Assembly: GCF_003046175.1 (NCBI RefSeq)
Contig: NZ_PZZM01000001.1
Coordinates: 124,001-188,000 of the forward strand
Source: Bosea sp. 124
GTDB lineage: Bacteria; Pseudomonadota; Alphaproteobacteria; Rhizobiales; Beijerinckiaceae
Direction of reading: 5' to 3'
DNA length: 64,000 nt
Made by a program: the position numbers and the translations under genes. Below are positions 1-64,000 of the stretch, piece by piece (the first letter of the stretch is position 1; each line of letters opens with the position of its first letter). The notes beneath the pieces were generated by a model. The model was given only the letters and a program-made list of their open reading frames with translations. It searched no databases and was not told the DNA's origin.

Positions 1-572
<572 letters not shown>

Positions 573-614
573 CAAAGAGCGACCGGCCGCCTTGCGGCCC
601 AACTGGAACCCCCA

Positions 615-638
615 CCCCGGCCGAGAGGCCGGGGTTTT
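615..638 (+). terminator. Rho-independent terminator after TRAP binding protein gene
   Basis: An 8-bp perfect GC stem (CCCCGGCC at 615-622, GGCCGGGG at 627-634) with a GAGA tetraloop is followed by TTTT. It sits 43 bp after the stop codon of the TRAP gene. Confidence 0.9.
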
Positions 639-731
639 CCGTTGCCGGCGAGACGCGTATGCTGACGCGCCATCGTCGCGCCGTTTTTGTCCGGCGATCA
701 TCGCTCGCCCGTTCGTCTCTCGGATCGCCCC

Positions 732-1118
732 ATGCTTCGTCTCACCGGCTCTGTCCTCGTCATCCTGCTGACCGCGGCATCCGGGCAGGCGCAGTCGATC
801 GGCGAACCGCTGCCGGGACGCGGCTCCGCCAAAGAGCGGGCGAAGCCGGCTCGCGCCGAACCGCATGCGACACGCCCCTGCCCCGAATACGGGCCAGGCT
901 TCGTACGGGTCGACGGGGCGTCCTTCTGCGTGCGGGCCGGCGGTTCGGTCCGGGTCGATTTCGGCAAGAGCTCGCGCAGCAGCTCTGGCTCGTCTGCCGG
1001 GGCGCTGGTCCAGCTCGAGGGGCGCGGCGAATCCAGCGTAGGGCCGGTGCGCACCGTCCTGCGGATGCGCGGACAGGTCGATCGCGGCCTCGAATCCGGA
1101 TCGTACCAGTTCCGCTGA
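732..1118 (+). CDS. Small secreted porin-like protein
   Basis: The 128-residue product begins with a clear signal peptide (MLRLTGSVLVILLTAASGQA, cleavage near AQS). A longer reading from 687 is possible, but the ATG at 732 places the signal peptide at the N-terminus. The mature part contains CPEYGPGFVRVDGASFCVRA followed by GGSVRVDF, which resembles the first strands of Hyphomicrobiales porins of the porin_2/Omp2b type (paired cysteines, then GG-x-VR-x-D/E). The family is normally 350-500 residues, so this is about a quarter of one. It ends after one or two more beta-like segments (VRTVLRMRGQVDRG). It could be a degraded porin or a genuine short outer-membrane or periplasmic protein. Function is not assignable. 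Confidence 0.6.
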   Translation: MLRLTGSVLVILLTAASGQAQSIGEPLPGRGSAKERAKPARAEPHATRPCPEYGPGFVRVDGASFCVRAGGSVRVDFGKSSRSSSGSSAGALVQLEGRGESSVGPVRTVLRMRGQVDRGLESGSYQFR

Positions 1119-1161
1119 CGCCTCGTACCCGTTCCGCTGATGCTTGGAGTCGCGGCTTCGT

Positions 1162-1809
1162 TCAGCCGACGAGCAGCGCAACCTCCTGACGCAGCACGGG
1201 CACCAACTCCTCCTCGAACCAGGGATTGCGCTTCAGCCAGGCGTTGTTGCGCCAGGAGGGATGTGGCAGCGGGAGGATATGCGGGCGCCCCGGCCGGTCC
1301 AGGATGGCGCGCCAGTCACCGACCGTCTCGGACAGCCTTGCGCTTGTCGCGGACAGACTTGCGCCCGCCGCCGGCCCGAGATGCCAAGCCTGGGCATAGC
1401 GCCCGATCGCGAGGACGAGCTCAACCGCCGGCATCGCCGCGAAGACGCGGGCGCGCCAGGTCGGCGCGCATTCGCGGCGCGGAGGCCGATCGCCGCCCTT
1501 GGCATCGAGACCTGGGAAGCAATGGCCCATCGGCACGATCGCGACCCGCGAGGCGTCATAGAAGGCCGTCTCGTCGAGGCCGAGCCAGTGGCGCAGGCGC
1601 ACGCCCGACGGGTCGGTGAAGGGCTTGCCGCTGGCATGGACGCGGGTGCCCGGCGCCTGGCCGGCGATGCACAGCCGCGCCGTCACGGACGCCTGGATGA
1701 CCGGACGCGGCTGATGCGGCAGCGGGGGCAGGTAGAGCGGTGCGTCGCGGCAGATGCGGCAGGCCCGCAACGCGCTCAGCACCGTGTCGAGGCGCTCCGG
1801 CTCGGTCAT
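1162..1809 (-). CDS. Uracil-DNA glycosylase family protein
   Basis: The 215-residue protein belongs to the uracil-DNA glycosylase superfamily (PF03167), which excises uracil or other damaged bases from DNA or, in some members, acts on other substrates. Motif 1 is seen as GQAPGTRVHASGKPFTDPSG and the C-terminal motif as LPLPHPSWRNNAW (the HPS loop). The N-terminal CRIC pair might be part of an FeS site as in family 4 enzymes, but the remaining cysteines do not clearly complete a four-Cys set. The ATG at 1809 overlaps the upstream gene's stop by 4 bp (ATGA), so it is the last gene of a coupled operon with the two secreted paralogues and a glutathione transferase. An in-frame extension to 1860 is unlikely. 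Confidence 0.8.
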   Translation of the reverse strand: MTEPERLDTVLSALRACRICRDAPLYLPPLPHQPRPVIQASVTARLCIAGQAPGTRVHASGKPFTDPSGVRLRHWLGLDETAFYDASRVAIVPMGHCFPGLDAKGGDRPPRRECAPTWRARVFAAMPAVELVLAIGRYAQAWHLGPAAGASLSATSARLSETVGDWRAILDRPGRPHILPLPHPSWRNNAWLKRNPWFEEELVPVLRQEVALLVG

Positions 1810-2276
1810 CGCCCGGCCACATGCGTGCCGGCGGGCCCGCCTGAGATCAGCCCATCGCAACTCCAGTTCGCGGGGCCGTCACTGGCACCCTGTGGATCGC
1901 CCGGCTCGATCGTCGCCATGCCGTTGATCGCGCCGCTCGGCCGGCTGCGCAGGATATAGAGACGGTCGCTGCGCTCGACCGTGAAACAATAGGTCCGGCG
2001 GATCGCCGGTGAGCCGTAATAATAGCAGACGGCATCGGCCGTCGTCGTCCAGCAAGCGTCGCGGTTCGGCACGTGGCGATTATGCCCGGTCGCCCGGCCA
2101 TCCGGGTGGTGATGCTCGCTGAAGGGCTGGTTGCTGCCGGAATAGCGCCCGGCGACGGTATTGCCCTCGAAGGCACGGCGGATCGCCTCGCCATCCAGCC
2201 TTTCCGCGGCAGAAGCGGCGGTTGCGGCGACGGTCGCCGCCGCGAGCACGGCCGAGACGACGGCGAGCGGGCGCAT
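1806..2276 (-). CDS. Secreted hypothetical protein, paralogue 2
   Basis: The 156-residue protein has a signal peptide (MRPLAVVSAVLAAATVAATA, then ASAAERL) and a mature domain beginning LDGEAIRRAFEGNTVAGRY. It includes four cysteines (DACWTT, AVCYYYG, YCFTVE, WSCDGL) that could make two disulphides in the periplasm. It is a clear paralogue of the gene directly upstream. I do not recognise a named family; short alphaproteobacterial secreted domains with a GNT-x-x-G start and a W...C...YG...C core are similar in style. The start overlaps the upstream stop as TGATG, and the end overlaps the glycosylase start by 4 bp, so all are translationally coupled. The longer frame up to 2354 runs inside the neighbour and is rejected. 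Confidence 0.75.
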   Translation of the reverse strand: MRPLAVVSAVLAAATVAATAASAAERLDGEAIRRAFEGNTVAGRYSGSNQPFSEHHHPDGRATGHNRHVPNRDACWTTTADAVCYYYGSPAIRRTYCFTVERSDRLYILRSRPSGAINGMATIEPGDPQGASDGPANWSCDGLISGGPAGTHVAGR

Positions 2277-2758
2277 CAGCGCGCCGCGAGGCGCCGACGT
2301 GACATCAGCGGAGATGTCGGCAGAGCTGGCGCTTTCGAGATCAAGCCATCGCAATACCAGGACTGGCCATTGTCGCCATGCTTGCGCGGATTGCCGGACT
2401 CGACCGAGGCCAGCGCATTGATCTGGGCATTGCCGGCGTTGCGGAGCACATAGAGGTCACGGTTGAGCTCGACGGTGAAGCAATGCACGGTGCGGTCGGT
2501 CTGCGGGCCGTAATAATAACAGACCTGGTCGGCCCTCGTCGTCCAGCAGGCGTCGCGGTTGGGTTGCCAGCCATTATGGCCGAGCGCGCGGCCGTCGGGA
2601 TCATGGTATTCGGTGAAGAAGCCGCCATTGGTATAGCGACCGCTGACCGTATTTCCCTCGAAGGCGCGCCGGATCGCCTCGCCGTCGAGGCGGTCGACGG
2701 CACGGGCCGGGACCGGCAGCGCCATGAGCGCAGCCAGGATGAGGAGCGCCGCCCGCAT
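2276..2758 (-). CDS. Secreted hypothetical protein, paralogue 1
   Basis: The 160-residue protein starts with a signal peptide (MRAALLILAALMALPVPARA) and shares with its downstream neighbour LDGEAIRRAFEGNTVSGRY, the F-x-E-x-H/Y-x-DPDGRA block, DACWTT, VCYYYG, CFTVE and CDGLIS. The conserved cysteines suggest a disulphide-bonded periplasmic domain. The C-terminal tail (after CDGLISKAP) is longer and basic compared with the paralogue. The ATG at 2758 overlaps the stop of the glutathione transferase gene (TGATG). This arrangement, a tandem duplication inside a fully overlapping four-gene operon, implies fixed stoichiometric expression. No function is known to me. Confidence 0.75.
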   Translation of the reverse strand: MRAALLILAALMALPVPARAVDRLDGEAIRRAFEGNTVSGRYTNGGFFTEYHDPDGRALGHNGWQPNRDACWTTRADQVCYYYGPQTDRTVHCFTVELNRDLYVLRNAGNAQINALASVESGNPRKHGDNGQSWYCDGLISKAPALPTSPLMSRRRLAAR

Positions 2759-3369
2759 CAGGCCTTCCAGCTCGGCCGGGCGGAGAGATCGGCATGCCAG
2801 CGGCGGATATGGACGAAATCCTCCGGCAGCGGGATGCGGGAGGGCTTCATGAAGTCGATGGCGATCCCCGCCGTGATGTCGGCGACTGTCAGGGCATCGC
2901 CGCAGAGATAGCGGTTGCCCGAGAGCTGCAGCTCGAGAATCCAGAGATGGTCGTCGATCTGCTCGCGATTGGCCTCGGCCCATTCCGGAACCTGCTCCTC
3001 AAGTTCCGCCATCGAGGGGTGGCTGTGGCGGAACACGGCGGTGACGGCGGCGAACAGGCCGAGCTCGATGCGCCGGTTCCACATCTCGGTCAGGGCCTGT
3101 TCCCTGGCATCCCCGCCGAAGAGCGGCGGCTGCGGATGCAGGCTCTCGATATAGCGGCAGATCGCGATCGTCTCGGCCAGCGCCGTGCCGTCGTCGAGCA
3201 CCAGTACCGGCAGGCGCTGAGCCGGATTCAGCCGGGTGAACGCCTCGCTCCGGTGTTCCTTCTTCGCGATATCGACAGGGACGATCTCGGGCAGCGGAAT
3301 CCCCTTCTCGGCAAAGAAGATCCGCACCCGCCGTGGATTGGGCGCCCGCCCGCCATCATAGAGTTTCAT
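2758..3369 (-). CDS. Glutathione S-transferase family protein
   Basis: The 203-residue cytosolic protein has an N-terminal thioredoxin-like domain (MKLYDGGRAPNPRRVRIF, then the cis-proline segment RLPVLVLDDG and ALAETIAICRYIE, the glutathione-binding E-T/S motif) and an all-helical C-terminal domain ending in YLCGDALTVADITAGIAIDF, the usual N-capping box region. The start at 3369 is chosen because GGAGAG lies seven bases upstream; an in-frame ATG at 3387 is the alternative. It is the first gene of the operon with the two secreted paralogues and the uracil-DNA glycosylase homologue. The substrate is unknown; detoxification of electrophiles is the family role. Confidence 0.88.
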   Translation of the reverse strand: MKLYDGGRAPNPRRVRIFFAEKGIPLPEIVPVDIAKKEHRSEAFTRLNPAQRLPVLVLDDGTALAETIAICRYIESLHPQPPLFGGDAREQALTEMWNRRIELGLFAAVTAVFRHSHPSMAELEEQVPEWAEANREQIDDHLWILELQLSGNRYLCGDALTVADITAGIAIDFMKPSRIPLPEDFVHIRRWHADLSARPSWKA

Positions 3370-3497
3370 CGAGATGCTCTCCGCCATCGCCGCGCGACCC
3401 GACCATGCCGAGGCCCGGATCGTCAATCCTTTCAAGGCTGTTCGTGATGGTTGTGTGGTACTCGCGGGCTGCCTGCCATCTATCGTATCGGCCTGGC

Positions 3498-4049
3498 TCA
3501 GCGCCCCTGCCCGCGCCGCCAGGTCTCCGGGCGCTCGAACTGAAGCGCCCAGATGCCGCGCCGGGCCGCCCTCGCCTCGTCTTCCTCGGCCCGGTAGCCG
3601 CCGTAGGCGACGGCATGCCCGTCCCTGACCAGCGCCGCGTTGATGTCGGTTCCGCCCTGGCGACATTGCGCCAGACCGCGGCCATAGCGGTCGATCTTGC
3701 CGATCTCGCAGGTGACGACACCGCGCGACAGCAGCGTTTCAAGCGCGCGCCGCGAGATGCGGCCGCAATCGACCGGGCGGCCGGCCGGATCGGTGCAGCT
3801 CTGGCGGAACTCCGGCGCGTCGAGGCCCTGAAGCCGGAGTTCCTCGCCGTTGAGCCGAAGGGAATCGCCGTCGATCGCACGCGCTGCGCCGACCAGCGTG
3901 CGCGCCGGGCCGAGACGATATTGCAGAACCGCGCCCGCAATCGCCAACAAACCAATGATTCCAAGGGCTACGACGAGATCGACCGGCCGGCTGACGCGCC
4001 GCCAGCCCAGAGGACCGTATTTCGACCGGGTAAATCCGAAGCGCGACAT
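3498..4049 (-). CDS. Membrane-anchored thermonuclease (SNase-like) family protein
   Basis: The 183-residue protein has one transmembrane or uncleaved signal segment (about residues 24-42, VDLVVALGIIGLLAIAGAVL) followed by a staphylococcal-nuclease fold. Typical pieces are ARAIDGDSLRLNGEELRLQG with LDAPE (metal and catalytic Asp/Arg region), CEIGKIDRYGRGLAQC, and the C-terminal AALVRDGHAVAYGGY...ARAARRGIW. Family members cleave DNA or RNA with calcium, and this one would face the periplasm. It is divergent from the histidine kinase gene at 4135; the 85 bp between them must hold both promoters, though I cannot pick convincing boxes. Confidence 0.85.
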   Translation of the reverse strand: MSRFGFTRSKYGPLGWRRVSRPVDLVVALGIIGLLAIAGAVLQYRLGPARTLVGAARAIDGDSLRLNGEELRLQGLDAPEFRQSCTDPAGRPVDCGRISRRALETLLSRGVVTCEIGKIDRYGRGLAQCRQGGTDINAALVRDGHAVAYGGYRAEEDEARAARRGIWALQFERPETWRRGQGR

Positions 4050-4134
4050 CAGGAAGAGCTTAACGATTTACCGACCATGATGGCGAGCCCGTCGCGCATC
4101 CCGCGCGCAGGAAGAGGAAGACTGCGTTCCGATC

Positions 4135-5652
4135 ATGCCGGAGGTGACGGCCGAACAGGTGCAGCGCGGGCGCGGGCCGGACCCGACCGCCCTCGCACGC
4201 CGCAAGCTCGTCACCCGCGAAGTCAAGTCGGTGCGCGAGCGGCTGACCTCCTCGACCGGGCTCGAACGCGCCTTCGACCATGAGCTGCTGCGGGTCTTCG
4301 CCGAGTACCGCATGACCGGCTCGGTCGGTACGCTCGTACTGGCCATCGGCATCGCGGCCGCGGCATGCCTGTGGGTGCCGGTCTACAAGGTCACGCCCTG
4401 GCTCGGAGCCGTGCTGCTGGCGACGATGGTCATCGTCGTGCTGAGCCGGCGCTTCCTGGCGCAGGCGACCGGCGAAATCCGCATCAAGCGCTGGCGCCGC
4501 GGATTTGCGCTGGCGGAAGGCTTCCACGGCATCACCTGGGCGCTGATCCTGATGGTCTTCGCACAGATCGACGCGCCCGGCGCCAAGGTCTTCGTCACCA
4601 CCACCCTGCTGATCGTCAGCGCGCTGACCGTGATGCTGGCCGCGTCGATCCCGATGGCGGTCTATGCCGGCATCGTTCCAATCATGATCGGCATCGCCGC
4701 CTTCTTCTGGGGGCGGACGGATATGGACAGCGTCACCACGGCGGTGATGGCAGCCTCGGCGCAGCTTTTCTTCGTCTTCCTCGCCAACCGCCTCTATGCA
4801 AGCTCGGTCTCGACCATCGCGTTCCGCGCCGAAAAGGACGCGCTGATCGCCGAACTCGAGACGGCCAACGCCAATTCCGACGAGGCACGGCGCAAGGCGG
4901 AAGAAGCCAACCTCGCCAAGTCGCGCTTCCTGGCGACGATGAGCCATGAGCTGCGCACCCCGCTGAATGCCATCCTCGGCTTCTCCGAGGTGATGAAGAA
5001 CGAGGTCTTCGGCGGGCATGCCAATGCCGCCTACAAGGAATACTCCGCCGACATTCACGGCTCGGGCCAGCATCTGCTCGAACTGATCAACGAGATTCTC
5101 GATCTGTCGCGCATTGAGGCGGGGAAGTACGAGCTGAACGAAGAGGCGCTCTCGCTCGCCGGGATCGTCGAGGATTGCCGGCACATGCTCAACCTGCGCG
5201 CCAAGGCCAAGGGCCAGGTCATTCGCGAGGCCGTCGAAGCCGACTTGCCGAAGGTCTGGGCCGATGAGCGCGCCATCCGCCAGGTCGTGCTCAACATCCT
5301 GTCGAACGCGATCAAGTTCACGCCGCAGGGCGGCGAAATCACCATCAAGGTCGGCTGGACCGCCACCGGCGGGCAATATGTCTCGGTCACCGATACCGGC
5401 CCCGGCATTCCCGAGGAGGAAATCCCGATCGTGTTGCAGACCTTCGGGCGCGGCTCGCTGGCGATCAAGACCGCGGAGCAGGGCTCGGGGCTCGGCCTGC
5501 CGATCGTCAAGGGGCTGATCGACCTGCATGGCGGTGGCTTCGCCCTGAAGTCGAAACCGCGCGCGGGAACCGAGGTCACGATCACGCTGCCGGCCGTACG
5601 CGTGATGGACACGCTGGCCGCGCTGCCCGAGCCCGGGACGCGGGCGGCGTAG
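4135..5652 (+). CDS. Membrane sensor histidine kinase
   Basis: The 505-residue kinase has a cytoplasmic N-terminus, about five hydrophobic segments between residues 62 and 222, a short coiled linker (EKDALIAELETANANSDEAR), then HisKA with the phospho-acceptor His271 in FLATMSHELRTPLNAILGF. The HATPase domain follows (N box LNILSNAIKFTP, G1 DTGPGIP, G2 GSGLGLPIVKGL). It has no PAS, HAMP or receiver domain and no response-regulator gene next to it. The HisKA sequence is of the PleC/PdhS-like alphaproteobacterial type, which often signals through DivK-like single-domain regulators encoded elsewhere. The signal sensed is unknown. The gene ends 12 bp from the convergent lysR-type gene. Confidence 0.9.
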   Translation: MPEVTAEQVQRGRGPDPTALARRKLVTREVKSVRERLTSSTGLERAFDHELLRVFAEYRMTGSVGTLVLAIGIAAAACLWVPVYKVTPWLGAVLLATMVIVVLSRRFLAQATGEIRIKRWRRGFALAEGFHGITWALILMVFAQIDAPGAKVFVTTTLLIVSALTVMLAASIPMAVYAGIVPIMIGIAAFFWGRTDMDSVTTAVMAASAQLFFVFLANRLYASSVSTIAFRAEKDALIAELETANANSDEARRKAEEANLAKSRFLATMSHELRTPLNAILGFSEVMKNEVFGGHANAAYKEYSADIHGSGQHLLELINEILDLSRIEAGKYELNEEALSLAGIVEDCRHMLNLRAKAKGQVIREAVEADLPKVWADERAIRQVVLNILSNAIKFTPQGGEITIKVGWTATGGQYVSVTDTGPGIPEEEIPIVLQTFGRGSLAIKTAEQGSGLGLPIVKGLIDLHGGGFALKSKPRAGTEVTITLPAVRVMDTLAALPEPGTRAA

Positions 5653-5664
5653 CGAGGGCGCCAA

Positions 5665-6540
5665 CTACCGGGACAGGGTCCGCCCCGGCGATTTCAGCCC
5701 ATCGCGGATGTAGCGTGCCAGTTCGTTCGTCGCGGGACTCGCCTGGCGGTCAGGCATGTGCAGCGCGATGGCGAAGGCAGGCAGCTCCGGGAGGCCGGAG
5801 GACAGCGGCAGGACATCGACATCGTTTGGAACGGTCGAGGCCAGGCAGGCCGATATGGCCAGGTCCGCCCGCACGGTCGCGAAGGTCGCCTCAAGACTGC
5901 CGTTCTCGAAAACCGTCCTCCACGCGCGCCCCTGGCCACGCAGGGAGGCCGCGACAGCCGGGCTGAAGGCACAACTGTCTGCAACCAGCGAGACGGGCAA
6001 AGGTGTCCTGGAATGGGCCCGCCCGCCCCTGGCTCCGACCCAGACCAGGCGGTCGACCGCCAGGCATTCCCCGGTGACGCCCGCAATCGGCTCCTCCAGA
6101 ACGGCGATGTCGACCCGGCCGTCGGCAACGCTTCGCAGCAATTCCGGGGACGAGTCGCATGCGAGCGACAGCATGACATGGGGGCAAGCCGCGCCGAAGG
6201 CCTTGAGCACCGGAGTGAGATGGGGGCCGACAAGGTCATAGGGCGCGCCGAGCCGAACGGGACCGGCGATCGCGCCGCCGTTGAGATCCGTCCAGATCTC
6301 GTCATTGAGAGCGAGCATCTGGCGGGCCTGCGGGAGCAGGCGCTCTCCCGACGATGTCAGACGCAAGCCACGTCTTTCCCGGGTCAGCAGAGCCCCGCCT
6401 GCGGCCTGCTCCAGGCGTGCGATCTGCTGGCTGATGGCGCCCTGCGTGAGATGCAGGATCTGGCTGGCCGCCGTCATGCTGCGCTGATCGGCAACAGCCA
6501 CGAAGGCTCGCAAGAGAGCGATGTCGAGATTTCGCGCCAT
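5665..6540 (-). CDS. LysR family transcriptional regulator
   Basis: The 291-residue regulator has an N-terminal winged helix (LLRAFVAVADQRSMTAASQI...QGAISQQIARLEQAAGGALL) and a C-terminal LysR substrate-binding domain (GPVRLGAPYDLVGPHLTPVL, ISACLASTVP). It is transcribed away from a LysE-type exporter gene, the usual arrangement in which the regulator controls the exporter in response to the exported compound. The AT-rich 98-bp region between them contains an inverted repeat (6557-6582). The ligand is not deducible, though amino acids or related small molecules are typical for LysR/LysE pairs. Confidence 0.9.
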   Translation of the reverse strand: MARNLDIALLRAFVAVADQRSMTAASQILHLTQGAISQQIARLEQAAGGALLTRERRGLRLTSSGERLLPQARQMLALNDEIWTDLNGGAIAGPVRLGAPYDLVGPHLTPVLKAFGAACPHVMLSLACDSSPELLRSVADGRVDIAVLEEPIAGVTGECLAVDRLVWVGARGGRAHSRTPLPVSLVADSCAFSPAVAASLRGQGRAWRTVFENGSLEATFATVRADLAISACLASTVPNDVDVLPLSSGLPELPAFAIALHMPDRQASPATNELARYIRDGLKSPGRTLSR

Positions 6541-6556
6541 TGCTATATTATAGATT

Positions 6557-6582
6557 CTAATTCATGAAACACACAGAATTAG
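6557..6582. promoter_or_regulatory. Inverted repeat in lysR-lysE intergenic region, candidate LysR operator
   Basis: Perfect 7-bp arms CTAATTC (6557-6563) and GAATTAG (6576-6582) are separated by 12 bp in a strikingly AT-rich stretch that also contains TATATTATA at 6544-6552. Position between divergent genes fits an operator of the adjacent LysR regulator; the assignment is inferred. Confidence 0.5.
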
Positions 6583-6638
6583 TTTTCCTTGAATGCCCGC
6601 GCGCCTTATCGCCGCCACTCCCACAGAGAGGTGGCCCC

Positions 6639-7229
6639 ATGGCAGCGCTGATGCCGCTCATCCTGTTCGTTCTCATGTCGACGATCAGCCCCGGCGGCGC
6701 GACGACGCTCGCGACGGCATCGGGCGCGAATTTCGGGCTCCGCCGCTCGCTGCCGCTGATCACGGGAATCGCCGCAGGCCTCGCGGTGATGGCGGCCTCC
6801 GCGGCCGGTGGCCTCGCCGGCATCCTGCTCGCCGTCCCATCGCTCCAGACGCTGATGAAGGCCGGCGGGTCGCTTTATCTGCTCTGGCTCGCCTGGCAGA
6901 CGGCCGGCCGCGGTTCGCCTCGTATTGCCAAAGACACCGCCGAACCCATCGGCTTCCTGGGTGGCGTCGGGCTGCTCTGGATCAATCCCAAGGGTTGGGC
7001 GATGACGCTTGGGGCGGCAGCATCCTTCGCCATGCTCGCGGAAGGGCCACTCCATCAGGCGCTGCTGCTCGGCTTCGTCTTCGGCCTGTGTGCGCTCATC
7101 TCGCTGTCCGCCTGGTGCGCGGCCGGGTTCCTGCTCGCACGCGCTTTGCGCACCGACAGGCAGTGGCGGATTCTGAATATCGTCCTGGGAATTCTGCTCG
7201 CGGCGTCGATCGTGCCGATGTGGTTTTGA
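6639..7229 (+). CDS. LysE family exporter
   Basis: The 196-residue inner-membrane protein has about six hydrophobic helices and the family signature near the N-terminus (PLILFVLMSTISPGG followed by a conserved G-ATTLATASGANFG). It also has GLLWINPKGWAMTLG in the middle, equivalent to the family NPK motif. LysE/RhtB proteins export amino acids or similar compounds. The start at 6639 is preferred over 6564 because AGAGAGGTGG precedes it at good spacing and the extra N-terminal 25 residues are not hydrophobic. It is convergent with cobT; the 137 bp between the two stops hold nothing I can name. Confidence 0.87.
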   Translation: MAALMPLILFVLMSTISPGGATTLATASGANFGLRRSLPLITGIAAGLAVMAASAAGGLAGILLAVPSLQTLMKAGGSLYLLWLAWQTAGRGSPRIAKDTAEPIGFLGGVGLLWINPKGWAMTLGAAASFAMLAEGPLHQALLLGFVFGLCALISLSAWCAAGFLLARALRTDRQWRILNIVLGILLAASIVPMWF

Positions 7230-7366
7230 CCGCTCCGGGCAGGCAAGGCCGTTTGCAGAGCCCGGCTCGAAAGGCCTGCGCTCTCGATGCCGGCGGCCGT
7301 CATCAACCGGCGGCAGAGAGGCAGACATTCGATCCGGCAGCGCTGGCGAGCCGCGGCTCGCTCGCT

Positions 7367-8386
7367 TCATTCCTTGCCGGCGACTCCGGCCTGCGCGAAG
7401 GTCGCCATGCCGCCATGGATTGCGGCTGCCGCCTTGACGAGGCTCGCCGCCAGTGCCGCGCCCGAGCCTTCGCCGAGACGCATATCGAGCGCCAGCAGGG
7501 GCTCTTTGCCGAGATGGGCGAGGACCTGCGCATGGGCGCCTTCGGCGGAGAGATGACCGGCGAGGCAGTGGTCGATCGAGGACGGGTCGAGCGCATGCAG
7601 GATCGCGGCGGCCGCCGTCACGACATAACCGTCGAGGATCACGGGGATGCGCTGCGAGCGGGCGGCGATGATGGCGCCGCAGATCGCCGCGATCTCACGC
7701 CCGCCGAAGCGACGCAACACCTCCAGCGGGTCCTTGAGATGGGCGCGGTGCAGCGCGATTCCGGCTTCCACGGCCGCGATCTTCCGCTTCAGGCCCGCAT
7801 CGTCGAGGCCTGTGCCGCGCCCACACCAGAAGGCGGCGTCGCCGCCATAGAGCGCGGTATAGATCGCAGCCGCCGAGGTGGTGTTGCCGATGCCCATCTC
7901 GCCGAGGCAGAGCAGATCGGTGCCGCCGACCAGCGCTTCCATGCCGAAGGCCATGGTGGCGACGCAGGCGCGCTCGTCGAGCGCATAGCCTTGGGTGAAA
8001 TCGCCCGTCGGCAGGTCGAGCGCTAGGTCGAAGACCTTGAAACCGAGATCGAAGGCCGCACAGATCTGGTTGATCGCGGCGCCGCCAGCGGCGAAATTCT
8101 CCAGCATCTGGCGCGTCACCGCCTGCGGGAAAGCCGAGACGCCCTGTGCGACGACGCCGTGATTGCCGGCGAAGACGCAGACCAGCGGCCGGTCGACAGT
8201 CGGCCTGCCCTTGCCCTGCCAGGCGGCAAGCCATTCGGCGATCTCCTCCATGCGGCCGAGGCTGCCGGCCGGCTTGGTCAGTTCCTTGTCGCGGGCGCGC
8301 ACGGTGTTGGCCGCCGCCATGTCGGGGCCGGGCATCGCTGCGATGAGCTCGCGGATGTCGTCGAAGGGCAGTCCTGAAGCGGCCAT
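7367..8386 (-). CDS. cobT: Nicotinate-nucleotide--dimethylbenzimidazole phosphoribosyltransferase
   Basis: This 339-residue enzyme activates the lower ligand of cobalamin: it transfers phosphoribose from nicotinate mononucleotide to dimethylbenzimidazole, giving alpha-ribazole phosphate. Family landmarks are KPAGSLGRMEEIAEWLA, VFAGNHGVVAQGVSAFP, LGEMGIGNTTSAAAI, and near the end LDMRLGEGSGAALA, which contains the conserved catalytic glutamate. The length matches the usual 340-350. The ATG at 8386 begins MAASGLPFDDIRELI; the reading frame continues upstream but without family similarity. It is divergent from cobS, the next enzyme of the nucleotide-loop assembly pathway. I saw no B12-box in the 116 bp between them. 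Confidence 0.95.
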   Translation of the reverse strand: MAASGLPFDDIRELIAAMPGPDMAAANTVRARDKELTKPAGSLGRMEEIAEWLAAWQGKGRPTVDRPLVCVFAGNHGVVAQGVSAFPQAVTRQMLENFAAGGAAINQICAAFDLGFKVFDLALDLPTGDFTQGYALDERACVATMAFGMEALVGGTDLLCLGEMGIGNTTSAAAIYTALYGGDAAFWCGRGTGLDDAGLKRKIAAVEAGIALHRAHLKDPLEVLRRFGGREIAAICGAIIAARSQRIPVILDGYVVTAAAAILHALDPSSIDHCLAGHLSAEGAHAQVLAHLGKEPLLALDMRLGEGSGAALAASLVKAAAAIHGGMATFAQAGVAGKE

Positions 8387-8502
8387 GGCGATGTCTCGTG
8401 CAGCGAATGCGATGCGCCGGCGCAATCGCGATGGCTGGCCGGTCGCCGCTGCTGCTATAGGCTGCGGCACGGGAAGACAATCGAGGAACGCAAGGACGCC
8501 GC

Positions 8503-9357
8503 ATGGCCGAGGCTTCGACAGGGACGGCGCCCCCGCCGCAGCACGAGCCCGCCTGGCCGGGCTGGCCGGTCGCGACCGCGATCTGCATCCGCTTCTATTC
8601 GCGCCTGCCGGTGCCAATCCTGGCCGGCGAGAGCGATCCGCATGCGAGCCCGGATTTCCGCGCCGTGCCGCGGGCCCTGCCCATCGCCGCGCTGATCATC
8701 GCCCTGCCCGCCGCGCTGGTGCTGTTCGGCGCCGGGCTCGCCGGCCTCGCGCCGACGCTGGCTGCGACGCTGGCCGTGACCGCGCTGGCGCTGGCGACGG
8801 GCGCCTTCCACGAAGACGGGCTCGCCGACACGGCCGATGGCCTGTTCGGCGGACATACGGCCGAGCGGCGGCTGGAGATCATGAAGGACAGCCGCGTCGG
8901 GTCCTATGGTGCGATCGCACTGGGCCTCTCGCTGATGTTGCGGGTGACGGCGCTGGCGTCGATCCTCGAGGCGGCGGGCGCCTGGGCGGCCACCGCTGCG
9001 CTGCTTGCGGCCGCGCCCTGGTCACGCGCGGAGGGGCTGCGCCTGCTCGCGACGCAGGAGCCGGCACGCAGCGGCGGGGCGTCTGCCTCGGTCGGGCAAC
9101 CTTCGCGGGATACGGCGGTGTTTGCACTCGCGGCGTCCGGGGCCCTCGCTTTGGTCGCGGCACTGGCCTCGCCGCTGCCGGTCGCCGGCCTCGCGGTCGG
9201 CCTGCTGCTGGCGCGCCTCGCCGCGATGGGCCTCGCGCGGCTTGCCGGCCGGCTGATCGGCGGCCAGACCGGCGACATCCTCGGCGCCACCCAGCAGCTC
9301 GCCGAGATCGCGATCTATCTCGGCTTCGCGCTCGCGCTGGGTCTCGGCCGCCCGTGA
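8503..9357 (+). CDS. cobS: Adenosylcobinamide-GDP ribazoletransferase
   Basis: The 284-residue polytopic membrane enzyme joins adenosylcobinamide-GDP to alpha-ribazole (or its phosphate), the last step of cobalamin assembly. The hallmark is FHEDGLADTADGLFGG (about residues 104-119), the acidic metal-binding motif, followed by LEIMKDSRVGSYGAIAL. The remainder is a series of Ala/Leu-rich helices ending in GDILGATQQLAEIAIYL, also family-typical. The short downstream gene overlaps the stop by 4 bp (GTGA). Together with cobT this gives the lower-ligand branch of B12 synthesis. Confidence 0.95.
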   Translation: MAEASTGTAPPPQHEPAWPGWPVATAICIRFYSRLPVPILAGESDPHASPDFRAVPRALPIAALIIALPAALVLFGAGLAGLAPTLAATLAVTALALATGAFHEDGLADTADGLFGGHTAERRLEIMKDSRVGSYGAIALGLSLMLRVTALASILEAAGAWAATAALLAAAPWSRAEGLRLLATQEPARSGGASASVGQPSRDTAVFALAASGALALVAALASPLPVAGLAVGLLLARLAAMGLARLAGRLIGGQTGDILGATQQLAEIAIYLGFALALGLGRP

Positions 9358-9530
9358 GCGCGATCTCGTCGCCCTGCATCAAGGCCTGCCTGCTCGACCC
9401 CGCCAGCAAGCTCTGCGAGGGCTGCGGGCGCTCGCTCGCCGAGATCGCGCGCTGGGGCTCGATGAGCGAAGCCGAGCGGCTGGCGATCATGGCGGGGCTG
9501 GCCGAACGGCTGGCGCGGCGCTCCGCCTGA
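9354..9530 (+). CDS. DUF1289 family small protein
   Basis: A 58-residue protein initiates at GTG 9354, overlapping the cobS stop codon (GTGA), which decides the start. It begins with a four-cysteine pattern, SPCIKACLLDP...LCEGCGRSLAEIARW, characteristic of DUF1289 (PF06945) proteins, which are thought to bind a metal or FeS centre through these cysteines. No biochemical role is established to my knowledge. The coupling to cobS suggests co-expression with cobalamin synthesis, but DUF1289 genes occur in many contexts. Confidence 0.85.
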   Translation: MSAISSPCIKACLLDPASKLCEGCGRSLAEIARWGSMSEAERLAIMAGLAERLARRSA

Positions 9531-9535
9531 CGCGT

Positions 9536-10039
9536 TCAGGCCCCGCTCGTCGACGGGGTTCGCGCCACTGCGACCAGCGCCTCTCCGGTCAGTCGGAAGA
9601 AGACCTTCTCCGCCTGGGTCGCGGCACCGAGACCTTCATAAAAGCGGATCAGCTCCGGATTACCGGCGTCGGCCGTCCAGTCAAGGCGCCGGTGGCCGCG
9701 CGCCAGCGCCAGTTCCGCCAGCGCACGCATCAGGGCGCGGCCGATGCCGCCACCCCGCGCCGCGCGCGCCACATAGATTTCCTTCAGGAAGAAGCCCGAA
9801 GCGAGGCCGGGGCCCGGATAGATCGGACAGGCGGAGGCGAAGCCCAGCAGCGCGGCAGCGCACTCCGCGATCAGGATCTCGACCCCTTGCGGCAGCTTCG
9901 CAAGGCCGATGCGGATCTCCGGCAGCGTCGGACAGGGCACGCCGTAATGCGCCTGCATCTCCGCCATCAGTGCGGCAAGCGCCTCGTGATCGGAGGCGGC
10001 GAGCGGCCGGATGCCGAACGGGGCCACATCCTGCGTCAT
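9536..10039 (-). CDS. GNAT family N-acetyltransferase
   Basis: The 167-residue protein has the GNAT fold: motif A KEIYVARAARGGGIGRALMRAL (the acetyl-CoA pyrophosphate loop R-GGGIGRAL, about residues 92-106) and motif B DWTADAGNPELIRFYEGLGA. It is a cytosolic acetyltransferase for an unknown small molecule or protein N-terminus. The start MTQDVAPFGIRPL at 10039 is preferred, as the frame upstream lies inside the convergently oriented... same-strand transporter gene that ends at 10060. The 20-bp gap to that gene suggests the two are co-transcribed. Confidence 0.88.
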   Translation of the reverse strand: MTQDVAPFGIRPLAASDHEALAALMAEMQAHYGVPCPTLPEIRIGLAKLPQGVEILIAECAAALLGFASACPIYPGPGLASGFFLKEIYVARAARGGGIGRALMRALAELALARGHRRLDWTADAGNPELIRFYEGLGAATQAEKVFFRLTGEALVAVARTPSTSGA

Positions 10040-10059
10040 GGGCCTGCCCCTCCCTTCCG

Positions 10060-10893
10060 TCAGGCAATGAGCGACCAGAGAAAGCGGCTCGCGACCGCCA
10101 GCAGGAACAGCCCGAAGACAACCTCGAGCCGCCGCTTCGACAGGCGGTGCGCGAGGCGCGCGCCGATCGGCGCCGTCCAGATCGAGGTCGGGATGAAGAG
10201 CAGGAATCCGATGAAGGAAACATAGCCCAGCGACAGCGGCGGCAGGATGTCCATCTTGGGCCAACCGGCATAGATGTAGCCGAGCGCGCCTGGGATCGAG
10301 ACCAGCACGCCCAGCCCGGACGAGGTCGCGACCGCCTGGTGGATCGGGCGGCCGTAGAAGGTCATGAACAGGCTGGAGAGCTGCCCGCCGCCGATGCCCA
10401 TCAGGGCCGACAGCACGCCGATGATGGCGCCATAGACGTTCATCAGGACCTTGCCGGGCATCTCGGTGCCGAGCTGCCAGCGGTCCGAGGCGAAGAGCAG
10501 CCGCAGCGCGCTCGCCACCGCGACGACGACGAAGACGATCTTGAACAGGTCCGCCGGTGCATAGCGCGCGACGACGCTGCCGGCGATGACGCCGAGCACG
10601 GCCGGCACCGCCCAGACCTTGAGGACCGACATGTCGACCAGGCCCTTGGCGCGGTGGGCATTGAAGGAGCGGATCGAGGTCGGGATGATCACCGCCAGCG
10701 AGGTGCCGACGCAAAGCGGCATGCGGACCTCCTCCGGCACGCCGATGACGCGGAAGACCTCGTAAAGGATCGGCACGATGACCGCCCCGCCGCCGACGCC
10801 GAAAACGCCCGCCAGCAGGCCCGTGAGCGCGCCGGCCACAACGAGCGAGACGGCGAGGAAAACAAGGTCCCCGATGGGAATTCCAGCAAACAT
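10060..10893 (-). CDS. Sulfite exporter TauE/SafE family protein
   Basis: The 277-residue membrane protein has about eight helices and the internal duplication typical of TauE/SafE (PF01925): GLLAGVFGVGGGAVIVPIL near residue 27 and GVLSALMGIGGGQLSSLF near residue 159, the two G-x-GGG repeats. Family members export sulfite, sulfoacetate or related anions, but most are uncharacterised. The start at 10893 (MFAGIPIGDLVFLAV) puts the first helix near the N-terminus; the frame extends upstream to 11232 without membrane-like sequence. The acetyltransferase gene follows at 20 bp. Confidence 0.88.
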   Translation of the reverse strand: MFAGIPIGDLVFLAVSLVVAGALTGLLAGVFGVGGGAVIVPILYEVFRVIGVPEEVRMPLCVGTSLAVIIPTSIRSFNAHRAKGLVDMSVLKVWAVPAVLGVIAGSVVARYAPADLFKIVFVVVAVASALRLLFASDRWQLGTEMPGKVLMNVYGAIIGVLSALMGIGGGQLSSLFMTFYGRPIHQAVATSSGLGVLVSIPGALGYIYAGWPKMDILPPLSLGYVSFIGFLLFIPTSIWTAPIGARLAHRLSKRRLEVVFGLFLLAVASRFLWSLIA

Positions 10894-11245
10894 GTCAACG
10901 ATCCGACCAAGAGGAAGGCTGCTGTGGTCGATTTCGTCCGTCGGGGCAAGCACGCCACGGCGGAGCGGATATGCAATGGCGCGATCAACCCGGCAGCGCA
11001 CGCAAGCGTGATCGCGACACGATCGCCCGAGGAGCAAGAGCGATGCCGGCGACGCCATCCCTGCATGCACGGGCCGCGCGGCGCTCTCCTCCCAAGGCGC
11101 CCGTCGCCCCGGGACAGCCGCGCGCCGGAGTTGTAGTGTCGCGCCCGTACCCGGCATGCCGCAACGCAAAGGACGAAAGGAGAGCCGCGAGACGACCAAC
11201 GACCGGGACGAAACCCGCTCGAACAACGACAATCATGGGAGGTAA
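10894..11245. other. 352-bp intergenic region
   Basis: This stretch separates the divergent TauE/SafE and lactonase genes and must contain both promoters. The frames crossing it are continuations without family similarity. I see no convincing RNA structure or repeat; the only clear signal is the GGGAGGT ribosome-binding site at 11235-11241 that serves the lactonase gene. Confidence 0.5.
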
Positions 11246-12490
11246 ATGATGACAGACCAATCTGCTCACGACCGCGATCCCGCTCAGCCGCACGCCGCGG
11301 CGCTTTCCCGGCGAAGCCTGATCCATGCCGCAGGCCTCGGAGCTCTGGCCGCCACGGCCAGCTCCGCCCTCGGCCAGACCGCAGCCGCTCCTGCCGCGCC
11401 ACCGACCACAATCACCACGCCGCCGCGCGACTTCAGCCGCCGCGGCGCGCCCACGACCTATTTCTGGGATCCGGACGTCATCGCCGTCGACCCGGCCTTC
11501 AACGGCCTGGCCCAGCCCAATGCCGCGATCCAGCGAATCTGGACCGGGGGCTTATGGGTCGAGGGACCGGCCTGGAACGCGCAGGGCCAGTACCTCCTCT
11601 GGAGCGACATCCCGCGCAACCGGCAGATGCGCTGGATCGAGGATGACGGCCATGTCAGCGTCTTCCGGGCGCCGTCCGGCAACAGCAACGGCAACAGCTT
11701 CGATTTCCAGGGCCGGCAGCTTTCCTGCGAGCATCTCAACCGCCGGGTCGTACGCTATGAACTCGACGGCTCGGCGACGGTGCTGGCCGACAGCTTCGAA
11801 GGCAAGAAGCTGAACTCGCCCAACGACATCGCGGCCCATCCCGACGGCAGCTACTGGTTCACCGACCCGCCCTATGGCGGGCAGCTCTATGAGGGCGCTC
11901 CCGACGCGCCGGGCGGCCCGAGCAACGCCAACGGCAAGATCAATCCACGGCTTGGCCAGCCACCCGGAATCGGGCTCGCCAAGCGCGAGCTGCCGACCAA
12001 CACCTATCGCCTCGATCCGAGCGGACGCCTCGATCTCGTCGTGCCGGAAGCGCAGGTGCCGGACCCGAACGGCTTATGTTTCTCGCCCGATTTCAAAAAG
12101 CTCTACATCGCCTCGACCGGCAAGGGACCGGGCGATACCGGGCCGGGCGGCAAGGGCGACATCCACGTCTTCGATGTCGGGGCCGACAACAAGCTCAGCA
12201 ACGGCAAGCGCTTCGCCGATTGCATGATCGACGGCATCAATTGCGGGCCCGACGGGCTGCGCTGCGATGTCGAAGGCAATCTCTGGGCCTCGTCCAATGC
12301 GGGGCGCAATGTCGGCTATAGCGGGGTCAACGTGTTCAACCCTGCCGGCAAGCTGATCGGCCGTATCCGGCTGCCGGAGGTCTGCGGCAACATCACCTTC
12401 GGTGGGCCGAAGCGAAACCGGCTGTTCATGGCCGCGAGCCAGTCGATCTACGCGCTCTATCTCGCGACGCAGGGCGCCGGGCCAGGTTGA
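11246..12490 (+). CDS. SMP-30/gluconolactonase/LRE family protein, Tat-exported
   Basis: The 414-residue protein begins with a twin-arginine signal (SRRSLIHAAGLGALAATASS), so it is folded before export to the periplasm. The beta-propeller domain shows the SMP-30 features: GGLWVEGPAWNAQGQYLLWSD (metal-ligand Glu), LNSPNDIAAHPDGSYWFTDP (Asn and Asp ligands) and DPNGLCFSPDFKKLYI (second Asp region), plus DGINCGPDGLRCDVEGNLW. Members hydrolyse sugar lactones such as gluconolactone using a divalent metal. ATG codons at 11246 and 11249 are both possible behind GGGAGGT. A strong hairpin follows the stop. Confidence 0.9.
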   Translation: MMTDQSAHDRDPAQPHAAALSRRSLIHAAGLGALAATASSALGQTAAAPAAPPTTITTPPRDFSRRGAPTTYFWDPDVIAVDPAFNGLAQPNAAIQRIWTGGLWVEGPAWNAQGQYLLWSDIPRNRQMRWIEDDGHVSVFRAPSGNSNGNSFDFQGRQLSCEHLNRRVVRYELDGSATVLADSFEGKKLNSPNDIAAHPDGSYWFTDPPYGGQLYEGAPDAPGGPSNANGKINPRLGQPPGIGLAKRELPTNTYRLDPSGRLDLVVPEAQVPDPNGLCFSPDFKKLYIASTGKGPGDTGPGGKGDIHVFDVGADNKLSNGKRFADCMIDGINCGPDGLRCDVEGNLWASSNAGRNVGYSGVNVFNPAGKLIGRIRLPEVCGNITFGGPKRNRLFMAASQSIYALYLATQGAGPG

Positions 12491-12513
12491 GGCCATGCCA
12501 CTTTAGCTATGAG

Positions 12514-12542
12514 GGAGCCCCGGAGCGCGGCTCCGGGGCTCC
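12514..12542. terminator. GC-rich hairpin between convergent genes
   Basis: A 13-bp perfect stem (12514-12526 with 12530-12542, core GAGCCCCGGAGC) with a 3-base loop lies between the lactonase stop and the stop of the convergent DUF1428 gene. There is no T-tract on either side, so it may act as a weak or bidirectional terminator or RNA 3'-end stabiliser. Confidence 0.55.
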
Positions 12543-12562
12543 TGCGTCACGACGCGGGCGGC

Positions 12563-13273
12563 TTACGCGTCGAGAATCGGCGCGAAGCCGCCATGGATCA
12601 GGCGCTTGCCGTCGAAGGGCATTTCGCGCTGCATTCGCGGGTCGGACATCACCTTCTGCCAACCGGCGTCGCGGACCTCTTTCGAGGGCCACTCGATCCA
12701 TGAATAGACCACCTTCTCGTCGTCGGTCGCTTTCACCGCGCGCTTGAAGTCGGTGACCTTGCCGTCGGGAACGTCCTCGCCCCAGGTGTCGACGACGCGC
12801 GCCGCGCCGTGCTCGCAAAGGATGGCGCCATGATGCGTCGCGAAGTCGCGATAGGCGTCCTTGCTGCCGACGGGAACCGCCGCGACCATGCCATCGACAT
12901 AGGCCATGCAGCCCCGCATGCCCTGCTGGGCAATCGAGGAAAAGCCGCCATGGATCATGCGTTTGCCGTCGAAGGGCATGTTGGCGCCCATCTCCTTCAT
13001 GCGCGGGTCGCTCATCATCTTCTGGCTGGCGGCGTCGGCCGTTGCCTTGTCGGCGTATTCGACCCAGGAGAAGACGATCACCTCATTGGGCTCAGCCTTC
13101 ACCGCTCCCTTGAAGTCGGTGAGCTTGCCGTCGGGCACGTCGTCGCCCCAGGCCTCGACCACGCGGATCGCACCGAACTCCTTGAAGAGCGGCACGAAAT
13201 CGGCGGCGAGCTTGCGGTAGGCTTCCTTGTTCGCCGCCGGCACGGCGACGACGAATCCTTGCACATAGGTCAT
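12563..13273 (-). CDS. Tandem double-DUF1428 protein
   Basis: The 236-residue protein is two DUF1428 (PF07237) domains in a row. Repeat 1 runs MTYVQGFVVAVPAANKEAYR to about residue 112 (MPFDGKRMIHGGFS); repeat 2 restarts at GCMAYVDGMVAAVPVGSKDAYR and ends MPFDGKRLIHGGFAPIL. Known DUF1428 proteins, for example YbaA-like, are about 117 residues with a single ferredoxin-like alpha/beta domain and would dimerise; here the dimer appears to be made in one chain. Function is unknown. It follows DUF899, AHSA1 and ArsR genes on the same strand and is probably the last of that ArsR-controlled group. GGAG precedes the ATG. Confidence 0.88.
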   Translation of the reverse strand: MTYVQGFVVAVPAANKEAYRKLAADFVPLFKEFGAIRVVEAWGDDVPDGKLTDFKGAVKAEPNEVIVFSWVEYADKATADAASQKMMSDPRMKEMGANMPFDGKRMIHGGFSSIAQQGMRGCMAYVDGMVAAVPVGSKDAYRDFATHHGAILCEHGAARVVDTWGEDVPDGKVTDFKRAVKATDDEKVVYSWIEWPSKEVRDAGWQKVMSDPRMQREMPFDGKRLIHGGFAPILDA

Positions 13274-13346
13274 GGCTTTTCTCCGTTGGGTTCAGGCCGG
13301 GCGAGTGGCCCGGCGATCGGCAGCGCGCTATAGCCGCCGCCTCGGG

Positions 13347-14105
13347 TCAGGCTTCAGCCGTAACGGGACGCGACCGCCCCACAGGCATGATTCTGATGCG
13401 AGCTTCTGGCTTGTCCTCGTAACGGTCGTGGTGGCGCATCCAGTCCATGATGGCCGCCTCGTTGCGGCCCTTCGGCGTCAGATCGAGGACGTTATAGGCG
13501 CCGACCAGGAGGTCGCAGCCGCGGGCATAAGACGAGTAGGTGTGGAAGATCTCGCCCTCATCGTTGCGGTAGAAGACGCTGAAGCCCGGCATCTCGCCGC
13601 CCTCGCCGTCATGCATCGCGTAATTGTACTCGTAGCGCCCGGCCGCGCGCTCGGCCTCGCTCGGCGTGACGTGGAAATCGGCGTTGAAGTCGCTGCCTGC
13701 CGACGACACCCAGTCGAATTCCCAGCCCATCCGCCTCCGGAACGGCTGGAACTCGGCATAGGGCGCGCGCGACACAGCGACGAGGCTGACATCGTGATGC
13801 TTCAGATGCTGGTTCGGCCCGTCGAAATGGTCGGCCAGGAAGGAGCAGCCTGGGCAGCCCTCGGTCCAGCCAGGCCCGAACATGAAGTGATAGATCACGA
13901 GCTGGCTGTTGGCGCCGAAGAGATCAGCGAGCGTCCGGCGGCCCTTCCCGCCGTCGAAGACATAGTCCTTGTCGACCCTGACCCAGGGCAGCGCGCGGCG
14001 CTCGGCGCTGAGCGCGTCGCGCTGCCTGGTGAATTCCTTCTCGCGGGCGAGATGCGCCTTGCGCGCAGCTATCCATTCCTCGCGGGATACGACCTGATGC
14101 GGCAT
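13347..14105 (-). CDS. DUF899 family (thioredoxin-like) protein
   Basis: The 252-residue protein is a DUF899 (PF05988) member. The diagnostic stretch is YHFMFGPGWTEGCPGCSFLAD (about residues 71-91), a CPGC dithiol in a thioredoxin-like position, followed by VSRAPYAEFQPFRRRMGWEF and a FHTYSSYARGCDLL segment. These proteins are cytosolic and possibly act as peroxiredoxin-like reductants, but biochemical data are lacking. It lies in a minus-strand series with ArsR and AHSA1 upstream and DUF1428 downstream; this gene group recurs in proteobacteria, as far as I recall. Confidence 0.88.
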   Translation of the reverse strand: MPHQVVSREEWIAARKAHLAREKEFTRQRDALSAERRALPWVRVDKDYVFDGGKGRRTLADLFGANSQLVIYHFMFGPGWTEGCPGCSFLADHFDGPNQHLKHHDVSLVAVSRAPYAEFQPFRRRMGWEFDWVSSAGSDFNADFHVTPSEAERAAGRYEYNYAMHDGEGGEMPGFSVFYRNDEGEIFHTYSSYARGCDLLVGAYNVLDLTPKGRNEAAIMDWMRHHDRYEDKPEARIRIMPVGRSRPVTAEA

Positions 14106-14187
14106 CGTTTCGTCTCCTCGTTACGCGGGTCAGGCCGTGTCAGCCTGGTTCTGCCCGGTGGTTTTCCCCCTTGGGTCTGCTTGCGGC

Positions 14188-14243
14188 ATCGGCCTCGCGA
14201 CCGGCCCGGACGGCAGCCGGGTCCGCTGCCTTCGGCCGAGGCC
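14188..14243. other. Structured intergenic region between AHSA1 and DUF899 genes
   Basis: Nested inverted repeats are visible: GGCCTCG (14191-14197) with CGAGGCC (14237-14243), and inside them CCCGG (14205-14209) with CCGGG (14217-14221). No T-tract follows. It may be an RNA-processing or attenuating hairpin within the operon, or just GC-rich structure. Confidence 0.35.
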
Positions 14244-14250
14244 ATCGCTT

Positions 14251-14691
14251 TCAGGCGAACAGCTCCTCCAGCTTGACCAGCGAGCCCGTCCAGCCATGGG
14301 TGTGGCCGAGTACCGCCTGCTCGTCGAAGAGCTTCTCGTGCAAAAGCGTCAGGATCGTGCCGTCGCCATCGGGCTTGAAGGTCACGACCACGCGCGAGAC
14401 GCGCTCGGGCGTCGTGATCCAGGACCAGCTGAAGACCAGCCGCTCGTTCTCGACTACCTCGTAATAGCGGCCCGAGACCTCGTGACGCTCGCCGGTGTTC
14501 TCCAGCATCACGACGCGAAAGCTGCCGCCGACGCGCGGATCGACCGCCACCTCCTGTGTCGTCACATTTTCCGGCCCGAACCAGCGCATCAGCAGCTCGG
14601 GATTGGTCCAGGCCTCGAAGACCTCGGCCGGCGCGGCGTTCAGCCGCCGCTTCAAGGTCAGGCTGGGCGTGGTCTCGACCTTCTTGTCCAT
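14251..14691 (-). CDS. SRPBCC / AHSA1 domain protein
   Basis: The 146-residue protein carries the activator-of-Hsp90 homologue 1 (START-like helix-grip) fold: RRLNAAPAEVFEAWTNPELL, MRWFGPE, DPRVGGSFRVVM, and the C-terminal HTHGWTGSLVKLEEL helix. It is a cytosolic domain that binds hydrophobic ligands in a cavity; the ligand is unknown. The ATG at 14691 is chosen because GGGAGAGG stands eight to nine bases upstream; an in-frame ATG at 14736 lies inside the ArsR gene. It is co-transcribed with ArsR (28-bp gap), a very common pairing. Confidence 0.9.
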   Translation of the reverse strand: MDKKVETTPSLTLKRRLNAAPAEVFEAWTNPELLMRWFGPENVTTQEVAVDPRVGGSFRVVMLENTGERHEVSGRYYEVVENERLVFSWSWITTPERVSRVVVTFKPDGDGTILTLLHEKLFDEQAVLGHTHGWTGSLVKLEELFA

Positions 14692-14719
14692 CGGCTTAGC
14701 CTCTCCCTCGTTGCCGCGG

Positions 14720-15091
14720 TCAGGCGCCGCCGCCACCCTCGCCGGCAGGGCCCCTCTCCTGGCGGCGCTCGTTCAGCATGGCCTCCAGCGCGTCGAGACG
14801 CTGCGTCCAGAACCGCTGGTAGCGTGCGAGCCAGCCCATCGCCTCCTCCATCGGATCGGCATTGAGGCGGCAGGAGACGGTGCGGCCCGTCTTCGTCCGC
14901 GTGATCAGCCCGGCATCCGACAATACGTCGAGATGCTTCATCACAGCCGGCAGCGACATCGCGAAGGGTTGCGCCAGCTCGCTGACCGACAGGGCGTCCT
15001 CAGCTTCGAGACGGGCGAGCAGCGCCCGCCGTGTCGGGTCCGACAGGGCCGAGAAGGTACGATCGAGCTGCGTCTCTTGAAACTTAACCAT
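14720..15091 (-). CDS. ArsR/SmtB family transcriptional repressor
   Basis: The 123-residue winged-helix protein (MVKFQETQLDRTFSALSDPTRRALLARLE, recognition helix region QPFAMSLPAVMKHLDVLSDAGLI) resembles the ArsR subgroup that sits with AHSA1-domain genes. It lacks the metal-binding Cys box ELCVCDL, so metal sensing is not expected. It heads the series ArsR, AHSA1, DUF899, DUF1428. A perfect inverted repeat (15081-15102) covers its start codon, suggesting autorepression. The C-terminus is unusually Arg/Gly-rich. Confidence 0.92.
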   Translation of the reverse strand: MVKFQETQLDRTFSALSDPTRRALLARLEAEDALSVSELAQPFAMSLPAVMKHLDVLSDAGLITRTKTGRTVSCRLNADPMEEAMGWLARYQRFWTQRLDALEAMLNERRQERGPAGEGGGGA

Positions 15092-15127
15092 AGAGTTAAG
15101 TTACGGCGCCAGCGGCTGCGCCGTCAA
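15081..15127 (-). promoter_or_regulatory. ArsR operator over the start codon with candidate promoter
   Basis: Perfect 8-bp arms AACTTAAC (15081-15088) and GTTAAGTT (15095-15102) flank a 6-bp spacer containing the ATG. Reading the minus strand, TTGACG (15122-15127) is followed after 18 bp by TAACTT, which would start transcription at or within a base or two of the ATG. The mRNA would therefore be leaderless, and the operator would overlap both the -10 box and the start codon. Positions are seen; the roles are inferred. Confidence 0.6.
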
Positions 15128-15142
15128 GCCCGAAATCGTGTT

Positions 15143-15598
15143 TCAGTCCGAGACGCCATCGCGCCCCGCCATGGTCATGCAGGTCGCGGTCATCATGGCG
15201 CAGAGCTTCGAAACACCGTCCTTGATCGCAAAGACCTCGGCCATGGCCAGCGTCAGGGTCCGACCCGCCTTGACGACCCTGCCCTTCGCGAGCAGCCGTT
15301 CGCCTGCGGCGGGGGCGAGCAGATTGATCTTGAACTCGGCCGTGAGGACGCCCGCGCCGGCCGGCATCAGCGTCAGCGCCGCATAGCCGCAGGCGGAATC
15401 CGCGATGGAGGCGACGGCGCCGGCATGGACGAAGCCGTGCTGCTGGGTGACATGCGGCATGATCGGGAGCTCGATCTCGACCTCGCCAACGGCGACATGG
15501 CTCAGGCGCGCGCCAAGCGTCGTCATGAAGGCCTGCTTGCCGAAGCTCGCCTCGATCCGGCGGGCGATCTCGTCGTCGGACAGCGCTGCACCGGCCAT
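15143..15598 (-). CDS. PaaI-type hotdog-fold thioesterase
   Basis: The 151-residue protein has the hotdog thioesterase signature of the PaaI/YdiI group: MPHVTQQHGFVHAGAVASIADSACGYAA (about residues 48-75), in which HGFVHAG and the acidic residue in IADSA are active-site elements. It hydrolyses acyl-CoA thioesters; the acyl group is unknown. It ends 51 bp before the ArsR start and begins 11 bp after the dusA stop, so it is probably co-transcribed with dusA. Confidence 0.9.
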   Translation of the reverse strand: MAGAALSDDEIARRIEASFGKQAFMTTLGARLSHVAVGEVEIELPIMPHVTQQHGFVHAGAVASIADSACGYAALTLMPAGAGVLTAEFKINLLAPAAGERLLAKGRVVKAGRTLTLAMAEVFAIKDGVSKLCAMMTATCMTMAGRDGVSD

Positions 15599-15609
15599 GA
15601 CGGGCTCCT

Positions 15610-16614
15610 TCAGGCGGCGACGCGGCCGCCGTCATGGCGCGCGACATGGGCGATGGCAGCGCGCAGATCGGCGATACCGGCTCCCACCGCCACGCAATGC
15701 TCGGCGAGGTGGCGACGGAACTGACGCGCGCCGGGGCGCCCCGGAAACAGTCCGACGAGGTGGCGCGTGAAGGCATGCAGCCGCCCGCCGGCTTCAAGAT
15801 GAGCCGCCAGATGCGGTTCGAGCGCCTCCAGCATGGCGAAGGCATCGGTCACAGGCGCAGCCTCGCCGAAGAGCAACGGATCGACCTGCAGCAGGATCTC
15901 GGGGTTCTGGTAGGCCTCGCGGCCGATCATGACGCCGTCGAGACGGGCGAGGTGAGCGGACCATTCCCCCGACGCCCGGATGCCGCCATTGATGGCGACG
16001 ATCAGCTCCGGGTTGGCGGCCTTGAGACGGTAGGCGCGTTCGTAGTCGAGCGGCGGGACCTCGCGATTTTCCTTGGGCGAGAGGCCCTGGAGCCAGGCCT
16101 TGCGGGCATGGACGATCAGCGCATCGACACCGGCCGCCTTGACCGACGCCGTCAACGCATCGAGCGCGGCCTCCGGGTCCTGGTCGTCGACGCCGATGCG
16201 GCACTTCACCGTGACCGGGATCGATACGGACGATTTCATCGCCGCGACGCAATCGCCGACCAGCACCGGCTCGCGCATCAGGCAGGCGCCGAAGGCCCCG
16301 CCCTGGACGCGGTCGGAGGGGCAACCACAATTGAGATTGAGCTCGTCATAGCCGAAATCGGCACCGATCCGCGCGGCCTCGGCCAAGAGAAGCGGATCGT
16401 TGCCGCCAAGCTGGAGCGCGACGGGGCGCTCCGCCGCATCGAAGCCGATCAGGCGCTGGCGGTCGCCGCGGATAACGGCCTGCGCCGTCACCATCTCGGT
16501 GTAGAGCCGGGCACGGCGCGACATCAGGCGATGGATGACGCGGCAATGCCGGTCGGTCCAATCCATCATGGGGGCGACGGAAAAGCGCAGCAGCTCGGGC
16601 GAAAGGGCAGTCAT
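15610..16614 (-). CDS. dusA: tRNA-dihydrouridine(20/20a) synthase
   Basis: The 334-residue FMN enzyme reduces uridine to dihydrouridine in the D-loop of tRNA. Landmarks are VAPMMDWTDRHCRVIHR, LQLGGNDPLLLAEAA, ELNLNCGCPSDRVQGGAFGACLM (the catalytic Cys in the GCPS loop) and VKCRIGVDD, then INGGIR and DGVMIGREAYQNP for FMN phosphate binding. Length and sequence fit DusA rather than DusB or DusC. It heads a two-gene unit with the PaaI-like thioesterase. Confidence 0.95.
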   Translation of the reverse strand: MTALSPELLRFSVAPMMDWTDRHCRVIHRLMSRRARLYTEMVTAQAVIRGDRQRLIGFDAAERPVALQLGGNDPLLLAEAARIGADFGYDELNLNCGCPSDRVQGGAFGACLMREPVLVGDCVAAMKSSVSIPVTVKCRIGVDDQDPEAALDALTASVKAAGVDALIVHARKAWLQGLSPKENREVPPLDYERAYRLKAANPELIVAINGGIRASGEWSAHLARLDGVMIGREAYQNPEILLQVDPLLFGEAAPVTDAFAMLEALEPHLAAHLEAGGRLHAFTRHLVGLFPGRPGARQFRRHLAEHCVAVGAGIADLRAAIAHVARHDGGRVAA

Positions 16615-16708
16615 CGCCGCTGACTAGCGCAAAATCACGCGCGGCGCATCCCTGCAGGTGTCGAGCGCGCTCCGGTGAAATCGGGCACTGCGCCGGAGAG
16701 GCGACCGA

Positions 16709-17797
16709 TCATCCGTCGACACGTGCGTTGCGTCCGATCTGCCTGAGTCCGGCATTGACGTGCTTTCGCCATGCGAGGCCGCGCGAAATCGCGTCATCAA
16801 GGGCGTCCGCCACCGTATCGGGGTCGCTTTCGTCGAGGACATCCATCAGCGCCTTGGCCTGCACGCGATCCTTGCCCGCCTTGCCGGAATGCGCGTCGCG
16901 CAGTTGAGCGACGATGAGCTTGTGGACCGCGTATCGCGCCGGTTGCGGCACGAGGATCGGCACTCCGGCCCCGTGCAAAGCGACGGCAGGCATAGCGTCC
17001 TGCACCAGATATTCCAGGTAATGCAGGGGCACGGCCGACGCGCCCCATGCCGGCAACGCGACGGGATTGTCCTCATCGCGTTTTCGCACCGGCGTGAGCA
17101 ACTCGACATCGAGGCCGTTCGTGGCCGTGAATTTGTTCGGGTAGGTCTTGCGACCGAGATTGGGGACGCCGACGAAGGAGTCATCCGCACGTTTCAGCAA
17201 AGTCAGCATGTCGAGGGATTTAGGGGCTGTGCGGTCGCCGGGTTCTTCGGCGTCGGCGTTCGCTCTCCCTCCGATCGAAACCCTGACGTTCGCTGCGACG
17301 AAGTCAACGTCCTGTGTCATCATCCCCGAGGCGCTGAGATCGTAGCCAAGCAGGATCGGGTATGTCTGGAAGGCGATGGTGCCGACGAGCACCATGCCCC
17401 TCTCGAACAGATCCGCTCTCGACATCACCTCGAGAATGCGCCCCACCTCCTGGGAAGGCCCCTGCACGCCAGCCGATTTGAGCATCGTGATGTTTTTGCG
17501 CCGCTGCTTGGCGATCGCTTCCTCGCGGCGGATGGCCTCGGCCATCGCGACAATGGCGGGGTCGTGTACCGGCCCGAGATAGCGCTGGATGCGCTTCGCA
17601 CCGTGACGTTCGGTCGAATAGTATCGCTCGACATTGTGAACCATCCTGATCGAGATCGATCCGGGAACAGGCGCATCCGGCGAGACCTTTTGGACAAGGT
17701 CGGCGTAGAGGGTCTGTACGGAGGGCGGGAGGCGGCGCACGGCGAAGCCCGTATACACAGTTTCCGGAAACTGTGTATACGAAAAAATCGTCGCCAA
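16709..17797 (-). CDS. Nucleotidyltransferase-fold protein (GSU2403-like)
   Basis: The frame of about 362 codons encodes a protein resembling the GSU2403/NTP_transf_8 family of nucleotidyltransferase-fold proteins. The catalytic-type G-T...D-x-D is seen in LVGTIAFQTYPILLGYDL and TQDVDFVAA (about residues 137-170), and the C-terminal part is helical (HKLIVAQLRDA). Family roles are uncertain; some relatives resemble toxin nucleotidyltransferases. The start is doubtful: the 5'-most codon is TTG at 17797 without a clear ribosome-binding site, a GTG lies at 17740 and the first ATG only at 17644. Codons 6-16 of the longest version are formed by a perfect 30-bp palindrome, so the true start may be downstream of it. 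The gene is divergent from the NADH dehydrogenase gene and seems slightly less GC-rich than its surroundings, compatible with transfer. Confidence 0.7.
   Translation of the reverse strand: MATIFSYTQFPETVYTGFAVRRLPPSVQTLYADLVQKVSPDAPVPGSISIRMVHNVERYYSTERHGAKRIQRYLGPVHDPAIVAMAEAIRREEAIAKQRRKNITMLKSAGVQGPSQEVGRILEVMSRADLFERGMVLVGTIAFQTYPILLGYDLSASGMMTQDVDFVAANVRVSIGGRANADAEEPGDRTAPKSLDMLTLLKRADDSFVGVPNLGRKTYPNKFTATNGLDVELLTPVRKRDEDNPVALPAWGASAVPLHYLEYLVQDAMPAVALHGAGVPILVPQPARYAVHKLIVAQLRDAHSGKAGKDRVQAKALMDVLDESDPDTVADALDDAISRGLAWRKHVNAGLRQIGRNARVDG
17751..17780. promoter_or_regulatory. Perfect 30-bp palindrome, candidate operator
   Basis: GTATACACAGTTTCC (17751-17765) is followed immediately by its exact reverse complement (17766-17780). 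At 40 percent GC it stands out from the GC-rich surroundings. It lies at the 5' edge of the nucleotidyltransferase gene and 157 bp before the divergent NADH dehydrogenase start, as expected for a dimeric repressor site. The regulator is unknown. Confidence 0.7.
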
Positions 17798-17937
17798 CGC
17801 CAGTGCATGATGCGCCTATCCGTTGTTGCGGTCGCAGCCGGCCGTCCGGCCTTGTCCATTGGTGCAAAGGCGGGCCAAACCTCAGCCGAGAGGCCGGGTC
17901 ACCGACCTCAGCGAATGCCAAGGGGGCATCCCACGCC

Positions 17938-19227
17938 ATGGCCGAGACGCAGCCGCCTCCGGAAGCTCACCATCTCGTCGTCGTCGGTGCAGGCTTCGCC
18001 GGCCTTCAGCTCGTGCGCGATCTCAGGGGCGCCGGTTTGCAGATCACGCTGATCGACCAGCGCAACCACCACCTGTTCCAGCCGCTGCTCTATCAGGTCG
18101 CCACGACGATCCTGGCCACCTCCGAGATCGCCTGGCCGGTCCGCCGACTGTTCCGGGAGCGGGCCGACGTCACCACGCTGCTGGCTGAGGTCGCGGGCGT
18201 CGATACCGAGAGACGGCGTGTTCTGCTCGATGACGGTACGGCGATCGCCTACGACACGCTCGTGCTCGCCACCGGCGCACGGCATTCCTATTTCGGGCGT
18301 GACGAGTGGGAGGCCGTGGCACCCGGGCTCAAGACCCTCGAGGATGCGACGACGATCCGGCGGCGGCTGTTGCTCGCCTTCGAGCAGGCCGAGCGTGAGA
18401 CCGACCCTGCGGCGCGGGAAGCCCTGCTGACCTTTGCCGTCATCGGGGCAGGTCCGACCGGCGTCGAGCTCGCCGGCATCATCGCCGAACTCGCCAAGCA
18501 GATTCTCTGGCAGGAATTCCGCAACATCGACACCCGCGAGGCCCGGATTCTGTTGATCGAGGCCGGATCGCGGGTTTTGCCGGCCTTCCCGGAAACGCTC
18601 TCCGCCTATGCGCAAGCTGCGCTTGAAACATTAGGCGTCGAGGTTCTGCTGGGCCGACCGGTCTCCGACATCCGCGCGGACGGGGTGACCATCGGCACGG
18701 AGAGTGTCGGCTGCCGCACCGTAGTCTGGGCGGCCGGCGTCGCGGCCTCCCCGGCAGCCGCATGGCTCGACATCCCGGCCGATCGGGCGGGTCGCGCGAG
18801 CGTCGATGCGAACCTGAACGCGCCGGGCCGGCCGGAAATCTTCGTCATCGGCGATACGGCGGCAGTGATGACGGCGGAGGGCAAGCCGGTGCCCGGCATC
18901 GCGCCCGCGGCCAAGCAGCAGGGCGCCCATGTCGCCCGGGTGATCCACGCCCGGCTTTCCGGGAAGCCCGCGCCCTCCCCGTTCCGCTATCGCCACCAGG
19001 GCAATCTCGCCACCATCGGCAAGAGCGCAGCGGTGGTGGATTTCGGCTGGCTGCAACTGCGCGGCTGGATCGCCTGGTGGATCTGGGGCATCGCCCATAT
19101 CTTCTTCCTGATCGGCGCGCGCAGCCGGGTCGCCGTCGCCTGGAGCTGGTTCTGGACCTTCATGTCCGGCCAGCACAGTGCACGGCTGATCACTCAAGGG
19201 AGAAAGGGTCCGAGCCCAGGGCGTTGA
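17938..19227 (+). CDS. Type II NADH dehydrogenase-like FAD oxidoreductase
   Basis: The 429-residue flavoprotein has two dinucleotide folds: HHLVVVGAGFAGLQLVRDL for FAD (residues 12-30) and TFAVIGAGPTGVELAGIIAE for NADH (about residue 165). LATGARHSYFG, the FAD-contacting IFVIGDTAAV and a C-terminal amphipathic/hydrophobic anchor (LRGWIAWWIWGIAHIFFLIG) also point to NDH-2. These enzymes pass electrons from NADH to quinone at the cytoplasmic face without pumping protons. The start at 17938 follows AAGGGGG and agrees with family N-termini. Confidence 0.9.
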   Translation: MAETQPPPEAHHLVVVGAGFAGLQLVRDLRGAGLQITLIDQRNHHLFQPLLYQVATTILATSEIAWPVRRLFRERADVTTLLAEVAGVDTERRRVLLDDGTAIAYDTLVLATGARHSYFGRDEWEAVAPGLKTLEDATTIRRRLLLAFEQAERETDPAAREALLTFAVIGAGPTGVELAGIIAELAKQILWQEFRNIDTREARILLIEAGSRVLPAFPETLSAYAQAALETLGVEVLLGRPVSDIRADGVTIGTESVGCRTVVWAAGVAASPAAAWLDIPADRAGRASVDANLNAPGRPEIFVIGDTAAVMTAEGKPVPGIAPAAKQQGAHVARVIHARLSGKPAPSPFRYRHQGNLATIGKSAAVVDFGWLQLRGWIAWWIWGIAHIFFLIGARSRVAVAWSWFWTFMSGQHSARLITQGRKGPSPGR

Positions 19228-19240
19228 CGCACCATGATGC

Positions 19241-20272
19241 TCACGCCGCCAATAGCCCCAACGCCCGCTCGATCCGCGAGCAGGCGCCGCGTGCCTTCGC
19301 CTTGTCATAGCAGCGTTTGAGGCGGCCGGTGGCATAGGCGCGCAGCACGATCTCGTGGACATAGCTCTTGCGCACGACGGCCGGCGTATTGACGAGCCGC
19401 TCCGAGATCGCCCGCATGATGTCGGCAAGCTGGCGCTTCCGGCCGCTCTCGGTCGCGACGACCTCGCCTGCCAGCAGAAGCTCGGCTGCGGCGGCATTGG
19501 CGGCGAGCATGCGCAAATCCTTGCTGCTGATCGGCAGGCCGGAGACGCGCTTGAGATAGGCGTTGATCTCGCCGGCATGGACTTCGGCCACGCTGCGGTC
19601 CTCGCGGCGATATTGCAGCAGGCGGGGGCCCGGCAAGGTCATTACCCGAGTCAGGGCGCGGGCGAGCACGGGGTCCTCATGGGCGCAGGCGATCTGCTTG
19701 CCGCTCTTGCCCTTGAAGGCGAGTTCGATGCGGCTGCCCGCGATGGCGGCATGGCGCTTCAGCAATGTCGAGGCGCCATGGCTGCCATTGGCTTTGGCAT
19801 AGCTCTCGTTGCCGACGCGGATATGGCAACGGTCGATGATGGCGGCGGCGCAGGCAAGTGCCTTGTCGCGGCTGAGGCGGCGGTCCCTGAGATTCTCCGC
19901 GACGGCGGCCCGCAGCTTCGGCAGCGCGTCGATCAGGCATTTCAGGCGCTTGAGCTTGCGGCGTTCGCGGACCTTTTCCCACTCCGGATGGTAGCGATGC
20001 TGGACGCGCCCGGCCTCGTCATGACCGACGGCCTGGAGATGGGCGCGCGGATCGGCGGCGATACGGACATCGGCATAGGCCGGCGGAATGGCGAGCGCGC
20101 GGATACGGGCGAGCGTCGCCGGATCGGTGATGCGGCCGCCATCGCCGTCGAGATAGCGGAAGCCCTTGCCGGCCCTGCGGCGGGTGATGGTCAGCGTCGC
20201 CGCCGAACTGCGCCTGAGGCGAGCGGGCGGCGCAGGAGCTGAAACGGCATCGTCGAAGATCACGCGCGCCAT
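19241..20272 (-). CDS. DNA topoisomerase IB
   Basis: The 343-residue protein is a bacterial (poxvirus-like) type IB topoisomerase that relaxes supercoils through a 3'-phosphotyrosine. Features are AIPPAYADVRIAADPRAHLQ and VQHRYHPEWEKVRERRKLKR (N-terminal clamp), CHIRVGNESYAKANGSHGAST, FKGKSGKQIA (catalytic Lys loop) and NTPAVVRKSYVHEIVL, with the probable active-site Tyr in SYVHE about residue 310. Length fits the family. It is convergent with the NADH dehydrogenase gene (13 bp between stops) and is probably monocistronic. Confidence 0.93.
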   Translation of the reverse strand: MARVIFDDAVSAPAPPARLRRSSAATLTITRRRAGKGFRYLDGDGGRITDPATLARIRALAIPPAYADVRIAADPRAHLQAVGHDEAGRVQHRYHPEWEKVRERRKLKRLKCLIDALPKLRAAVAENLRDRRLSRDKALACAAAIIDRCHIRVGNESYAKANGSHGASTLLKRHAAIAGSRIELAFKGKSGKQIACAHEDPVLARALTRVMTLPGPRLLQYRREDRSVAEVHAGEINAYLKRVSGLPISSKDLRMLAANAAAAELLLAGEVVATESGRKRQLADIMRAISERLVNTPAVVRKSYVHEIVLRAYATGRLKRCYDKAKARGACSRIERALGLLAA

Positions 20273-20336
20273 GATGGCTGTTCCCGGGAGGCGCGGGCCG
20301 AGGCAAGTCCAGCCGCGCTGCGGGATTCAATCGCAA

Positions 20337-20374
20337 ACAGCCCCGTCCGGTTCCGGACGGGGCTGTGTTTCTTT
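20337..20374. terminator. Hairpin terminator in the 128-bp gap before the ABC operon's end
   Basis: Near-perfect complementary arms ACAGCCCCGTCCGG (20337-20350) and CCGGACGGGGCTGT (20353-20366) form a long stem; GTTTCTTT follows on the plus strand and TTTG on the minus strand. It lies downstream of the last permease gene (stop 20402, minus strand), where it would end the ABC-transporter operon. Confidence 0.75.
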
Positions 20375-20401
20375 CCGGCAGCGGCTGTCGGCGCCGATGC
20401 C

Positions 20402-21232
20402 TCAGCGCTTGGCGCGGGCCACGATCTGCGTCGGGTTGACGAAGCGCAGTGCGATCAGGAGCCAGAGCAGCGTCGTCACCATGTAGATCACCGCCATCGC
20501 ATCGATCGACTGGACGGCGCGGACGCCGGCGGCGAAGACCGCGTAGTAGAGCGCGACCACCAGCGTCTGGCTCGTCGGGCCGGCCGTGAGGAAGGTCAGT
20601 TCGAACATCGCGATGGTGCGCACCAGCACCAGCAGCAGGGCCGCCAGGATGCCCGGCGCCAGCAGCGGCAACAGGATGTAGATGAAGAGCTTGAAGGTGT
20701 TGGCGCCGAAGACGCGCGCCGCAGCCTCGATCTTCGTGTCGATCTGCTCGATGAACGGGATCATCACCAGGATGACAAAGGGCACGGTCGGCACGAGATT
20801 GGCCAGCACGACGCCCGACATCTGGCCGGCAAGGCCGGCCCGGTAAAGCACCGTCGCCAGCGGGATGCCGAAGGTGATCGGCGGCACCAGCAGCGGCAGC
20901 AGGAACAGCAGCATGACGAGCTTCTTGCCCGGGAAATCGCGGCGCGCCAGCGCATAGGCCGCCGGCACACCGATCAACCCCGAAAGAAAGACGACGAGAA
21001 AGACGATCTGGAAGGTGACCGAGAGCACGTCGTAGAGCTGGAATTCGTCCCAGGCGGAGGAATACCAGCGCGTCGTCCAGCCGGCCGGCAGCCAGGTGCC
21101 GAGCCAGCGCGTGGCGAAGGAACTGGTCACCACGGTCGCGATCATCCCGAACAGGTTCAGGATGAAGAAGCCGATCACGGCCCAGTTGGCGAAGGCCCAG
21201 AGACGGGCCGAGAGGCGGTTGTCCTTGACCAT
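20402..21232 (-). CDS. ABC transporter permease (second subunit)
   Basis: The 276-residue protein is a binding-protein-dependent permease of the spermidine/putrescine/iron group (PotC-like), with about six helices. The cytoplasmic EAA loop reads EAAARVFGANTFKLFIYILLPLLAPG. The start at 21232 (MVKDNRLSARLWAF) lies 4 bp after the stop of the other permease gene; an in-frame start at 21265 would overlap it. It pairs with the upstream permease to form the membrane channel for the substrate delivered by the binding protein encoded at 23300-24490. Confidence 0.9.
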   Translation of the reverse strand: MVKDNRLSARLWAFANWAVIGFFILNLFGMIATVVTSSFATRWLGTWLPAGWTTRWYSSAWDEFQLYDVLSVTFQIVFLVVFLSGLIGVPAAYALARRDFPGKKLVMLLFLLPLLVPPITFGIPLATVLYRAGLAGQMSGVVLANLVPTVPFVILVMIPFIEQIDTKIEAAARVFGANTFKLFIYILLPLLAPGILAALLLVLVRTIAMFELTFLTAGPTSQTLVVALYYAVFAAGVRAVQSIDAMAVIYMVTTLLWLLIALRFVNPTQIVARAKR

Positions 21233-21236
21233 CAGA

Positions 21237-22127
21237 TCAGCCCTTTCCGCCGCCGGCAGGGCCACGATAGAGCAGGCCGCGCGCCGCCAGCACGGCGACG
21301 ACGATCGAGAGCTGGACCACGCCCATGATCATCGCGACGGCCGAAGCCATGGAGTAGTCGTATTCCTCGAAGGCCGCCTGATAGGCCGCAATCGAGATCA
21401 CGCGCGTCGGCCCCGCGGGTGCGCCGAGCAGCACGGCCGAGGGGAAGACCGAGAAGGCCTGCACGAAGGAGAGGCAGAAGGTGATGGCGAGACCCGGCAG
21501 CAGGAGCGGCAGCAGGATGTGCTTGAAGCGCTGCCAGGGGCCGGCGCCCAGCGTCGCGCCAGCCTGTTCCAGCGCGGGATCAACACCCGAGAGATAGGAC
21601 AGCGTCAACAGGAAGGTGAAGGGAAAGCCGGTGATCACCAGCGAGATCATCACGCCCCAGTAGTTATGCAGCAGCTTCACCGGGGACGAGATCAGCCCCA
21701 TCGTCAGCAGGGCGCGGTTGAACCAGCCCTGCGGACCGAGATAGTTCAGCAACCCCTGCGCAACCAGCACGGTGCCGAGCGTGATCGGAATCACCAGGAT
21801 CGTGGTCAGCAGGCGCTGATGTTTCATCACCCGGACGCGGAACGCGATCGGGATCGCCATCAGCAGCGTCAGCAACGTCACGGGCAAGGCCAGCCAGAGC
21901 GTCGTCGCGATCGTTCCATAGAGGAAGGAATCCGAGAAGAAGCGCTGGTAATTGGCGAAGGTGCCGCCCGCTTTCGGGTTGAAGGAGAGGAACAGCCCGT
22001 AGAAGAACGGATAGATGAACAGCAACAGCAGGAAGAGTACCGCGGGAATGACGAGCAGCGTCAGCCCGTCGAGTCCGCGCGCGGCGAGCCTCTGGCCCAG
22101 CGGAATGGAGAGAGCGGAGCTGGTCAC
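21237..22127 (-). CDS. ABC transporter permease (first subunit)
   Basis: The 296-residue PotB-like permease has about six helices and an EAA loop near EQAGATLGAGPWQRFKHILLPLLLPG. The ATG at 22127 overlaps the stop of the ATPase gene by 4 bp (ATGA). It forms the translocation path with the downstream permease. Confidence 0.9.
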   Translation of the reverse strand: MTSSALSIPLGQRLAARGLDGLTLLVIPAVLFLLLLFIYPFFYGLFLSFNPKAGGTFANYQRFFSDSFLYGTIATTLWLALPVTLLTLLMAIPIAFRVRVMKHQRLLTTILVIPITLGTVLVAQGLLNYLGPQGWFNRALLTMGLISSPVKLLHNYWGVMISLVITGFPFTFLLTLSYLSGVDPALEQAGATLGAGPWQRFKHILLPLLLPGLAITFCLSFVQAFSVFPSAVLLGAPAGPTRVISIAAYQAAFEEYDYSMASAVAMIMGVVQLSIVVAVLAARGLLYRGPAGGGKG

Positions 22128-23197
22128 GCCTTGTCCCCATAGACGAGGACGCGGTCAGGCTCGGCGGCAAGCGTCACCTGTTCACCGGGCGAGAGCTTGT
22201 CATGGGCGAGGAAGGACAGGTCCGTGCCGTCGGCCATGCGGGCGAAACCGACGAACTCGCGGCCACGGAACTCGGTCGAGATCACCTGTGCCTTGAGACC
22301 CGCGCTGCCTGCTGCGACGGGATGCAGGTCTTCCGGCCGGATCGCGACATGCGCGACCGAGCCCGGCGTGACGGTGTTGCGGGCGCGCCCGACGATGCCG
22401 GCACCTTCGATCGTGACCGTCGCATGCTCGCCTGCGACCGAAACCGCGCTGCCGGCGATCTTGTTGCGGAAGCCCATGAACTCGGCGACATCGAGATGGT
22501 CGGGGCGCGAGAACAAATCCTCGGGCACGCCGACCTGGCGGACCTGCCCGTCGCGCATCACCACGATACGGTCGGCGAGCGAGAGCGCCTCTTCCTGGTC
22601 GTGCGTCACATAGATCGTGGTCGCGCCGAGCGTGTTGTGGATCCGCCTGATCTCGGCGCGCATCTCGAGGCGCAGCTTGGCGTCGAGATTGGAGAGGGGC
22701 TCGTCCATCAAGACCAGTGGCGGCTCGACGACGATGGCGCGCGCGATCGCGACACGCTGCTGCTGGCCGCCCGAAAGCTGGCCGGGCAATTTCTCGGTCT
22801 GGCCCTGAAGCCGGACCAGCGCGACGGCCTCGGCGACGCGGCGCTCGATCTCGGCCTTGGGCGTGCCCCGCATCTTGAGACCGAAGCCGATGTTCTTGTT
22901 CACGCTCATATGCGGGAACAGGGCGTAGTTCTGGAAGACCATGCCGAAGCCGCGCTCTTCCGGCCGGAGCGGGTCGATGCGCTTGTCGTCGAGCCAGATG
23001 CCGCCGCCGGTCGCGGGCAGCAGGCCGGCGATGATGTTCAGCGTGGTGGACTTGCCACAGCCGGACGGGCCGAGCAGCGCGATGAACTCGCCCTTGCCGA
23101 TCGTCAGCGAGACGTCCTTCAGCGCGTTGTGAGTGCCGAAATCCCGGCTCAGGCGATCGAGCCGGAGCTCGCTAAAGGAGGCTGCGTGAATCGTCAT
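22124..23197 (-). CDS. ABC transporter ATP-binding protein
   Basis: The 357-residue ATPase has Walker A LLGPSGCGKSTTLNIIAG, the Q-loop VFQNYALFPHMSV, signature LSGGQQQRVAIARAI, Walker B PLVLMDEPLSNLD and switch His in VTHDQEEA. A C-terminal TOBE region (about residues 280-355) is typical of sugar, polyamine and iron importers. It energises the importer formed with the two permeases. It overlaps the first permease gene by 4 bp and starts 102 bp after the binding-protein gene, which probably shares its promoter. Confidence 0.93.
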   Translation of the reverse strand: MTIHAASFSELRLDRLSRDFGTHNALKDVSLTIGKGEFIALLGPSGCGKSTTLNIIAGLLPATGGGIWLDDKRIDPLRPEERGFGMVFQNYALFPHMSVNKNIGFGLKMRGTPKAEIERRVAEAVALVRLQGQTEKLPGQLSGGQQQRVAIARAIVVEPPLVLMDEPLSNLDAKLRLEMRAEIRRIHNTLGATTIYVTHDQEEALSLADRIVVMRDGQVRQVGVPEDLFSRPDHLDVAEFMGFRNKIAGSAVSVAGEHATVTIEGAGIVGRARNTVTPGSVAHVAIRPEDLHPVAAGSAGLKAQVISTEFRGREFVGFARMADGTDLSFLAHDKLSPGEQVTLAAEPDRVLVYGDKA

Positions 23198-23299
23198 GGC
23201 TACCGCGTGCTGGAGTCTCGATCAAAGGACCGTCCGGCGGCGACCCGCTTTCGGGCCGCCACCAGACGGTTTCACTTGCGCGTGTCGAGTTGCGCTTCG

Positions 23300-24490
23300 T
23301 TACTTGCGCTTGGCGCCGCCGACCTGCTCGTCCCAGATGCGGAATGCGACGACCATCTTGTCGGGGTCGAGCGGCGTCTGGAGCGGATTGTCGGCGATCA
23401 GCTTCTCGTATTCGGGACGGCCGAACTCCTTGATCGCCGCCTGGCTTTCCGCCGGCGCCATGTCGAGCGTGACGCCCTTCACGGCCGGGCCCGGATAGAA
23501 ATAGCCCTCGTCATAGGTGTAGGCCTGCTGCTCCTTGGTCAGGAGGAAGTTCATCAGGTCGACCAAGACCGCAAGCTTCTCGTCAGAGACGCCCTTGGGG
23601 ATGCACATGTAATGCGCGTCCGTGACCCAATGGAAGCCCTTCAGCGCGGCGATCTTCGCCTCCTTCGGCACGACGCCGAGGACGCGCGGGTTGATGTCCC
23701 AACCCGTGGTCGTCACGGTCATGTCGCGGGAGCCGTCGCCGAGTTCCTTCATCACCGCGCCGGTGCCGCCGGGATAGTATTCGATGTTCTCGCCCAGCGC
23801 CTTGAGATAGGCCCAGGTCTTGTCCCAGCCCTTGACCGGATCCTTGGGATCGGAATCGCCGAGCAGATAGGGCAGGCCCATGATCCAGGTGCGGCCGGGA
23901 CCGGAATTGGCCGGGCGCGGATAGATGAAGCGGTCCTTGTTCTGGCGCGTCCAGGTCAGCAGTTCCTCGGCGGTCGTCGGGACCGCCTTGACCTTGGCCG
24001 GCATGTATTCGAGCAGCGGACCGGAGGGGTAATAGGTGACGACGACGCCCTGCCCGCTGGCGAGCGCCTGCATCTTGGCGGCGCCTTCGAGATAAATCTC
24101 GTCGAGCTTCGGCAGGCTGCCGGCGAGCTGCGGCAGCAGCGGCACCCAGAGCTTCTGGTCGACGCCGGCCGAGAGCGCATCGGTTCCGGTCAGCACCATG
24201 TCGATGTCGACGCGGCCTGCATCCTGCTGCGCCTTGATCTTGCCTGGAAGCTCGGGCGACGGCGCCTTGGTGAAGACGATGCGCGAGACCAGATTCGGCT
24301 TGGCCTTGCGGTAGTTCTCGATCGCCTTCTGCGTCAGCGCGAGATTGCCGGCGACATCGACGATCGACAGGACGACCGGAGATGTCGGCAATTTGAGCTG
24401 CTGTGCGAAGGCCGAAGGGGCGTGCGCCGCGCCGGCAAGGCCAGCGACGCCGCCGATGAATACACGCCGATTGATGCTGTTCTGGACCAT
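23300..24490 (-). CDS. ABC transporter substrate-binding protein
   Basis: The 396-residue exported protein starts MVQNSINRRVFIGGVAGLAG, a Tat-like signal with cleavage near APSAFAQQ. The mature part is an extracellular solute-binding protein of the family 1 / PotD-like type. It is transcribed divergently from a GntR regulator gene and mannonate dehydratase, so the substrate may be a hexuronate-type compound or a derivative, although this structural class more often binds polyamines, phosphonates or iron; context and family disagree. The ATG at 24490 follows GGAGGAGAG; the frame extends to a TTG at 24568 without signal character. Confidence 0.85.
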   Translation of the reverse strand: MVQNSINRRVFIGGVAGLAGAAHAPSAFAQQLKLPTSPVVLSIVDVAGNLALTQKAIENYRKAKPNLVSRIVFTKAPSPELPGKIKAQQDAGRVDIDMVLTGTDALSAGVDQKLWVPLLPQLAGSLPKLDEIYLEGAAKMQALASGQGVVVTYYPSGPLLEYMPAKVKAVPTTAEELLTWTRQNKDRFIYPRPANSGPGRTWIMGLPYLLGDSDPKDPVKGWDKTWAYLKALGENIEYYPGGTGAVMKELGDGSRDMTVTTTGWDINPRVLGVVPKEAKIAALKGFHWVTDAHYMCIPKGVSDEKLAVLVDLMNFLLTKEQQAYTYDEGYFYPGPAVKGVTLDMAPAESQAAIKEFGRPEYEKLIADNPLQTPLDPDKMVVAFRIWDEQVGGAKRK

Positions 24491-24617
24491 GACCTCTCCT
24501 CCGAATGCGCGGATTTTCCGCTTTGTTGTTGATCGAGTCGCCGGCTCCGCTTCAGGATGCCGTCTCAACAGCTCCGTGACTCGCGCCGATTGACGCGACC
24601 CCGGAATAGTCGGTATC

Positions 24618-24629
24618 CTAGTATACTAG
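24618..24629. promoter_or_regulatory. GntR/FadR-type operator
   Basis: The perfect 12-bp palindrome CTAGTATACTAG contains TAGTATACTA, which fits the T-N-G-T...A-C-N-A consensus known for FadR-subfamily GntR regulators. It stands 17 bp before the GntR start codon and 128 bp from the divergent binding-protein start, so the regulator could control itself and the importer. Confidence 0.65.
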
Positions 24630-24646
24630 TCGACCAGAGCTTGGCA

Positions 24647-25342
24647 ATGGGCATCCCTGCAGCACGTCAGAGCACCGAACAGATACACCGCTTGCTGCGA
24701 GGGGACATCCTCGCCGCGGTGCTGCGCCCGGGCGAGGCGATGTCGGAGGCACGCATGGCCGTGCGCTTCGGCGTCAGCCGCACGCCGGTGCGCGAGGCGT
24801 TCAAGCGGCTGGTCGAGGAAGGCTTCCTGATGGTGGTGCCGCAGGTCGGCACCTTCGTCGCGCCGATCGATCTCGCCGCCGTGCATGACAGCCAGTTCGT
24901 GCGCGAGACGCTGGAATGCCGGACGGTCGCGCTGGCGGCCCGCCATGCCGACGATGCGGGCAAGGCCGCGCTGGAGCAGAACGTGCGCCAGCAGGAGCGC
25001 GATCTCGCAGCCGGCGACCGGGCGAGCTTCTTCCGCCATGACGAGGCGTTTCATGCCGAACTGGCGCGGCTAGCCGGGCATCCGTCGGTGTGGAGCCTGA
25101 TCGAGGGCGTCAAGGCGCAGCTCGATCGCGTCCGCTGCCTTTCCCTCGACAGCGCGGCCTGGCCCAACATGATCCTGACGCAGCACCGGGAGATCATGCA
25201 TTGCGTGGTCACGGGCGACGAAGCCGGGGCGGAAGCAGCGATGCGCGCGCATCTGCGCACCGTCTTCGACGCCATCGAGACGATCGCGCGCGACCAGGTC
25301 GATGCCTTCGCCGGCAGCGCCGCCCCCATCCGTCTCGATTGA
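24647..25342 (+). CDS. GntR family regulator (FCD domain)
   Basis: The 231-residue protein has a winged helix (QIHRLLRGDILAAVLRPGEAMSE, MAVRFGVSRTPVREAFKRLVEEGFL) and an FCD effector domain with the usual metal/ligand residues (VRETLECRTVALAARHA, HDEAFHAELARLAGH, HREIMHCVVTGDEAGAEAAMRAHL). The histidines and acidic residues seen correspond to the Asp/His metal site of FCD proteins, which often sense uronates and other sugar acids. It lies between the divergent importer and uxuA. The start at 24647 is chosen as the codon just after the operator; an upstream ATG at 24557 would include it. Confidence 0.9.
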   Translation: MGIPAARQSTEQIHRLLRGDILAAVLRPGEAMSEARMAVRFGVSRTPVREAFKRLVEEGFLMVVPQVGTFVAPIDLAAVHDSQFVRETLECRTVALAARHADDAGKAALEQNVRQQERDLAAGDRASFFRHDEAFHAELARLAGHPSVWSLIEGVKAQLDRVRCLSLDSAAWPNMILTQHREIMHCVVTGDEAGAEAAMRAHLRTVFDAIETIARDQVDAFAGSAAPIRLD

Positions 25343-25388
25343 CGGCCGGGCCTCATCCACAACAAGAAACTGCGGAGGATTCGCGACC

Positions 25389-25421
25389 ATGATCCATGCT
25401 TTGACGAAACGGGCCCTCTGA
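25389..25421 (+). CDS. Ten-codon leader ORF overlapping the uxuA start
   Basis: ATG 25389 opens MIHALTKRAL and its TGA overlaps the uxuA start as TGATG. The best ribosome-binding site in the region, GCGGAGG at 25372-25378, is placed for this ORF, not for uxuA. It could couple translation to uxuA, be a regulatory leader peptide, or be the remnant of a deleted gene. Confidence 0.4.
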   Translation: MIHALTKRAL

Positions 25422-26617
25422 TGGAACAGAGCTGGCGCTGGTTCGGCCCCGACGACGTCGTGACGCTTGCCCAGGCGCGGCAGGCGGGCGCATGCGGCAT
25501 CGTCAACGCGCTCCATCAGATCCCCTATGGCGTGGTCTGGAGTGTCGAGGAGATCGAGGCGCGCAAGGCGATCATCGCGCGCGATGCCAGCCTGGGGCTG
25601 CGCTGGAACGTGGTCGAGAGCCTGCCGCTGCATGAGAGCATCAAGATCGGCGAGGGCGATCTCGAGCCGATCTTCGAGAACTACCGGCAATCGCTGCGCA
25701 ACCTCGCCGCCTGCGGGCTGGAGGTGATCTGCTACAATTTCATGCCGGTGCTCGACTGGACGCGCACGGAGCTCGCCTACCGGCTGCCCGGCGGCGGCAC
25801 GGCGCTGCGCTTCAACATCCACGAATACGTCGCTTTCGACCATTTTATGCTGCAACGCCCCGGCGCGGCGGACGGCCATCCGGCCGATGTGATGGACCGC
25901 GCGAAAGCCTGGTTCGAGCGCTCCTCGGAGGCCGACCGCGACCGGCTGCTCGCCAACATCATGGCGGGATTGCCCGGCGCCTATGACCGTTACGACGTGC
26001 CCGGCCTCAAGCGCATGCTGGAGCGCTATCACGGCATGGGCCATGAGGCGCTGCGCGCTAATCTGAAGCGCTTCCTCGAAGCCGTCATCCCGACGGCCGA
26101 GGAGGTCGGTATCCGGATGTGCATCCATCCCGACGATCCGCCGCGCCCGCTCTTCGGGCTGCCGCGCATCTGCTCGGACGCGGACGACATCGCCTTCATC
26201 CTGAACGCGGTCGACCGGCCGGCGAACGGGCTGACGCTGTGCTCGGGCTCGCTCGGCGCCAATCCGAAGAACGACGTGCCGGCGATCGCGCGGCGCTTCG
26301 CCGACCGGATCTGGTTCGCGCATCTGCGCAACGTCGCCAAGGACCCGGACGGCTCCTTCATGGAGGCCGAGCATCTCGGCGGCGATACCGACATGGTGGC
26401 GCTGGTAGAAGCCCTTCTGGCCGAGGAACAGCGGCGCAAGGCGGCAGGCCTCCCGCACTGGCAGATCCCGATGCGGCCCGACCATGGCCACGAACTGCTC
26501 GACGACATCGGCAAGGGCAGTTTCCCGGGCTATCCGGCGGTCGGGCGCCTGCGCGGCCTCGCCGAGCTGCGCGGCGTGATGGCAGCGGTCAGCTCGCTGC
26601 GAGGTTACGTGAGCTGA
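25421..26617 (+). CDS. uxuA: Mannonate dehydratase
   Basis: The 398-residue TIM-barrel enzyme dehydrates D-mannonate to 2-keto-3-deoxygluconate in glucuronate/hexuronate breakdown. Typical segments are MEQSWRWFGPDDVVTLAQAR, GLRWNVVESLPLHESIK, CYNFMPVLDWTRTEL, RMCIHPDDPPRPLFGLPRI (metal-binding His), LTLCSGSLGA, IWFAHLRNV and PMRPDHGHELLDD. The length matches the E. coli enzyme (394). It follows the GntR gene on the same strand; no uxuB, uxaC or kdgK is next to it in this window. Its ATG overlaps the stop of the ten-codon ORF. Confidence 0.94.
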   Translation: MEQSWRWFGPDDVVTLAQARQAGACGIVNALHQIPYGVVWSVEEIEARKAIIARDASLGLRWNVVESLPLHESIKIGEGDLEPIFENYRQSLRNLAACGLEVICYNFMPVLDWTRTELAYRLPGGGTALRFNIHEYVAFDHFMLQRPGAADGHPADVMDRAKAWFERSSEADRDRLLANIMAGLPGAYDRYDVPGLKRMLERYHGMGHEALRANLKRFLEAVIPTAEEVGIRMCIHPDDPPRPLFGLPRICSDADDIAFILNAVDRPANGLTLCSGSLGANPKNDVPAIARRFADRIWFAHLRNVAKDPDGSFMEAEHLGGDTDMVALVEALLAEEQRRKAAGLPHWQIPMRPDHGHELLDDIGKGSFPGYPAVGRLRGLAELRGVMAAVSSLRGYVS

Positions 26618-26638
26618 GTTGCGAAGGCAAAGTGTCAG

Positions 26639-27034
26639 CTATTGCCTCAGCAGATAGCCGGCCTCGATCAGCGGCGCGTATTCGTAGCGATAGTTCCATT
26701 CATAGAGGCCGCTATCGCGGATACTGAAACGCCGCATCAGCATGGCTTCGCGCAGGGCCGCCCCGCCGGGGCGGCTCACGCGCATCACATGAAACCAGAG
26801 GCGGTGGTAGTTCACCTCGACCAACTCGCAAATGCAGGCATTGTGCGAACTGCGTCCGAGGTCGCGGCCATAGGTACGAATGCGCTGATAGAGCGTCACC
26901 GGCGCCTTACCGATGTATTTCGGATAGAACGTGTCGCGCTGGATGTAGCCGATCTCGTAGACACCCGGGGCCATCAGATAGCCCTTGTGCTCGCGATAGT
27001 CCGAGAGCTTCATCGCATCCGACCAGCGCGCCAT
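26639..27034 (-). CDS. GIY-YIG-type nuclease domain protein
   Basis: The 131-residue protein contains GVYEIGYIQRDTFYPKYIGK (about residues 24-43), a GIY-YIG-like core in which the first motif reads GVYEIG and the second YIGKA. The conserved arginine may be in LYQRIRTYGRDLG. It has no attached DNA-binding domain. Such stand-alone domains may be nucleases or degenerate relatives; the function is unknown. It is convergent with uxuA and lies downstream of the nitrite-reductase operon, 72 bp away. Confidence 0.7.
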   Translation of the reverse strand: MARWSDAMKLSDYREHKGYLMAPGVYEIGYIQRDTFYPKYIGKAPVTLYQRIRTYGRDLGRSSHNACICELVEVNYHRLWFHVMRVSRPGGAALREAMLMRRFSIRDSGLYEWNYRYEYAPLIEAGYLLRQ

Positions 27035-27106
27035 CGCCCGTTCCGTCCCCTGCTCTCGCCTTGAGCGTAGTGCCCATGATCCGACCGGGCAACGATCCTC
27101 ACACCG

Positions 27107-28690
27107 TCAGTAGACGTCCGCCTGATAGCGCCCGGCCTTCTTCAGTGCTGCGACATAGGCAACCGCCTCGTCAGGCGAGCGCTTGCCGTGCTCGGCGACG
27201 ACATCGACCATCGCCCGCTCGACATCCTTGGCCATGCGCTTGGCATCGCCACAGACGTAGAAATGCGCGCCCTGCTCCAGCCAGGCGAAAAGCTCGGCTC
27301 CACGCTCGCGCATGCGGTCCTGAACATAGATCTTCTCGCTGCCGTCGCGCGACCAGGCCAGCGTCAGGCCGGTGAGGACGCCCTCCTGCTTCATCGCCGT
27401 CAGCTCGTCCTCGTAGAAGAAGTCGCTGGCGCGGCGCTGATGGCCGAAGAACAGCCAGTTCCTGCCCGGCGCCCCGGTCGCGCGGCGGTCATGCAGGAAG
27501 GCGCGGAAAGGTGCGACGCCGGTGCCCGGGCCGCACATGATGACGGGCGTCTGCGGATCGGCGGGAAGGCCGAAGCCATGGGCGCGCTGGACATAGACCG
27601 GCACCTTGTCGCCGGGCTGGACGCGTTCGCCGAGGAAGGTCGAGGCCACGCCCCAGCGCGGGCGGCTGCCGATCTTGTAGCGCACCGTGTCCACCGTCAG
27701 CGTGATGCGACCGGGGGTCGCCACGCAGGAGGACGAGATCGAGTAGAGCCGCGGCTGCAGCGGGTCGAGCGCCTCGAAGAAGGCCTCGGCCGAGAGCCGG
27801 GCCTGACCGAATTTGTGCAGCGTGCCGAGCACGTCGAGCCGGTCGAGATCGCCATCGGGGTCCTCGCCCGCAGCGAGGCGCTTGGCCTTGGCGCGGGTCT
27901 CGCCGCCGGTGACATAGGAGATGAGCTGGAACAGTGCGTCGGGCGCCGGGCCGAGCGCGCGCTCAGCGATCAGCGCCTGCCGCAGTGTCGTGCCGCCGAC
28001 ATCGGCATCCGGACGCACGCCGAGCAGCGCGATCACCGCATCGACGAGGCGCGGATCGTTCTGCGCGACGATGCCGAAGGCGTCGCCGACGATGTAGTCG
28101 AGGCCGCATTCGCTCAGATCGAACTCGACATGCCAGGTCTCCTTCTCGGAGCCCTCGCCATTAAGCTTGCGGCGCGAGAGGAAGGTCGCCAGCGCGGGAT
28201 TTTCACGCGAGCGGCCGATGGGGCCTGCGGGCGCGGCCGGTGCCGCCTCGGACGAGGCGGCGGCTGGAGTCGAACCCGCCTCCTCCGTCAGAGCCTTCAG
28301 CATCCGCAGCGTATCCTTGCCGCCGGGCGCGCAGAGGTTCAGCCGCGGCTCCTTGCCCTCGGCGATCGCGGCCGAATAGGTCTCGCAGACATAGCCGCAC
28401 TGGCCGCAATCCTGCTGCGCCATCGCGGCGAAGAGCTTCCTCGGCAAGGGCTTGCCCTCGGCCAGCGTCATCCGCTCGGCCATCTCCAGCGACGGATCGT
28501 GCCAGGGCGCGCCGTCATCCGCCTCACCCATCACGGCGGCATTCTCGGCCGGCGACAGCGCCGTGACGCCTGCATTGTCGAGCGAGAGCAGGCCGGCGAA
28601 GAAGCCGTTCAGCCAGGAGCGCTGCTCCTCGCTGAAGGGTGCAGTCTCGGGCAGGACCTGGACGAGCGGGCTTGCGGTCTGGACGGTCAT
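27107..28690 (-). CDS. FeS-FAD-NADPH reductase (CysJ-like, no flavodoxin domain)
   Basis: The 527-residue protein combines an N-terminal FeS domain like that of RnfB (DCGQCGYVCETY plus NLCAPGG; Cys95, 98, 102 and 120) with a CysJ/diflavin-type FAD and NADPH module: PRLYSISSS (FAD), CGPGTGVAPFRAFL (NADPH), WLFFGHQRRASDFFY and HFYVCGDAKRMAKDVE, ending ...RYQADVY with the family aromatic C-terminus. The FMN flavodoxin domain of CysJ is absent; the FeS cluster may replace it. The ATG overlaps the nirA stop (ATGA), so the probable job is to feed NADPH electrons to the nitrite reductase or nitrate reductase. This is inferred from context. Confidence 0.85.
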   Translation of the reverse strand: MTVQTASPLVQVLPETAPFSEEQRSWLNGFFAGLLSLDNAGVTALSPAENAAVMGEADDGAPWHDPSLEMAERMTLAEGKPLPRKLFAAMAQQDCGQCGYVCETYSAAIAEGKEPRLNLCAPGGKDTLRMLKALTEEAGSTPAAASSEAAPAAPAGPIGRSRENPALATFLSRRKLNGEGSEKETWHVEFDLSECGLDYIVGDAFGIVAQNDPRLVDAVIALLGVRPDADVGGTTLRQALIAERALGPAPDALFQLISYVTGGETRAKAKRLAAGEDPDGDLDRLDVLGTLHKFGQARLSAEAFFEALDPLQPRLYSISSSCVATPGRITLTVDTVRYKIGSRPRWGVASTFLGERVQPGDKVPVYVQRAHGFGLPADPQTPVIMCGPGTGVAPFRAFLHDRRATGAPGRNWLFFGHQRRASDFFYEDELTAMKQEGVLTGLTLAWSRDGSEKIYVQDRMRERGAELFAWLEQGAHFYVCGDAKRMAKDVERAMVDVVAEHGKRSPDEAVAYVAALKKAGRYQADVY

Positions 28691-30489
28691 GCCGCATCTC
28701 CCGTCTGCGCGACGAGCGCCTGCAGCGCCGCGATCTCGTGGCGACGGGCGAAAGCGACAAAGCTCTCGTCCGGCCCGGCGCGATGGACGGTCCATGTCCG
28801 CAGGATCGCCTCGACCAGCGCCGGTGCGTCCTCCGCCTTCACATCGGTGCGGAATTCGCGGCCGATGCCCCCCTCGACGCCGAAGCCCCCGCCGACGAAG
28901 ACATGGTAGCCCGGCACGGTGTCGCCCTCGTCGCTGACCGGCACCTTGGCGCCGATCAGGCCGAGATCGCCGATATAGTGCTGGGCGCAGGAGTTGTGGC
29001 AGCCGGTCAGATGGATATTGACGGGGGTGTCCAACGTAATCCGCGGCTCGCAATGGGCGGCGATGGCGAGCGCATCCTCCTTGGTGTGGGCACCCGCGAA
29101 TTTGCAGCCTGTCGCGCCCGTGCAGGCGATCAGCCCGGCGCGGAGGATCGAGGTCTCGGCCGAAAGACCGATGGCCTGAAGATTGGCGACGACATCCTCG
29201 ACTTTCGCATCGGGCACACCCGAGATCAGCAGGTTCTGCCAGACGGTGAGGCGGATATCGCCATCGCCGCAAGCTTGCGAGATCGAGGCGATGACGCGCA
29301 TCTGCTGGACGGTGAGCTTGCCGACTGGAAGCGCCACGCCGATCCAGTTGAGGCCGGGCTGAACTTGGGGATGCACGCCGATATGACCGAGCCGGTCATA
29401 GGCCGGGCGCGGCTTGACGAAGGCTGCATCGAGACGGACGAGCCTGCGGCCCAACTTCTCCTCGACCGCCGTCAGGAACGTCTCGAAGCCCCAGGCGTCG
29501 AGCAAATATTTCAGCCGCGACTTGTTGCGGTCGGTACGGTTGCCGTTGGCGATGAAGACACGCACGATCGCATCCGACACCGCGATGGCATCCGAGGGCG
29601 CGACGATGACGCCGGTGTCGCGGGCGAGGTCCTTGTGGCCGGTGATGCCACCGAGCGCGAGGCGGTACCAGATGCCCGGCGGGACGGGCTGGCCTTCGAA
29701 GACGGCGCCCTCGCCGACCTCGATGGCCTGGAAGCCGATGTCGTTGGTGTCCTCCAGCGTCGCGATTGAACCCGCACCGTCGAAGGCGACGTTGAACTTG
29801 CGCGGCAGGCCGTAGAGCGAACGGTCGTTCAGGATGTGGTGGTGCCAGGCGCGGGCATGGGGACGGGTGTCGAGCAGTTCGAGCGGGTCGATGCCGGCGG
29901 TCGCCGAGCCCGTGACATTGCGGATGTTGTCGGCGCCCGAGCCTTTGGCGGTGAGACCAAGATCGGCGAGACCCTCGAGCAGCGCGGCCGCATTCTCGGC
30001 CGGGATCTCGCGCACCTGAAGATTGGCGCGCGTGGTGACGTGGCTGTAGGGGCCGCAGAGTTTCTCAGCCAGATCGGCGACGCCAGCGAACTGCCAAGCC
30101 TTCAGGATGCCGTTGGGAATGCGCAGCCGGCACATATAGCTGTTCTGCGCCGGGGCTACGTAAAACAGGCCGTGATAGCGCCAGCGGAAATTGTCCTCGG
30201 GCTTCGGATAGAGGCCGGCCTTCGCCTGGTCCTTGAAGCGGGCATAGGCATCGAAGGGGTGCTCGGCCGCCTTCCACTTCTCCTGATCGACGAGCTTGCC
30301 GCCGGCCGCGACGGTCTTCGCCTGCGCCTCCTGATGCTCCCTGTCGGGGCCGCTCGGCCTGGCCGCGCCGCCTGCGCCGCCCTGCGCGCTGCCGAGCGGA
30401 GCCAGTCCGCGCGCCGTGCGGGCCGACTGCATGCCGCTCATGAAGCCTTCGAGATAGCGCTTCTGGTCGGGGGTGAAATCGTCGCTCAT
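28687..30489 (-). CDS. nirA: Siroheme nitrite/sulfite reductase (NirA type)
   Basis: The 600-residue monomeric enzyme has two ferredoxin-like/siroheme repeats. The cluster- and siroheme-binding cysteines are in ACTGATGCKFAGAHTK and HLTGCHNSCAQHYIGDLGLIG (about residues 455-515). It reduces nitrite to ammonium with six electrons in the cytoplasm. The position between globin and FeS-FAD reductase genes in a nitrate-assimilation operon favours nitrite over sulfite. The N-terminal 60 residues are a Gly/Ala/Gln-rich linker (GSAQGGAGGAARPSG) not part of the catalytic fold. It starts 21 bp after the globin stop. Confidence 0.93.
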   Translation of the reverse strand: MSDDFTPDQKRYLEGFMSGMQSARTARGLAPLGSAQGGAGGAARPSGPDREHQEAQAKTVAAGGKLVDQEKWKAAEHPFDAYARFKDQAKAGLYPKPEDNFRWRYHGLFYVAPAQNSYMCRLRIPNGILKAWQFAGVADLAEKLCGPYSHVTTRANLQVREIPAENAAALLEGLADLGLTAKGSGADNIRNVTGSATAGIDPLELLDTRPHARAWHHHILNDRSLYGLPRKFNVAFDGAGSIATLEDTNDIGFQAIEVGEGAVFEGQPVPPGIWYRLALGGITGHKDLARDTGVIVAPSDAIAVSDAIVRVFIANGNRTDRNKSRLKYLLDAWGFETFLTAVEEKLGRRLVRLDAAFVKPRPAYDRLGHIGVHPQVQPGLNWIGVALPVGKLTVQQMRVIASISQACGDGDIRLTVWQNLLISGVPDAKVEDVVANLQAIGLSAETSILRAGLIACTGATGCKFAGAHTKEDALAIAAHCEPRITLDTPVNIHLTGCHNSCAQHYIGDLGLIGAKVPVSDEGDTVPGYHVFVGGGFGVEGGIGREFRTDVKAEDAPALVEAILRTWTVHRAGPDESFVAFARRHEIAALQALVAQTGDAA

Positions 30490-30510
30490 GGTTCTGCTCT
30501 GGCTGACGGA

Positions 30511-30933
30511 TCAGGCCGTTGTGCTCTGGCCGGCCGCCGCGATCATCGCGCCGGAGAGGGTCCCGTAGGCGCTCGTCCAGGCGTCCCTGACGGCAGGGGT
30601 GAAGCCTTCGCCGAGGCCCTGCTCCAGCGTCCAGAGCAGCGCCGCGCCGACCGGCGCGTAATGCGCCGCCGTGACGCCGTAGCCATTGTGCTTGCGGGCC
30701 AATGCGCCCACCGCGGGCATCAGGGCCGGCAGGTCGTCGAGCCCCTTCACCACGACGGCGAGCGTGCCCATCAGCTTGCGGCCCTGCTCTTTCATGTCCG
30801 TGACCTTGAACAAGGGCCGGACCTCGGGGGCGATCTCGAACAGGCGGCCGTAGAACAAGGCGGCAGCCTGCTCGGCAATAGGGGCGACCTTGGAGAAGCT
30901 CGCCTTGATTTCGGAAACCTGATCGGGGGTCAT
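30511..30933 (-). CDS. Single-domain globin
   Basis: The 140-residue protein is a Vitreoscilla/flavohaemoglobin-type single-domain globin. Helix landmarks are MTPDQVSEIKASFSKVAPIA, ALFYGRLFEIAPEVRPLFK (B-C-E region with the conserved F), the proximal-side HNGYGVTAAHYAPVGAALLWTL (F8 His in AARKHNGYGV) and WTSAYGTLSGAMI. The start at 30933 (MTPDQ...) is preferred over 30975, which lies inside the nrtD gene. Within an assimilatory nitrate operon it probably handles nitric oxide formed as a by-product, by family analogy. Confidence 0.9.
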   Translation of the reverse strand: MTPDQVSEIKASFSKVAPIAEQAAALFYGRLFEIAPEVRPLFKVTDMKEQGRKLMGTLAVVVKGLDDLPALMPAVGALARKHNGYGVTAAHYAPVGAALLWTLEQGLGEGFTPAVRDAWTSAYGTLSGAMIAAAGQSTTA

Positions 30934-30943
30934 GATCGTCTCC

Positions 30944-31735
30944 TCAAGCCGCTTCGACGAAGCGATGGCGCTCATAGAGGAACTTCAGCACCGCTTCGCG
31001 GGCGGCGATGTAAGTGCGGTCGGCGACCAGGTCGAGCCGCTTGCGCGGGCGCGCCAGACGGACGTCGAGCACCTCGCCGATGCGGGCCGAGGGGCCGTTG
31101 GTCATCATCACGATCCGGTCCGAGAGCAGCACGGCCTCATCGACGTCATGGGTGATCATGATCATCGTGTTCCCGAGGGTGGCATGGATCTGCATGATCG
31201 AATCCTGCAGATGGGCGCGGGTCAGGGCGTCGAGCGCCCCGAAGGGCTCGTCGAGCAACAGGATCTTCGGCTCCATCGAGAGACCTCGCGCGATGCCGAC
31301 GCGCTGCTTCATGCCGCCGGAGATTTCGCCCGGCCGCTTGTCCTTCGCGTGTCCCATCTGGACGAGCTCAAGATTGTGCATGATCCAGTCATGCCGCTCG
31401 GCCTTCGACTTCCGTCCGCTGAAGACCTTGTTCACGGCGAGTGCGACATTGTCGTAGACGGTGAGCCAGGGCAGCAGCGAGTGGTTCTGGAACACCACCG
31501 CGCGCTCCGGACCGGGGTCCCGGACCTCCCGCCCCTCGAGCAGGACGGCGCCGGCCGAGATCGGCGTCAGCCCCGCGATGATGTTGAGCAAGGTCGACTT
31601 GCCGCAGCCGGAATGGCCGATCACCGAGACATACTCGCCCTTCTCGATCTCGAGGCTGATGTCCTTGAGCACGTTGGTCGAGGCTGCTCCGCGCTGGAAG
31701 GTTTTGTCGACGTGATCGATCTTGAGATAGCTCAT
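30944..31735 (-). CDS. nrtD: Nitrate ABC transporter ATP-binding protein
   Basis: The 263-residue ATPase has Walker A VIGHSGCGKSTLLNIIAG, signature ISGGMKQRVGIARGL, Walker B KILLLDEPFGALD and VTHD-equivalent ITHDVDEAVLLSDRI. DVRLARPRKRLDLV at the end is typical of NrtC/NrtD/SsuB/TauB-type ATPases. It energises nitrate import with NrtB and the binding protein NrtA. The spacing is 10 bp to both neighbours, so it belongs to the single nas operon. Confidence 0.93.
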   Translation of the reverse strand: MSYLKIDHVDKTFQRGAASTNVLKDISLEIEKGEYVSVIGHSGCGKSTLLNIIAGLTPISAGAVLLEGREVRDPGPERAVVFQNHSLLPWLTVYDNVALAVNKVFSGRKSKAERHDWIMHNLELVQMGHAKDKRPGEISGGMKQRVGIARGLSMEPKILLLDEPFGALDALTRAHLQDSIMQIHATLGNTMIMITHDVDEAVLLSDRIVMMTNGPSARIGEVLDVRLARPRKRLDLVADRTYIAAREAVLKFLYERHRFVEAA

Positions 31736-31745
31736 GCTCGCCTCC

Positions 31746-32654
31746 TCAGTTGGTCAGGGTGCCGCGGGTGACGATGGTGCCGACGAAGGCGACGAGGCGG
31801 TCGAGCACGAAGCCGACGACGCCGATGTAGATGAGCGCCACGATGATGTCGGAGAGGCGCGAGGAGTTCCACGCGTCCCAGATGAAGAAGCCGATGCCGA
31901 CGCCGCCGGTCAGCATCTCGGCCGCGACGATGGCAAGCCAGGACAGGCCGACGCCGATGCGCAGGCCGGTGAAGATGTAGGGCGCGGCCGAGGGCACCAT
32001 GATCTTGAAGAAGAACTCGATCTGGTTCAGCCGCAGCACCTGCGCGACATTGCGGTAGTCCTGCGGGATGTTGCGGATGCCGACCGCAGTGTTGATGATC
32101 ACCGGCCAGATGGCGGTGATGAAAATCACGAAGATCGCCGAGGGCTGGCTGTCGCGGAAGGCGGCGAGCGAGAGCGGCAGCCAGGCGAGCGGCGGCACGG
32201 TGCGCAGCACCTGGAAGACGGGATCGAGCCCGCGCATGGCCCAGACCGACTGGCCGACCAGCGCGCCGAGCAGCACGCCGACGATCGCCGCCAGGCTGAA
32301 GCCGATGGCGACGCGCTGGAGCGAAACCAGGATGCGCCAGCCGAGCCCGATGTCCTGGGAGCCCGCCCAGTAGAACGGCTCGACGATCAGGTCCTTCGCC
32401 TCCTCCCAGATCTTCGTCGGCGGCGGCAGCGAGGATTGCGGACCCGACGCCGCGATCTGCCAGAACAGCGCGATCAGCGCGACCGTGACCAGCGGCGGCA
32501 GGACATTGACCAGCACCGCCTTGAGCCAGGGCAGCAGGCGCTGGCCCAGCCGCTTGCGCGACGCAACGGGCAGCGGCACGATTCCGGGCTTCGCACCCGG
32601 CAGGGTGACGACCGTCGCTCCTGCAGTCGCTTCCTTCAAGACAGCCCGACCCAT
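31746..32654 (-). CDS. nrtB: Nitrate ABC transporter permease
   Basis: The 302-residue permease has a basic N-terminus and about six to seven helices. Characteristic segments are FQVLRTVPPLAWLPLSLAAF, FVIFITAIWPVIINTAVGIR, the EAA-like loop QVLRLNQIEFFFKIMVPSAAPYIFTGLRIG, and VGIGFFIWDAWNSSRLSDII. These match NrtB/CmpB permeases for nitrate or bicarbonate; the operon makes nitrate likely. The start at 32654 (MGRAVLKEATAG) lies 34 bp after the nasA stop; the frame further upstream is inside nasA. Confidence 0.93.
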   Translation of the reverse strand: MGRAVLKEATAGATVVTLPGAKPGIVPLPVASRKRLGQRLLPWLKAVLVNVLPPLVTVALIALFWQIAASGPQSSLPPPTKIWEEAKDLIVEPFYWAGSQDIGLGWRILVSLQRVAIGFSLAAIVGVLLGALVGQSVWAMRGLDPVFQVLRTVPPLAWLPLSLAAFRDSQPSAIFVIFITAIWPVIINTAVGIRNIPQDYRNVAQVLRLNQIEFFFKIMVPSAAPYIFTGLRIGVGLSWLAIVAAEMLTGGVGIGFFIWDAWNSSRLSDIIVALIYIGVVGFVLDRLVAFVGTIVTRGTLTN

Positions 32655-32688
32655 CCGGTCCTCCTGTGGTTGGTGTGTTCGCAATGGC

Positions 32689-35394
32689 TCATGCTGCGAC
32701 CGTCGTGCGCGACTGCGCGCCGATCCGGCGGATCTCCGGCAGGCATGATCCGCAATTGGTGCCGGCCCGAAGCTGCCGGCCGATATCCTCGGGCGTCGCC
32801 GCGCCGCCGGCGAAGGCGGCCCGGATCGCATTGAGGCCAACGCCGAAGCAGGCGCAGACGGTCGGGCCGGGGTCGGCCGCGCCGTCGAGGCTGCGGCCGG
32901 CGAGCAGCGCCAGTCGGTTCTCCGGCAGGGCCTGCGCGTCGGCAAAGGCGAGCTTGACCGTGTCCCAGAGCGGCGCGCGGCCGGCGGGGGCAACGAAGAG
33001 AGCCGCTTCGAGTCGACCATCCCGCAGGACGGCACAGCGATAGACGCCGCCCTGGAGATCGACCATTTCAGTCAGCCCGTCTTCGCCGAAGGCGGCACGG
33101 ATGCTCGCCATCAGTTCGGCCGGCGCGGCGTCGGTGGCGAAGAGCCTGCCCTCGCCGCCGTCGACTGCGAGCTTCGACCACCAGCTCCCCTCCGGCAGGA
33201 CAAAGCCACCGCGCGACAGCACGAAGCCCTGCGAGGCATAGGCGACGGGGGCGATGGAGGACGGCGTCGCCTTCATCTCCGGCTGGCCGGAAAAGGGGTC
33301 GCAGGCCGGCTGGACGACCGCGCCGATACGACCATGCGAGGCGGTCTCGCCCGACCAGTGGATCGGCGCGAAGAGCGAGCCGGGCTGGACGCCCGGATCG
33401 AGTGCGACCTTGAGCACGACCGCACCGAACGCGTTGCTGATGCGGGCGAAACCGCCCTCGACCAGCCCGAAATGGACCGCATCGGCTGGATGAACCTGGA
33501 CAAGAGGCTCGGAGATATGGGCGCTGAGGCGCGCACTCAGACCCGTGCGCGTCATCGTGTGCCAGTGGTCGCGGACGCGGCCGGTGTTGAGAAGCAGAGG
33601 GAAGGCCTCGCTCACCGACGCCGCAAGGGCCGGAATGGCGAGCGGTGTCATCCTGGCGCGGCCGTCTCCGGTGAAGAAGCCGCCCTGCGCGAAGAGGCGC
33701 GGCGTGCCGAGAGGCTGCCCCGCGGGCACCGGCCATTGCACCGGCCTCAGCGCATCATAGGCCCGCTTCGGCAGCGCGGCATGGGCTCCGATGTCGAAAT
33801 CGCGCGTACCGCCGTTCTCGAAAGCCGAAAGCGCCGCATGCTCGGCATAGATTTCGACCGGGCCGGCATAGGCGAAGGCCTCGCCGAATCCAAGGCGGCT
33901 GGCCAGCTCGCAGACGATCCACCAGTCCGGCCTGGCCTCGCCCGGCAGGCGGAGGAAAGCGCGCTGGCGCGAGATGCGGCGCTCGGAATTGGTGACGGTG
34001 CCGTCCTTCTCGCCCCAGGCGGCAGCCGGCAGGATGAAATGTGGCTTGGCCTGGAGCGTGTCGTTCGAGAGCACGTTCTCCGAAACGACGAAGAGATCGA
34101 GGTCGCCGAGTGCGGCCTTGACCTGATCGGCGCGCGGCAAAGAGACCGCCGGATTGGTCGCCATCACCCAGAGCGCCTTGATGCGGCGCTCCGCCACGGC
34201 TTCCATCATGGCGACGGCCTTCAGCCCTTCGGCCTGCGCCATGTTCGGCGCCTTCCAGAAGCGCCCGACGCGGTCGATCTCGGCGGCCGAATAGCCCATA
34301 TGGGCGGCAAGCATGTTGGCGAGCCCGCCGACCTCTCGCCCGCCCATGGCGTTGGGCTGGCCAGTCAGCGAGAACGGTCCGCCGCCCGGGCGGCCGATGC
34401 GGCCGGTGGCGAGGTGGCAGTGCAGGATCGCGGCAACCTTGTCGGTGCCCTGAGCCGACTGGTTGACGCCCTGGCTCCAGGCCGTGACCACGGCCGGCGT
34501 TTCGGCCCAGAGGGCGTAGAAGGCGGTGATCTGTGCCGGCTCCAGCCCGGTGCGGGAAGCGATGGTGGCGAGATCGGGCGCAAGGGTGCGGGCATTTTCC
34601 AGCGTCGCCTCGAAGCCGGTGACGTGACGGGCGACATAGGTCGCGTCGGTCAGGCCATGATCGGCGAGATGAACCAGCAGGCCGGCGAAGAGCACCGAAT
34701 CGGAGCCTGGCTTCAGCGGCAGCACGAGATCGGCATCCTGGGCGGTCGCGGTGACGCGGGGATCGATGACGACGATGCGGGCACCGCGCTCGGCCCGGTT
34801 CTGCTGCATGCGGCGGAACAGGACGGGGTGGCACCAGGCGGTGTTCGAGCCGCCGAGCACGATCAGATCGGCGCAGTCGAGATCCTCGTAATTGCCGGGG
34901 ACGGTGTCGGAGCCGAGCACGCGGCGTTGGCCCGCAACCGTCGAGGACATGCAGAGCCGCGAATTGGTGTCGACATGAGGCGAGCCGATGAAGCCCTTCA
35001 TCAGCTTGTTGGCGACGTAGTAATCCTCGGTCAGGAGCTGGCCCGAGAGATAGAACGCGACCGCATCAGGTCCGTCGCGCGCGATGATCGCTTGCAAGCC
35101 GTCCGCCACCGCGTCGAGCGCGACATCCCAGCCGACCCGGTCGTAGCCGCCGGCCGCATTGCGGCGCAGCGGATGCAGCACGCGCGTACCCAGCCCGAGC
35201 GTTTCGCCCAGCGCCGAGCCCTTGGAGCAGAGCCGGCCGAGATTGGCCGGATGGGACGGATCGCCCGTGATCGCGACAGCGCCATTCTCGCCCGGCGTCA
35301 CGATGACGCCGCAGCCCACCCCGCAATAGGGGCAGGTCGTGCGGATCGCACCGTCGGGCATGCCGGGACCGGGGCGGTCTGCGTCGCTGCGCAT
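32689..35394 (-). CDS. nasA: Assimilatory nitrate reductase, catalytic subunit
   Basis: The 901-residue molybdopterin enzyme reduces nitrate to nitrite in the cytoplasm. The N-terminal 4Fe-4S cluster is bound by TTCPYCGVGCGV (Cys21, 24, 28) and the cysteine in GRLCSKGSALGETLG. Moco-binding stretches include DTNSRLCMSSTVAG, LIVLGGSNTAWCHPV, WVMATNPAVSLP and the C-terminal molydopterin domain NTGRVRDHWHTMTRTG. The last 60 residues form a BFD-like 2Fe-2S domain (VCACFGVG ... TNCGSCLPEIRRIG) as in the Klebsiella NasA class, which would receive electrons from an FAD partner. It begins 1 bp after the stop of the FAD oxidoreductase gene. Confidence 0.96.
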   Translation of the reverse strand: MRSDADRPGPGMPDGAIRTTCPYCGVGCGVIVTPGENGAVAITGDPSHPANLGRLCSKGSALGETLGLGTRVLHPLRRNAAGGYDRVGWDVALDAVADGLQAIIARDGPDAVAFYLSGQLLTEDYYVANKLMKGFIGSPHVDTNSRLCMSSTVAGQRRVLGSDTVPGNYEDLDCADLIVLGGSNTAWCHPVLFRRMQQNRAERGARIVVIDPRVTATAQDADLVLPLKPGSDSVLFAGLLVHLADHGLTDATYVARHVTGFEATLENARTLAPDLATIASRTGLEPAQITAFYALWAETPAVVTAWSQGVNQSAQGTDKVAAILHCHLATGRIGRPGGGPFSLTGQPNAMGGREVGGLANMLAAHMGYSAAEIDRVGRFWKAPNMAQAEGLKAVAMMEAVAERRIKALWVMATNPAVSLPRADQVKAALGDLDLFVVSENVLSNDTLQAKPHFILPAAAWGEKDGTVTNSERRISRQRAFLRLPGEARPDWWIVCELASRLGFGEAFAYAGPVEIYAEHAALSAFENGGTRDFDIGAHAALPKRAYDALRPVQWPVPAGQPLGTPRLFAQGGFFTGDGRARMTPLAIPALAASVSEAFPLLLNTGRVRDHWHTMTRTGLSARLSAHISEPLVQVHPADAVHFGLVEGGFARISNAFGAVVLKVALDPGVQPGSLFAPIHWSGETASHGRIGAVVQPACDPFSGQPEMKATPSSIAPVAYASQGFVLSRGGFVLPEGSWWSKLAVDGGEGRLFATDAAPAELMASIRAAFGEDGLTEMVDLQGGVYRCAVLRDGRLEAALFVAPAGRAPLWDTVKLAFADAQALPENRLALLAGRSLDGAADPGPTVCACFGVGLNAIRAAFAGGAATPEDIGRQLRAGTNCGSCLPEIRRIGAQSRTTVAA

Positions 35395-35395
35395 G

Positions 35396-36610
35396 TCAGG
35401 CCGCCTTCCCGACGCAATAGGGCTCGCCGAAGGGCAGGTCGGCGCGGATCGCGGAAATGTCTTGCCCGGAGCGGATCAGGCCGAGATAGAACAGCGCCCC
35501 TTGCGTATCGCCGACGAGGACGCAGCCCACGAGCCGGCCCTCGCGCAGGACGAATTTGCGGTAGATGCCGGCGAAGCGGTCCCGCAGCACCACGGTCTCG
35601 GCGCCCTCGCCAGCCTCGAACTCGCCGGCCGAGAACACGCCGACGCCACTGACCTTGAGATTGGTCGCGAGCAGCGAACCGGCATAGGCGGCCGACTTGC
35701 CCGCGAGCCGGGCAGCTAGTACCCGCGCCTGCTCATAGGCCGGCTCGACCAAGCCATAGACGCTGCCGCGATGCTCGGCGCATTCGCCGATCGCGAAAAT
35801 GCTGTCGTCGTCGCTCGCCATGCCGTCATCGACGACGATGCCACGGTTGACGGCGAGACCGGCGGCCCTGGCGAGATCGGTGTTCGGCCGCACGCCGATC
35901 GCGATGACGACGAGATCGGCAGGAATGATCGTGCCGTCCTGCAGTTCGACGCCCTCGACCGTGTCTGTGCCGACGAAACCTTTCGTCGCGCTGTTCAGGC
36001 GCACAGCGATGCCGCGCGCGGTGATCGCCGAGGCCAGCAGGGCGGCGCCCTCGGCATCGAGCTGGCGCTCCATCAGCCGGTCGACCAGATGCAGCAGCGT
36101 GACGTGTCCGCCTGCCCTCGCGAGGCCGTATGCCGCCTCCAGCCCGAGCAGGCCGCCGCCGATGACGACGATGCGCGCCCCGCGCTCGGCAAAGCTGCGC
36201 ATCGCCTCGACATCGGCGGTGTCGCGGAAGGTCGCGACGCCGGGCAACTCGCCGCCCGGAAAGGGCGGCTTCAGCGGCTTCGAACCCGTCGCCAGCACGA
36301 GCTTGCCGTATGGCAGGGTCAGCCCGTCCTCCAGCGTGACCGTCCTGGCAGCGCGATCGACCATCGAGACGGCACGGCCATAGAGCGTCGAGACGCCGCG
36401 TGCCTGCCACCAGGCGGCGGGCTTCAGCTCGATGTCGGGCTCGCCGATCTCGCCCGCCAGCAGGGGAGAGAGCAGCACCCGGTTGTAGGCCAGGCGGCCT
36501 TCAGCCCCGATCACCGCGATGGAATAGCGGCCGAGCGCGCGCTGGCTGAGCTCGTCAACCAGCCGCGTCGCGGCCATGCCCTTCCCGACGATGATCAGGG
36601 GCTCGGCCAT
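35396..36610 (-). CDS. FAD-dependent oxidoreductase, NasB/NirB N-domain-like
   Basis: The 404-residue flavoprotein resembles rubredoxin/ferredoxin reductases and the N-terminal part of NirB: LIIVGKGMAATRLVDEL (FAD), LAYNRVLLSPLLAGE, LVLATGSKPLKPPFPG, IVVIGGGLLGLEAAYGL (NADH), and SIFAIGECAEHRGSVYGLV. It most likely passes NAD(P)H electrons to NasA through its 2Fe-2S domain. It lacks the BFD and siroheme domains of full NirB. It is flanked by nrtA (3 bp) and nasA (1 bp) and is certainly co-transcribed with both. Confidence 0.9.
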   Translation of the reverse strand: MAEPLIIVGKGMAATRLVDELSQRALGRYSIAVIGAEGRLAYNRVLLSPLLAGEIGEPDIELKPAAWWQARGVSTLYGRAVSMVDRAARTVTLEDGLTLPYGKLVLATGSKPLKPPFPGGELPGVATFRDTADVEAMRSFAERGARIVVIGGGLLGLEAAYGLARAGGHVTLLHLVDRLMERQLDAEGAALLASAITARGIAVRLNSATKGFVGTDTVEGVELQDGTIIPADLVVIAIGVRPNTDLARAAGLAVNRGIVVDDGMASDDDSIFAIGECAEHRGSVYGLVEPAYEQARVLAARLAGKSAAYAGSLLATNLKVSGVGVFSAGEFEAGEGAETVVLRDRFAGIYRKFVLREGRLVGCVLVGDTQGALFYLGLIRSGQDISAIRADLPFGEPYCVGKAA

Positions 36611-36613
36611 GGC

Positions 36614-37948
36614 TCAGGCCACCCGCTTGATCTTCAGGGCCTTGAGATAGTCCATCGGCGCCGCCGGATCGAACTTCACGCCGTCGAAGAAGGTCTCGAC
36701 GCCGCGCGAGTCTGTCGTCGGAGCGCCCGCGACGCCCAGCGTCTTGGCCGCCTCGCGCCAGAGATCGGAGCGGTTCGTCTTGTCGACGAGCCCCTTGATG
36801 TCGATCGTCGGCTCGAACTTGCCCCAGCGGATGTTCTCGGTGACGAACCAGGTGTCGTGACTCTTGAAGGGATGGGAGACTTCACCGCCCTCGCCCCAGA
36901 ACTTCATGTAGAGGTTGGTGCCCTTGGCCTCGCGGCCGTTGCCATAGTTGATGTCGCCCTGCAGGCGCTTGTTGATATCGTTGACGGGGACGTTGAACCA
37001 TTGCCGCCGGCCGACGATCTCGGAGAGTTCCTGGCGGTTCTCCATCTTGTCGGCCCATTGCTGGGCTTCCATCACCGCCATCAGGATGGCCTGCGTCGCC
37101 TTGGGATTGGCATCGACGAAGTCGGCGCGCATGCCGAGGATCTTCTCGGGATGCTTGAACCAGAGTTCGCCGGTGGTCAGCGCGGTATAGCCGATGTTCT
37201 GGTTGACGAGCTGTTCGTTCCAGGGCTCGCCGACGCAGAAGCAGTCCATCGTGCCGACCTTCATGTTCGCCACCATCTGCGGTGGCGGCACGACAATGAC
37301 CTTGATGTCGGTGTCGGGATCGATGCCGCCGGCAGCAAGCCAGTAGCGGATCCAGAGGTCGTGGGTGCCGCCCGGGAAGGTCATGGCGGCGGTCAGCTCC
37401 TTGCCGGCAGCCTTCTTGCGTTCGAAGGCCTGCTTCAGCGGCGAGGAATCCTTCTGGACGTTGAGGTCCTTGTATTCGTTGGAGACCGAGATCGCCTGCC
37501 CGTCCTGGTTCAGGTTGAGCAGCGTGTACATCGGCAGCGGCTGGCTGTTCTGCATCACCTTGCCGGTCGCGTAGAGATGCGTCTTCGGGCGCAGGATGTG
37601 GCCGCCATCGATGCCGTTGGCCTTGAAGCCGAGCGCCATGTTGTCGCGCGTCGCGCCCCAGGAAGCCTGTTTGGCGATGTCCATATCGGGCAGACCATAT
37701 TTGGCGTAGAGCCCCTTCTCCTTGGCGATGATCAGGGGCGCAGCATCCGTCAGGGCGATGTAGCCGAGGCGCGTGCCCTTGATCTCAGGTCCGGCCGATT
37801 GGGCGAAGGCGCCCGACGGCAAGGCCAGCCTGGCGGCGCTCAGCAGGGCCGCCGTGCCCGAGAGCCTGAGCAACTGGCGACGGCCGGCGTCAATGGCCCG
37901 GTCGTCGATGGCAATGGCTTTCGGCTTGGTCTCGACTGTCTTGGTCAT
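36614..37948 (-). CDS. nrtA: Nitrate ABC transporter substrate-binding protein
   Basis: The 444-residue exported protein has a Tat-like signal (DAGRRQLLRLSGTAALLSAARLA) and an NrtA/CmpA body: TRLGYIALTDAAPLIIAKEK, GATRDNMALGFKANGIDGGH, PLPMYTLLNLNQDGQAI, GGTHDLWIRYWLAAGG, VPPPQMVANMKVGTMDCFCVGEPWNEQLV. It binds nitrate in the periplasm for NrtBD. The start at 37948 (MTKTVETKPKA) is preferred over upstream codons because those lie within the antitermination leader. It is the first gene of the nas operon. Confidence 0.95.
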   Translation of the reverse strand: MTKTVETKPKAIAIDDRAIDAGRRQLLRLSGTAALLSAARLALPSGAFAQSAGPEIKGTRLGYIALTDAAPLIIAKEKGLYAKYGLPDMDIAKQASWGATRDNMALGFKANGIDGGHILRPKTHLYATGKVMQNSQPLPMYTLLNLNQDGQAISVSNEYKDLNVQKDSSPLKQAFERKKAAGKELTAAMTFPGGTHDLWIRYWLAAGGIDPDTDIKVIVVPPPQMVANMKVGTMDCFCVGEPWNEQLVNQNIGYTALTTGELWFKHPEKILGMRADFVDANPKATQAILMAVMEAQQWADKMENRQELSEIVGRRQWFNVPVNDINKRLQGDINYGNGREAKGTNLYMKFWGEGGEVSHPFKSHDTWFVTENIRWGKFEPTIDIKGLVDKTNRSDLWREAAKTLGVAGAPTTDSRGVETFFDGVKFDPAAPMDYLKALKIKRVA

Positions 37949-37998
37949 CGATCGCCTCTCGGTGTGGACGTGAATGGGCCCGCCAGCCGCCGAACACG

Positions 37999-38047
37999 AA
38001 AAACGCCGCGCGAAATGCGCCCAGGGGCACGTTTCGACAGCGGCGTT
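37999..38047 (-). terminator. Intrinsic terminator in the nrtA leader
   Basis: On the minus strand, AACGCCGC (38047-38040) pairs with GCGGCGTT (38009-38002), followed by further T residues to 37999. Inside, CGAAA pairs with TTTCG and a GC hairpin caps the structure. It would stop transcription 50 bp before nrtA unless prevented. Its 5' arm overlaps hairpin P2. Confidence 0.8.
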
Positions 38048-38093
38048 GCTGTGCATTCCGGTTCGGAGGATGACGCGGGCAGCGTTGGCCGCG
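38037..38093 (-). promoter_or_regulatory. ANTAR (NasT) target RNA: two hexaloop hairpins
   Basis: Minus-strand hairpin P1 (38093-38074) has arms CGCGGCC and GCCCGCG with one C-C mismatch and hexaloop AACGCT. P2 (38052-38037) has arms ACAGC and GCTGT and hexaloop AACGCC. Both loops have A at position 1 and G at position 4, the known recognition pattern of ANTAR antiterminators. P2 and the terminator use the same bases (38047-38040), so NasT binding would prevent termination. Confidence 0.82.
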
Positions 38094-38106
38094 TTGCAGC
38101 ATTCCT

Positions 38107-38122
38107 TACAAGGATCGTGCCA
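38107..38122 (-). promoter_or_regulatory. Sigma-54-type promoter of the nas operon
   Basis: The minus strand reads TGGCACGATCCTTGTA, with TGGCAC and TTGT spaced as in the -24/-12 consensus (TGGCAC-N5-TTGCA; T replaces C at the last conserved position). Transcription would begin near 38096, three bases before hairpin P1. I saw no convincing NtrC site upstream. Confidence 0.7.
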
Positions 38123-38256
38123 AATGAGGCTCAGATGCGCATAGTCTGGAATTGCAATAAGTTAGCTGGCGCTGCCAGCACGAGGCGAGGGCGCGAGAGG
38201 CTATCCCGCGCTGCACAAAAGGCCGCCATCGCATAAAAAGACGGCATCATCAGCCA

Positions 38257-39303
38257 TCAATAATCATTGCCCGGAAAATAGGCAGGACGAAACACCGCCC
38301 TCGCCTGCTCGGTCATCTCCGGCGTGCGGACGATCTGCCCGGCGCTTTCCATCCCGGCCAGAATCCAGTCCGCGTGAGCCGGCTCCGGCCGCAGCGCGGC
38401 GCGGTCGAAACGGATGAAGCGCTCGACCTGCCGGGGTGGGCGCCCGCCGCCCTGCACCAGGTTGAAATGCAGCACCGGCTCGAGGATCTCCACCGGGAGC
38501 GCGAGCCTGTCCGCTGCCGAGAGGTGTTTGGCGAAGCGCGGGATGTTGGCGGGGTCGCAGGCCCATTCGCTGGCCCGGAGAATCGCGGCGGTGAGCTTCC
38601 CGACCGCCGCAGGCCGACGCTCGAGATCGTCGGCCTGCCAGGCCAGCACCTTGTCGGGGCAGTCGCGCCTGATATCGGTGCCGGTGTGGACCATGGCGCC
38701 GACGCCGGCGGAGACTGCCGCAGCGTTCCAGGGTGCGCCGGCGCAGAAGCCGTCGACGCGCCCGCTCGTCAGTGCCTCGACAGTCTGGGGCGGCGGCACG
38801 ACCTCGAAACGGATATCCACGCCCAATGTCAGCCCGCCCTTGGCGAGCCATTCGCAGAGAAGATAGGTGTGGCTGGAGAAGCCGAAGACCGCGGCCAGCG
38901 TCAGCGGCGGCAGGCCCGATGCCTTGCGACGCGCCACGAGCGCCGCCAGCGCACGGGCCGAGATCGCGGTGTCCGCCACGTCGCCATCAGCCAGACGCGC
39001 CAGTTCCTCGTAACGGCGCACCGACACCGTGATCGCGGCGCCGTCGAGATTGAGCGCCAGCGGCACCGCCATCGGCACCCTGACCCCGCCGACGCCGAGC
39101 GTGGCGGCGATCGCCGCCGGGCCCAGCATATGGGCCGCGTCGAACAGGCGGACATTCAGCTTGTCGCGCAGGTTGGACCAGGAGACCTCGCGCACGAGCT
39201 CGAGATTGAGCCCCTCGGCCTCGGCGAAGCCCTGATCCTTCGCGAGGACGACCAGCGCGCAATCAACCAGCGGCATGAAGCCGACACGCAAGTGCAGGGT
39301 CAT
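38257..39303 (-). CDS. nasS: Nitrate/nitrite sensor NasS
   Basis: The 348-residue protein resembles NrtA (LRVGFMPLVDCALVVLAKDQ, EVSWSNLRDKLNVRLFDAAHMLGP, VVPPPQTVEALTSGRVDGFCAGAPWNAAAV) but has no signal peptide, so it is cytosolic. In known systems, NasS without nitrate holds the antiterminator NasT inactive; nitrate binding frees NasT. The nasT gene overlaps its start by 4 bp, and the target leader lies directly downstream at 37999-38096. Confidence 0.93.
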   Translation of the reverse strand: MTLHLRVGFMPLVDCALVVLAKDQGFAEAEGLNLELVREVSWSNLRDKLNVRLFDAAHMLGPAAIAATLGVGGVRVPMAVPLALNLDGAAITVSVRRYEELARLADGDVADTAISARALAALVARRKASGLPPLTLAAVFGFSSHTYLLCEWLAKGGLTLGVDIRFEVVPPPQTVEALTSGRVDGFCAGAPWNAAAVSAGVGAMVHTGTDIRRDCPDKVLAWQADDLERRPAAVGKLTAAILRASEWACDPANIPRFAKHLSAADRLALPVEILEPVLHFNLVQGGGRPPRQVERFIRFDRAALRPEPAHADWILAGMESAGQIVRTPEMTEQARAVFRPAYFPGNDY

Positions 39304-39884
39304 TTCAGCACCTCGGCTGCCGTGATGACGGAGCGCGCGATGTCGATGAGCTTGCGCTTCTCGTTCATCGCCGTGCGCCGCAGCAGGGCGTAGGCCTCGT
39401 CCTCGGACAGGTTCTTCATGCGCATCACGATGCCCTTGGCGCGATCGACCAGCTTGCGCTCCTCGAGCTGGGAGCGGGCCTCGTCCAGTTCCTCGCGCAA
39501 TTTCCGGAAAGCGTTGAAGCGACTGATGCAGGTCTGCAGGATCGGCTGCATGCGCTCCTTCTTCAGCCCGTCGACGATATAGGCCGAGACGCCGGCCTCG
39601 ACCGCGGCCTCGATCGAAGCGGAATCCGACTGGTCGACAAACATGGTGATCGGCCGCCTGACATGGCGGCTGACCAGGAACATGTCGGCCAGCGCATCGC
39701 GGCTCGGATCCTCGAGATCGATCACCACCACGTCGGGATCGTGCGTCTCGATGGCCGCGACGAGCCCGTGCGTCGCGCCGATGCGGACGAGGTCCGTGAA
39801 GCCGGCCTCGCGCAGGCCCTCGTCGATGATGGCCGCGCGCACCGGGTTGGCGTCGACGATCAGGATTTTCAGAGCGGGCCTCAT
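39300..39884 (-). CDS. nasT: ANTAR-domain antiterminator NasT
   Basis: The 194-residue protein has an N-terminal receiver-like domain (ILIVDANPVRAAIIDEGLRE, VVVIDLEDPSRD) and a C-terminal ANTAR RNA-binding domain (about residues 125-190) with ERKLVDRAKGIVMRMKNLSE, DEAYALLRRTAM and IARSVI. It binds two-hexaloop hairpins in leader RNA and prevents termination; two such hairpins precede nrtA. Activity is controlled by NasS, whose gene overlaps by 4 bp. The 39-bp gap to hupE makes co-transcription with the urease genes possible. Confidence 0.95.
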   Translation of the reverse strand: MRPALKILIVDANPVRAAIIDEGLREAGFTDLVRIGATHGLVAAIETHDPDVVVIDLEDPSRDALADMFLVSRHVRRPITMFVDQSDSASIEAAVEAGVSAYIVDGLKKERMQPILQTCISRFNAFRKLREELDEARSQLEERKLVDRAKGIVMRMKNLSEDEAYALLRRTAMNEKRKLIDIARSVITAAEVLK

Positions 39885-39923
39885 GGCCGGCGACGGAGCC
39901 CCGGCTGACGGAGGAAAGGGACG

Positions 39924-40511
39924 CTAGCCGGCGAGGATGGCGACGCCCGCCAGCGCCAGACCGCCTCCGGCGATGCGGGCCAGCAGCGGCGCGCGCGCTG
40001 CCAGGACACCTGCCAGGCCGAGGCCGAGACCATGCAGCGCGGCCGTCGCCAGCACGAAGCCCAGCGCATAGCCGAGGCCGCTCGCGCCGGCCGGCAGTTC
40101 AGCGCCATGGGCATGGCCATGGAAGATCGCGAAGATGGCGCAGGCAGCGGTGCCAGCCGCCAGCGGCGGGGTCAGGTTCAGCGCGATCGCGAGGCCGAGC
40201 ACCACAACCGAGACGGCGATGCCGATCTCGACGCCCGGCAGCGCCGCGCCCGACATGCCCCACAGGCCGGCGACGACCATCATCGCGACGAAGGCGAGCG
40301 GATAGGCGAAGCGCGCCCGGCCGCCGACCAGCCCGGCCCAGAGGCCGACCGCGACCATCGCGAGGACATGGTCCAGGCCAAACAGCGGATGCAGGATGCC
40401 GGCCTCGAAACCATGGACCGCGCCGACGCCGGTATGCGCCAGGGCCGGCCCAGCCAGGCCCAGCGTCACCACAGCCGCGCCCATCATCTTCACAACTGCC
40501 TGCATCGTCAT
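39924..40511 (-). CDS. ureJ: HupE/UreJ family nickel transporter
   Basis: The 195-residue membrane protein starts with a signal-like helix (AVVTLGLAGPALAHTG) and has the HupE/UreJ signature HPLFGLDHVLAMVAVGLWAG plus FAIFHGHAHGAELP and ATAALHGLGLGLAG. The His/Asp residues in H-x4-D-H and H-G-H-A-H-G are thought to bind nickel. It follows ureG by 16 bp, in keeping with Ni supply to urease. HupE and UreJ are the same family, so the symbol is by context. Confidence 0.9.
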   Translation of the reverse strand: MTMQAVVKMMGAAVVTLGLAGPALAHTGVGAVHGFEAGILHPLFGLDHVLAMVAVGLWAGLVGGRARFAYPLAFVAMMVVAGLWGMSGAALPGVEIGIAVSVVVLGLAIALNLTPPLAAGTAACAIFAIFHGHAHGAELPAGASGLGYALGFVLATAALHGLGLGLAGVLAARAPLLARIAGGGLALAGVAILAG

Positions 40512-40527
40512 CTCCCTCCGCCGTCCG

Positions 40528-41160
<633 letters not shown>

Positions 41161-41249
41161 CTTCTAAAATCCCTTGAGCAGCAAGACAGGTTAACCGGCC
41201 GGAGCGGCGCGACAAAGCGGCGAATGGTCGTGCAAGTCGCGCGCCGCGC

Positions 41250-41924
41250 TCACGAGCGGAACAGCCGCGAATATTGCGTCTCATGACGCAGCGAGGCGAT
41301 GTCGGAGCGCAGGGCGCAGCCGCCGAGATCGTCGAGCGTCGCAGGCTCGGCCACTGCCGCCGCCGCTTGCACGGCGGGCACCAGCGCAGCCGTGATCTTC
41401 TGCCCGTCGGTCTGGCCGACGATGCCGAGCCGGACGGAGGCCGAGACCAGATTGGCGACGAAGGCGAGGCCGTATGCGTCGAGCGAGGCCAGGAGCGGCA
41501 CCCCGTGGCCGGCGCTCGCAACCGCGACGGCGACCGGATAGGCGACATCACCGTTCCAGACGGATTTGAGACGATCGATGGCGGCGCAGGGCCAGGCGGC
41601 ACGGACAGCGGCGACGAAGGCATTGCCCTGGGTCACCGTCTCGAGCCGGCGCTCGGCGGAGTTCGCCAGCGCCAGAGCGAGTTCCGCTATCTCGACCAAC
41701 GCGGCGTCGTCGCTGGTCCCGACCGCGCGCGCCGTGCAGGCGAAGAGGATCAGGTCGTTACGCAAGGAGCCATGGGCGACGAGCGCATCGAGCCAGTCGC
41801 GCAACGTCGCCGCGTCATGTAGATCGCCGCTTTCGAAGGCCCACTCCAGGCCGTGCGAATAAGCGAAGGCGCCGACCGGGAAGGACGGCGACAGCCAGAC
41901 CATCAGGGGCAGATGGGCTGCCAT
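41250..41924 (-). CDS. ureF: Urease accessory protein UreF
   Basis: The 224-residue all-helical protein begins LPLMVWLSPSFPVGAFAYSHGLEWA, the conserved UreF start, and has VTQGNAFVAAV and LVSASVRLGIVGQTDGQ later. UreF bridges UreD and UreG in the maturation complex. It lies 27 bp after ureE. Confidence 0.95.
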   Translation of the reverse strand: MAAHLPLMVWLSPSFPVGAFAYSHGLEWAFESGDLHDAATLRDWLDALVAHGSLRNDLILFACTARAVGTSDDAALVEIAELALALANSAERRLETVTQGNAFVAAVRAAWPCAAIDRLKSVWNGDVAYPVAVAVASAGHGVPLLASLDAYGLAFVANLVSASVRLGIVGQTDGQKITAALVPAVQAAAAVAEPATLDDLGGCALRSDIASLRHETQYSRLFRS

Positions 41925-41951
41925 ATATGCGCTGCTCGATGCCCGCGCCGC

Positions 41952-42638
41952 TCAATGATCGTGCGTGTGGCCCTTGTGGCCGTGCTCGGCGCCATGCTTG
42001 TGGCCGTGGTCGTGATGGCCATGGTCGTGGCCGCAGCCGCAGGCGTCGCCATGCGCGTGGCTGTGGGCGTGAGCTTCGGCATGGCTGTGCGCATGGGCGT
42101 GATCGTGATCGTGATCATGGGCCGCGTGATCGTGGCCATGATGGGCGTGGTCGTGATGGGCGTGGCTGCCATGATCGTGGCTGGGATGGTCGCAATTGGC
42201 GAGGTCGTGGTCATAGGCGCCGCGCTCGGGCTGGAACGGGCGCATCACCGCCATCATCGCGCAGCCCTGCCCGCGCACCATCTCGGCCAGGACATGATCG
42301 TTCTCGATATAGATCGCGTCGGCGCTGATCTCGGCCGGCGTATGGCGATTGCCGATATGCCAGGCGACCCGCATCAGCCGCAACGGGTTTTCGGCCCGGA
42401 TCTCGAGCAGGCTCTGCGGCGCGGCCTTGACCAGCACGAGCCGGCCGTCCTCGAGCTTGACGGCATCGCCGTCGCCGAGCGCGGTCGCCTTGTCGAGATC
42501 GAGCAGGATGTCGAGGCCGCCATCGCCCTTGAGCGCGAGGCGGCGGCGGTTGCGGTCATCATGGTCCAGCGTCAGCGTATCGACGACGCGGTCTTGCCTG
42601 ACGGCGGCCTTGCGAACGACGGAGGTGGCGCGAAGCAT
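41952..42638 (-). CDS. ureE: Urease accessory protein UreE with long His-rich tail
   Basis: The 228-residue nickel chaperone has the UreE domains: an N-terminal peptide-binding part ([17 protein letters not shown]) and a C-terminal metal-binding part with [14 protein letters not shown] and [18 protein letters not shown]. The last 80 residues contain 34 histidines in HD/HA/HG repeats, plus ACGCG. This is much longer than in many UreE proteins and would bind many nickel ions. The ATG at 42638 is preferred, as the preceding codons are unrelated. Confidence 0.95.
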
Positions 42639-42664
42639 GATGAGACGTCCGTGACAGGTAAGGG

Positions 42665-42973
42665 TCAGAGGCGGTCGATCGACCGCGGTTCGACCACTTC
42701 GATCACCGCAGGCGCCGTGACGCAAGCCCTCGCCGTCTCCAGAAACGCCACGACATGCGGCAAGCGCATGTGCCGATCGATGTCGGCGCGCGTCTCCCAG
42801 CTTTCGAAGGAGACGAAACGGCCGGGTTGGGTGACGCTTTCATGGAGGTCGTAGGCGAGGCAACCCTGTTCATGGCGGGTCGCAGCGATGCACTGCTCGG
42901 CGGCGGCAACAAACACGTCGCGCGCATCGAGGCGCACCTCGGCACGGGCGATGACGATAAAGGGATCAGACAC
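42665..42973 (-). CDS. Antibiotic biosynthesis monooxygenase-like (ABM) domain protein
   Basis: The 102-residue ferredoxin-like dimeric-fold protein ([60 protein letters not shown]) belongs to the ABM/YgiN family, small heme- or flavin-independent monooxygenases or quinol oxidases. It sits between the orphan binding protein and ureE (26 bp), which is unusual for urease loci. The role there is unknown. Confidence 0.85.
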
Positions 42974-43079
42974 TCAGACAGGCTCCGAAACGCAACGGGC
43001 ATGGATGCCTGTCTACGCCGCAAGCCCCTCGGCGGATGCAGACAAGCTCCGTTTCGGGCTACCCCGCACCGCTGCGCCC

Positions 43080-44141
43080 TTATCGGGGCAGCGACTTCAC
43101 CTCGGTGTCGAATTTCTTCAGCAGGCGCGATCGCTCGGCCGGGGAGCCCCAGCGCGCGGTGTCGTAATCGATCAGCTTCATCTCGGAGAATTTCGGCGCG
43201 TCGGGCGAGAGTGCCGAATTCCGGTTCGAGGGAATCGAGTTGATCTTCAACTTGGCGTTGATGTTCTGCGCCTCGGGCGACAGCGTGAAATCGACGAATT
43301 TGCGCGCGGCTTCGGGGTTCTTGCCACCCTTGATGATCGAGACCGAGCCGGTCTCGTAGCCCGTGCCCTCGCAGGGAGCGACGGTCTCGATCGGCGCGCC
43401 CTGCAGCTTCTGCGTCAGCATGTCGTGGATGAAGGCGATGCCGACGGCGGTCTCGCCGAGCGCGGTCGCCTTGACAGGCGCGATGCCCGACTTGGTGTAC
43501 TGGTTGATGTTCTTGTGCAGGGCCTTGAGGTATTCGAAGCCCTTCTCCTCACCCAGCCGCTGCACGGTGGTGGCGAGGAAGACATAGGCGGTTCCCGACG
43601 AGTTCGGATCGGCGATCTGAACCTCGTCGCGGAGTTTCGGATCGAGCAGATCGGCCCAGCATTTCGGCGCCGCGATGCCACGCTTCTTGAGAAGTTCGGT
43701 GTTATAGCCGATGCCGAGCGCACCGAGATAAATCCCGCTGGTGCGGAATTTCGACTGCTCGGCGTGGCGCTGTGCCCAATCGAGCAGTTCCGGCAGCTTC
43801 GGCGACTTGTATTCGTCGAGCAGGCCTTCGTCGGCCGCCTGCAGATGCGGCTCGCCCGGCCCGCCCCACCAGACATCGCCGCGCGGATTGCCGGCTTCCG
43901 CCTTGACCTGCGCATAGACCTCGCCCGTGCTCTTGCGCACCATCGCGACCTTGATGCCGGTCGACTTCTCGAACATCGATGCACCCTCGCGGCACTGCTC
44001 CTCGAGGATCGAGCAATAGACCGTGACCTCGCCCTGAGCAGACGCCGGCGACGCGGCGGCGAAGCCGAGCGCAAACATCGCGGAGGCGGCAAGGAGCCGG
44101 GCGGCGCAGCGTCGATCCATGGCGTTCATCCCAGTTGGCAT
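43080..44141 (-). CDS. Orphan ABC-type solute-binding protein in the urease cluster
   Basis: The 353-residue protein has a signal peptide (RRCAARLLAASAMFALGFAA, cleaved near SAQGE) and an iron/putrescine-type binding fold: VTVYCSILEEQCREGASMFE, YAQVKAEAGNPRGDVWWGG, LGALGIGYNTELLKKRG, DPNSSGTAYVFLA, AIAFIHD-like GIAFIHDML. No permease or ATPase genes are near. The relation to FbpA/AfuA iron binders suggests a metal or small-ion ligand, but the Tyr pair of FbpA is not obvious. It interrupts ureC and ureE. The start is uncertain between 44141, 44129 and 44120; none has a strong ribosome-binding site. Confidence 0.8.
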   Translation of the reverse strand: MPTGMNAMDRRCAARLLAASAMFALGFAAASPASAQGEVTVYCSILEEQCREGASMFEKSTGIKVAMVRKSTGEVYAQVKAEAGNPRGDVWWGGPGEPHLQAADEGLLDEYKSPKLPELLDWAQRHAEQSKFRTSGIYLGALGIGYNTELLKKRGIAAPKCWADLLDPKLRDEVQIADPNSSGTAYVFLATTVQRLGEEKGFEYLKALHKNINQYTKSGIAPVKATALGETAVGIAFIHDMLTQKLQGAPIETVAPCEGTGYETGSVSIIKGGKNPEAARKFVDFTLSPEAQNINAKLKINSIPSNRNSALSPDAPKFSEMKLIDYDTARWGSPAERSRLLKKFDTEVKSLPR

Positions 44142-44195
44142 TGTTTTGCCGACTAGAAAGCTGGCGCCCTCGACCGTGTCAATGCCACGGTTTCG

Positions 44196-44453
44196 TCAGC
44201 TGTCCCGTGTCCCGTCCGGCAGGGCATCGATCGCTTCATCCGCGCCCTGGTCGCGCTTCAGCACGCCCTCGCGCAACACCTTCGTCGCGGCCTCGGCCTT
44301 CTTCTCGGGCGAGGTCGTCAGCGGGGCCGTTTCCGGTGTCGCCGTCAGCCCGACCTTGTTCGGCTTCTGGCCGTCGTTACGAGCGCTGGCCGCGAAGGTG
44401 GCGAGCGCCTCGGGTTGCTGTCCCTTCGGACCGGCGGGTTTCTCGTTGGCCAT
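44196..44453 (-). CDS. Small hydrophilic hypothetical protein
   Basis: The 85-residue product (MANEKPAGPKGQQPEALATF...) is Ala-, Lys- and Glu-rich with no hydrophobic segment and no motif I recognise; it may be intrinsically disordered. It follows ureC (67-bp gap). GGGAGG precedes the ATG at good distance, which supports translation. Confidence 0.55.
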   Translation of the reverse strand: MANEKPAGPKGQQPEALATFAASARNDGQKPNKVGLTATPETAPLTTSPEKKAEAATKVLREGVLKRDQGADEAIDALPDGTRDS

Positions 44454-44520
44454 GGCGAACCTCCCCTGTTCTGGCAGAGGAGGAACGTGCGGCCTACCAA
44501 GCTGTTCCGTGCCGCCGGGC

Positions 44521-46257
44521 TCAGAACAGGAAGTAGCGCTGCGCCAGCGGCAGCTCCTTCGCCGGTTCGCAGACGAGTAATTCGCCGTCGGCCACGACCG
44601 CGTAGGTCTCCGGATCGATCTGGATGTCGGGCGTGGCGTCGTTATGGATCATGCTCTTCTTGGAGATGCCGCCGCGGGTGTTTTCGACCGCGACCATCTC
44701 CTTGTCGGTGCCGAGCCGCTTCTGGAGGCCGTTGGCGATCGCGGCCTGCGAGACGAAGACCAGCGAGGTCGAGGTCACGGCCTTGCCGAAGGCGCCGAAC
44801 ATCGGGCGGTAATGCACCGGCTGCGGCGTCGGGATCGAGGCGTTGGGGTCGCCCATCGGCGCGGCCGCGATCATGCCGCCCTTGATGACGAGATCGGGCT
44901 TGGTGGCGAAGAAGGCCGGCGACCACATCACGAGATCGGCGAGCTTGCCGATCTCGACCGAGCCGATATGGCGCGAGATGCCATGCGAGATCGCCGGATT
45001 GATCGTGTATTTCGCGACATAGCGCTTGGCGCGGAAATTGTCGGCGCCAGTGCCGATATCCTGGGCGAGAGCGCCGCGCTGGACCTTCATTTTGTGAGCG
45101 GTCTGCCAGGTGCGGGTGATGACCTCGCCGATGCGGCCCATGGCCTGTGAATCCGAGGACATCATCGAGAGCGCACCGAGATCGTGCAGGATGTCCTCCG
45201 CCGCGATGGTCTCCTTGCGGATGCGGCTCTCGGCGAAGGCAAGGTCCTCGGGGATCGAGGGCGACAGGTGATGGCAGACCATCAGCATGTCGAGATGCTC
45301 GTCGAGCGTGTTGACGGTGAAGGGCCGCGTCGGGTTGGTCGATGACGGCAGCACGTTCTCCAGCCCCGCGACCTTCATGATATCGGGCGCATGGCCGCCG
45401 CCCGCGCCTTCGGTGTGGAAGGCGTGGATGGTGCGGTTCTTGAAGGCCTTGATCGTATCCTCGACGAAGCCGCTCTCATTGAGCGTATCGGTGTGGATCA
45501 TCACCTGGACATCGTAGTCGTCGGCAACCGAGAGGCAGTTGTCGATCGCGGCCGGCGTCGTGCCCCAGTCCTCGTGCAGCTTGAGTGCGCAGGCGCCAGC
45601 CTCGACCATCTCGACCAGCGCTCCCGGCAGCGCCGCATTGCCCTTGCCGGCGAAGGCGAGGTTCATCGGGAAGGCGTCGGCGGCCTTGATCATCTGGCCG
45701 AGATGCCAGGGGCCCGGCGTGCAGGTCGTCGCCAACGTGCCATGGGCGGGGCCCGTGCCGCCGCCCAGCATCGTGGTCAGCCCGCTCATCAGCGCATCCT
45801 CGATCTGCTGCGGGCAGATATAGTGGATGTGGCTGTCGAAGCCGCCGGCCGTGATGATCTTGCCCTCGCCGGCGATGACTTCGGTGCCGGGTCCGACGAT
45901 GATGGTTTCCTGCGGATCGAAATTGCCGAAGCCGGCCTGGATATCGGGATTGCCCGCCTTGCCGATCGCACAGATGCGCCCTGCCCTGATGCCGATATCG
46001 GCTTTCACGATGCCCCAATGGTCGAGGATCAGCGCATTGGTGATGACGGTGTCGACCGCGCCGTCGGCATTGCGGACCTGGGACTGGCCCATGCCATCGC
46101 GGATGACCTTGCCGCCGCCGAACTTCACCTCCTCGCCATAGGTGGTGAAGTCCTTCTCGACCTTGATGACGAGTTCGGTGTCGCCAAGCCGCACCGTGTC
46201 GCCGGTGGTGGGGCCGAACATCGCGGCATAGGCATTGCGCGGATAATTGAAGGGCAT
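44521..46257 (-). CDS. ureC: Urease subunit alpha
   Basis: The 578-residue catalytic subunit hydrolyses urea to ammonia and carbamate. Nickel ligands are in [11 protein letters not shown] (the HIH motif), the carbamylated lysine in [12 protein letters not shown], and [12 protein letters not shown]; the active-site flap is [20 protein letters not shown]. The length is slightly above the usual 567-572. It needs UreD, F, G and E, all encoded here. A 72-bp gap separates it from the ureAB stop. Confidence 0.98.
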
Positions 46258-46329
46258 CGTCTCGTCTCCTCGAGGCAGGCCAGTCTTGGAGGCAGATCAG
46301 GGTTTGGGCGGCTCAGAGCTTGGGGCTAC

Positions 46330-46950
46330 TCAGAGCTTTCCCATCACCTCCTGGCGAAAGCCGTAGACCTCGCGCTTGCCGGCGAGCGCGACCAGCCTGA
46401 CCTCGCGGGTCTGGCCCGGCTCGAAGCGCACCGCCGTTCCCGCGGGAATGTCGAGCCTGAACCCCCTCGCCCGGTCGCGCTCGAAGGCAAGCGCCGGATT
46501 GGCTTCGAAGAAGTGGTAGTGGGAACCGATCTGGATCGGCCGGTCGCCGGTGTTCGACACCGTCAGGCTCAGGCTCTCACGGCCCTCGTTCATGATCAGG
46601 TCGCCGGGCAGCGTCGTGACCTCGCCGGGCTTCATCGCATCAGAAGCGCCGCGGATCGGTTCGTGCACGGTGACGAGCTTGGTGCCGTCGGGAAAGGTCG
46701 CCTCGACCTGGACGTCGTGGATCAGCGCGGCGATGCCGTCCATGACCTGGTCGGCGCTGACGACATGGGCGCCGGCCTGCATCAGCTCGGCGACGGACCT
46801 GCCGTCGCGCGCGCCCTCGACGACGAAGTCGGTGATCAGCGCGACGGCTTCCGGATAGTTCAGCTTGACGCCGCGCTCCAGCCTGCGCCGTGCCACGATG
46901 GCAGCCATGGCGACGAGCAGCTTGTCCTTTTCGCGCGGCGTCAGATTCAT
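46330..46950 (-). CDS. ureAB: Fused urease gamma-beta subunit
   Basis: The 206-residue protein joins UreA (gamma; [20 protein letters not shown] to about residue 100, LVTVHEPI) and UreB (beta; [59 protein letters not shown], [18 protein letters not shown]). Most proteobacteria encode the two separately; a fused chain is known in Helicobacter and some other bacteria. It forms the structural frame around UreC. The ATG overlaps the upstream acidic-protein gene by 4 bp. Confidence 0.95.
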
Positions 46951-47267
46951 TGCTTGCCCTTCTCTTCGTCGTCGGAGATCTCGTCTTCGGAGACCTCGTC
47001 CTCGCCGTCTTCATCCTGATGCTCGTCTTCGTCGTCCTCGACGCCGAAATCGGCATATTCATAGGCGAAGACGATCTCGCCCGTCGCCGGATCGAAGGCG
47101 CTGGAGGTCGAGTCCTCGAACGCCTCGATCAGCATCTCGGCATCGTCGGGGCCGTCGACGTCGAAGCGGCGCACCGCATCCTCGCCTTCGCCACTGAGCG
47201 CCAGTTCAATGGCCCAGCCCCGCGCGCCGGTGTCGTAGATGCATTTCAGACCCTGGATCGCCAGCAT
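46947..47267 (-). CDS. Acidic protein of the urease operon, unknown function
   Basis: The 106-residue protein has a compact N-terminal part ([20 protein letters not shown]...[22 protein letters not shown]) and a highly acidic C-terminal tail: 19 of the last 31 residues are Asp or Glu. There is no signal peptide. It overlaps ureAB by 4 bp (ATGA) and starts 10 bp after the ureD stop, so it is made with UreD and the structural subunits. Small unnamed ORFs occur near ureD/ureA in rhizobia, but I know no function. Metal binding or chaperoning of apo-urease are guesses. Confidence 0.8.
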
Positions 47268-47277
47268 GATGCTCTCC

Positions 47278-48132
47278 TCAAGTTGACCAGGTGCGCGGCA
47301 GCGCACGGCCGGTCAGTTGCCCGAGCAGCGTGACGAGCACGCGACGCAGCGCCTGGGCATCGGGGGAAAGCAGGCGGATCACCAGAAGGTCGGAGACGAT
47401 GCCGGCGCCGAGCTCGACAGCGTCGGCAGGCTCGTCGGCGGCCAGCGCGCGGATCTGCTCCAGCCTGTCCTGAAGAGCAGAGCCGGCGGCGATGATCGTG
47501 GCGGCGGCGCGGGCACCGGCGCCAACCGCCCGCCGCGCCAGCGTCTCGGCAATCGCACCCTCCAGCCGCACATCCTCGGCGAAGACGAGCCTGCCCTCAC
47601 GGCGGATGCGCCAGCGGTCGCGCAGCGCGCCGCGCAGCATTGCCTCGCCCATGGCGCTGCGGCCGAAAAAGACGGTTTCGCAAGCGACCAGCCGGGCATC
47701 GGAGGCAAGATCCACCGTGAGGCTGCGGGCAAGCCGTGCGCCGGAAAACAGGATGCTCTCCTGCGGCAGCCATGCGAGAGCGGCTCCAACCCCGACCGTC
47801 AGGCGCGTCTCGATGCGCGTATCAGAGGCCTGGCTGCGATAGATCTTCTCGGCCGCCTGGGTCGTGATGACCGCGTCGCTTCCGGGGTCGAGCACCGCCT
47901 CGACCCGCATGGCGTCGCCGCCGGCCATGCCGCCGCCGGTGTTGATCAGAACGGCCTCGCTGGTCGCGTCGAAGGTTGTCGGGAAGCGGGCGCGATAGCC
48001 GCCGGATTCCGCGAGATCGAGCCGGTGGGTCTGCATACCGACGCGCCCGAATCGCAGCCGGACCCCGCCTGCGGCGCGGACATAGGCTGGGAGAAGCGGG
48101 TCACTGGCTGCCGGAAGAGGCGGCGCGAACAT
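47278..48132 (-). CDS. ureD: Urease accessory protein UreD
   Basis: The 284-residue protein binds apo-urease and recruits UreF-UreG for nickel insertion. Typical segments are EAVLINTGGGMAGGDAMRVE, DAVITTQAAEKIYRSQ, ALAWLPQESILFSGARL, ACETVFFGRSAMGEAM and LLGQLTGRALPRTWST at the C-terminus. The ATG at 48132 is chosen over 48204; the intervening sequence lies in a promoter-like leader. It is the first urease gene. Confidence 0.95.
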   Translation of the reverse strand: MFAPPLPAASDPLLPAYVRAAGGVRLRFGRVGMQTHRLDLAESGGYRARFPTTFDATSEAVLINTGGGMAGGDAMRVEAVLDPGSDAVITTQAAEKIYRSQASDTRIETRLTVGVGAALAWLPQESILFSGARLARSLTVDLASDARLVACETVFFGRSAMGEAMLRGALRDRWRIRREGRLVFAEDVRLEGAIAETLARRAVGAGARAAATIIAAGSALQDRLEQIRALAADEPADAVELGAGIVSDLLVIRLLSPDAQALRRVLVTLLGQLTGRALPRTWST

Positions 48133-48230
48133 GAAGACATCCGGACGGACGGGGCGGGATGGGCGAAACCCCGCCAATCTTCCGCGCGCCCGTTTGCCGG
48201 GCAAGGGCTTCGGTTGCGTCTCGCGCCCAA

Positions 48231-48259
48231 ATTATAGGCAACCGCGAAGCGGCAACCGC
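48231..48259 (-). promoter_or_regulatory. Candidate urease-operon promoter with direct repeats
   Basis: On the minus strand, a perfect TATAAT (48231-48236) lies 99 bp before the ureD ATG. It is directly preceded by two identical 9-mers GCGGTTGCC (48259-48251 and 48245-48237) separated by 5 bp. No good -35 box stands at 17 bp, so the repeats may be activator sites replacing it. Confidence 0.5.
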
Positions 48260-48261
48260 GC

Positions 48262-49155
48262 TCAGCCGCGCCCTGCCAGGAAGGCCTCGATCTCGGCGCG
48301 ATGCGGCGCACCGGCACGCCCGCCGAAGCGGGTGCATTTGATCGCAGCAGCCGCCGAGGCAAACCGGATCGCGGCACGCTCGCCTTGCCCTTCCGCCAAC
48401 CCCAACGCGAAGGCGCCGTGCCAGACGTCACCCGCGCCGAGCGTATCGACGGTCTCGACCGCGAAGGCCGGTGCGTGGACGAGTTCGCCGTTCTCGACGA
48501 AGAGCGCGCCCTCCTTGCCCAGCGTGACGGCGAGCCAGGTCGGCATGTCCCGCGCCACCCGGGCGAGGCCGGTGCGCGGGTCCTCCTCGCCCGAGAGCTC
48601 ACGCAGCGCCTGGGCGCTGAAGGCGACATGGCTCGCCGTGCCGACGAGATCGGGATGGGGCGGCTTGCGGTCGCCGTCGAGGACGCCTGGCACGCCGGCT
48701 TCGCGCGCCAGCCGCAGCGCGGCAAGCGCCCCTTCGCCCCAGCGGGTGTCGGCGAGCACCGCGCCCGCACCGTCGGGCAGTGCGGACGGCAGCCAGCCGG
48801 TCTCCTCCGGCATCGCCGGGTCGGAATAGGAGATGACCATACGCTCGCCCGCGGCATCGACCAGGATCGCCGAGACCGGCGAGCGCAGGCCGGGCAGGCG
48901 CCGGGCGAAGCGCGTTTCCACCCCCTCGCCCGCCAGATCGGCGACGATCTGGTCTCCGGCCAGGTCGTCGCCGAGGCGCGTCGCCAGCCAGCAGCGGCCG
49001 CCGAGCCGGGTGATCGCGACGGCTGCATTGCTGGCGCAGCCGCCACCGACGACAGCGAGGTCCCGGGAGCGGTATTTCTCGCCGCGGGTCGGCATGGTCT
49101 CGACCTTGTAGACATAGTCGAGCGTCGCGATGCCGAGGCAGAAGACGCCGGTCAT
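48262..49155 (-). CDS. PfkB-family carbohydrate kinase
   Basis: The 297-residue ribokinase-fold enzyme phosphorylates a sugar or nucleoside with ATP. The substrate-side motif is AVVGGGCASNAAVAITRLGG (about residues 34-53), and the ATP/anion-hole motif is VDTLGAGDVWHGAFALGLAE with catalytic Asp in GAGD. The substrate is unknown; similarity in style is to fructokinase/sulfofructose kinase. Its ATG overlaps the vapC stop by 4 bp, making it translationally linked to a toxin-antitoxin pair. Confidence 0.9.
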   Translation of the reverse strand: MTGVFCLGIATLDYVYKVETMPTRGEKYRSRDLAVVGGGCASNAAVAITRLGGRCWLATRLGDDLAGDQIVADLAGEGVETRFARRLPGLRSPVSAILVDAAGERMVISYSDPAMPEETGWLPSALPDGAGAVLADTRWGEGALAALRLAREAGVPGVLDGDRKPPHPDLVGTASHVAFSAQALRELSGEEDPRTGLARVARDMPTWLAVTLGKEGALFVENGELVHAPAFAVETVDTLGAGDVWHGAFALGLAEGQGERAAIRFASAAAAIKCTRFGGRAGAPHRAEIEAFLAGRG

Positions 49156-49580
49156 GCGCGGGACGGCGGAAGTTCGGGCCCGAAACGGACGCCGTCGATA
49201 TCGGTATGGATGAAGTCGTTGCCCTTATAGGCGAGCTTGAGACCGGCCGTCCGGGCAGCAGCATAGGCGAAGCAATCGCCCATGTTCAGGCGGGCTGGAT
49301 GGCCCGTGAGATGATGGTAGCGGGACGCGCAGACATGGGCTGCCCTCATCGCCGGCGCGCCAAGGTCCACAATCTCGCCCTTCACGTCCTCGATGAATTC
49401 AGTAACGGCGGCGAGAGCCTCATCAAACGTCGCTCCCTGCCCCGCCAGCCGGGCCGAGGCCTCGAACACGGCCAAAGCGGAGCATCTGATCCTCGGGGAC
49501 AAGGCGATCGCTTCGAGCGCGGCGTTCCCCTCCTGCTCCCTGAGCAGGACGGCCAGGATCACCGAGGCATCGAGAAACAT
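49152..49580 (-). CDS. vapC: PIN-domain toxin VapC
   Basis: The 142-residue RNase toxin starts MFLDASVILAVLLREQEG (first Asp) and contains ALAVFEASARLAG (Glu), LNMGDCFAYAAARTAGLKLA (Asp) and YKGNDFIHTDI (fourth acidic site), the four-carboxylate PIN set. VapC toxins cut tRNA or rRNA. The start overlaps the vapB stop (TGATG) and the end overlaps the kinase gene by 4 bp. Confidence 0.92.
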   Translation of the reverse strand: MFLDASVILAVLLREQEGNAALEAIALSPRIRCSALAVFEASARLAGQGATFDEALAAVTEFIEDVKGEIVDLGAPAMRAAHVCASRYHHLTGHPARLNMGDCFAYAAARTAGLKLAYKGNDFIHTDIDGVRFGPELPPSRA

Positions 49581-49825
49581 CAGGAGTCGCCATACTCGCG
49601 GTCGAAGAACTCCTTGTGGGACAGTCCATCATCCCTGAGATCGAATTTCGCGAGACGAGCGCGCGCCTTCTCCGCGGCCTCGAAGACGAGTTTGCGCCTT
49701 TCGGCACGCCGCTCCAATTCAAGGCGCACGGCAAGACCGATCGCGCCTTGAAGCGTCAGACCATCCTGTTCGGCGAGTTCGCGGACATCGCGATCGATCT
49801 GCGTATCCCGGACGAGGATTCCCAT
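49580..49825 (-). CDS. vapB: Antitoxin VapB
   Basis: The 81-residue antitoxin has an N-terminal ribbon/helix DNA-binding part (MGILVRDTQIDRDVRELAEQ, GLTLQGAIGLAVRLELERR) of the Rv0623/PSK type, and a C-terminal toxin-wrapping tail (ARLAKFDLRDDGLSHKEFFD). The start at 49825 is preferred because GGAG lies seven bases upstream; another ATG at 49837 lies in the operator. It represses its own promoter together with VapC in known systems. Confidence 0.88.
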   Translation of the reverse strand: MGILVRDTQIDRDVRELAEQDGLTLQGAIGLAVRLELERRAERRKLVFEAAEKARARLAKFDLRDDGLSHKEFFDREYGDS

Positions 49826-49836
49826 GACCAGCTCCA

Positions 49837-49869
49837 TGATATCAGAATTGATATCATGGGCTGATATCA
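49837..49869. promoter_or_regulatory. Triple TGATATCA operator array before vapB
   Basis: Three copies of the palindromic octamer TGATATCA lie at 49837-49844, 49849-49856 and 49862-49869, with centres 12 and 13 bp apart. The first two form part of a longer inverted repeat with 9-bp arms (49836-49857). This fits a VapBC autoregulatory site. Confidence 0.75.
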
Positions 49870-49886
49870 GGCGCAATCGATCCCGA

Positions 49887-50336
49887 TCACCACACCCCGG
49901 TGTTCGGCATGCTCGACCACGGCTCTGCCGGCGGCTTCGGATCGCCCTTCTGGAGGATCTCAATGGAGACGTTGTCGGGCGAGCGGACGAAAGCCATGTT
50001 GCCGTCGCGCGGCGGGCGGTTGATCGTCACGCCGGCCTTCATCAGCCTGTCGCAGGTGGCATAGATGTCGTCGACCTCATAGGCGAGGTGGCCGAAATTG
50101 CGGCCGCCGGTGTAGACCTCCGGATCCCAGTTATAGGTCAGCTCCAGCGTGGGGCGGCCGCGGCTGCCTTGCTCGCGAACGCTCTCGGCCTCGTCGGACC
50201 CGGCGAGGAAGACCAGCGTGAAGCGCCCCTTCTCGTTCTCGATGCGCCGGGTTTCGACCAGACCGAACTTGGTCACGTAGAAATCGAGCGAGGCATCGAG
50301 GTCGGTGACACGCACCATGGTGTGGAGATATCGCAT
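49887..50336 (-). CDS. gloA: Lactoylglutathione lyase (glyoxalase I)
   Basis: The 149-residue VOC protein starts [20 protein letters not shown] and has [35 protein letters not shown], in which the metal ligands His and Glu of glyoxalase I are found, and [13 protein letters not shown] at the C-terminus. It converts the methylglyoxal-glutathione hemithioacetal to lactoylglutathione. It is probably monocistronic and ends 17 bp from the vapB operator array. Confidence 0.93.
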
Positions 50337-50486
50337 GCTGAAGTTCCTCTCAGGCCAGCCTCGAGGGGCCGGGTTCGTTCTGGCAGGGGCCCGCCGAACC
50401 GTGTCGGGTTGATCCTACCGCTGAATCGGGCGAAAGCATCGCCGCTCCCGAACACAATTCCAAGAAGCAGGCGCGCAGGACAGGCC

Positions 50487-51932
50487 ATGACCGCAATGCA
50501 CGACGGCACGGAGACGGCGCGCATCCGCGCTACGCCGGCCGAGATCGCGCAGATCAAGCAGCGCGCCGCCATTCTCTCGGTGATGGCGACATTGCTGCTG
50601 ACAGGCGCCAAGATCGTCGGCGCGATCCTCTCCGGCTCGCTGGCGCTGCTGACGGATGCGCTCCAAGGCCTGATCGATGTCGGCTCGACGCTGTTCACCT
50701 GGTTCGCGGTGCGGGTTGCCGACAAGCCGGCCGATGACGAGCACCATTACGGCCATGGCAAGGTCGAGGCGCTGGCGGCGCTGGTCGAAACCGCGATCCT
50801 GTTCACGCTGGCCGGCGCAATCCTCTGGGAGGCCGGCAGCCGGCTCTGGGCCGGGCTCGTCGAGCACGTCCAGGTGACGCCGCTGGTGATCGGCATCATG
50901 CTGCTCTCGATGACCGTCGACGCGATCCGCTGGCGCTCGCTGACGAGGGTCGCGAAGGAGACCGGCAGCGAGGCGCTCTCGGCGGAAGCGACGCATTTCT
51001 CGGCCGATTTCGTCGGCTCGGCGCTCGTGCTGGCGGGGCTCGTAGGGGTCTGGTACGGCGTGGCGCGCGCCGACACCATCGCCGCTTTCGCGGTCGCCGC
51101 GTTCACCGCGCTCTCGGCCTACAGGCTGGGGCGCCGCACGCTCGACACCCTGCTCGACGCCGCCCCCCGCGGCGCGAGCGAACGTTTGCGCGAGGCGGCC
51201 GAGGCCGTGCCGGGCGTCGTCGGCGTCAACTGGCTCAAGATCCGCCCCACCGGCGGACGCATCAATGGCGAGATCGGCATCAGCGTGTCGCGCACACTGC
51301 CCCTGGAACGTGTCGCGGCGATCCGCGAGGCGCTGGGAGCCGCGTTCCAGGCGATCGAGCCCGGTGCCGAGATCGCGGTCACGACCGATCCCGTGCAGGT
51401 CGACGACGAAACCGCCCTCGAACGCGTCCTGCTGATCGCGCTCAAGCTGAAGATCCCGGTGCATCACGTCACCGTTCACAGCATCGGCCAGCGCCTCTCG
51501 GTCAGCCTCGACATGGAGGTCGAGGCCAGTCTTCCTCTCGGCCAGGCGCATGAGATCGCGAGCCGCCTCGAGGCCGCGATCCGGGCCGAATTCGGCGGCG
51601 AGACCGAGGTCGAGACCCATATCGAGCCGATGGAGACCAGCACGCATAGCGGGCACGACGCCGCCTGGGATACGGTCGAGGACATCGGCAAGGCGCTGGC
51701 GGCCGAGGCTACGCAGCTCGGCGGGCCGATCCACGACATCCACGGCGTCAGGGTGCGCCAGACCATGAATGGACTCGTGGTGAACTATCATTGCCGGGTC
51801 GATCCGGCGCTCGACGTGGCGTCGGTTCATGCTGCCGTAGACCAGATCGAGCGTGCGGTCCGGATCGCGCGGCCGCAGGTCTGCCGCCTCGTCAGCCATG
51901 CGGAACCGGCGATCCGGGGCGCCGCAAGCTAG
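50487..51932 (+). CDS. Cation diffusion facilitator transporter with extended C-terminus
   Basis: The 481-residue protein has six helices between about residues 27 and 215. Metal-site motifs are LTDALQGLIDVGSTLF (TM2), EATHFSADFVGSALVL (TM5, H-x3-D), and HHYGHGKVEALAAL between TM2 and TM3. CDFs exchange Zn, Co, Fe or Mn for protons. The C-terminal part is longer than usual: three ferredoxin-like dimerisation repeats seem present (GVVGVNWLKIRPTGGRINGE, HHVTVHSIGQRLSVSLDMEV, IHDIHGVRVRQTMNGLVVNY). AGGA precedes the ATG. Confidence 0.9.
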   Translation: MTAMHDGTETARIRATPAEIAQIKQRAAILSVMATLLLTGAKIVGAILSGSLALLTDALQGLIDVGSTLFTWFAVRVADKPADDEHHYGHGKVEALAALVETAILFTLAGAILWEAGSRLWAGLVEHVQVTPLVIGIMLLSMTVDAIRWRSLTRVAKETGSEALSAEATHFSADFVGSALVLAGLVGVWYGVARADTIAAFAVAAFTALSAYRLGRRTLDTLLDAAPRGASERLREAAEAVPGVVGVNWLKIRPTGGRINGEIGISVSRTLPLERVAAIREALGAAFQAIEPGAEIAVTTDPVQVDDETALERVLLIALKLKIPVHHVTVHSIGQRLSVSLDMEVEASLPLGQAHEIASRLEAAIRAEFGGETEVETHIEPMETSTHSGHDAAWDTVEDIGKALAAEATQLGGPIHDIHGVRVRQTMNGLVVNYHCRVDPALDVASVHAAVDQIERAVRIARPQVCRLVSHAEPAIRGAAS

Positions 51933-52040
51933 CCACAAGCCCCGCCCTTTCAGCGCGCCCACCGGCAGGTTACAGACAAGGCGAGCTATCCAGCCCGCCC
52001 AGACGCCCTTTTGCCCACACGCCGCTTGCCAGAGTTTTCC

Positions 52041-54686
52041 ATGCGCGCCGAAGATACCCCGCTGATCCGCCTCGAGGACTATCGCCCGTCCGACTGGCTG
52101 ATCGACACGGTCGATCTCGACATCCGCCTGCACCACAACAGGACGCGGGTGCGGTCGCTGCTGAGCCTGCGGCCGAACCCCGCCGGTCGGCCGGATGCGC
52201 CGCTCGTGCTGGACGGCGACGAACTCTCGCTCAGCGCGCTGCGGCTCGACGGGCTTTTGCTCAATGACGGCGCCTACACCGCGACGCCGCAGGCGCTCAC
52301 CCTGCATGCGCCGCCGCGCCGCCGCTTCACGCTGATGATCGACACCGAGGTCGACCCGTCCGCGAATACCAAGCTGATGGGGCTCTATCGCTCCTCGCGG
52401 GTCTATTGCACGCAGTGCGAGGCGGACGGCTTTCGCCGCATCAGCTATTTCCTCGACCGCCCCGACGTGATGTCGGTCTATACGGTGAGGCTCGAGGCGG
52501 CGAAGATGTCGGCGCCCGTGCTGCTGTCGAACGGCAACCTCGTGGCGGCCGGCGAGATCGCCGGGGGTGAGCGCCATTTTTCGGTCTGGCACGACCCGCA
52601 CCCCAAGCCCGCCTATCTCTTCGCCCTGGTCGGCGGCGCGCTCGACCATGTCCGGCAGGACTACGTCACGGCCGATGGCCGCAGCGTCGAACTCGCCGTC
52701 TATGTCGAGCCCGGCAAGGCCGACCGCGCCGGCTGGGCGATGGATTGCCTGGTGCGCTGCATGCGCTGGGACGAGCGCGTCTTCGGTCGTAACTACGATC
52801 TCGACGTGTTCAACGTCGTCGCGGTCTCGGACTTCAACATGGGGGCCATGGAGAACAAGGGCCTCAACATCTTCAACGACAAATACGTTCTCGCCGATCC
52901 GCAGACGGCCACCGACGGTGACTACGCCTCAATCGAGGCGATCATCGCGCATGAGTATTTCCACAACTGGACAGGCAACCGCATCACCTGCCGCGACTGG
53001 TTCCAGCTCTGCCTGAAGGAAGGCCTGACCGTCTTCCGGGACCAGGAGTTCTCGTCGGACGAGCGCTCGCGGCCGGTGAAGCGCATCGCCGATGTCCGCA
53101 CCCTGCGCACGACGCAGTTCTCCGAGGATGCCGGCCCGCTCGCCCATCCGGTCCGGCCGCGCGCCTACAAGGAGATCAACAACTTCTACACGCCGACGGT
53201 CTACGAGAAGGGCGCGGAGGTGATCCGCATGCTCAAGGTCCTGATCGGCATCGAGGCCTTCCGGGCAGGCATGGATCTCTATTTCGCGCGTTGCGACGGC
53301 AAGGCGGCGACGATCGAGGAATTCCTCGCCTGCTTCGCGGAAGCCTCGGGCAAGGACCTGACCCAGTTCGCGCGCTGGTACGAACAGGCAGGCACGCCGA
53401 CCATCATCGCCTCGGGACGCTACGATGCGGGGGCCCGGAGCTTCACGCTCGACCTCGCCCAGACCACAGCGCCGACGCCGGGCCAACCCGACAAGCAGCC
53501 CGTGGTGCTGCCGGTCACGCTCGGGCTAATCGGCCGGGCGGGCGACCTGCCGCTGAGGACGACGTCGGCGGCCTATGCCGGCGACGGGCTGATCGTACTC
53601 GACCAGCCATCGCTCTCGGTGACGTTCAGCGATCTGGACGAACAACCCATTCCCTCGCTGCTGCGGGGCTTCTCGGCGCCGGTCAGGCTCGAGCTCGATC
53701 TCGCGGATGCCGACCTGCTGCGGCTGTTCTCGGCCGACAGCGATTCGTTCAACCGTTGGCAGGCCGTGCAGACCGTGGCGAGCCGCGCGCTGGTCGGCGC
53801 CGGCCGCAATACTGCCAAGCGCGACGCCCTCGCCGCGACCGCCGGCGAGCTTGCCGAGGTGCTGATCCCCTTCCTGCGGGATCAGGCTCCGGCCGACCCG
53901 GCCTTCGCGGCGCAGGTGCTGCGCCTGCCGGCCCAGGCCGACATCGCCCGCGAGATCGGCCAGGCTGTCGATCCCGATGCGATCCATGCCGCCCATCGCG
54001 GCCTCTCGGCAGAGATCGGCCGACGGCTCGGACCGCATCTTCTCGCCTTGCACGAGACCCTCGACACGAAGGCGCCCTATCGACCCGATGCGGCCTCCGC
54101 AGGCCGGCGCGCCTTGCGCAACGAGGCGCTCGGGCTGATCGCGCTGACGTCGCCCGAGGCGGGCGCGCGCCTCGCCGAGGCGCAGTTCGCCGCCGGCGAC
54201 AACCTGACCGACAGGCTGGCGGCACTGGCGGCGATGACGCTGGTGCCGGGTGAGTCCCGCGAGGAGCTGATCGGCCGCTTCGCGAAGAGCTATGCCGCCG
54301 AGCCTCTGGTCCTCGACAAATGGCTGATGGCGCAGGCTCTGATCCCGGAGGCGGGCACGCTCGACCGCGTCAGGGGCCTGATGCAGCATCCCGCCTTCTC
54401 GCTCGGCAACCCCAACCGCATCAGGGCGCTGATCGGCGGCTTCGCGGCCAACCTGACGCAGTTCAACCGGCCCGATGGCGAGGGCTACGGCTTCGTGGCC
54501 GAGATCGTGATCGCGCTCGACCGCACCAACCCGCAGGTCGCCTCGCGCCTGCTCGGTTCGTTCAAGAGCTGGCGCATGCTGGAGCCCGGCAGAAAGGCGC
54601 TGGCGGAGGCCAAGCTCGCCATGGTGGCGCAGACGCCTAACCTCTCGCGGGACGTCGCCGACATCGCCGAGCGCGCCCTCGGCTGA
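52041..54686 (+). CDS. pepN: Aminopeptidase N
   Basis: The 881-residue zinc metallopeptidase (M1 family, E. coli PepN type) removes N-terminal residues from peptides. Substrate motif GAMENKGLNIFNDKYVLA and zinc site HEYFHNWTGNRITCRDWFQLCLKEG (H304 region, with the downstream Glu ligand) are intact. Length matches E. coli (870). The ATG at 52041 is chosen; the longer frame starts with a TTG at 52011. It stands 108 bp after the CDF gene. Confidence 0.96.
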   Translation: MRAEDTPLIRLEDYRPSDWLIDTVDLDIRLHHNRTRVRSLLSLRPNPAGRPDAPLVLDGDELSLSALRLDGLLLNDGAYTATPQALTLHAPPRRRFTLMIDTEVDPSANTKLMGLYRSSRVYCTQCEADGFRRISYFLDRPDVMSVYTVRLEAAKMSAPVLLSNGNLVAAGEIAGGERHFSVWHDPHPKPAYLFALVGGALDHVRQDYVTADGRSVELAVYVEPGKADRAGWAMDCLVRCMRWDERVFGRNYDLDVFNVVAVSDFNMGAMENKGLNIFNDKYVLADPQTATDGDYASIEAIIAHEYFHNWTGNRITCRDWFQLCLKEGLTVFRDQEFSSDERSRPVKRIADVRTLRTTQFSEDAGPLAHPVRPRAYKEINNFYTPTVYEKGAEVIRMLKVLIGIEAFRAGMDLYFARCDGKAATIEEFLACFAEASGKDLTQFARWYEQAGTPTIIASGRYDAGARSFTLDLAQTTAPTPGQPDKQPVVLPVTLGLIGRAGDLPLRTTSAAYAGDGLIVLDQPSLSVTFSDLDEQPIPSLLRGFSAPVRLELDLADADLLRLFSADSDSFNRWQAVQTVASRALVGAGRNTAKRDALAATAGELAEVLIPFLRDQAPADPAFAAQVLRLPAQADIAREIGQAVDPDAIHAAHRGLSAEIGRRLGPHLLALHETLDTKAPYRPDAASAGRRALRNEALGLIALTSPEAGARLAEAQFAAGDNLTDRLAALAAMTLVPGESREELIGRFAKSYAAEPLVLDKWLMAQALIPEAGTLDRVRGLMQHPAFSLGNPNRIRALIGGFAANLTQFNRPDGEGYGFVAEIVIALDRTNPQVASRLLGSFKSWRMLEPGRKALAEAKLAMVAQTPNLSRDVADIAERALG

Positions 54687-54714
54687 AGAGGTTAATGCGC
54701 ACCTGTCCAGAAGG

Positions 54715-54729
54715 TTAACGTTTCATTAC
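54715..54729 (+). promoter_or_regulatory. CtrA-like box upstream of the PleC-like kinase gene
   Basis: TTAA and TTAC are separated by exactly 7 bp (54715-54729), one base off the alphaproteobacterial CtrA consensus TTAA-N7-TTAA. It lies 171 bp before the kinase ATG in a 213-bp intergenic region. A single partial match could be chance. Confidence 0.3.
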
Positions 54730-54899
54730 CCGCGCAGGATTCATTGGATAGAGCGATACAACCGGAGCGCGAATTCGCGCATCTGGATTCAACTCAAAGC
54801 TAGACAAAGCCGCTCCCGCGGATTCAACTGAAAGTGATTCGCGGGGATGCGGCACGTCTCCCGATCTACTCACGGTAAAGTATCCGAAGGGGGACGGGC

Positions 54900-57197
<2,298 letters not shown>

Positions 57198-57212
57198 GGC
57201 TGCCGCACGCCC

Positions 57213-60167
57213 TCAACCAGCGCGGGCGGCGTTCAGGACACGGGTGAAGATCGCCCGGACGCCAGCGCGAACCTCGTCGAGTTCCGCCCGCAGCACCTTG
57301 GTATCGGGACGACCGACGGCCGTCGCGATGCGGTTCATCACGCGGGCGGGCACGGCGGCGGGATCGAAGGCCTCCTCCACCGTGAAGCGCTGCCAGAGCT
57401 GGACATCGCCGATCAGGCGCGTCGCCTCCTCCAAAGCAGCGGCATCGGCCGCCGCCAGCAGCCCCGCCGCGCGGGCCGCGGCAAAAACCGAGGCCGTATC
57501 GCGCACCAGCAGGCCGGGATGGTCGCTGGAATAGGCGAGCACGAGGAACTGGGCGAGGAAATCGAGATCGGTCAGGCCGCCGAGCGCGAGCTTGAGATCC
57601 CAAGCGTTCTTCTCGCCCTTCTCCTTCGCGATCAAAGCGCGCATTTCGGCGACGGCGGCGGCGACCCTGGCTGGCTCCCGGCGGCGGCTCAGGATCGCCC
57701 GGATCGAGGTTTCCACGCGACCGGCCAGTTCAGCATCGCCCGCCACGACGCGGGCGCGGGTCAGCGCCATCTCCTCCCAGATCTCGGCCTCACCCGCGTG
57801 ATAGGCCTCGAAGCCGGAGAACTGGGTCGCGGCCGGGCTCTTGTTGCCGGAGGGGCGCAGCCGCATGTCGACCTGATAGAGCGTGCCGCGCCGTGTCGGC
57901 ACGGTCAGCGCGGCGACGAGGCGCTGGGTGAAGCGCACATGCCAGGTAACGGGATCGAGGCTGCGGCGGCCATTGCTCGGCTCGGCCTCGTCCGGCCGGT
58001 CATAGAGCAGCATCAGATCGAGATCGGAGGATGGCGTCAGCTCGCCGGCCCCGAGCCGGCCGAGGCCGAGCACGACGGCCTGCCCGCCCTCGATGACGCC
58101 GTGATCGGCGACGAACGCCTCGCGCGTATCGGCGAAGGCGACCCGCAGGCATGCCTCCGCGACCGCGCAATAGGCCTGCGCCGCCGTTTGCGCCTGATAG
58201 ACACCGGACAGGAGACGTGCGCCGACCAGGAAATTCTCCTGCCGGGCGGCGTCGCGCAAACGGTCGAGCCCGTCCTCGACGCTCGGCGGCGGCGAACCGA
58301 CGACGCTGCGGATGCGGGCCACCAGCGCGTCGCAATTGAGCGAGGCCTGGCCGAAGGCCGGGTCGATGACACCATCGAGGACATGAGGATGGAGTTCCGC
58401 GACCTTCGCCAGGCGCGGCGCGCTGCCGAGGATTTCGGCAAAGAGCGTGAGCAGCGAGTCCTGCGAGCGCAGCAGCGTCAGGAGCTCGATGGCGGCCGGC
58501 ATCCGCACGAAGGCATTGTCGAGATGGGCGAGCGCGCCGTCAGGATCGGCCGTGCGGCCGAGAGCGACCAGCAATGCCGGCGTCAGTTCGGTCAGCACCT
58601 CACGGGCGCGGGCGCTGGTGACGGCGGGGCGGCGGCCGAAATGCCAGCCGCGGACGGTCTCCGCGGCCGTCAGCGCCTGGCGGAAGCCGAGCTTCTCCAG
58701 GGTCTCCAGCGTCGCCGGATCGGGTTCGGAGCCGGTGAAGCTCAACGTACCGGCCTCGCTCGCCAGGCTCGGCCCTTCTTCGAAGAGCAGGGCGTAATGG
58801 CCCTCGACACGCCTGGCATGGAAGGTCAGCGCCTTGCCGAAGGCGGCCGTCGAGCGATAGCCGCAGAAGCGGGCGAAGGCCTCCAGATCTGCAGCCTGCT
58901 TGGGCAGGGTCTGGGTCTGCTCGTCATTCCGCATCTGGAGGCGGTGCTCGATGGTGCGCAGCCAGCGATAGGATTCCGCCAGTTCGTCGCGGGCCTGCGG
59001 CGTGATCCAGCCTTCCTGGGTCAGTTCGCCCAGCATCTCGAGCGTGCGCGGGCCGCGCAGGGTCGTGCGCCTGCCGCCGAAGACGAGCTGCTGGGTCTGC
59101 ACGAAGAACTCGATCTCGCGGATGCCGCCACGCCCGAGCTTCACATTGTGGCCGGCGACGGCAATCGTCTCATGGCCCTTCACCGTCTGGATTTGCCGCT
59201 TCATCGCGTGGATGTCGGCAATCGTCGCGAAGTCGAAATATTTGCGCCAGATGAAGGGGGCGAGATCGGCGATGAAGCGGCGCCCGAGCGCGAGATCGCC
59301 CGCGACGGGACGCGCCTTGATCATGGCAGCGCGTTCCCAGTTCTGGCCGACCGTCTCGTAATAGGCATAGGCAGATGGCAGGCCGACGGCGACATGGGTC
59401 GAGGCCGGGTCCGGCCGCAGGCGCAGGTCCACGCGGAAGACATAGCCGTCCGGCGTGCGCTCCTGGATGATGCGCGCGATCTGCTGGGTGAGGCGGACAT
59501 AGAAGCTCGTCGGCTCGGCAACGCCGGCAGCCTCCGCCACCTCCGGATCGAAAAAGACCACAATGTCGATGTCGGAGGAGTAGTTCAGCTCGCCAGCGCC
59601 ATGCTTGCCGAGCGCCAGCACGACCAGCCCCGACCCCTCGCCCGGCACCGCCGCATCAGGCAGCCGGATGCGGCCAAGATCGGCGGCGGCGCGCAAGACA
59701 TGCTCGCTCGCCAACCTGACCGCCATGTCGGCGGTAGCGGTCAATGCAGCAGTGACCGTCTCGACATCCCAGACGCCGCCGATGTCGGCGAGCGCGATCA
59801 GGAGAGCCATCGTCCGGCGGAAGCGGCGGAGCAGGCGCATCAGCTCGGCACTGTCGGTCGCGGCCGTGCCCCGCCCGGCGATCCTGGCCAGGAGCGTGTC
59901 GCGATGCGCCTCCGGCGCGCTCGTCAGGCAGGTGAGCAGGCCGGCCGGGTCCTGCCGCATGATCTGGGTCAGGAAGGACGCGTGGGCGAGGATGCCGGCA
60001 ACGAGCGCGGCCGAACGGGGATATTCGGCGAAATGGGCGACGAGTGCCTGCGCCGCCGCGTCGTCATGCAGACGCTCGATCAGGTCACGCGTCAGAACAG
60101 CCCCGGCGCGGGCGCGCGCCGGAAGCACCGGCGCCAACTCCAACCTGTCACAGAGCCGCCCCGTCAT
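57213..60167 (-). CDS. glnE: Bifunctional glutamine synthetase adenylyltransferase/deadenylase
   Basis: The 984-residue enzyme adjusts glutamine synthetase by adding or removing AMP in response to PII and glutamine. Two nucleotidyltransferase halves are evident: VLALGKHGAGELNYSSDIDI (deadenylase half, about residues 187-206) and LGLGRLGAGELTPSSDLDLM (adenylylating half, about residue 715). Between and after them are the helical GlnD-PUTase-like regions (RGGIREIEFFVQ, KLALGGLTDLDFLAQF). Length fits rhizobial GlnE. It follows the sensor-kinase gene by 11 bp, the order I recall from rhizobia. Confidence 0.97.
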   Translation of the reverse strand: MTGRLCDRLELAPVLPARARAGAVLTRDLIERLHDDAAAQALVAHFAEYPRSAALVAGILAHASFLTQIMRQDPAGLLTCLTSAPEAHRDTLLARIAGRGTAATDSAELMRLLRRFRRTMALLIALADIGGVWDVETVTAALTATADMAVRLASEHVLRAAADLGRIRLPDAAVPGEGSGLVVLALGKHGAGELNYSSDIDIVVFFDPEVAEAAGVAEPTSFYVRLTQQIARIIQERTPDGYVFRVDLRLRPDPASTHVAVGLPSAYAYYETVGQNWERAAMIKARPVAGDLALGRRFIADLAPFIWRKYFDFATIADIHAMKRQIQTVKGHETIAVAGHNVKLGRGGIREIEFFVQTQQLVFGGRRTTLRGPRTLEMLGELTQEGWITPQARDELAESYRWLRTIEHRLQMRNDEQTQTLPKQAADLEAFARFCGYRSTAAFGKALTFHARRVEGHYALLFEEGPSLASEAGTLSFTGSEPDPATLETLEKLGFRQALTAAETVRGWHFGRRPAVTSARAREVLTELTPALLVALGRTADPDGALAHLDNAFVRMPAAIELLTLLRSQDSLLTLFAEILGSAPRLAKVAELHPHVLDGVIDPAFGQASLNCDALVARIRSVVGSPPPSVEDGLDRLRDAARQENFLVGARLLSGVYQAQTAAQAYCAVAEACLRVAFADTREAFVADHGVIEGGQAVVLGLGRLGAGELTPSSDLDLMLLYDRPDEAEPSNGRRSLDPVTWHVRFTQRLVAALTVPTRRGTLYQVDMRLRPSGNKSPAATQFSGFEAYHAGEAEIWEEMALTRARVVAGDAELAGRVETSIRAILSRRREPARVAAAVAEMRALIAKEKGEKNAWDLKLALGGLTDLDFLAQFLVLAYSSDHPGLLVRDTASVFAAARAAGLLAAADAAALEEATRLIGDVQLWQRFTVEEAFDPAAVPARVMNRIATAVGRPDTKVLRAELDEVRAGVRAIFTRVLNAARAG

Positions 60168-60178
60168 CGCGCATCCCC

Positions 60179-61762
60179 TCAGAGGGATGGCAAGCCAGCA
60201 GGGTTTGCCTGCCCTGTCGAGGCGGGACGCTCCGACGAGGTGAAGGTGTCCACAGGCTTGGCCGCTGCGGCCATCGTTTCCCCGACATTGAGCTCGGCAG
60301 CGCCAGGATCGATGGTCCCGCTCTCGGCCAGCGGCAGGGCGATGACGACGCGCAGGCCGGGTGCGTTGTCCTCCAACCGCATCTGGCCGCCATGCAGCCG
60401 AACGACGCCGGCGGCGAGCGACAGGCCCAGGCCGAAGCCCGGCTTGCTGCGGCTGGCATCGAGCCGGACGAAGCGGTCAAGGACGCGGACACGATCCTCC
60501 TCCGGGATGCCCGGACCGTGATCCGATACCGACAGCAGGACCTCGCCGTCCGCCTGCCTGGCGGCGACCGTGACCACGGTCTGACCGCCCTCGCCCGACT
60601 GGCCGTATTTCAGCGCGTTGTCGATCAGGTTCGCCAGCGCCTGCCCGATCAGTTCGCGATTGCCCTCGACGCGCAGGCCCGGCGCGACCTCCGTGACCAG
60701 CGACAGCCCGGCCTCTTCGGCCAGCGGCTCGTAGAGTTCGGCCATGCCGGAGACGATCTCCGAGAGGTCGAGCCTGTCCATGCTGTCCTGGATGCGGCCG
60801 GTTTCCAGCCGCGCGATCATCAGCAGCGCGTTGAAGACGCGGATCAGGTTGTCGGCCTCGTCGATCGAGCCGTCGAGCGCGGCGCGGAGTTCGTCCGGCG
60901 ACTTCGCCGTCCGAAGCGCCTCCTCGGCCCGGTTGCGCAGCCGGGTCAGCGGGGTCTTGAGGTCGTGGGCAATGTTGTCCGAGACCTGCTGCATGCCGGC
61001 CATCAGCTCGCCGATGCGCTCCAGCATCGCGTTGAGGTTAAGCGCCAGCCGGTCGAGTTCATCGCCGGTGCCCGAGATCGCGAGCCGGCCCTTGAGGTCC
61101 CCCGCCATGATGGACTGTGCCGTGCCGGTCATGTCGTCGATGCGCTTGAGCACGCGCCGCGCCACGAACCAGCTCGCGAAGCAGCCGAGCACGAAGACCA
61201 GCAGCAAGGACCAGCCCGCAGCGCGCCGGATCACGATGCCGAGCCGCTCGCGCTCCTCGACATCGCGGCCGACGAGCAGGCGAAACCCGCCCGGCAGGAT
61301 GAAGATGCGCACGATCGCGCGGCTCGGCGTGTCGACCGCATCGCTCGAGCGGGCGTATTCGATCTCGGTCTCGCCGGGACGGTCGAGCGTGCCCGGCGGC
61401 AGCGCCTCGACATTGCCGGCAATGCGCTCGCCGACCGGCGTGGTGACGAGGTAAAGCGAGGCGCCCGGCGCGCGCGAGCGGCGCTCGATGACGTTGACGA
61501 GCCGCCTGATGCCGCCGAGGCGCTGCTGCTCGGCCAACCCCTGGATCTCGGCGTCGATGGTCGAGCGGATCTGGTCGTCGAGCAGGCGCTTGGCGTTCCA
61601 GGCGACATAGCCGAGCAACAGCCCGGCGAAGAGCGCGAACACGACGAGATAGACCGCCGTCAGCTTGAAGGCGGTCGTCCGGAACAGGTTCGGCAGGAAA
61701 CGCTGCGCCTGTCGCGGCGCGATGGCGGCGCCACCGGCCGAGGGATCAGCGTGCCGTGTCAC
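60179..61762 (-). CDS. Sensor histidine kinase (FeuQ-like)
   Basis: The 527-residue kinase has TM1 (LTAVYLVVFALFAGLLLGYVA, about residues 34-54), a periplasmic loop, TM2 (GWSLLLVFVLGCFASWFVA, about 182-200), HAMP (RRVLKRIDDMTGTAQSIMAG), HisKA with NIAHDLKTPLTRLRNRAEEA and HATPase (LIDNALKYGQSGEGG, DHGPGIPEE, GFGLGLSLAAGV). It is coupled to the OmpR-type regulator at 61746-62429 (17-bp overlap). The degP-regulator-kinase-glnE order matches the FeuPQ locus of rhizobia as I recall, so the FeuQ assignment is by synteny. The C-terminal 50 residues are a low-complexity extension. Confidence 0.9.
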   Translation of the reverse strand: MTRHADPSAGGAAIAPRQAQRFLPNLFRTTAFKLTAVYLVVFALFAGLLLGYVAWNAKRLLDDQIRSTIDAEIQGLAEQQRLGGIRRLVNVIERRSRAPGASLYLVTTPVGERIAGNVEALPPGTLDRPGETEIEYARSSDAVDTPSRAIVRIFILPGGFRLLVGRDVEERERLGIVIRRAAGWSLLLVFVLGCFASWFVARRVLKRIDDMTGTAQSIMAGDLKGRLAISGTGDELDRLALNLNAMLERIGELMAGMQQVSDNIAHDLKTPLTRLRNRAEEALRTAKSPDELRAALDGSIDEADNLIRVFNALLMIARLETGRIQDSMDRLDLSEIVSGMAELYEPLAEEAGLSLVTEVAPGLRVEGNRELIGQALANLIDNALKYGQSGEGGQTVVTVAARQADGEVLLSVSDHGPGIPEEDRVRVLDRFVRLDASRSKPGFGLGLSLAAGVVRLHGGQMRLEDNAPGLRVVIALPLAESGTIDPGAAELNVGETMAAAAKPVDTFTSSERPASTGQANPAGLPSL

Positions 61763-62429
61763 GGACCATGTATCCCGCGCCGCGGATGGTGTGGATCATC
61801 GGGTGCTCGAAGCCCTTGTCGACCTTGGCGCGCAAGCGGCTGACATGCACGTCGATGACGTTGGTCTGGGGGTCGAAATGGTAGTCCCAGACGTTTTCGA
61901 GCAGCATGGTGCGCGTCACCACCTGGCCGGCATGCTTCATCAGATATTCGAGCAGGCGGAACTCGCGCGGCTGGAGCAGGATTTCAGTGCCGGCCCGCGT
62001 CACGCGATGGGCCAGGCGGTCGAGATCGAGATCGCCGACGCGATAGACCGTGGGCTCCGAGGCCGGCGCGCCACGGCGGCGGGCCAGAACCTCGACCCGG
62101 GCGAGAAGCTCGGAAAAGGCATAAGGCTTGGGCAGGTAGTCGTCGCCGCCGGCACGCAGGCCCTTCACGCGGTCGTCGACCTGCGCCAGGGCGGAGAGGA
62201 TCAGCGCCGGGGTCGCATCCTTCTGCTCGCGCAGCGAACGGATCAGCGAGAGGCCGTCGAGGCGGGGCAGCATGCGGTCGACGACGAGCACGTCGTAGCC
62301 GCCGCCCTCGGCCATGGCATAGCCCTGGAGGCCATCCCCGGCATGGTCGGCGACATGACCGGCCTCACGAAAGGCCTTGGTCAGATAGGCCGCAGCCTCG
62401 GCATCATCTTCGACGATCAGGAGTCGCAT
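61746..62429 (-). CDS. OmpR-family response regulator (FeuP-like)
   Basis: The 227-residue regulator has a receiver domain (MRLLIVEDDAEAAAYL, phospho-acceptor Asp51 in LVVDRMLPRLDGL, Lys in YLPKPY) and an OmpR winged helix (LLQPREFRLLEYLMKHAG, NVIDVHVSRLRAKVDKG, IHTIRGAGYMV). It is activated by the downstream kinase and in related species controls periplasmic glucan or envelope functions. It starts 15 bp beyond the T-tract of the degP terminator, so it has its own promoter or depends on read-through. Confidence 0.93.
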   Translation of the reverse strand: MRLLIVEDDAEAAAYLTKAFREAGHVADHAGDGLQGYAMAEGGGYDVLVVDRMLPRLDGLSLIRSLREQKDATPALILSALAQVDDRVKGLRAGGDDYLPKPYAFSELLARVEVLARRRGAPASEPTVYRVGDLDLDRLAHRVTRAGTEILLQPREFRLLEYLMKHAGQVVTRTMLLENVWDYHFDPQTNVIDVHVSRLRAKVDKGFEHPMIHTIRGAGYMVRDTAR

Positions 62430-62446
62430 AAGCTAAGCCTAGCCCA

Positions 62447-62492
62447 GAAAACACAAAAACGGCAGGCCGGAAGATACGCATCCGGCCTGCCG
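62447..62492 (-). terminator. Rho-independent terminator of degP
   Basis: On the minus strand an 11-bp stem (CGGCAGGCCGG at 62492-62482, CCGGCCTGCCG at 62470-62460) is followed by TTTTTGTGTTTT. A second hairpin with 9-bp arms TCTCCCGGC (62506-62514) and its complement (62530-62538) lies between it and the degP stop. Confidence 0.88.
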
Positions 62493-62554
62493 CGGTGAAG
62501 GCTGGTCTCCCGGCGGGGGGCGACAGACTGCCGGGAGAACGCAAGCCTACCTGA

Positions 62555-63745
62555 TCAGGCCGCCGGCTGGCGACCAACCTCGAAGCTGATCTCGCGCTCC
62601 TTGCCGTCGCGCCAGACCATGATCTTGGCCTTGGAGCCCGGCGCATACTTGGCGATCTTGCGCGAGAGGTCGCGCGCATCCTTGATCTGCTCGCCATCGA
62701 CCGAGATGATCGTGTCGCCACGCTTGATACCGGCCTTGGCGGCGGGACCGTCCTTCTCGGCGGCGGCAACGAGGGCGCCATGGGCATCCTTGAGACCGAT
62801 CGCGTCGGCGACTTCGCTGGTGACCGGCTGGATCTGCACGCCGATGAAGCCGCGCGAGACCTTGCCGTCCTTCTTCAGCGCCGCGACGACCTGTTCGACG
62901 GTCGAGGCGGGAACCGCGAAGGCGATGCCGACATTGCCGCCCGACGGCGAGAAGATCGCGGTGTTGACGCCGACGACTTCGCCCTTCTGGTTGAAGGTCG
63001 GGCCACCCGAATTGCCGCGGTTCACGGCCGCATCGATCTGCAGGAAGTCGTCGTAGGGGCCCGAGCCGATGTCGCGACCCTGGGCCGAGACGATGCCGGC
63101 CGTGACGGTGCCGCCGAGGCCGAAGGGATTGCCGACCGCCAGGACCCAGTCGCCGATACGCGGCTTGCCGGAGGCGAGCTGGACGAAGGGGTAGTTGCCG
63201 CTCTCGGTGACCTTGAGCAGGGCCAGGTCGGTGCGCGGATCGGTGCCGATGACCTTGGCGTTCAGGGTCTTGCCGTCATCGGTGACGAGCTGGACCTCGG
63301 CCGCCTTCTCGACGACGTGGTTGTTGGTCACGACATAGCCGTCCTGGCTGATGAAGAAGCCAGAGCCCTGGGCCATGGCCTGCTGGGCCTTGGGCCGCTC
63401 GGGACGCGCGCCACGCATGCCCTGCTGCTGCTGCTCGAAGAAGCGGCGCAGGCCAGGCGGCAGATCGTCGAGGCTGCCCTGGCCGTCGTCGTCGGCGGCA
63501 CCATCACCCTTGATCTTGACGCGGACGGAGACGACGGCGGGCTTCACCTTCTCGACCATGTCGGCGAAGGACGGGAGGTTAGTCTGGACGCCCGAGAGCT
63601 GGATCGGCTGGGCGAAGGCGGGATGATCGAACTTCAGCGCGCCATCGGCGAGACCGGCGGCAAGGCCGATGCCAAGCGTCGCAGCGCCGGCCAGCAAAGC
63701 GCCGCGCTTCAGGATGGACCGCGAGGGAGTCTTGGTGGTGGTCAT
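62555..63745 (-). CDS. DegP/HtrA-type serine protease with a single PDZ domain
   Basis: The 396-residue periplasmic protease has a signal/anchor segment (GALLAGAATLGIGLAAGLA), and a trypsin-like domain with catalytic His143 (TNNHVVEK), Asp173 (TDLALLKV) and Ser246 (NRGNSGGP). One PDZ domain follows (GFIGVQIQPVTSEVADAIGL to the end). Classical DegP/Do proteases of about 470-500 residues have two PDZ domains, so this one is DegS-like in architecture although its position is that of rhizobial degP1. It degrades misfolded envelope proteins. A strong terminator follows. Confidence 0.92.
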   Translation of the reverse strand: MTTTKTPSRSILKRGALLAGAATLGIGLAAGLADGALKFDHPAFAQPIQLSGVQTNLPSFADMVEKVKPAVVSVRVKIKGDGAADDDGQGSLDDLPPGLRRFFEQQQQGMRGARPERPKAQQAMAQGSGFFISQDGYVVTNNHVVEKAAEVQLVTDDGKTLNAKVIGTDPRTDLALLKVTESGNYPFVQLASGKPRIGDWVLAVGNPFGLGGTVTAGIVSAQGRDIGSGPYDDFLQIDAAVNRGNSGGPTFNQKGEVVGVNTAIFSPSGGNVGIAFAVPASTVEQVVAALKKDGKVSRGFIGVQIQPVTSEVADAIGLKDAHGALVAAAEKDGPAAKAGIKRGDTIISVDGEQIKDARDLSRKIAKYAPGSKAKIMVWRDGKEREISFEVGRQPAA

Positions 63746-63884
63746 GGGAGAACCTCGAATTCAGCGGCAGGGCCTTCCCTGCTCGTGACGAGGACCATGA
63801 CGGGCGGCGCCTTACGCCGATTTCGCCCGAAGATGACGTTTTCGTAAGGTAACGATTTGTTTCTGCCCGGCTGGGCGGCGCGGC

Positions 63885-64000
63885 TCAGGGCGCGTCGTCG
63901 CCCAGAAGGCGCTCGACCCGGCGGCGCTCATCCTCCGAGAGCGGCGCCGCGCTGGCCGGCGCCGCCATTGCCCTGCCCCGACGCCACATGAAGCCGAGCG
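63885..64000 (-). CDS. ccmH: Cytochrome c biogenesis protein CcmH/CycL, C-terminal end
   Basis: The last 37 codons of a gene running in from the right edge read ...LGFMWRRGRAMAAP and APLSEDERRRVERLL, ending GDDAP and TGA at 63887-63885. A membrane-adjacent WRR followed by an Ala/Pro linker and an L-S-x-x-E-x-x-R-x-x-x-L-L end is typical of the CcmH/CycL C-terminus. CcmH reduces apocytochrome c thiols for haem attachment. The ccm-degP-feuPQ-glnE order supports this. The N-terminal redox domain is outside the window. Confidence 0.75.
   Translation of the reverse strand, partial: LGFMWRRGRAMAAPASAAPLSEDERRRVERLLGDDAP

Follow-up and report, generated by a model that had tools for sequence, protein, structure and literature searches.

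A probable NasT-controlled leader with widely spaced hexaloop hairpins upstream of a nitrate assimilation operon in Bosea sp. 124

The window analysed is a 64,000-nucleotide stretch of the Bosea sp. 124 genome (contig NZ_PZZM01000001.1, positions 124,001 to 188,000), and all coordinates below are positions within it. Its minus strand carries, in order, ureG, a gene for a HupE/UreJ protein, nasT, nasS, a leader, nrtA and seven further genes. The first gene of the operon, nrtA (36614 to 37948), encodes a nitrate-binding protein of the NMT1_2 family, and its start was placed by the motif GAGAGG. The seven co-directional genes 3' of nrtA (27107 to 36610), assigned from ORF layout and protein families with several starts approximate, encode a NirB-like FAD protein (35396 to 36610), a molybdopterin nitrate reductase (32689 to 35394), a permease (ORF end at 31746), an NrtC/D ATPase (30944 to 31735), a globin (30511 to 30975), NirA (28687 to 30489), and an FAD/NAD reductase, a flavoprotein whose gene ends at 27107, facing a plus-strand gene. 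The original prediction, made from the sequence of the window, had counted eight genes behind one leader, and this number fits both the ORF layout and the protein families. Upstream of the leader, nasS (38257 to 39303) encodes an NrtA-like sensor, judged by eye from the start of its alignment to have no signal peptide, and nasT (39300 to 39884) encodes a protein with a receiver and an ANTAR domain. The adjacency of nasS and nasT described earlier is thus correct, and the two genes overlap by four bases. A simple terminator scan, which found three sites against 0.5 expected, detected a hairpin resembling a terminator where nasS ends (38240 to 38258). The HupE/UreJ gene and ureG lie on the same strand as nasT (39300 to 41160), and because nasT starts only 39 nt behind the HupE/UreJ gene, nasT and nasS may be read together with the urease genes.

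The leader begins with a sigma-54-like box, TGGCAC-N5-TTGTA (38107 to 38122, minus strand), read directly from the sequence, with the -24 element at 38120 and the -12 element at 38108; from these positions, transcription is predicted to start near 38096. The -12 element is GT rather than GC. The first hairpin, P1 (38073 to 38094), identified from sequence, folding and relatives, has the hexaloop AACGCT (38086 to 38081); its outermost base is +3 relative to the predicted start, and a C.C mismatch adjoins the closing C-G pair of its stem. A linker of 20 nt (38053 to 38072) holds a weak mini-hairpin, UCCG-AAC-CGGA (38067 to 38057), and is followed by the second hairpin, P2 (38037 to 38052), which has the hexaloop AACGCC (38047 to 38042) and was identified from sequence and relatives. 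The intrinsic terminator (38002 to 38047) pairs the arms AACGCCGC (38047 to 38040) and GCGGCGTT (38009 to 38002) and ends in a T-run (38003 to 37999); its 5' arm consists of the P2 loop and two bases of the P2 stem, so that the second hairpin overlaps the terminator. Both hairpins have at least three pairs and hexaloops with A at position 1 and G at position 4 (A1/G4), P1 with its one internal mismatch, and the distance from loop to loop is 39. Base-by-base reading of the minus strand agreed with the original prediction on the two hairpins, their loops and coordinates, on the bases 38047 to 38040 that P2 shares with the 5' arm of the terminator and the T-run behind it, and on the upstream sigma-54 box. 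The elements had been described correctly, and what that description overlooked was the C.C mismatch in P1 and a linker beyond the length permitted for EutV. About 90 nt upstream of the box, the dyad TTGTGCG-N-CGCACAA is conserved in Bosea, as seen in an alignment of 33 upstream regions from which one locus (L031) was left out because the pattern did not match it. The dyad is perfect in two loci (L007 and L022) and degenerate in the window (38206 to 38218, minus strand), and may be the site of an activator.

In the minimum-energy fold of 38100 to 37985, P1 and the terminator form whereas P2 does not, and the fold has a z score of -2.46, with 2 of 200 shuffles equally good. The hexaloop register of P1 (-8.8 or -9.7 kcal/mol) is favoured over a bulged heptaloop register (-7.6 kcal/mol) by 1.2 to 2.1 kcal/mol, at the cost of the C.C mismatch. 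The P1 loop could also close an A1-U6 pair, which counts against the reading as a NasT switch. The mini-hairpin in the linker has an energy of -3.2 kcal/mol (p of 0.067 to 0.076 against shuffles), and 76.5% of its cells are paired across the Bosea alignment. The simple terminator scan, which takes loops of 3 to 8 bases only, did not list the leader terminator. A search of Rfam returned no family matching the leader at E values up to 10; its five matches within 36000 to 40000 all lie outside the leader and fall below the gathering scores.

A single match to PF03861 was found in the complete 5.47-Mb genome, and it is the NasT encoded beside the leader, so the genome holds a cognate ANTAR protein. 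NasT matches the solved structures of EutV (6wsh), Rv1626 (1s8n), NasR (4akk) and AmiR (1qo0). Ten residues named as RNA contacts of EutV were compared with NasT by alignment (numbering offset of 2); NasT has the same residue at seven of them and a K/R exchange at the other three. NasS is nearest to the C-terminal (regulatory) domain of CmpC, to NrtC and to NrtA, and an ANTAR response regulator next to an NrtA-like protein without signal peptide is the arrangement that marks NasS-NasT. A search of the genome with model R1, built on the Bosea leader, gave one strong site (E of 6.9e-23) and fourteen further matches with E values of 0.21 to 9.4; 150 of 7,463 candidates were scored, and targets with other stems could be missed.

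The conservation of the leader was followed in 34 near loci (L002 to L035) whose NasT proteins are 74 to 97% identical, the nearest of them being Bosea by name. The same layout is present in the window and in 33 of the 34. The remaining locus, L033, has nasT and no match to nasS or nrtA in the stretch examined. In L031, the leader lies between nasT and nrtA (4736 to 7043 of that locus) with no separate nasS match, and for this reason its NasT may be unrestrained. A1 and G4 never vary in either loop across the 34 leaders (the 33 and the window). The P1 loops follow A-N-N-G-C-T, with all four letters at position 3, and the P2 loops are AACGCC in 24 leaders and AACGTC in 10. Position 3 of the P2 loop is C in all 34, as its pairing in the terminator demands; in a locus outside this set, L041, the P2 loop is AATGCC and the terminator arm is altered to match (GCGGCATT). 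The sigma-54 box is kept in all 34 leaders, as is the C.C at pair 2 of P1, and the distance from the -12 element to the P1 loop is 22 nt in 27 leaders, 23 in six and 21 in one. Comparison within Bosea is uninformative for covariation of P1 and P2 because their stems are almost invariant. The upper stem of the terminator is variable, yet only one pair has changed on both sides.

For a wider set of 180 loci, nasT served to fix the orientation. A first detector (74 of 169 loci) missed real Bosea leaders and was replaced by one that found 126 of 180. The wider scan covered 140 loci, comprising the window and loci outside the Bosea set, with at least 1,000 bases free of N in the stretch from 850 to 2,000 bases after nasT. 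At a detector score of at least 18, the pattern occurred in 81 of the 140 loci, in none of 420 shuffles and in none of the 140 reverse strands. All sixteen choices for loop bases 1 and 4 were then compared for two hexaloops with a terminator overlapping the second, at a score of at least 20: A/G gave 75 loci, G/G four and the remaining 14 choices none. The detector found no leader in 65 of the 140 loci. Four genomes of one genus (g40, family f35; L093, L173, L179 and L182) have GACGCC as the P2 loop, in which G replaces A at position 1, and their nearest upstream hexaloop retains A1/G4; they form an exception to the A1 rule.

Pairing in P1 was assessed in loci selected by their P2 and terminator (86 of 140) that had a single upstream C-ANNGNN-G core (64 loci, the 22 with no core or several being left out), which left the P1 stem itself unselected and gave 41 distinct arms. 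Pairs 2 to 5 are formed in 39, 39, 33 and 30 of these, against shuffle means of 25.1, 18.2, 19.4 and 19.1, and the observed counts were reached in 0 of 2,000 shuffles. The covariation expected of the hairpins in related genomes was therefore borne out for P1 across the order, and inside Bosea the near-invariant stems had nothing to say. The window holds the sole C.C at pair 2, both among the 41 arms and among the 75 wide leaders. RNAalifold on two clade alignments counted compensatory pairs as 0 of 7 and 0 of 10, a sequence alignment being unable to match up hairpins as variable as these. A further 40 loci, drawn from other orders and classes of the phylum, were scanned (up to 12.6 kb, both strands); 28 scored at least 20 compared with none of their 40 shuffles (best 18.9); some few of the 28 may be chance matches.

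The leader is very probably a transcription attenuator controlled by NasT. This reading draws on the RNA parts and their conservation, the covariation of P1, the bases shared by P2 and the terminator, and the adjacency and uniqueness of NasT, all of which are sequence observations. Comparison with relatives likewise supports the ANTAR antitermination leader that had been proposed for NasT. The steps of binding, release by nitrate and antitermination are modelled on EutV, NasR and the NasS-NasT pair of Paracoccus. RNA polymerase with sigma-54 would start near 38096, and the RNA would have P1 right at its 5' end. In the absence of nitrate, NasT would be held by NasS, the RNA would adopt P1 and the terminator, and transcription would stop at 38003 to 37999. 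In the presence of nitrate or nitrite, NasS would free NasT, and a NasT dimer would grip the A1/G4 hexaloops, first that of P1 and then that of P2. Held in this way, P2 would withhold its loop and 3' arm from the terminator, and nrtA and the seven genes behind it would be read. By analogy with eutP, where the closing pairs of P1 matter (PMC3369931, PMC8934654), the C.C mismatch in P1 and the 20-nt linker count against this reading, as do the 65 wider loci in which the detector found no leader and the lack of compensatory pairs in the two clade alignments.

Two other explanations dispense with an RNA-binding NasT. In translational attenuation, an extended nrtA, or else a leader peptide, would be translated from an in-frame ATG at 38056, and the ribosomes would decide the fate of the terminator. 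The nrtA frame is indeed open from 38056, but only 5 of 34 aligned Bosea leaders have that ATG, single-base differences in leader length break the frame, and a good ribosome site precedes 37948, which makes this explanation very improbable. It is slightly more improbable still that the inverted repeats, which do lie just downstream of a promoter, are DNA sites of a regulator and not RNA hairpins, since the motif is strand specific (0 of 140 on the reverse strand) and is tied to the loop letters A1/G4 and to a terminator that shares the bases of P2.

The antitermination switch itself is of a known kind, and what is new here is the spacing. Natural eut linkers are 5 to 12 nt; eutP linkers of 3 or 14 nt destroyed or greatly reduced induction, and 20 nt added to a eut linker in vitro had the same effect on the action of EutV (PMC3369931, PMC8934654). 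A survey of predicted actinobacterial ANTAR RNAs accepted linkers of 2 to 25 nt. The linker of 20 nt in the window falls outside the eutP type of spacing. Among 75 loci with NasT leaders in the Hyphomicrobiales, 47 belong to a compact class with loop distances of 17 to 28 and 28 to an extended class with loop distances of 31 to 60. Where a sigma-54 box could be located, 19 compact loci, two of which have a poor box, show a distance of 58 to 76 nt from the -12 element to the P2 loop, and two more a distance of 105; among the extended loci, 13 have 51 to 72 nt and one has 87. The box was not found in 26 of 47 compact and 14 of 28 extended loci. Total length is thus alike, and the RNA of both classes has its first hairpin at the 5' end. 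In a tree of 78 NasT sequences, built by a quick method that joined the long branches L206 and L207, the extended state needs eight changes, at least three of them forced by well-supported branches.

The linkers of the extended class (25 representatives including Bosea) fold better than shuffles (Fisher, 1.2e-7), and equal stretches upstream of P1 in extended leaders do not (0.32). With loci holding a nearer hexaloop left out, linkers longer than 23 nt (10 representatives) gave 1.3e-9 against shuffles, and those of at most 23 nt (five representatives including the window) showed no significant hairpin (p of 0.51). Four extended representatives with a compact hexaloop in the linker (L183, L102, L109 and L169) were kept in one folding set, the 34-nt test; such loci are absent from the set of 25 and from the split by linker length. 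Folding also beats shuffles in the compact class, both for the 34 nt upstream of P1 (1.7e-10, 34 representatives) and, in the 17 compact loci with a sigma-54 box, for the part from the predicted start to P1 (3.9e-7, 12 representatives). The control stretch, 34 nt downstream of the compact T-run, also beats shuffles (p of 0.0066), which indicates a mild background of structure. With no compensatory pairs in the two clade alignments, the case for a first and a middle hairpin rests on folding against shuffles and not on column covariation. In one genus (g188), three consecutive A1/G4 hexaloop hairpins stand before one terminator, at positions 42, 18 and 0, and triple A1/G4 hexaloops occur in three of the five loci examined there (L241, L245 and L247). 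It was not borne out that the third hairpin is as a rule another A1/G4 hexaloop: the best upstream hairpins in 40 of 47 compact loci have loops of 3 to 9 bases, with five hexaloops, three of them A/G, and some such palindromes lie over the promoter.

These patterns can be read as three slots in NasT leaders, H1 at the 5' end, H2 in the middle and H3 in the terminator, among which the pair that is read has moved repeatedly, a slot without hexaloop serving as a spacer so that one NasT dimer can reach both of the hairpins it reads; we regard the chances for and against this as evenly balanced. On this scheme, with the same balance, the hexaloops would lie in H1 and H3 in extended leaders such as those of the window and Bosea (P1 in H1, the mini-hairpin in H2, P2 in H3), in H2 and H3 in compact leaders, and, for some lineages, in every slot. 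The 20-nt linker would then be a trait of the extended class, whose spare length seems to fold into a middle hairpin in other lineages. A literature search on a third or triple hairpin with ANTAR, within papers accessible free of subscription, found leaders with two hairpins and no such three-hairpin leader. The long linker would be immaterial and the middle hairpin a bystander if NasT needed P2 alone or if P1 did no more than load it. EutV touches a single hexaloop at any one time and can bind either P1 or P2 in isolation (PMC3369931, PMC8934654), and the shorter extended linkers, as noted, show no significant hairpin. Against this, P1 with A1/G4 is retained in 34 of 34 Bosea leaders, linker length matters in eutP and in vitro according to the same papers, and nas expression in Paracoccus was lost when hairpin HI was altered (PMC3795266, PMC5424462). 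We consider this reading, with P2 sufficient or P1 for loading only, rather unlikely, though clearly less so than the two explanations without RNA binding.

An eight-gene nitrate operon can thus be read as a putative switch from its sequence. The rule of 5 to 12 nt between hairpins comes from one system, and several families of a single order depart from it in their extended NasT leaders, a class that search models built for a short linker would overlook. With the extra hairpin, it can be tested directly whether an ANTAR dimer gauges the length of RNA between its two hairpins or their separation in space.

As in Paracoccus denitrificans (PMC3795266, PMC5424462), nasT and nasS lie beside the leader, NasS resembles NrtA, and the stretch separating nasS from the operon holds hairpins and a site of termination. 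In that organism the leader RNA of nasA is bound by NasT, and binding is putative here. In contrast to Paracoccus nasA, the first gene in the window is nrtA of an ABC importer, a sigma-54 box stands at the leader, and the loop letters and the terminator overlap are brought out by comparison. The nos and nirA systems of Bradyrhizobium diazoefficiens, a bacterium of the same order, likewise use NasT antitermination through leader hairpins (PMC6759348); the regulon there has multiple sites, whereas model R1 found one strong site in this genome. Klebsiella NasR-nasF is likewise a nitrate-responsive ANTAR antitermination system of an assimilation operon, but NasR senses nitrate itself, a role that NasS would have here (PMC3369931, PMC3795266). 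The EutV-eutP system shares with the window two A1/G4 hexaloops and a P2 embedded in the terminator (PMC3369931, PMC8934654). The window differs from it in the loop distance (39 against 24 by numbered loop bases), the 20-nt linker, the C.C in P1 and the presence of NasS in place of a phosphorylation partner.
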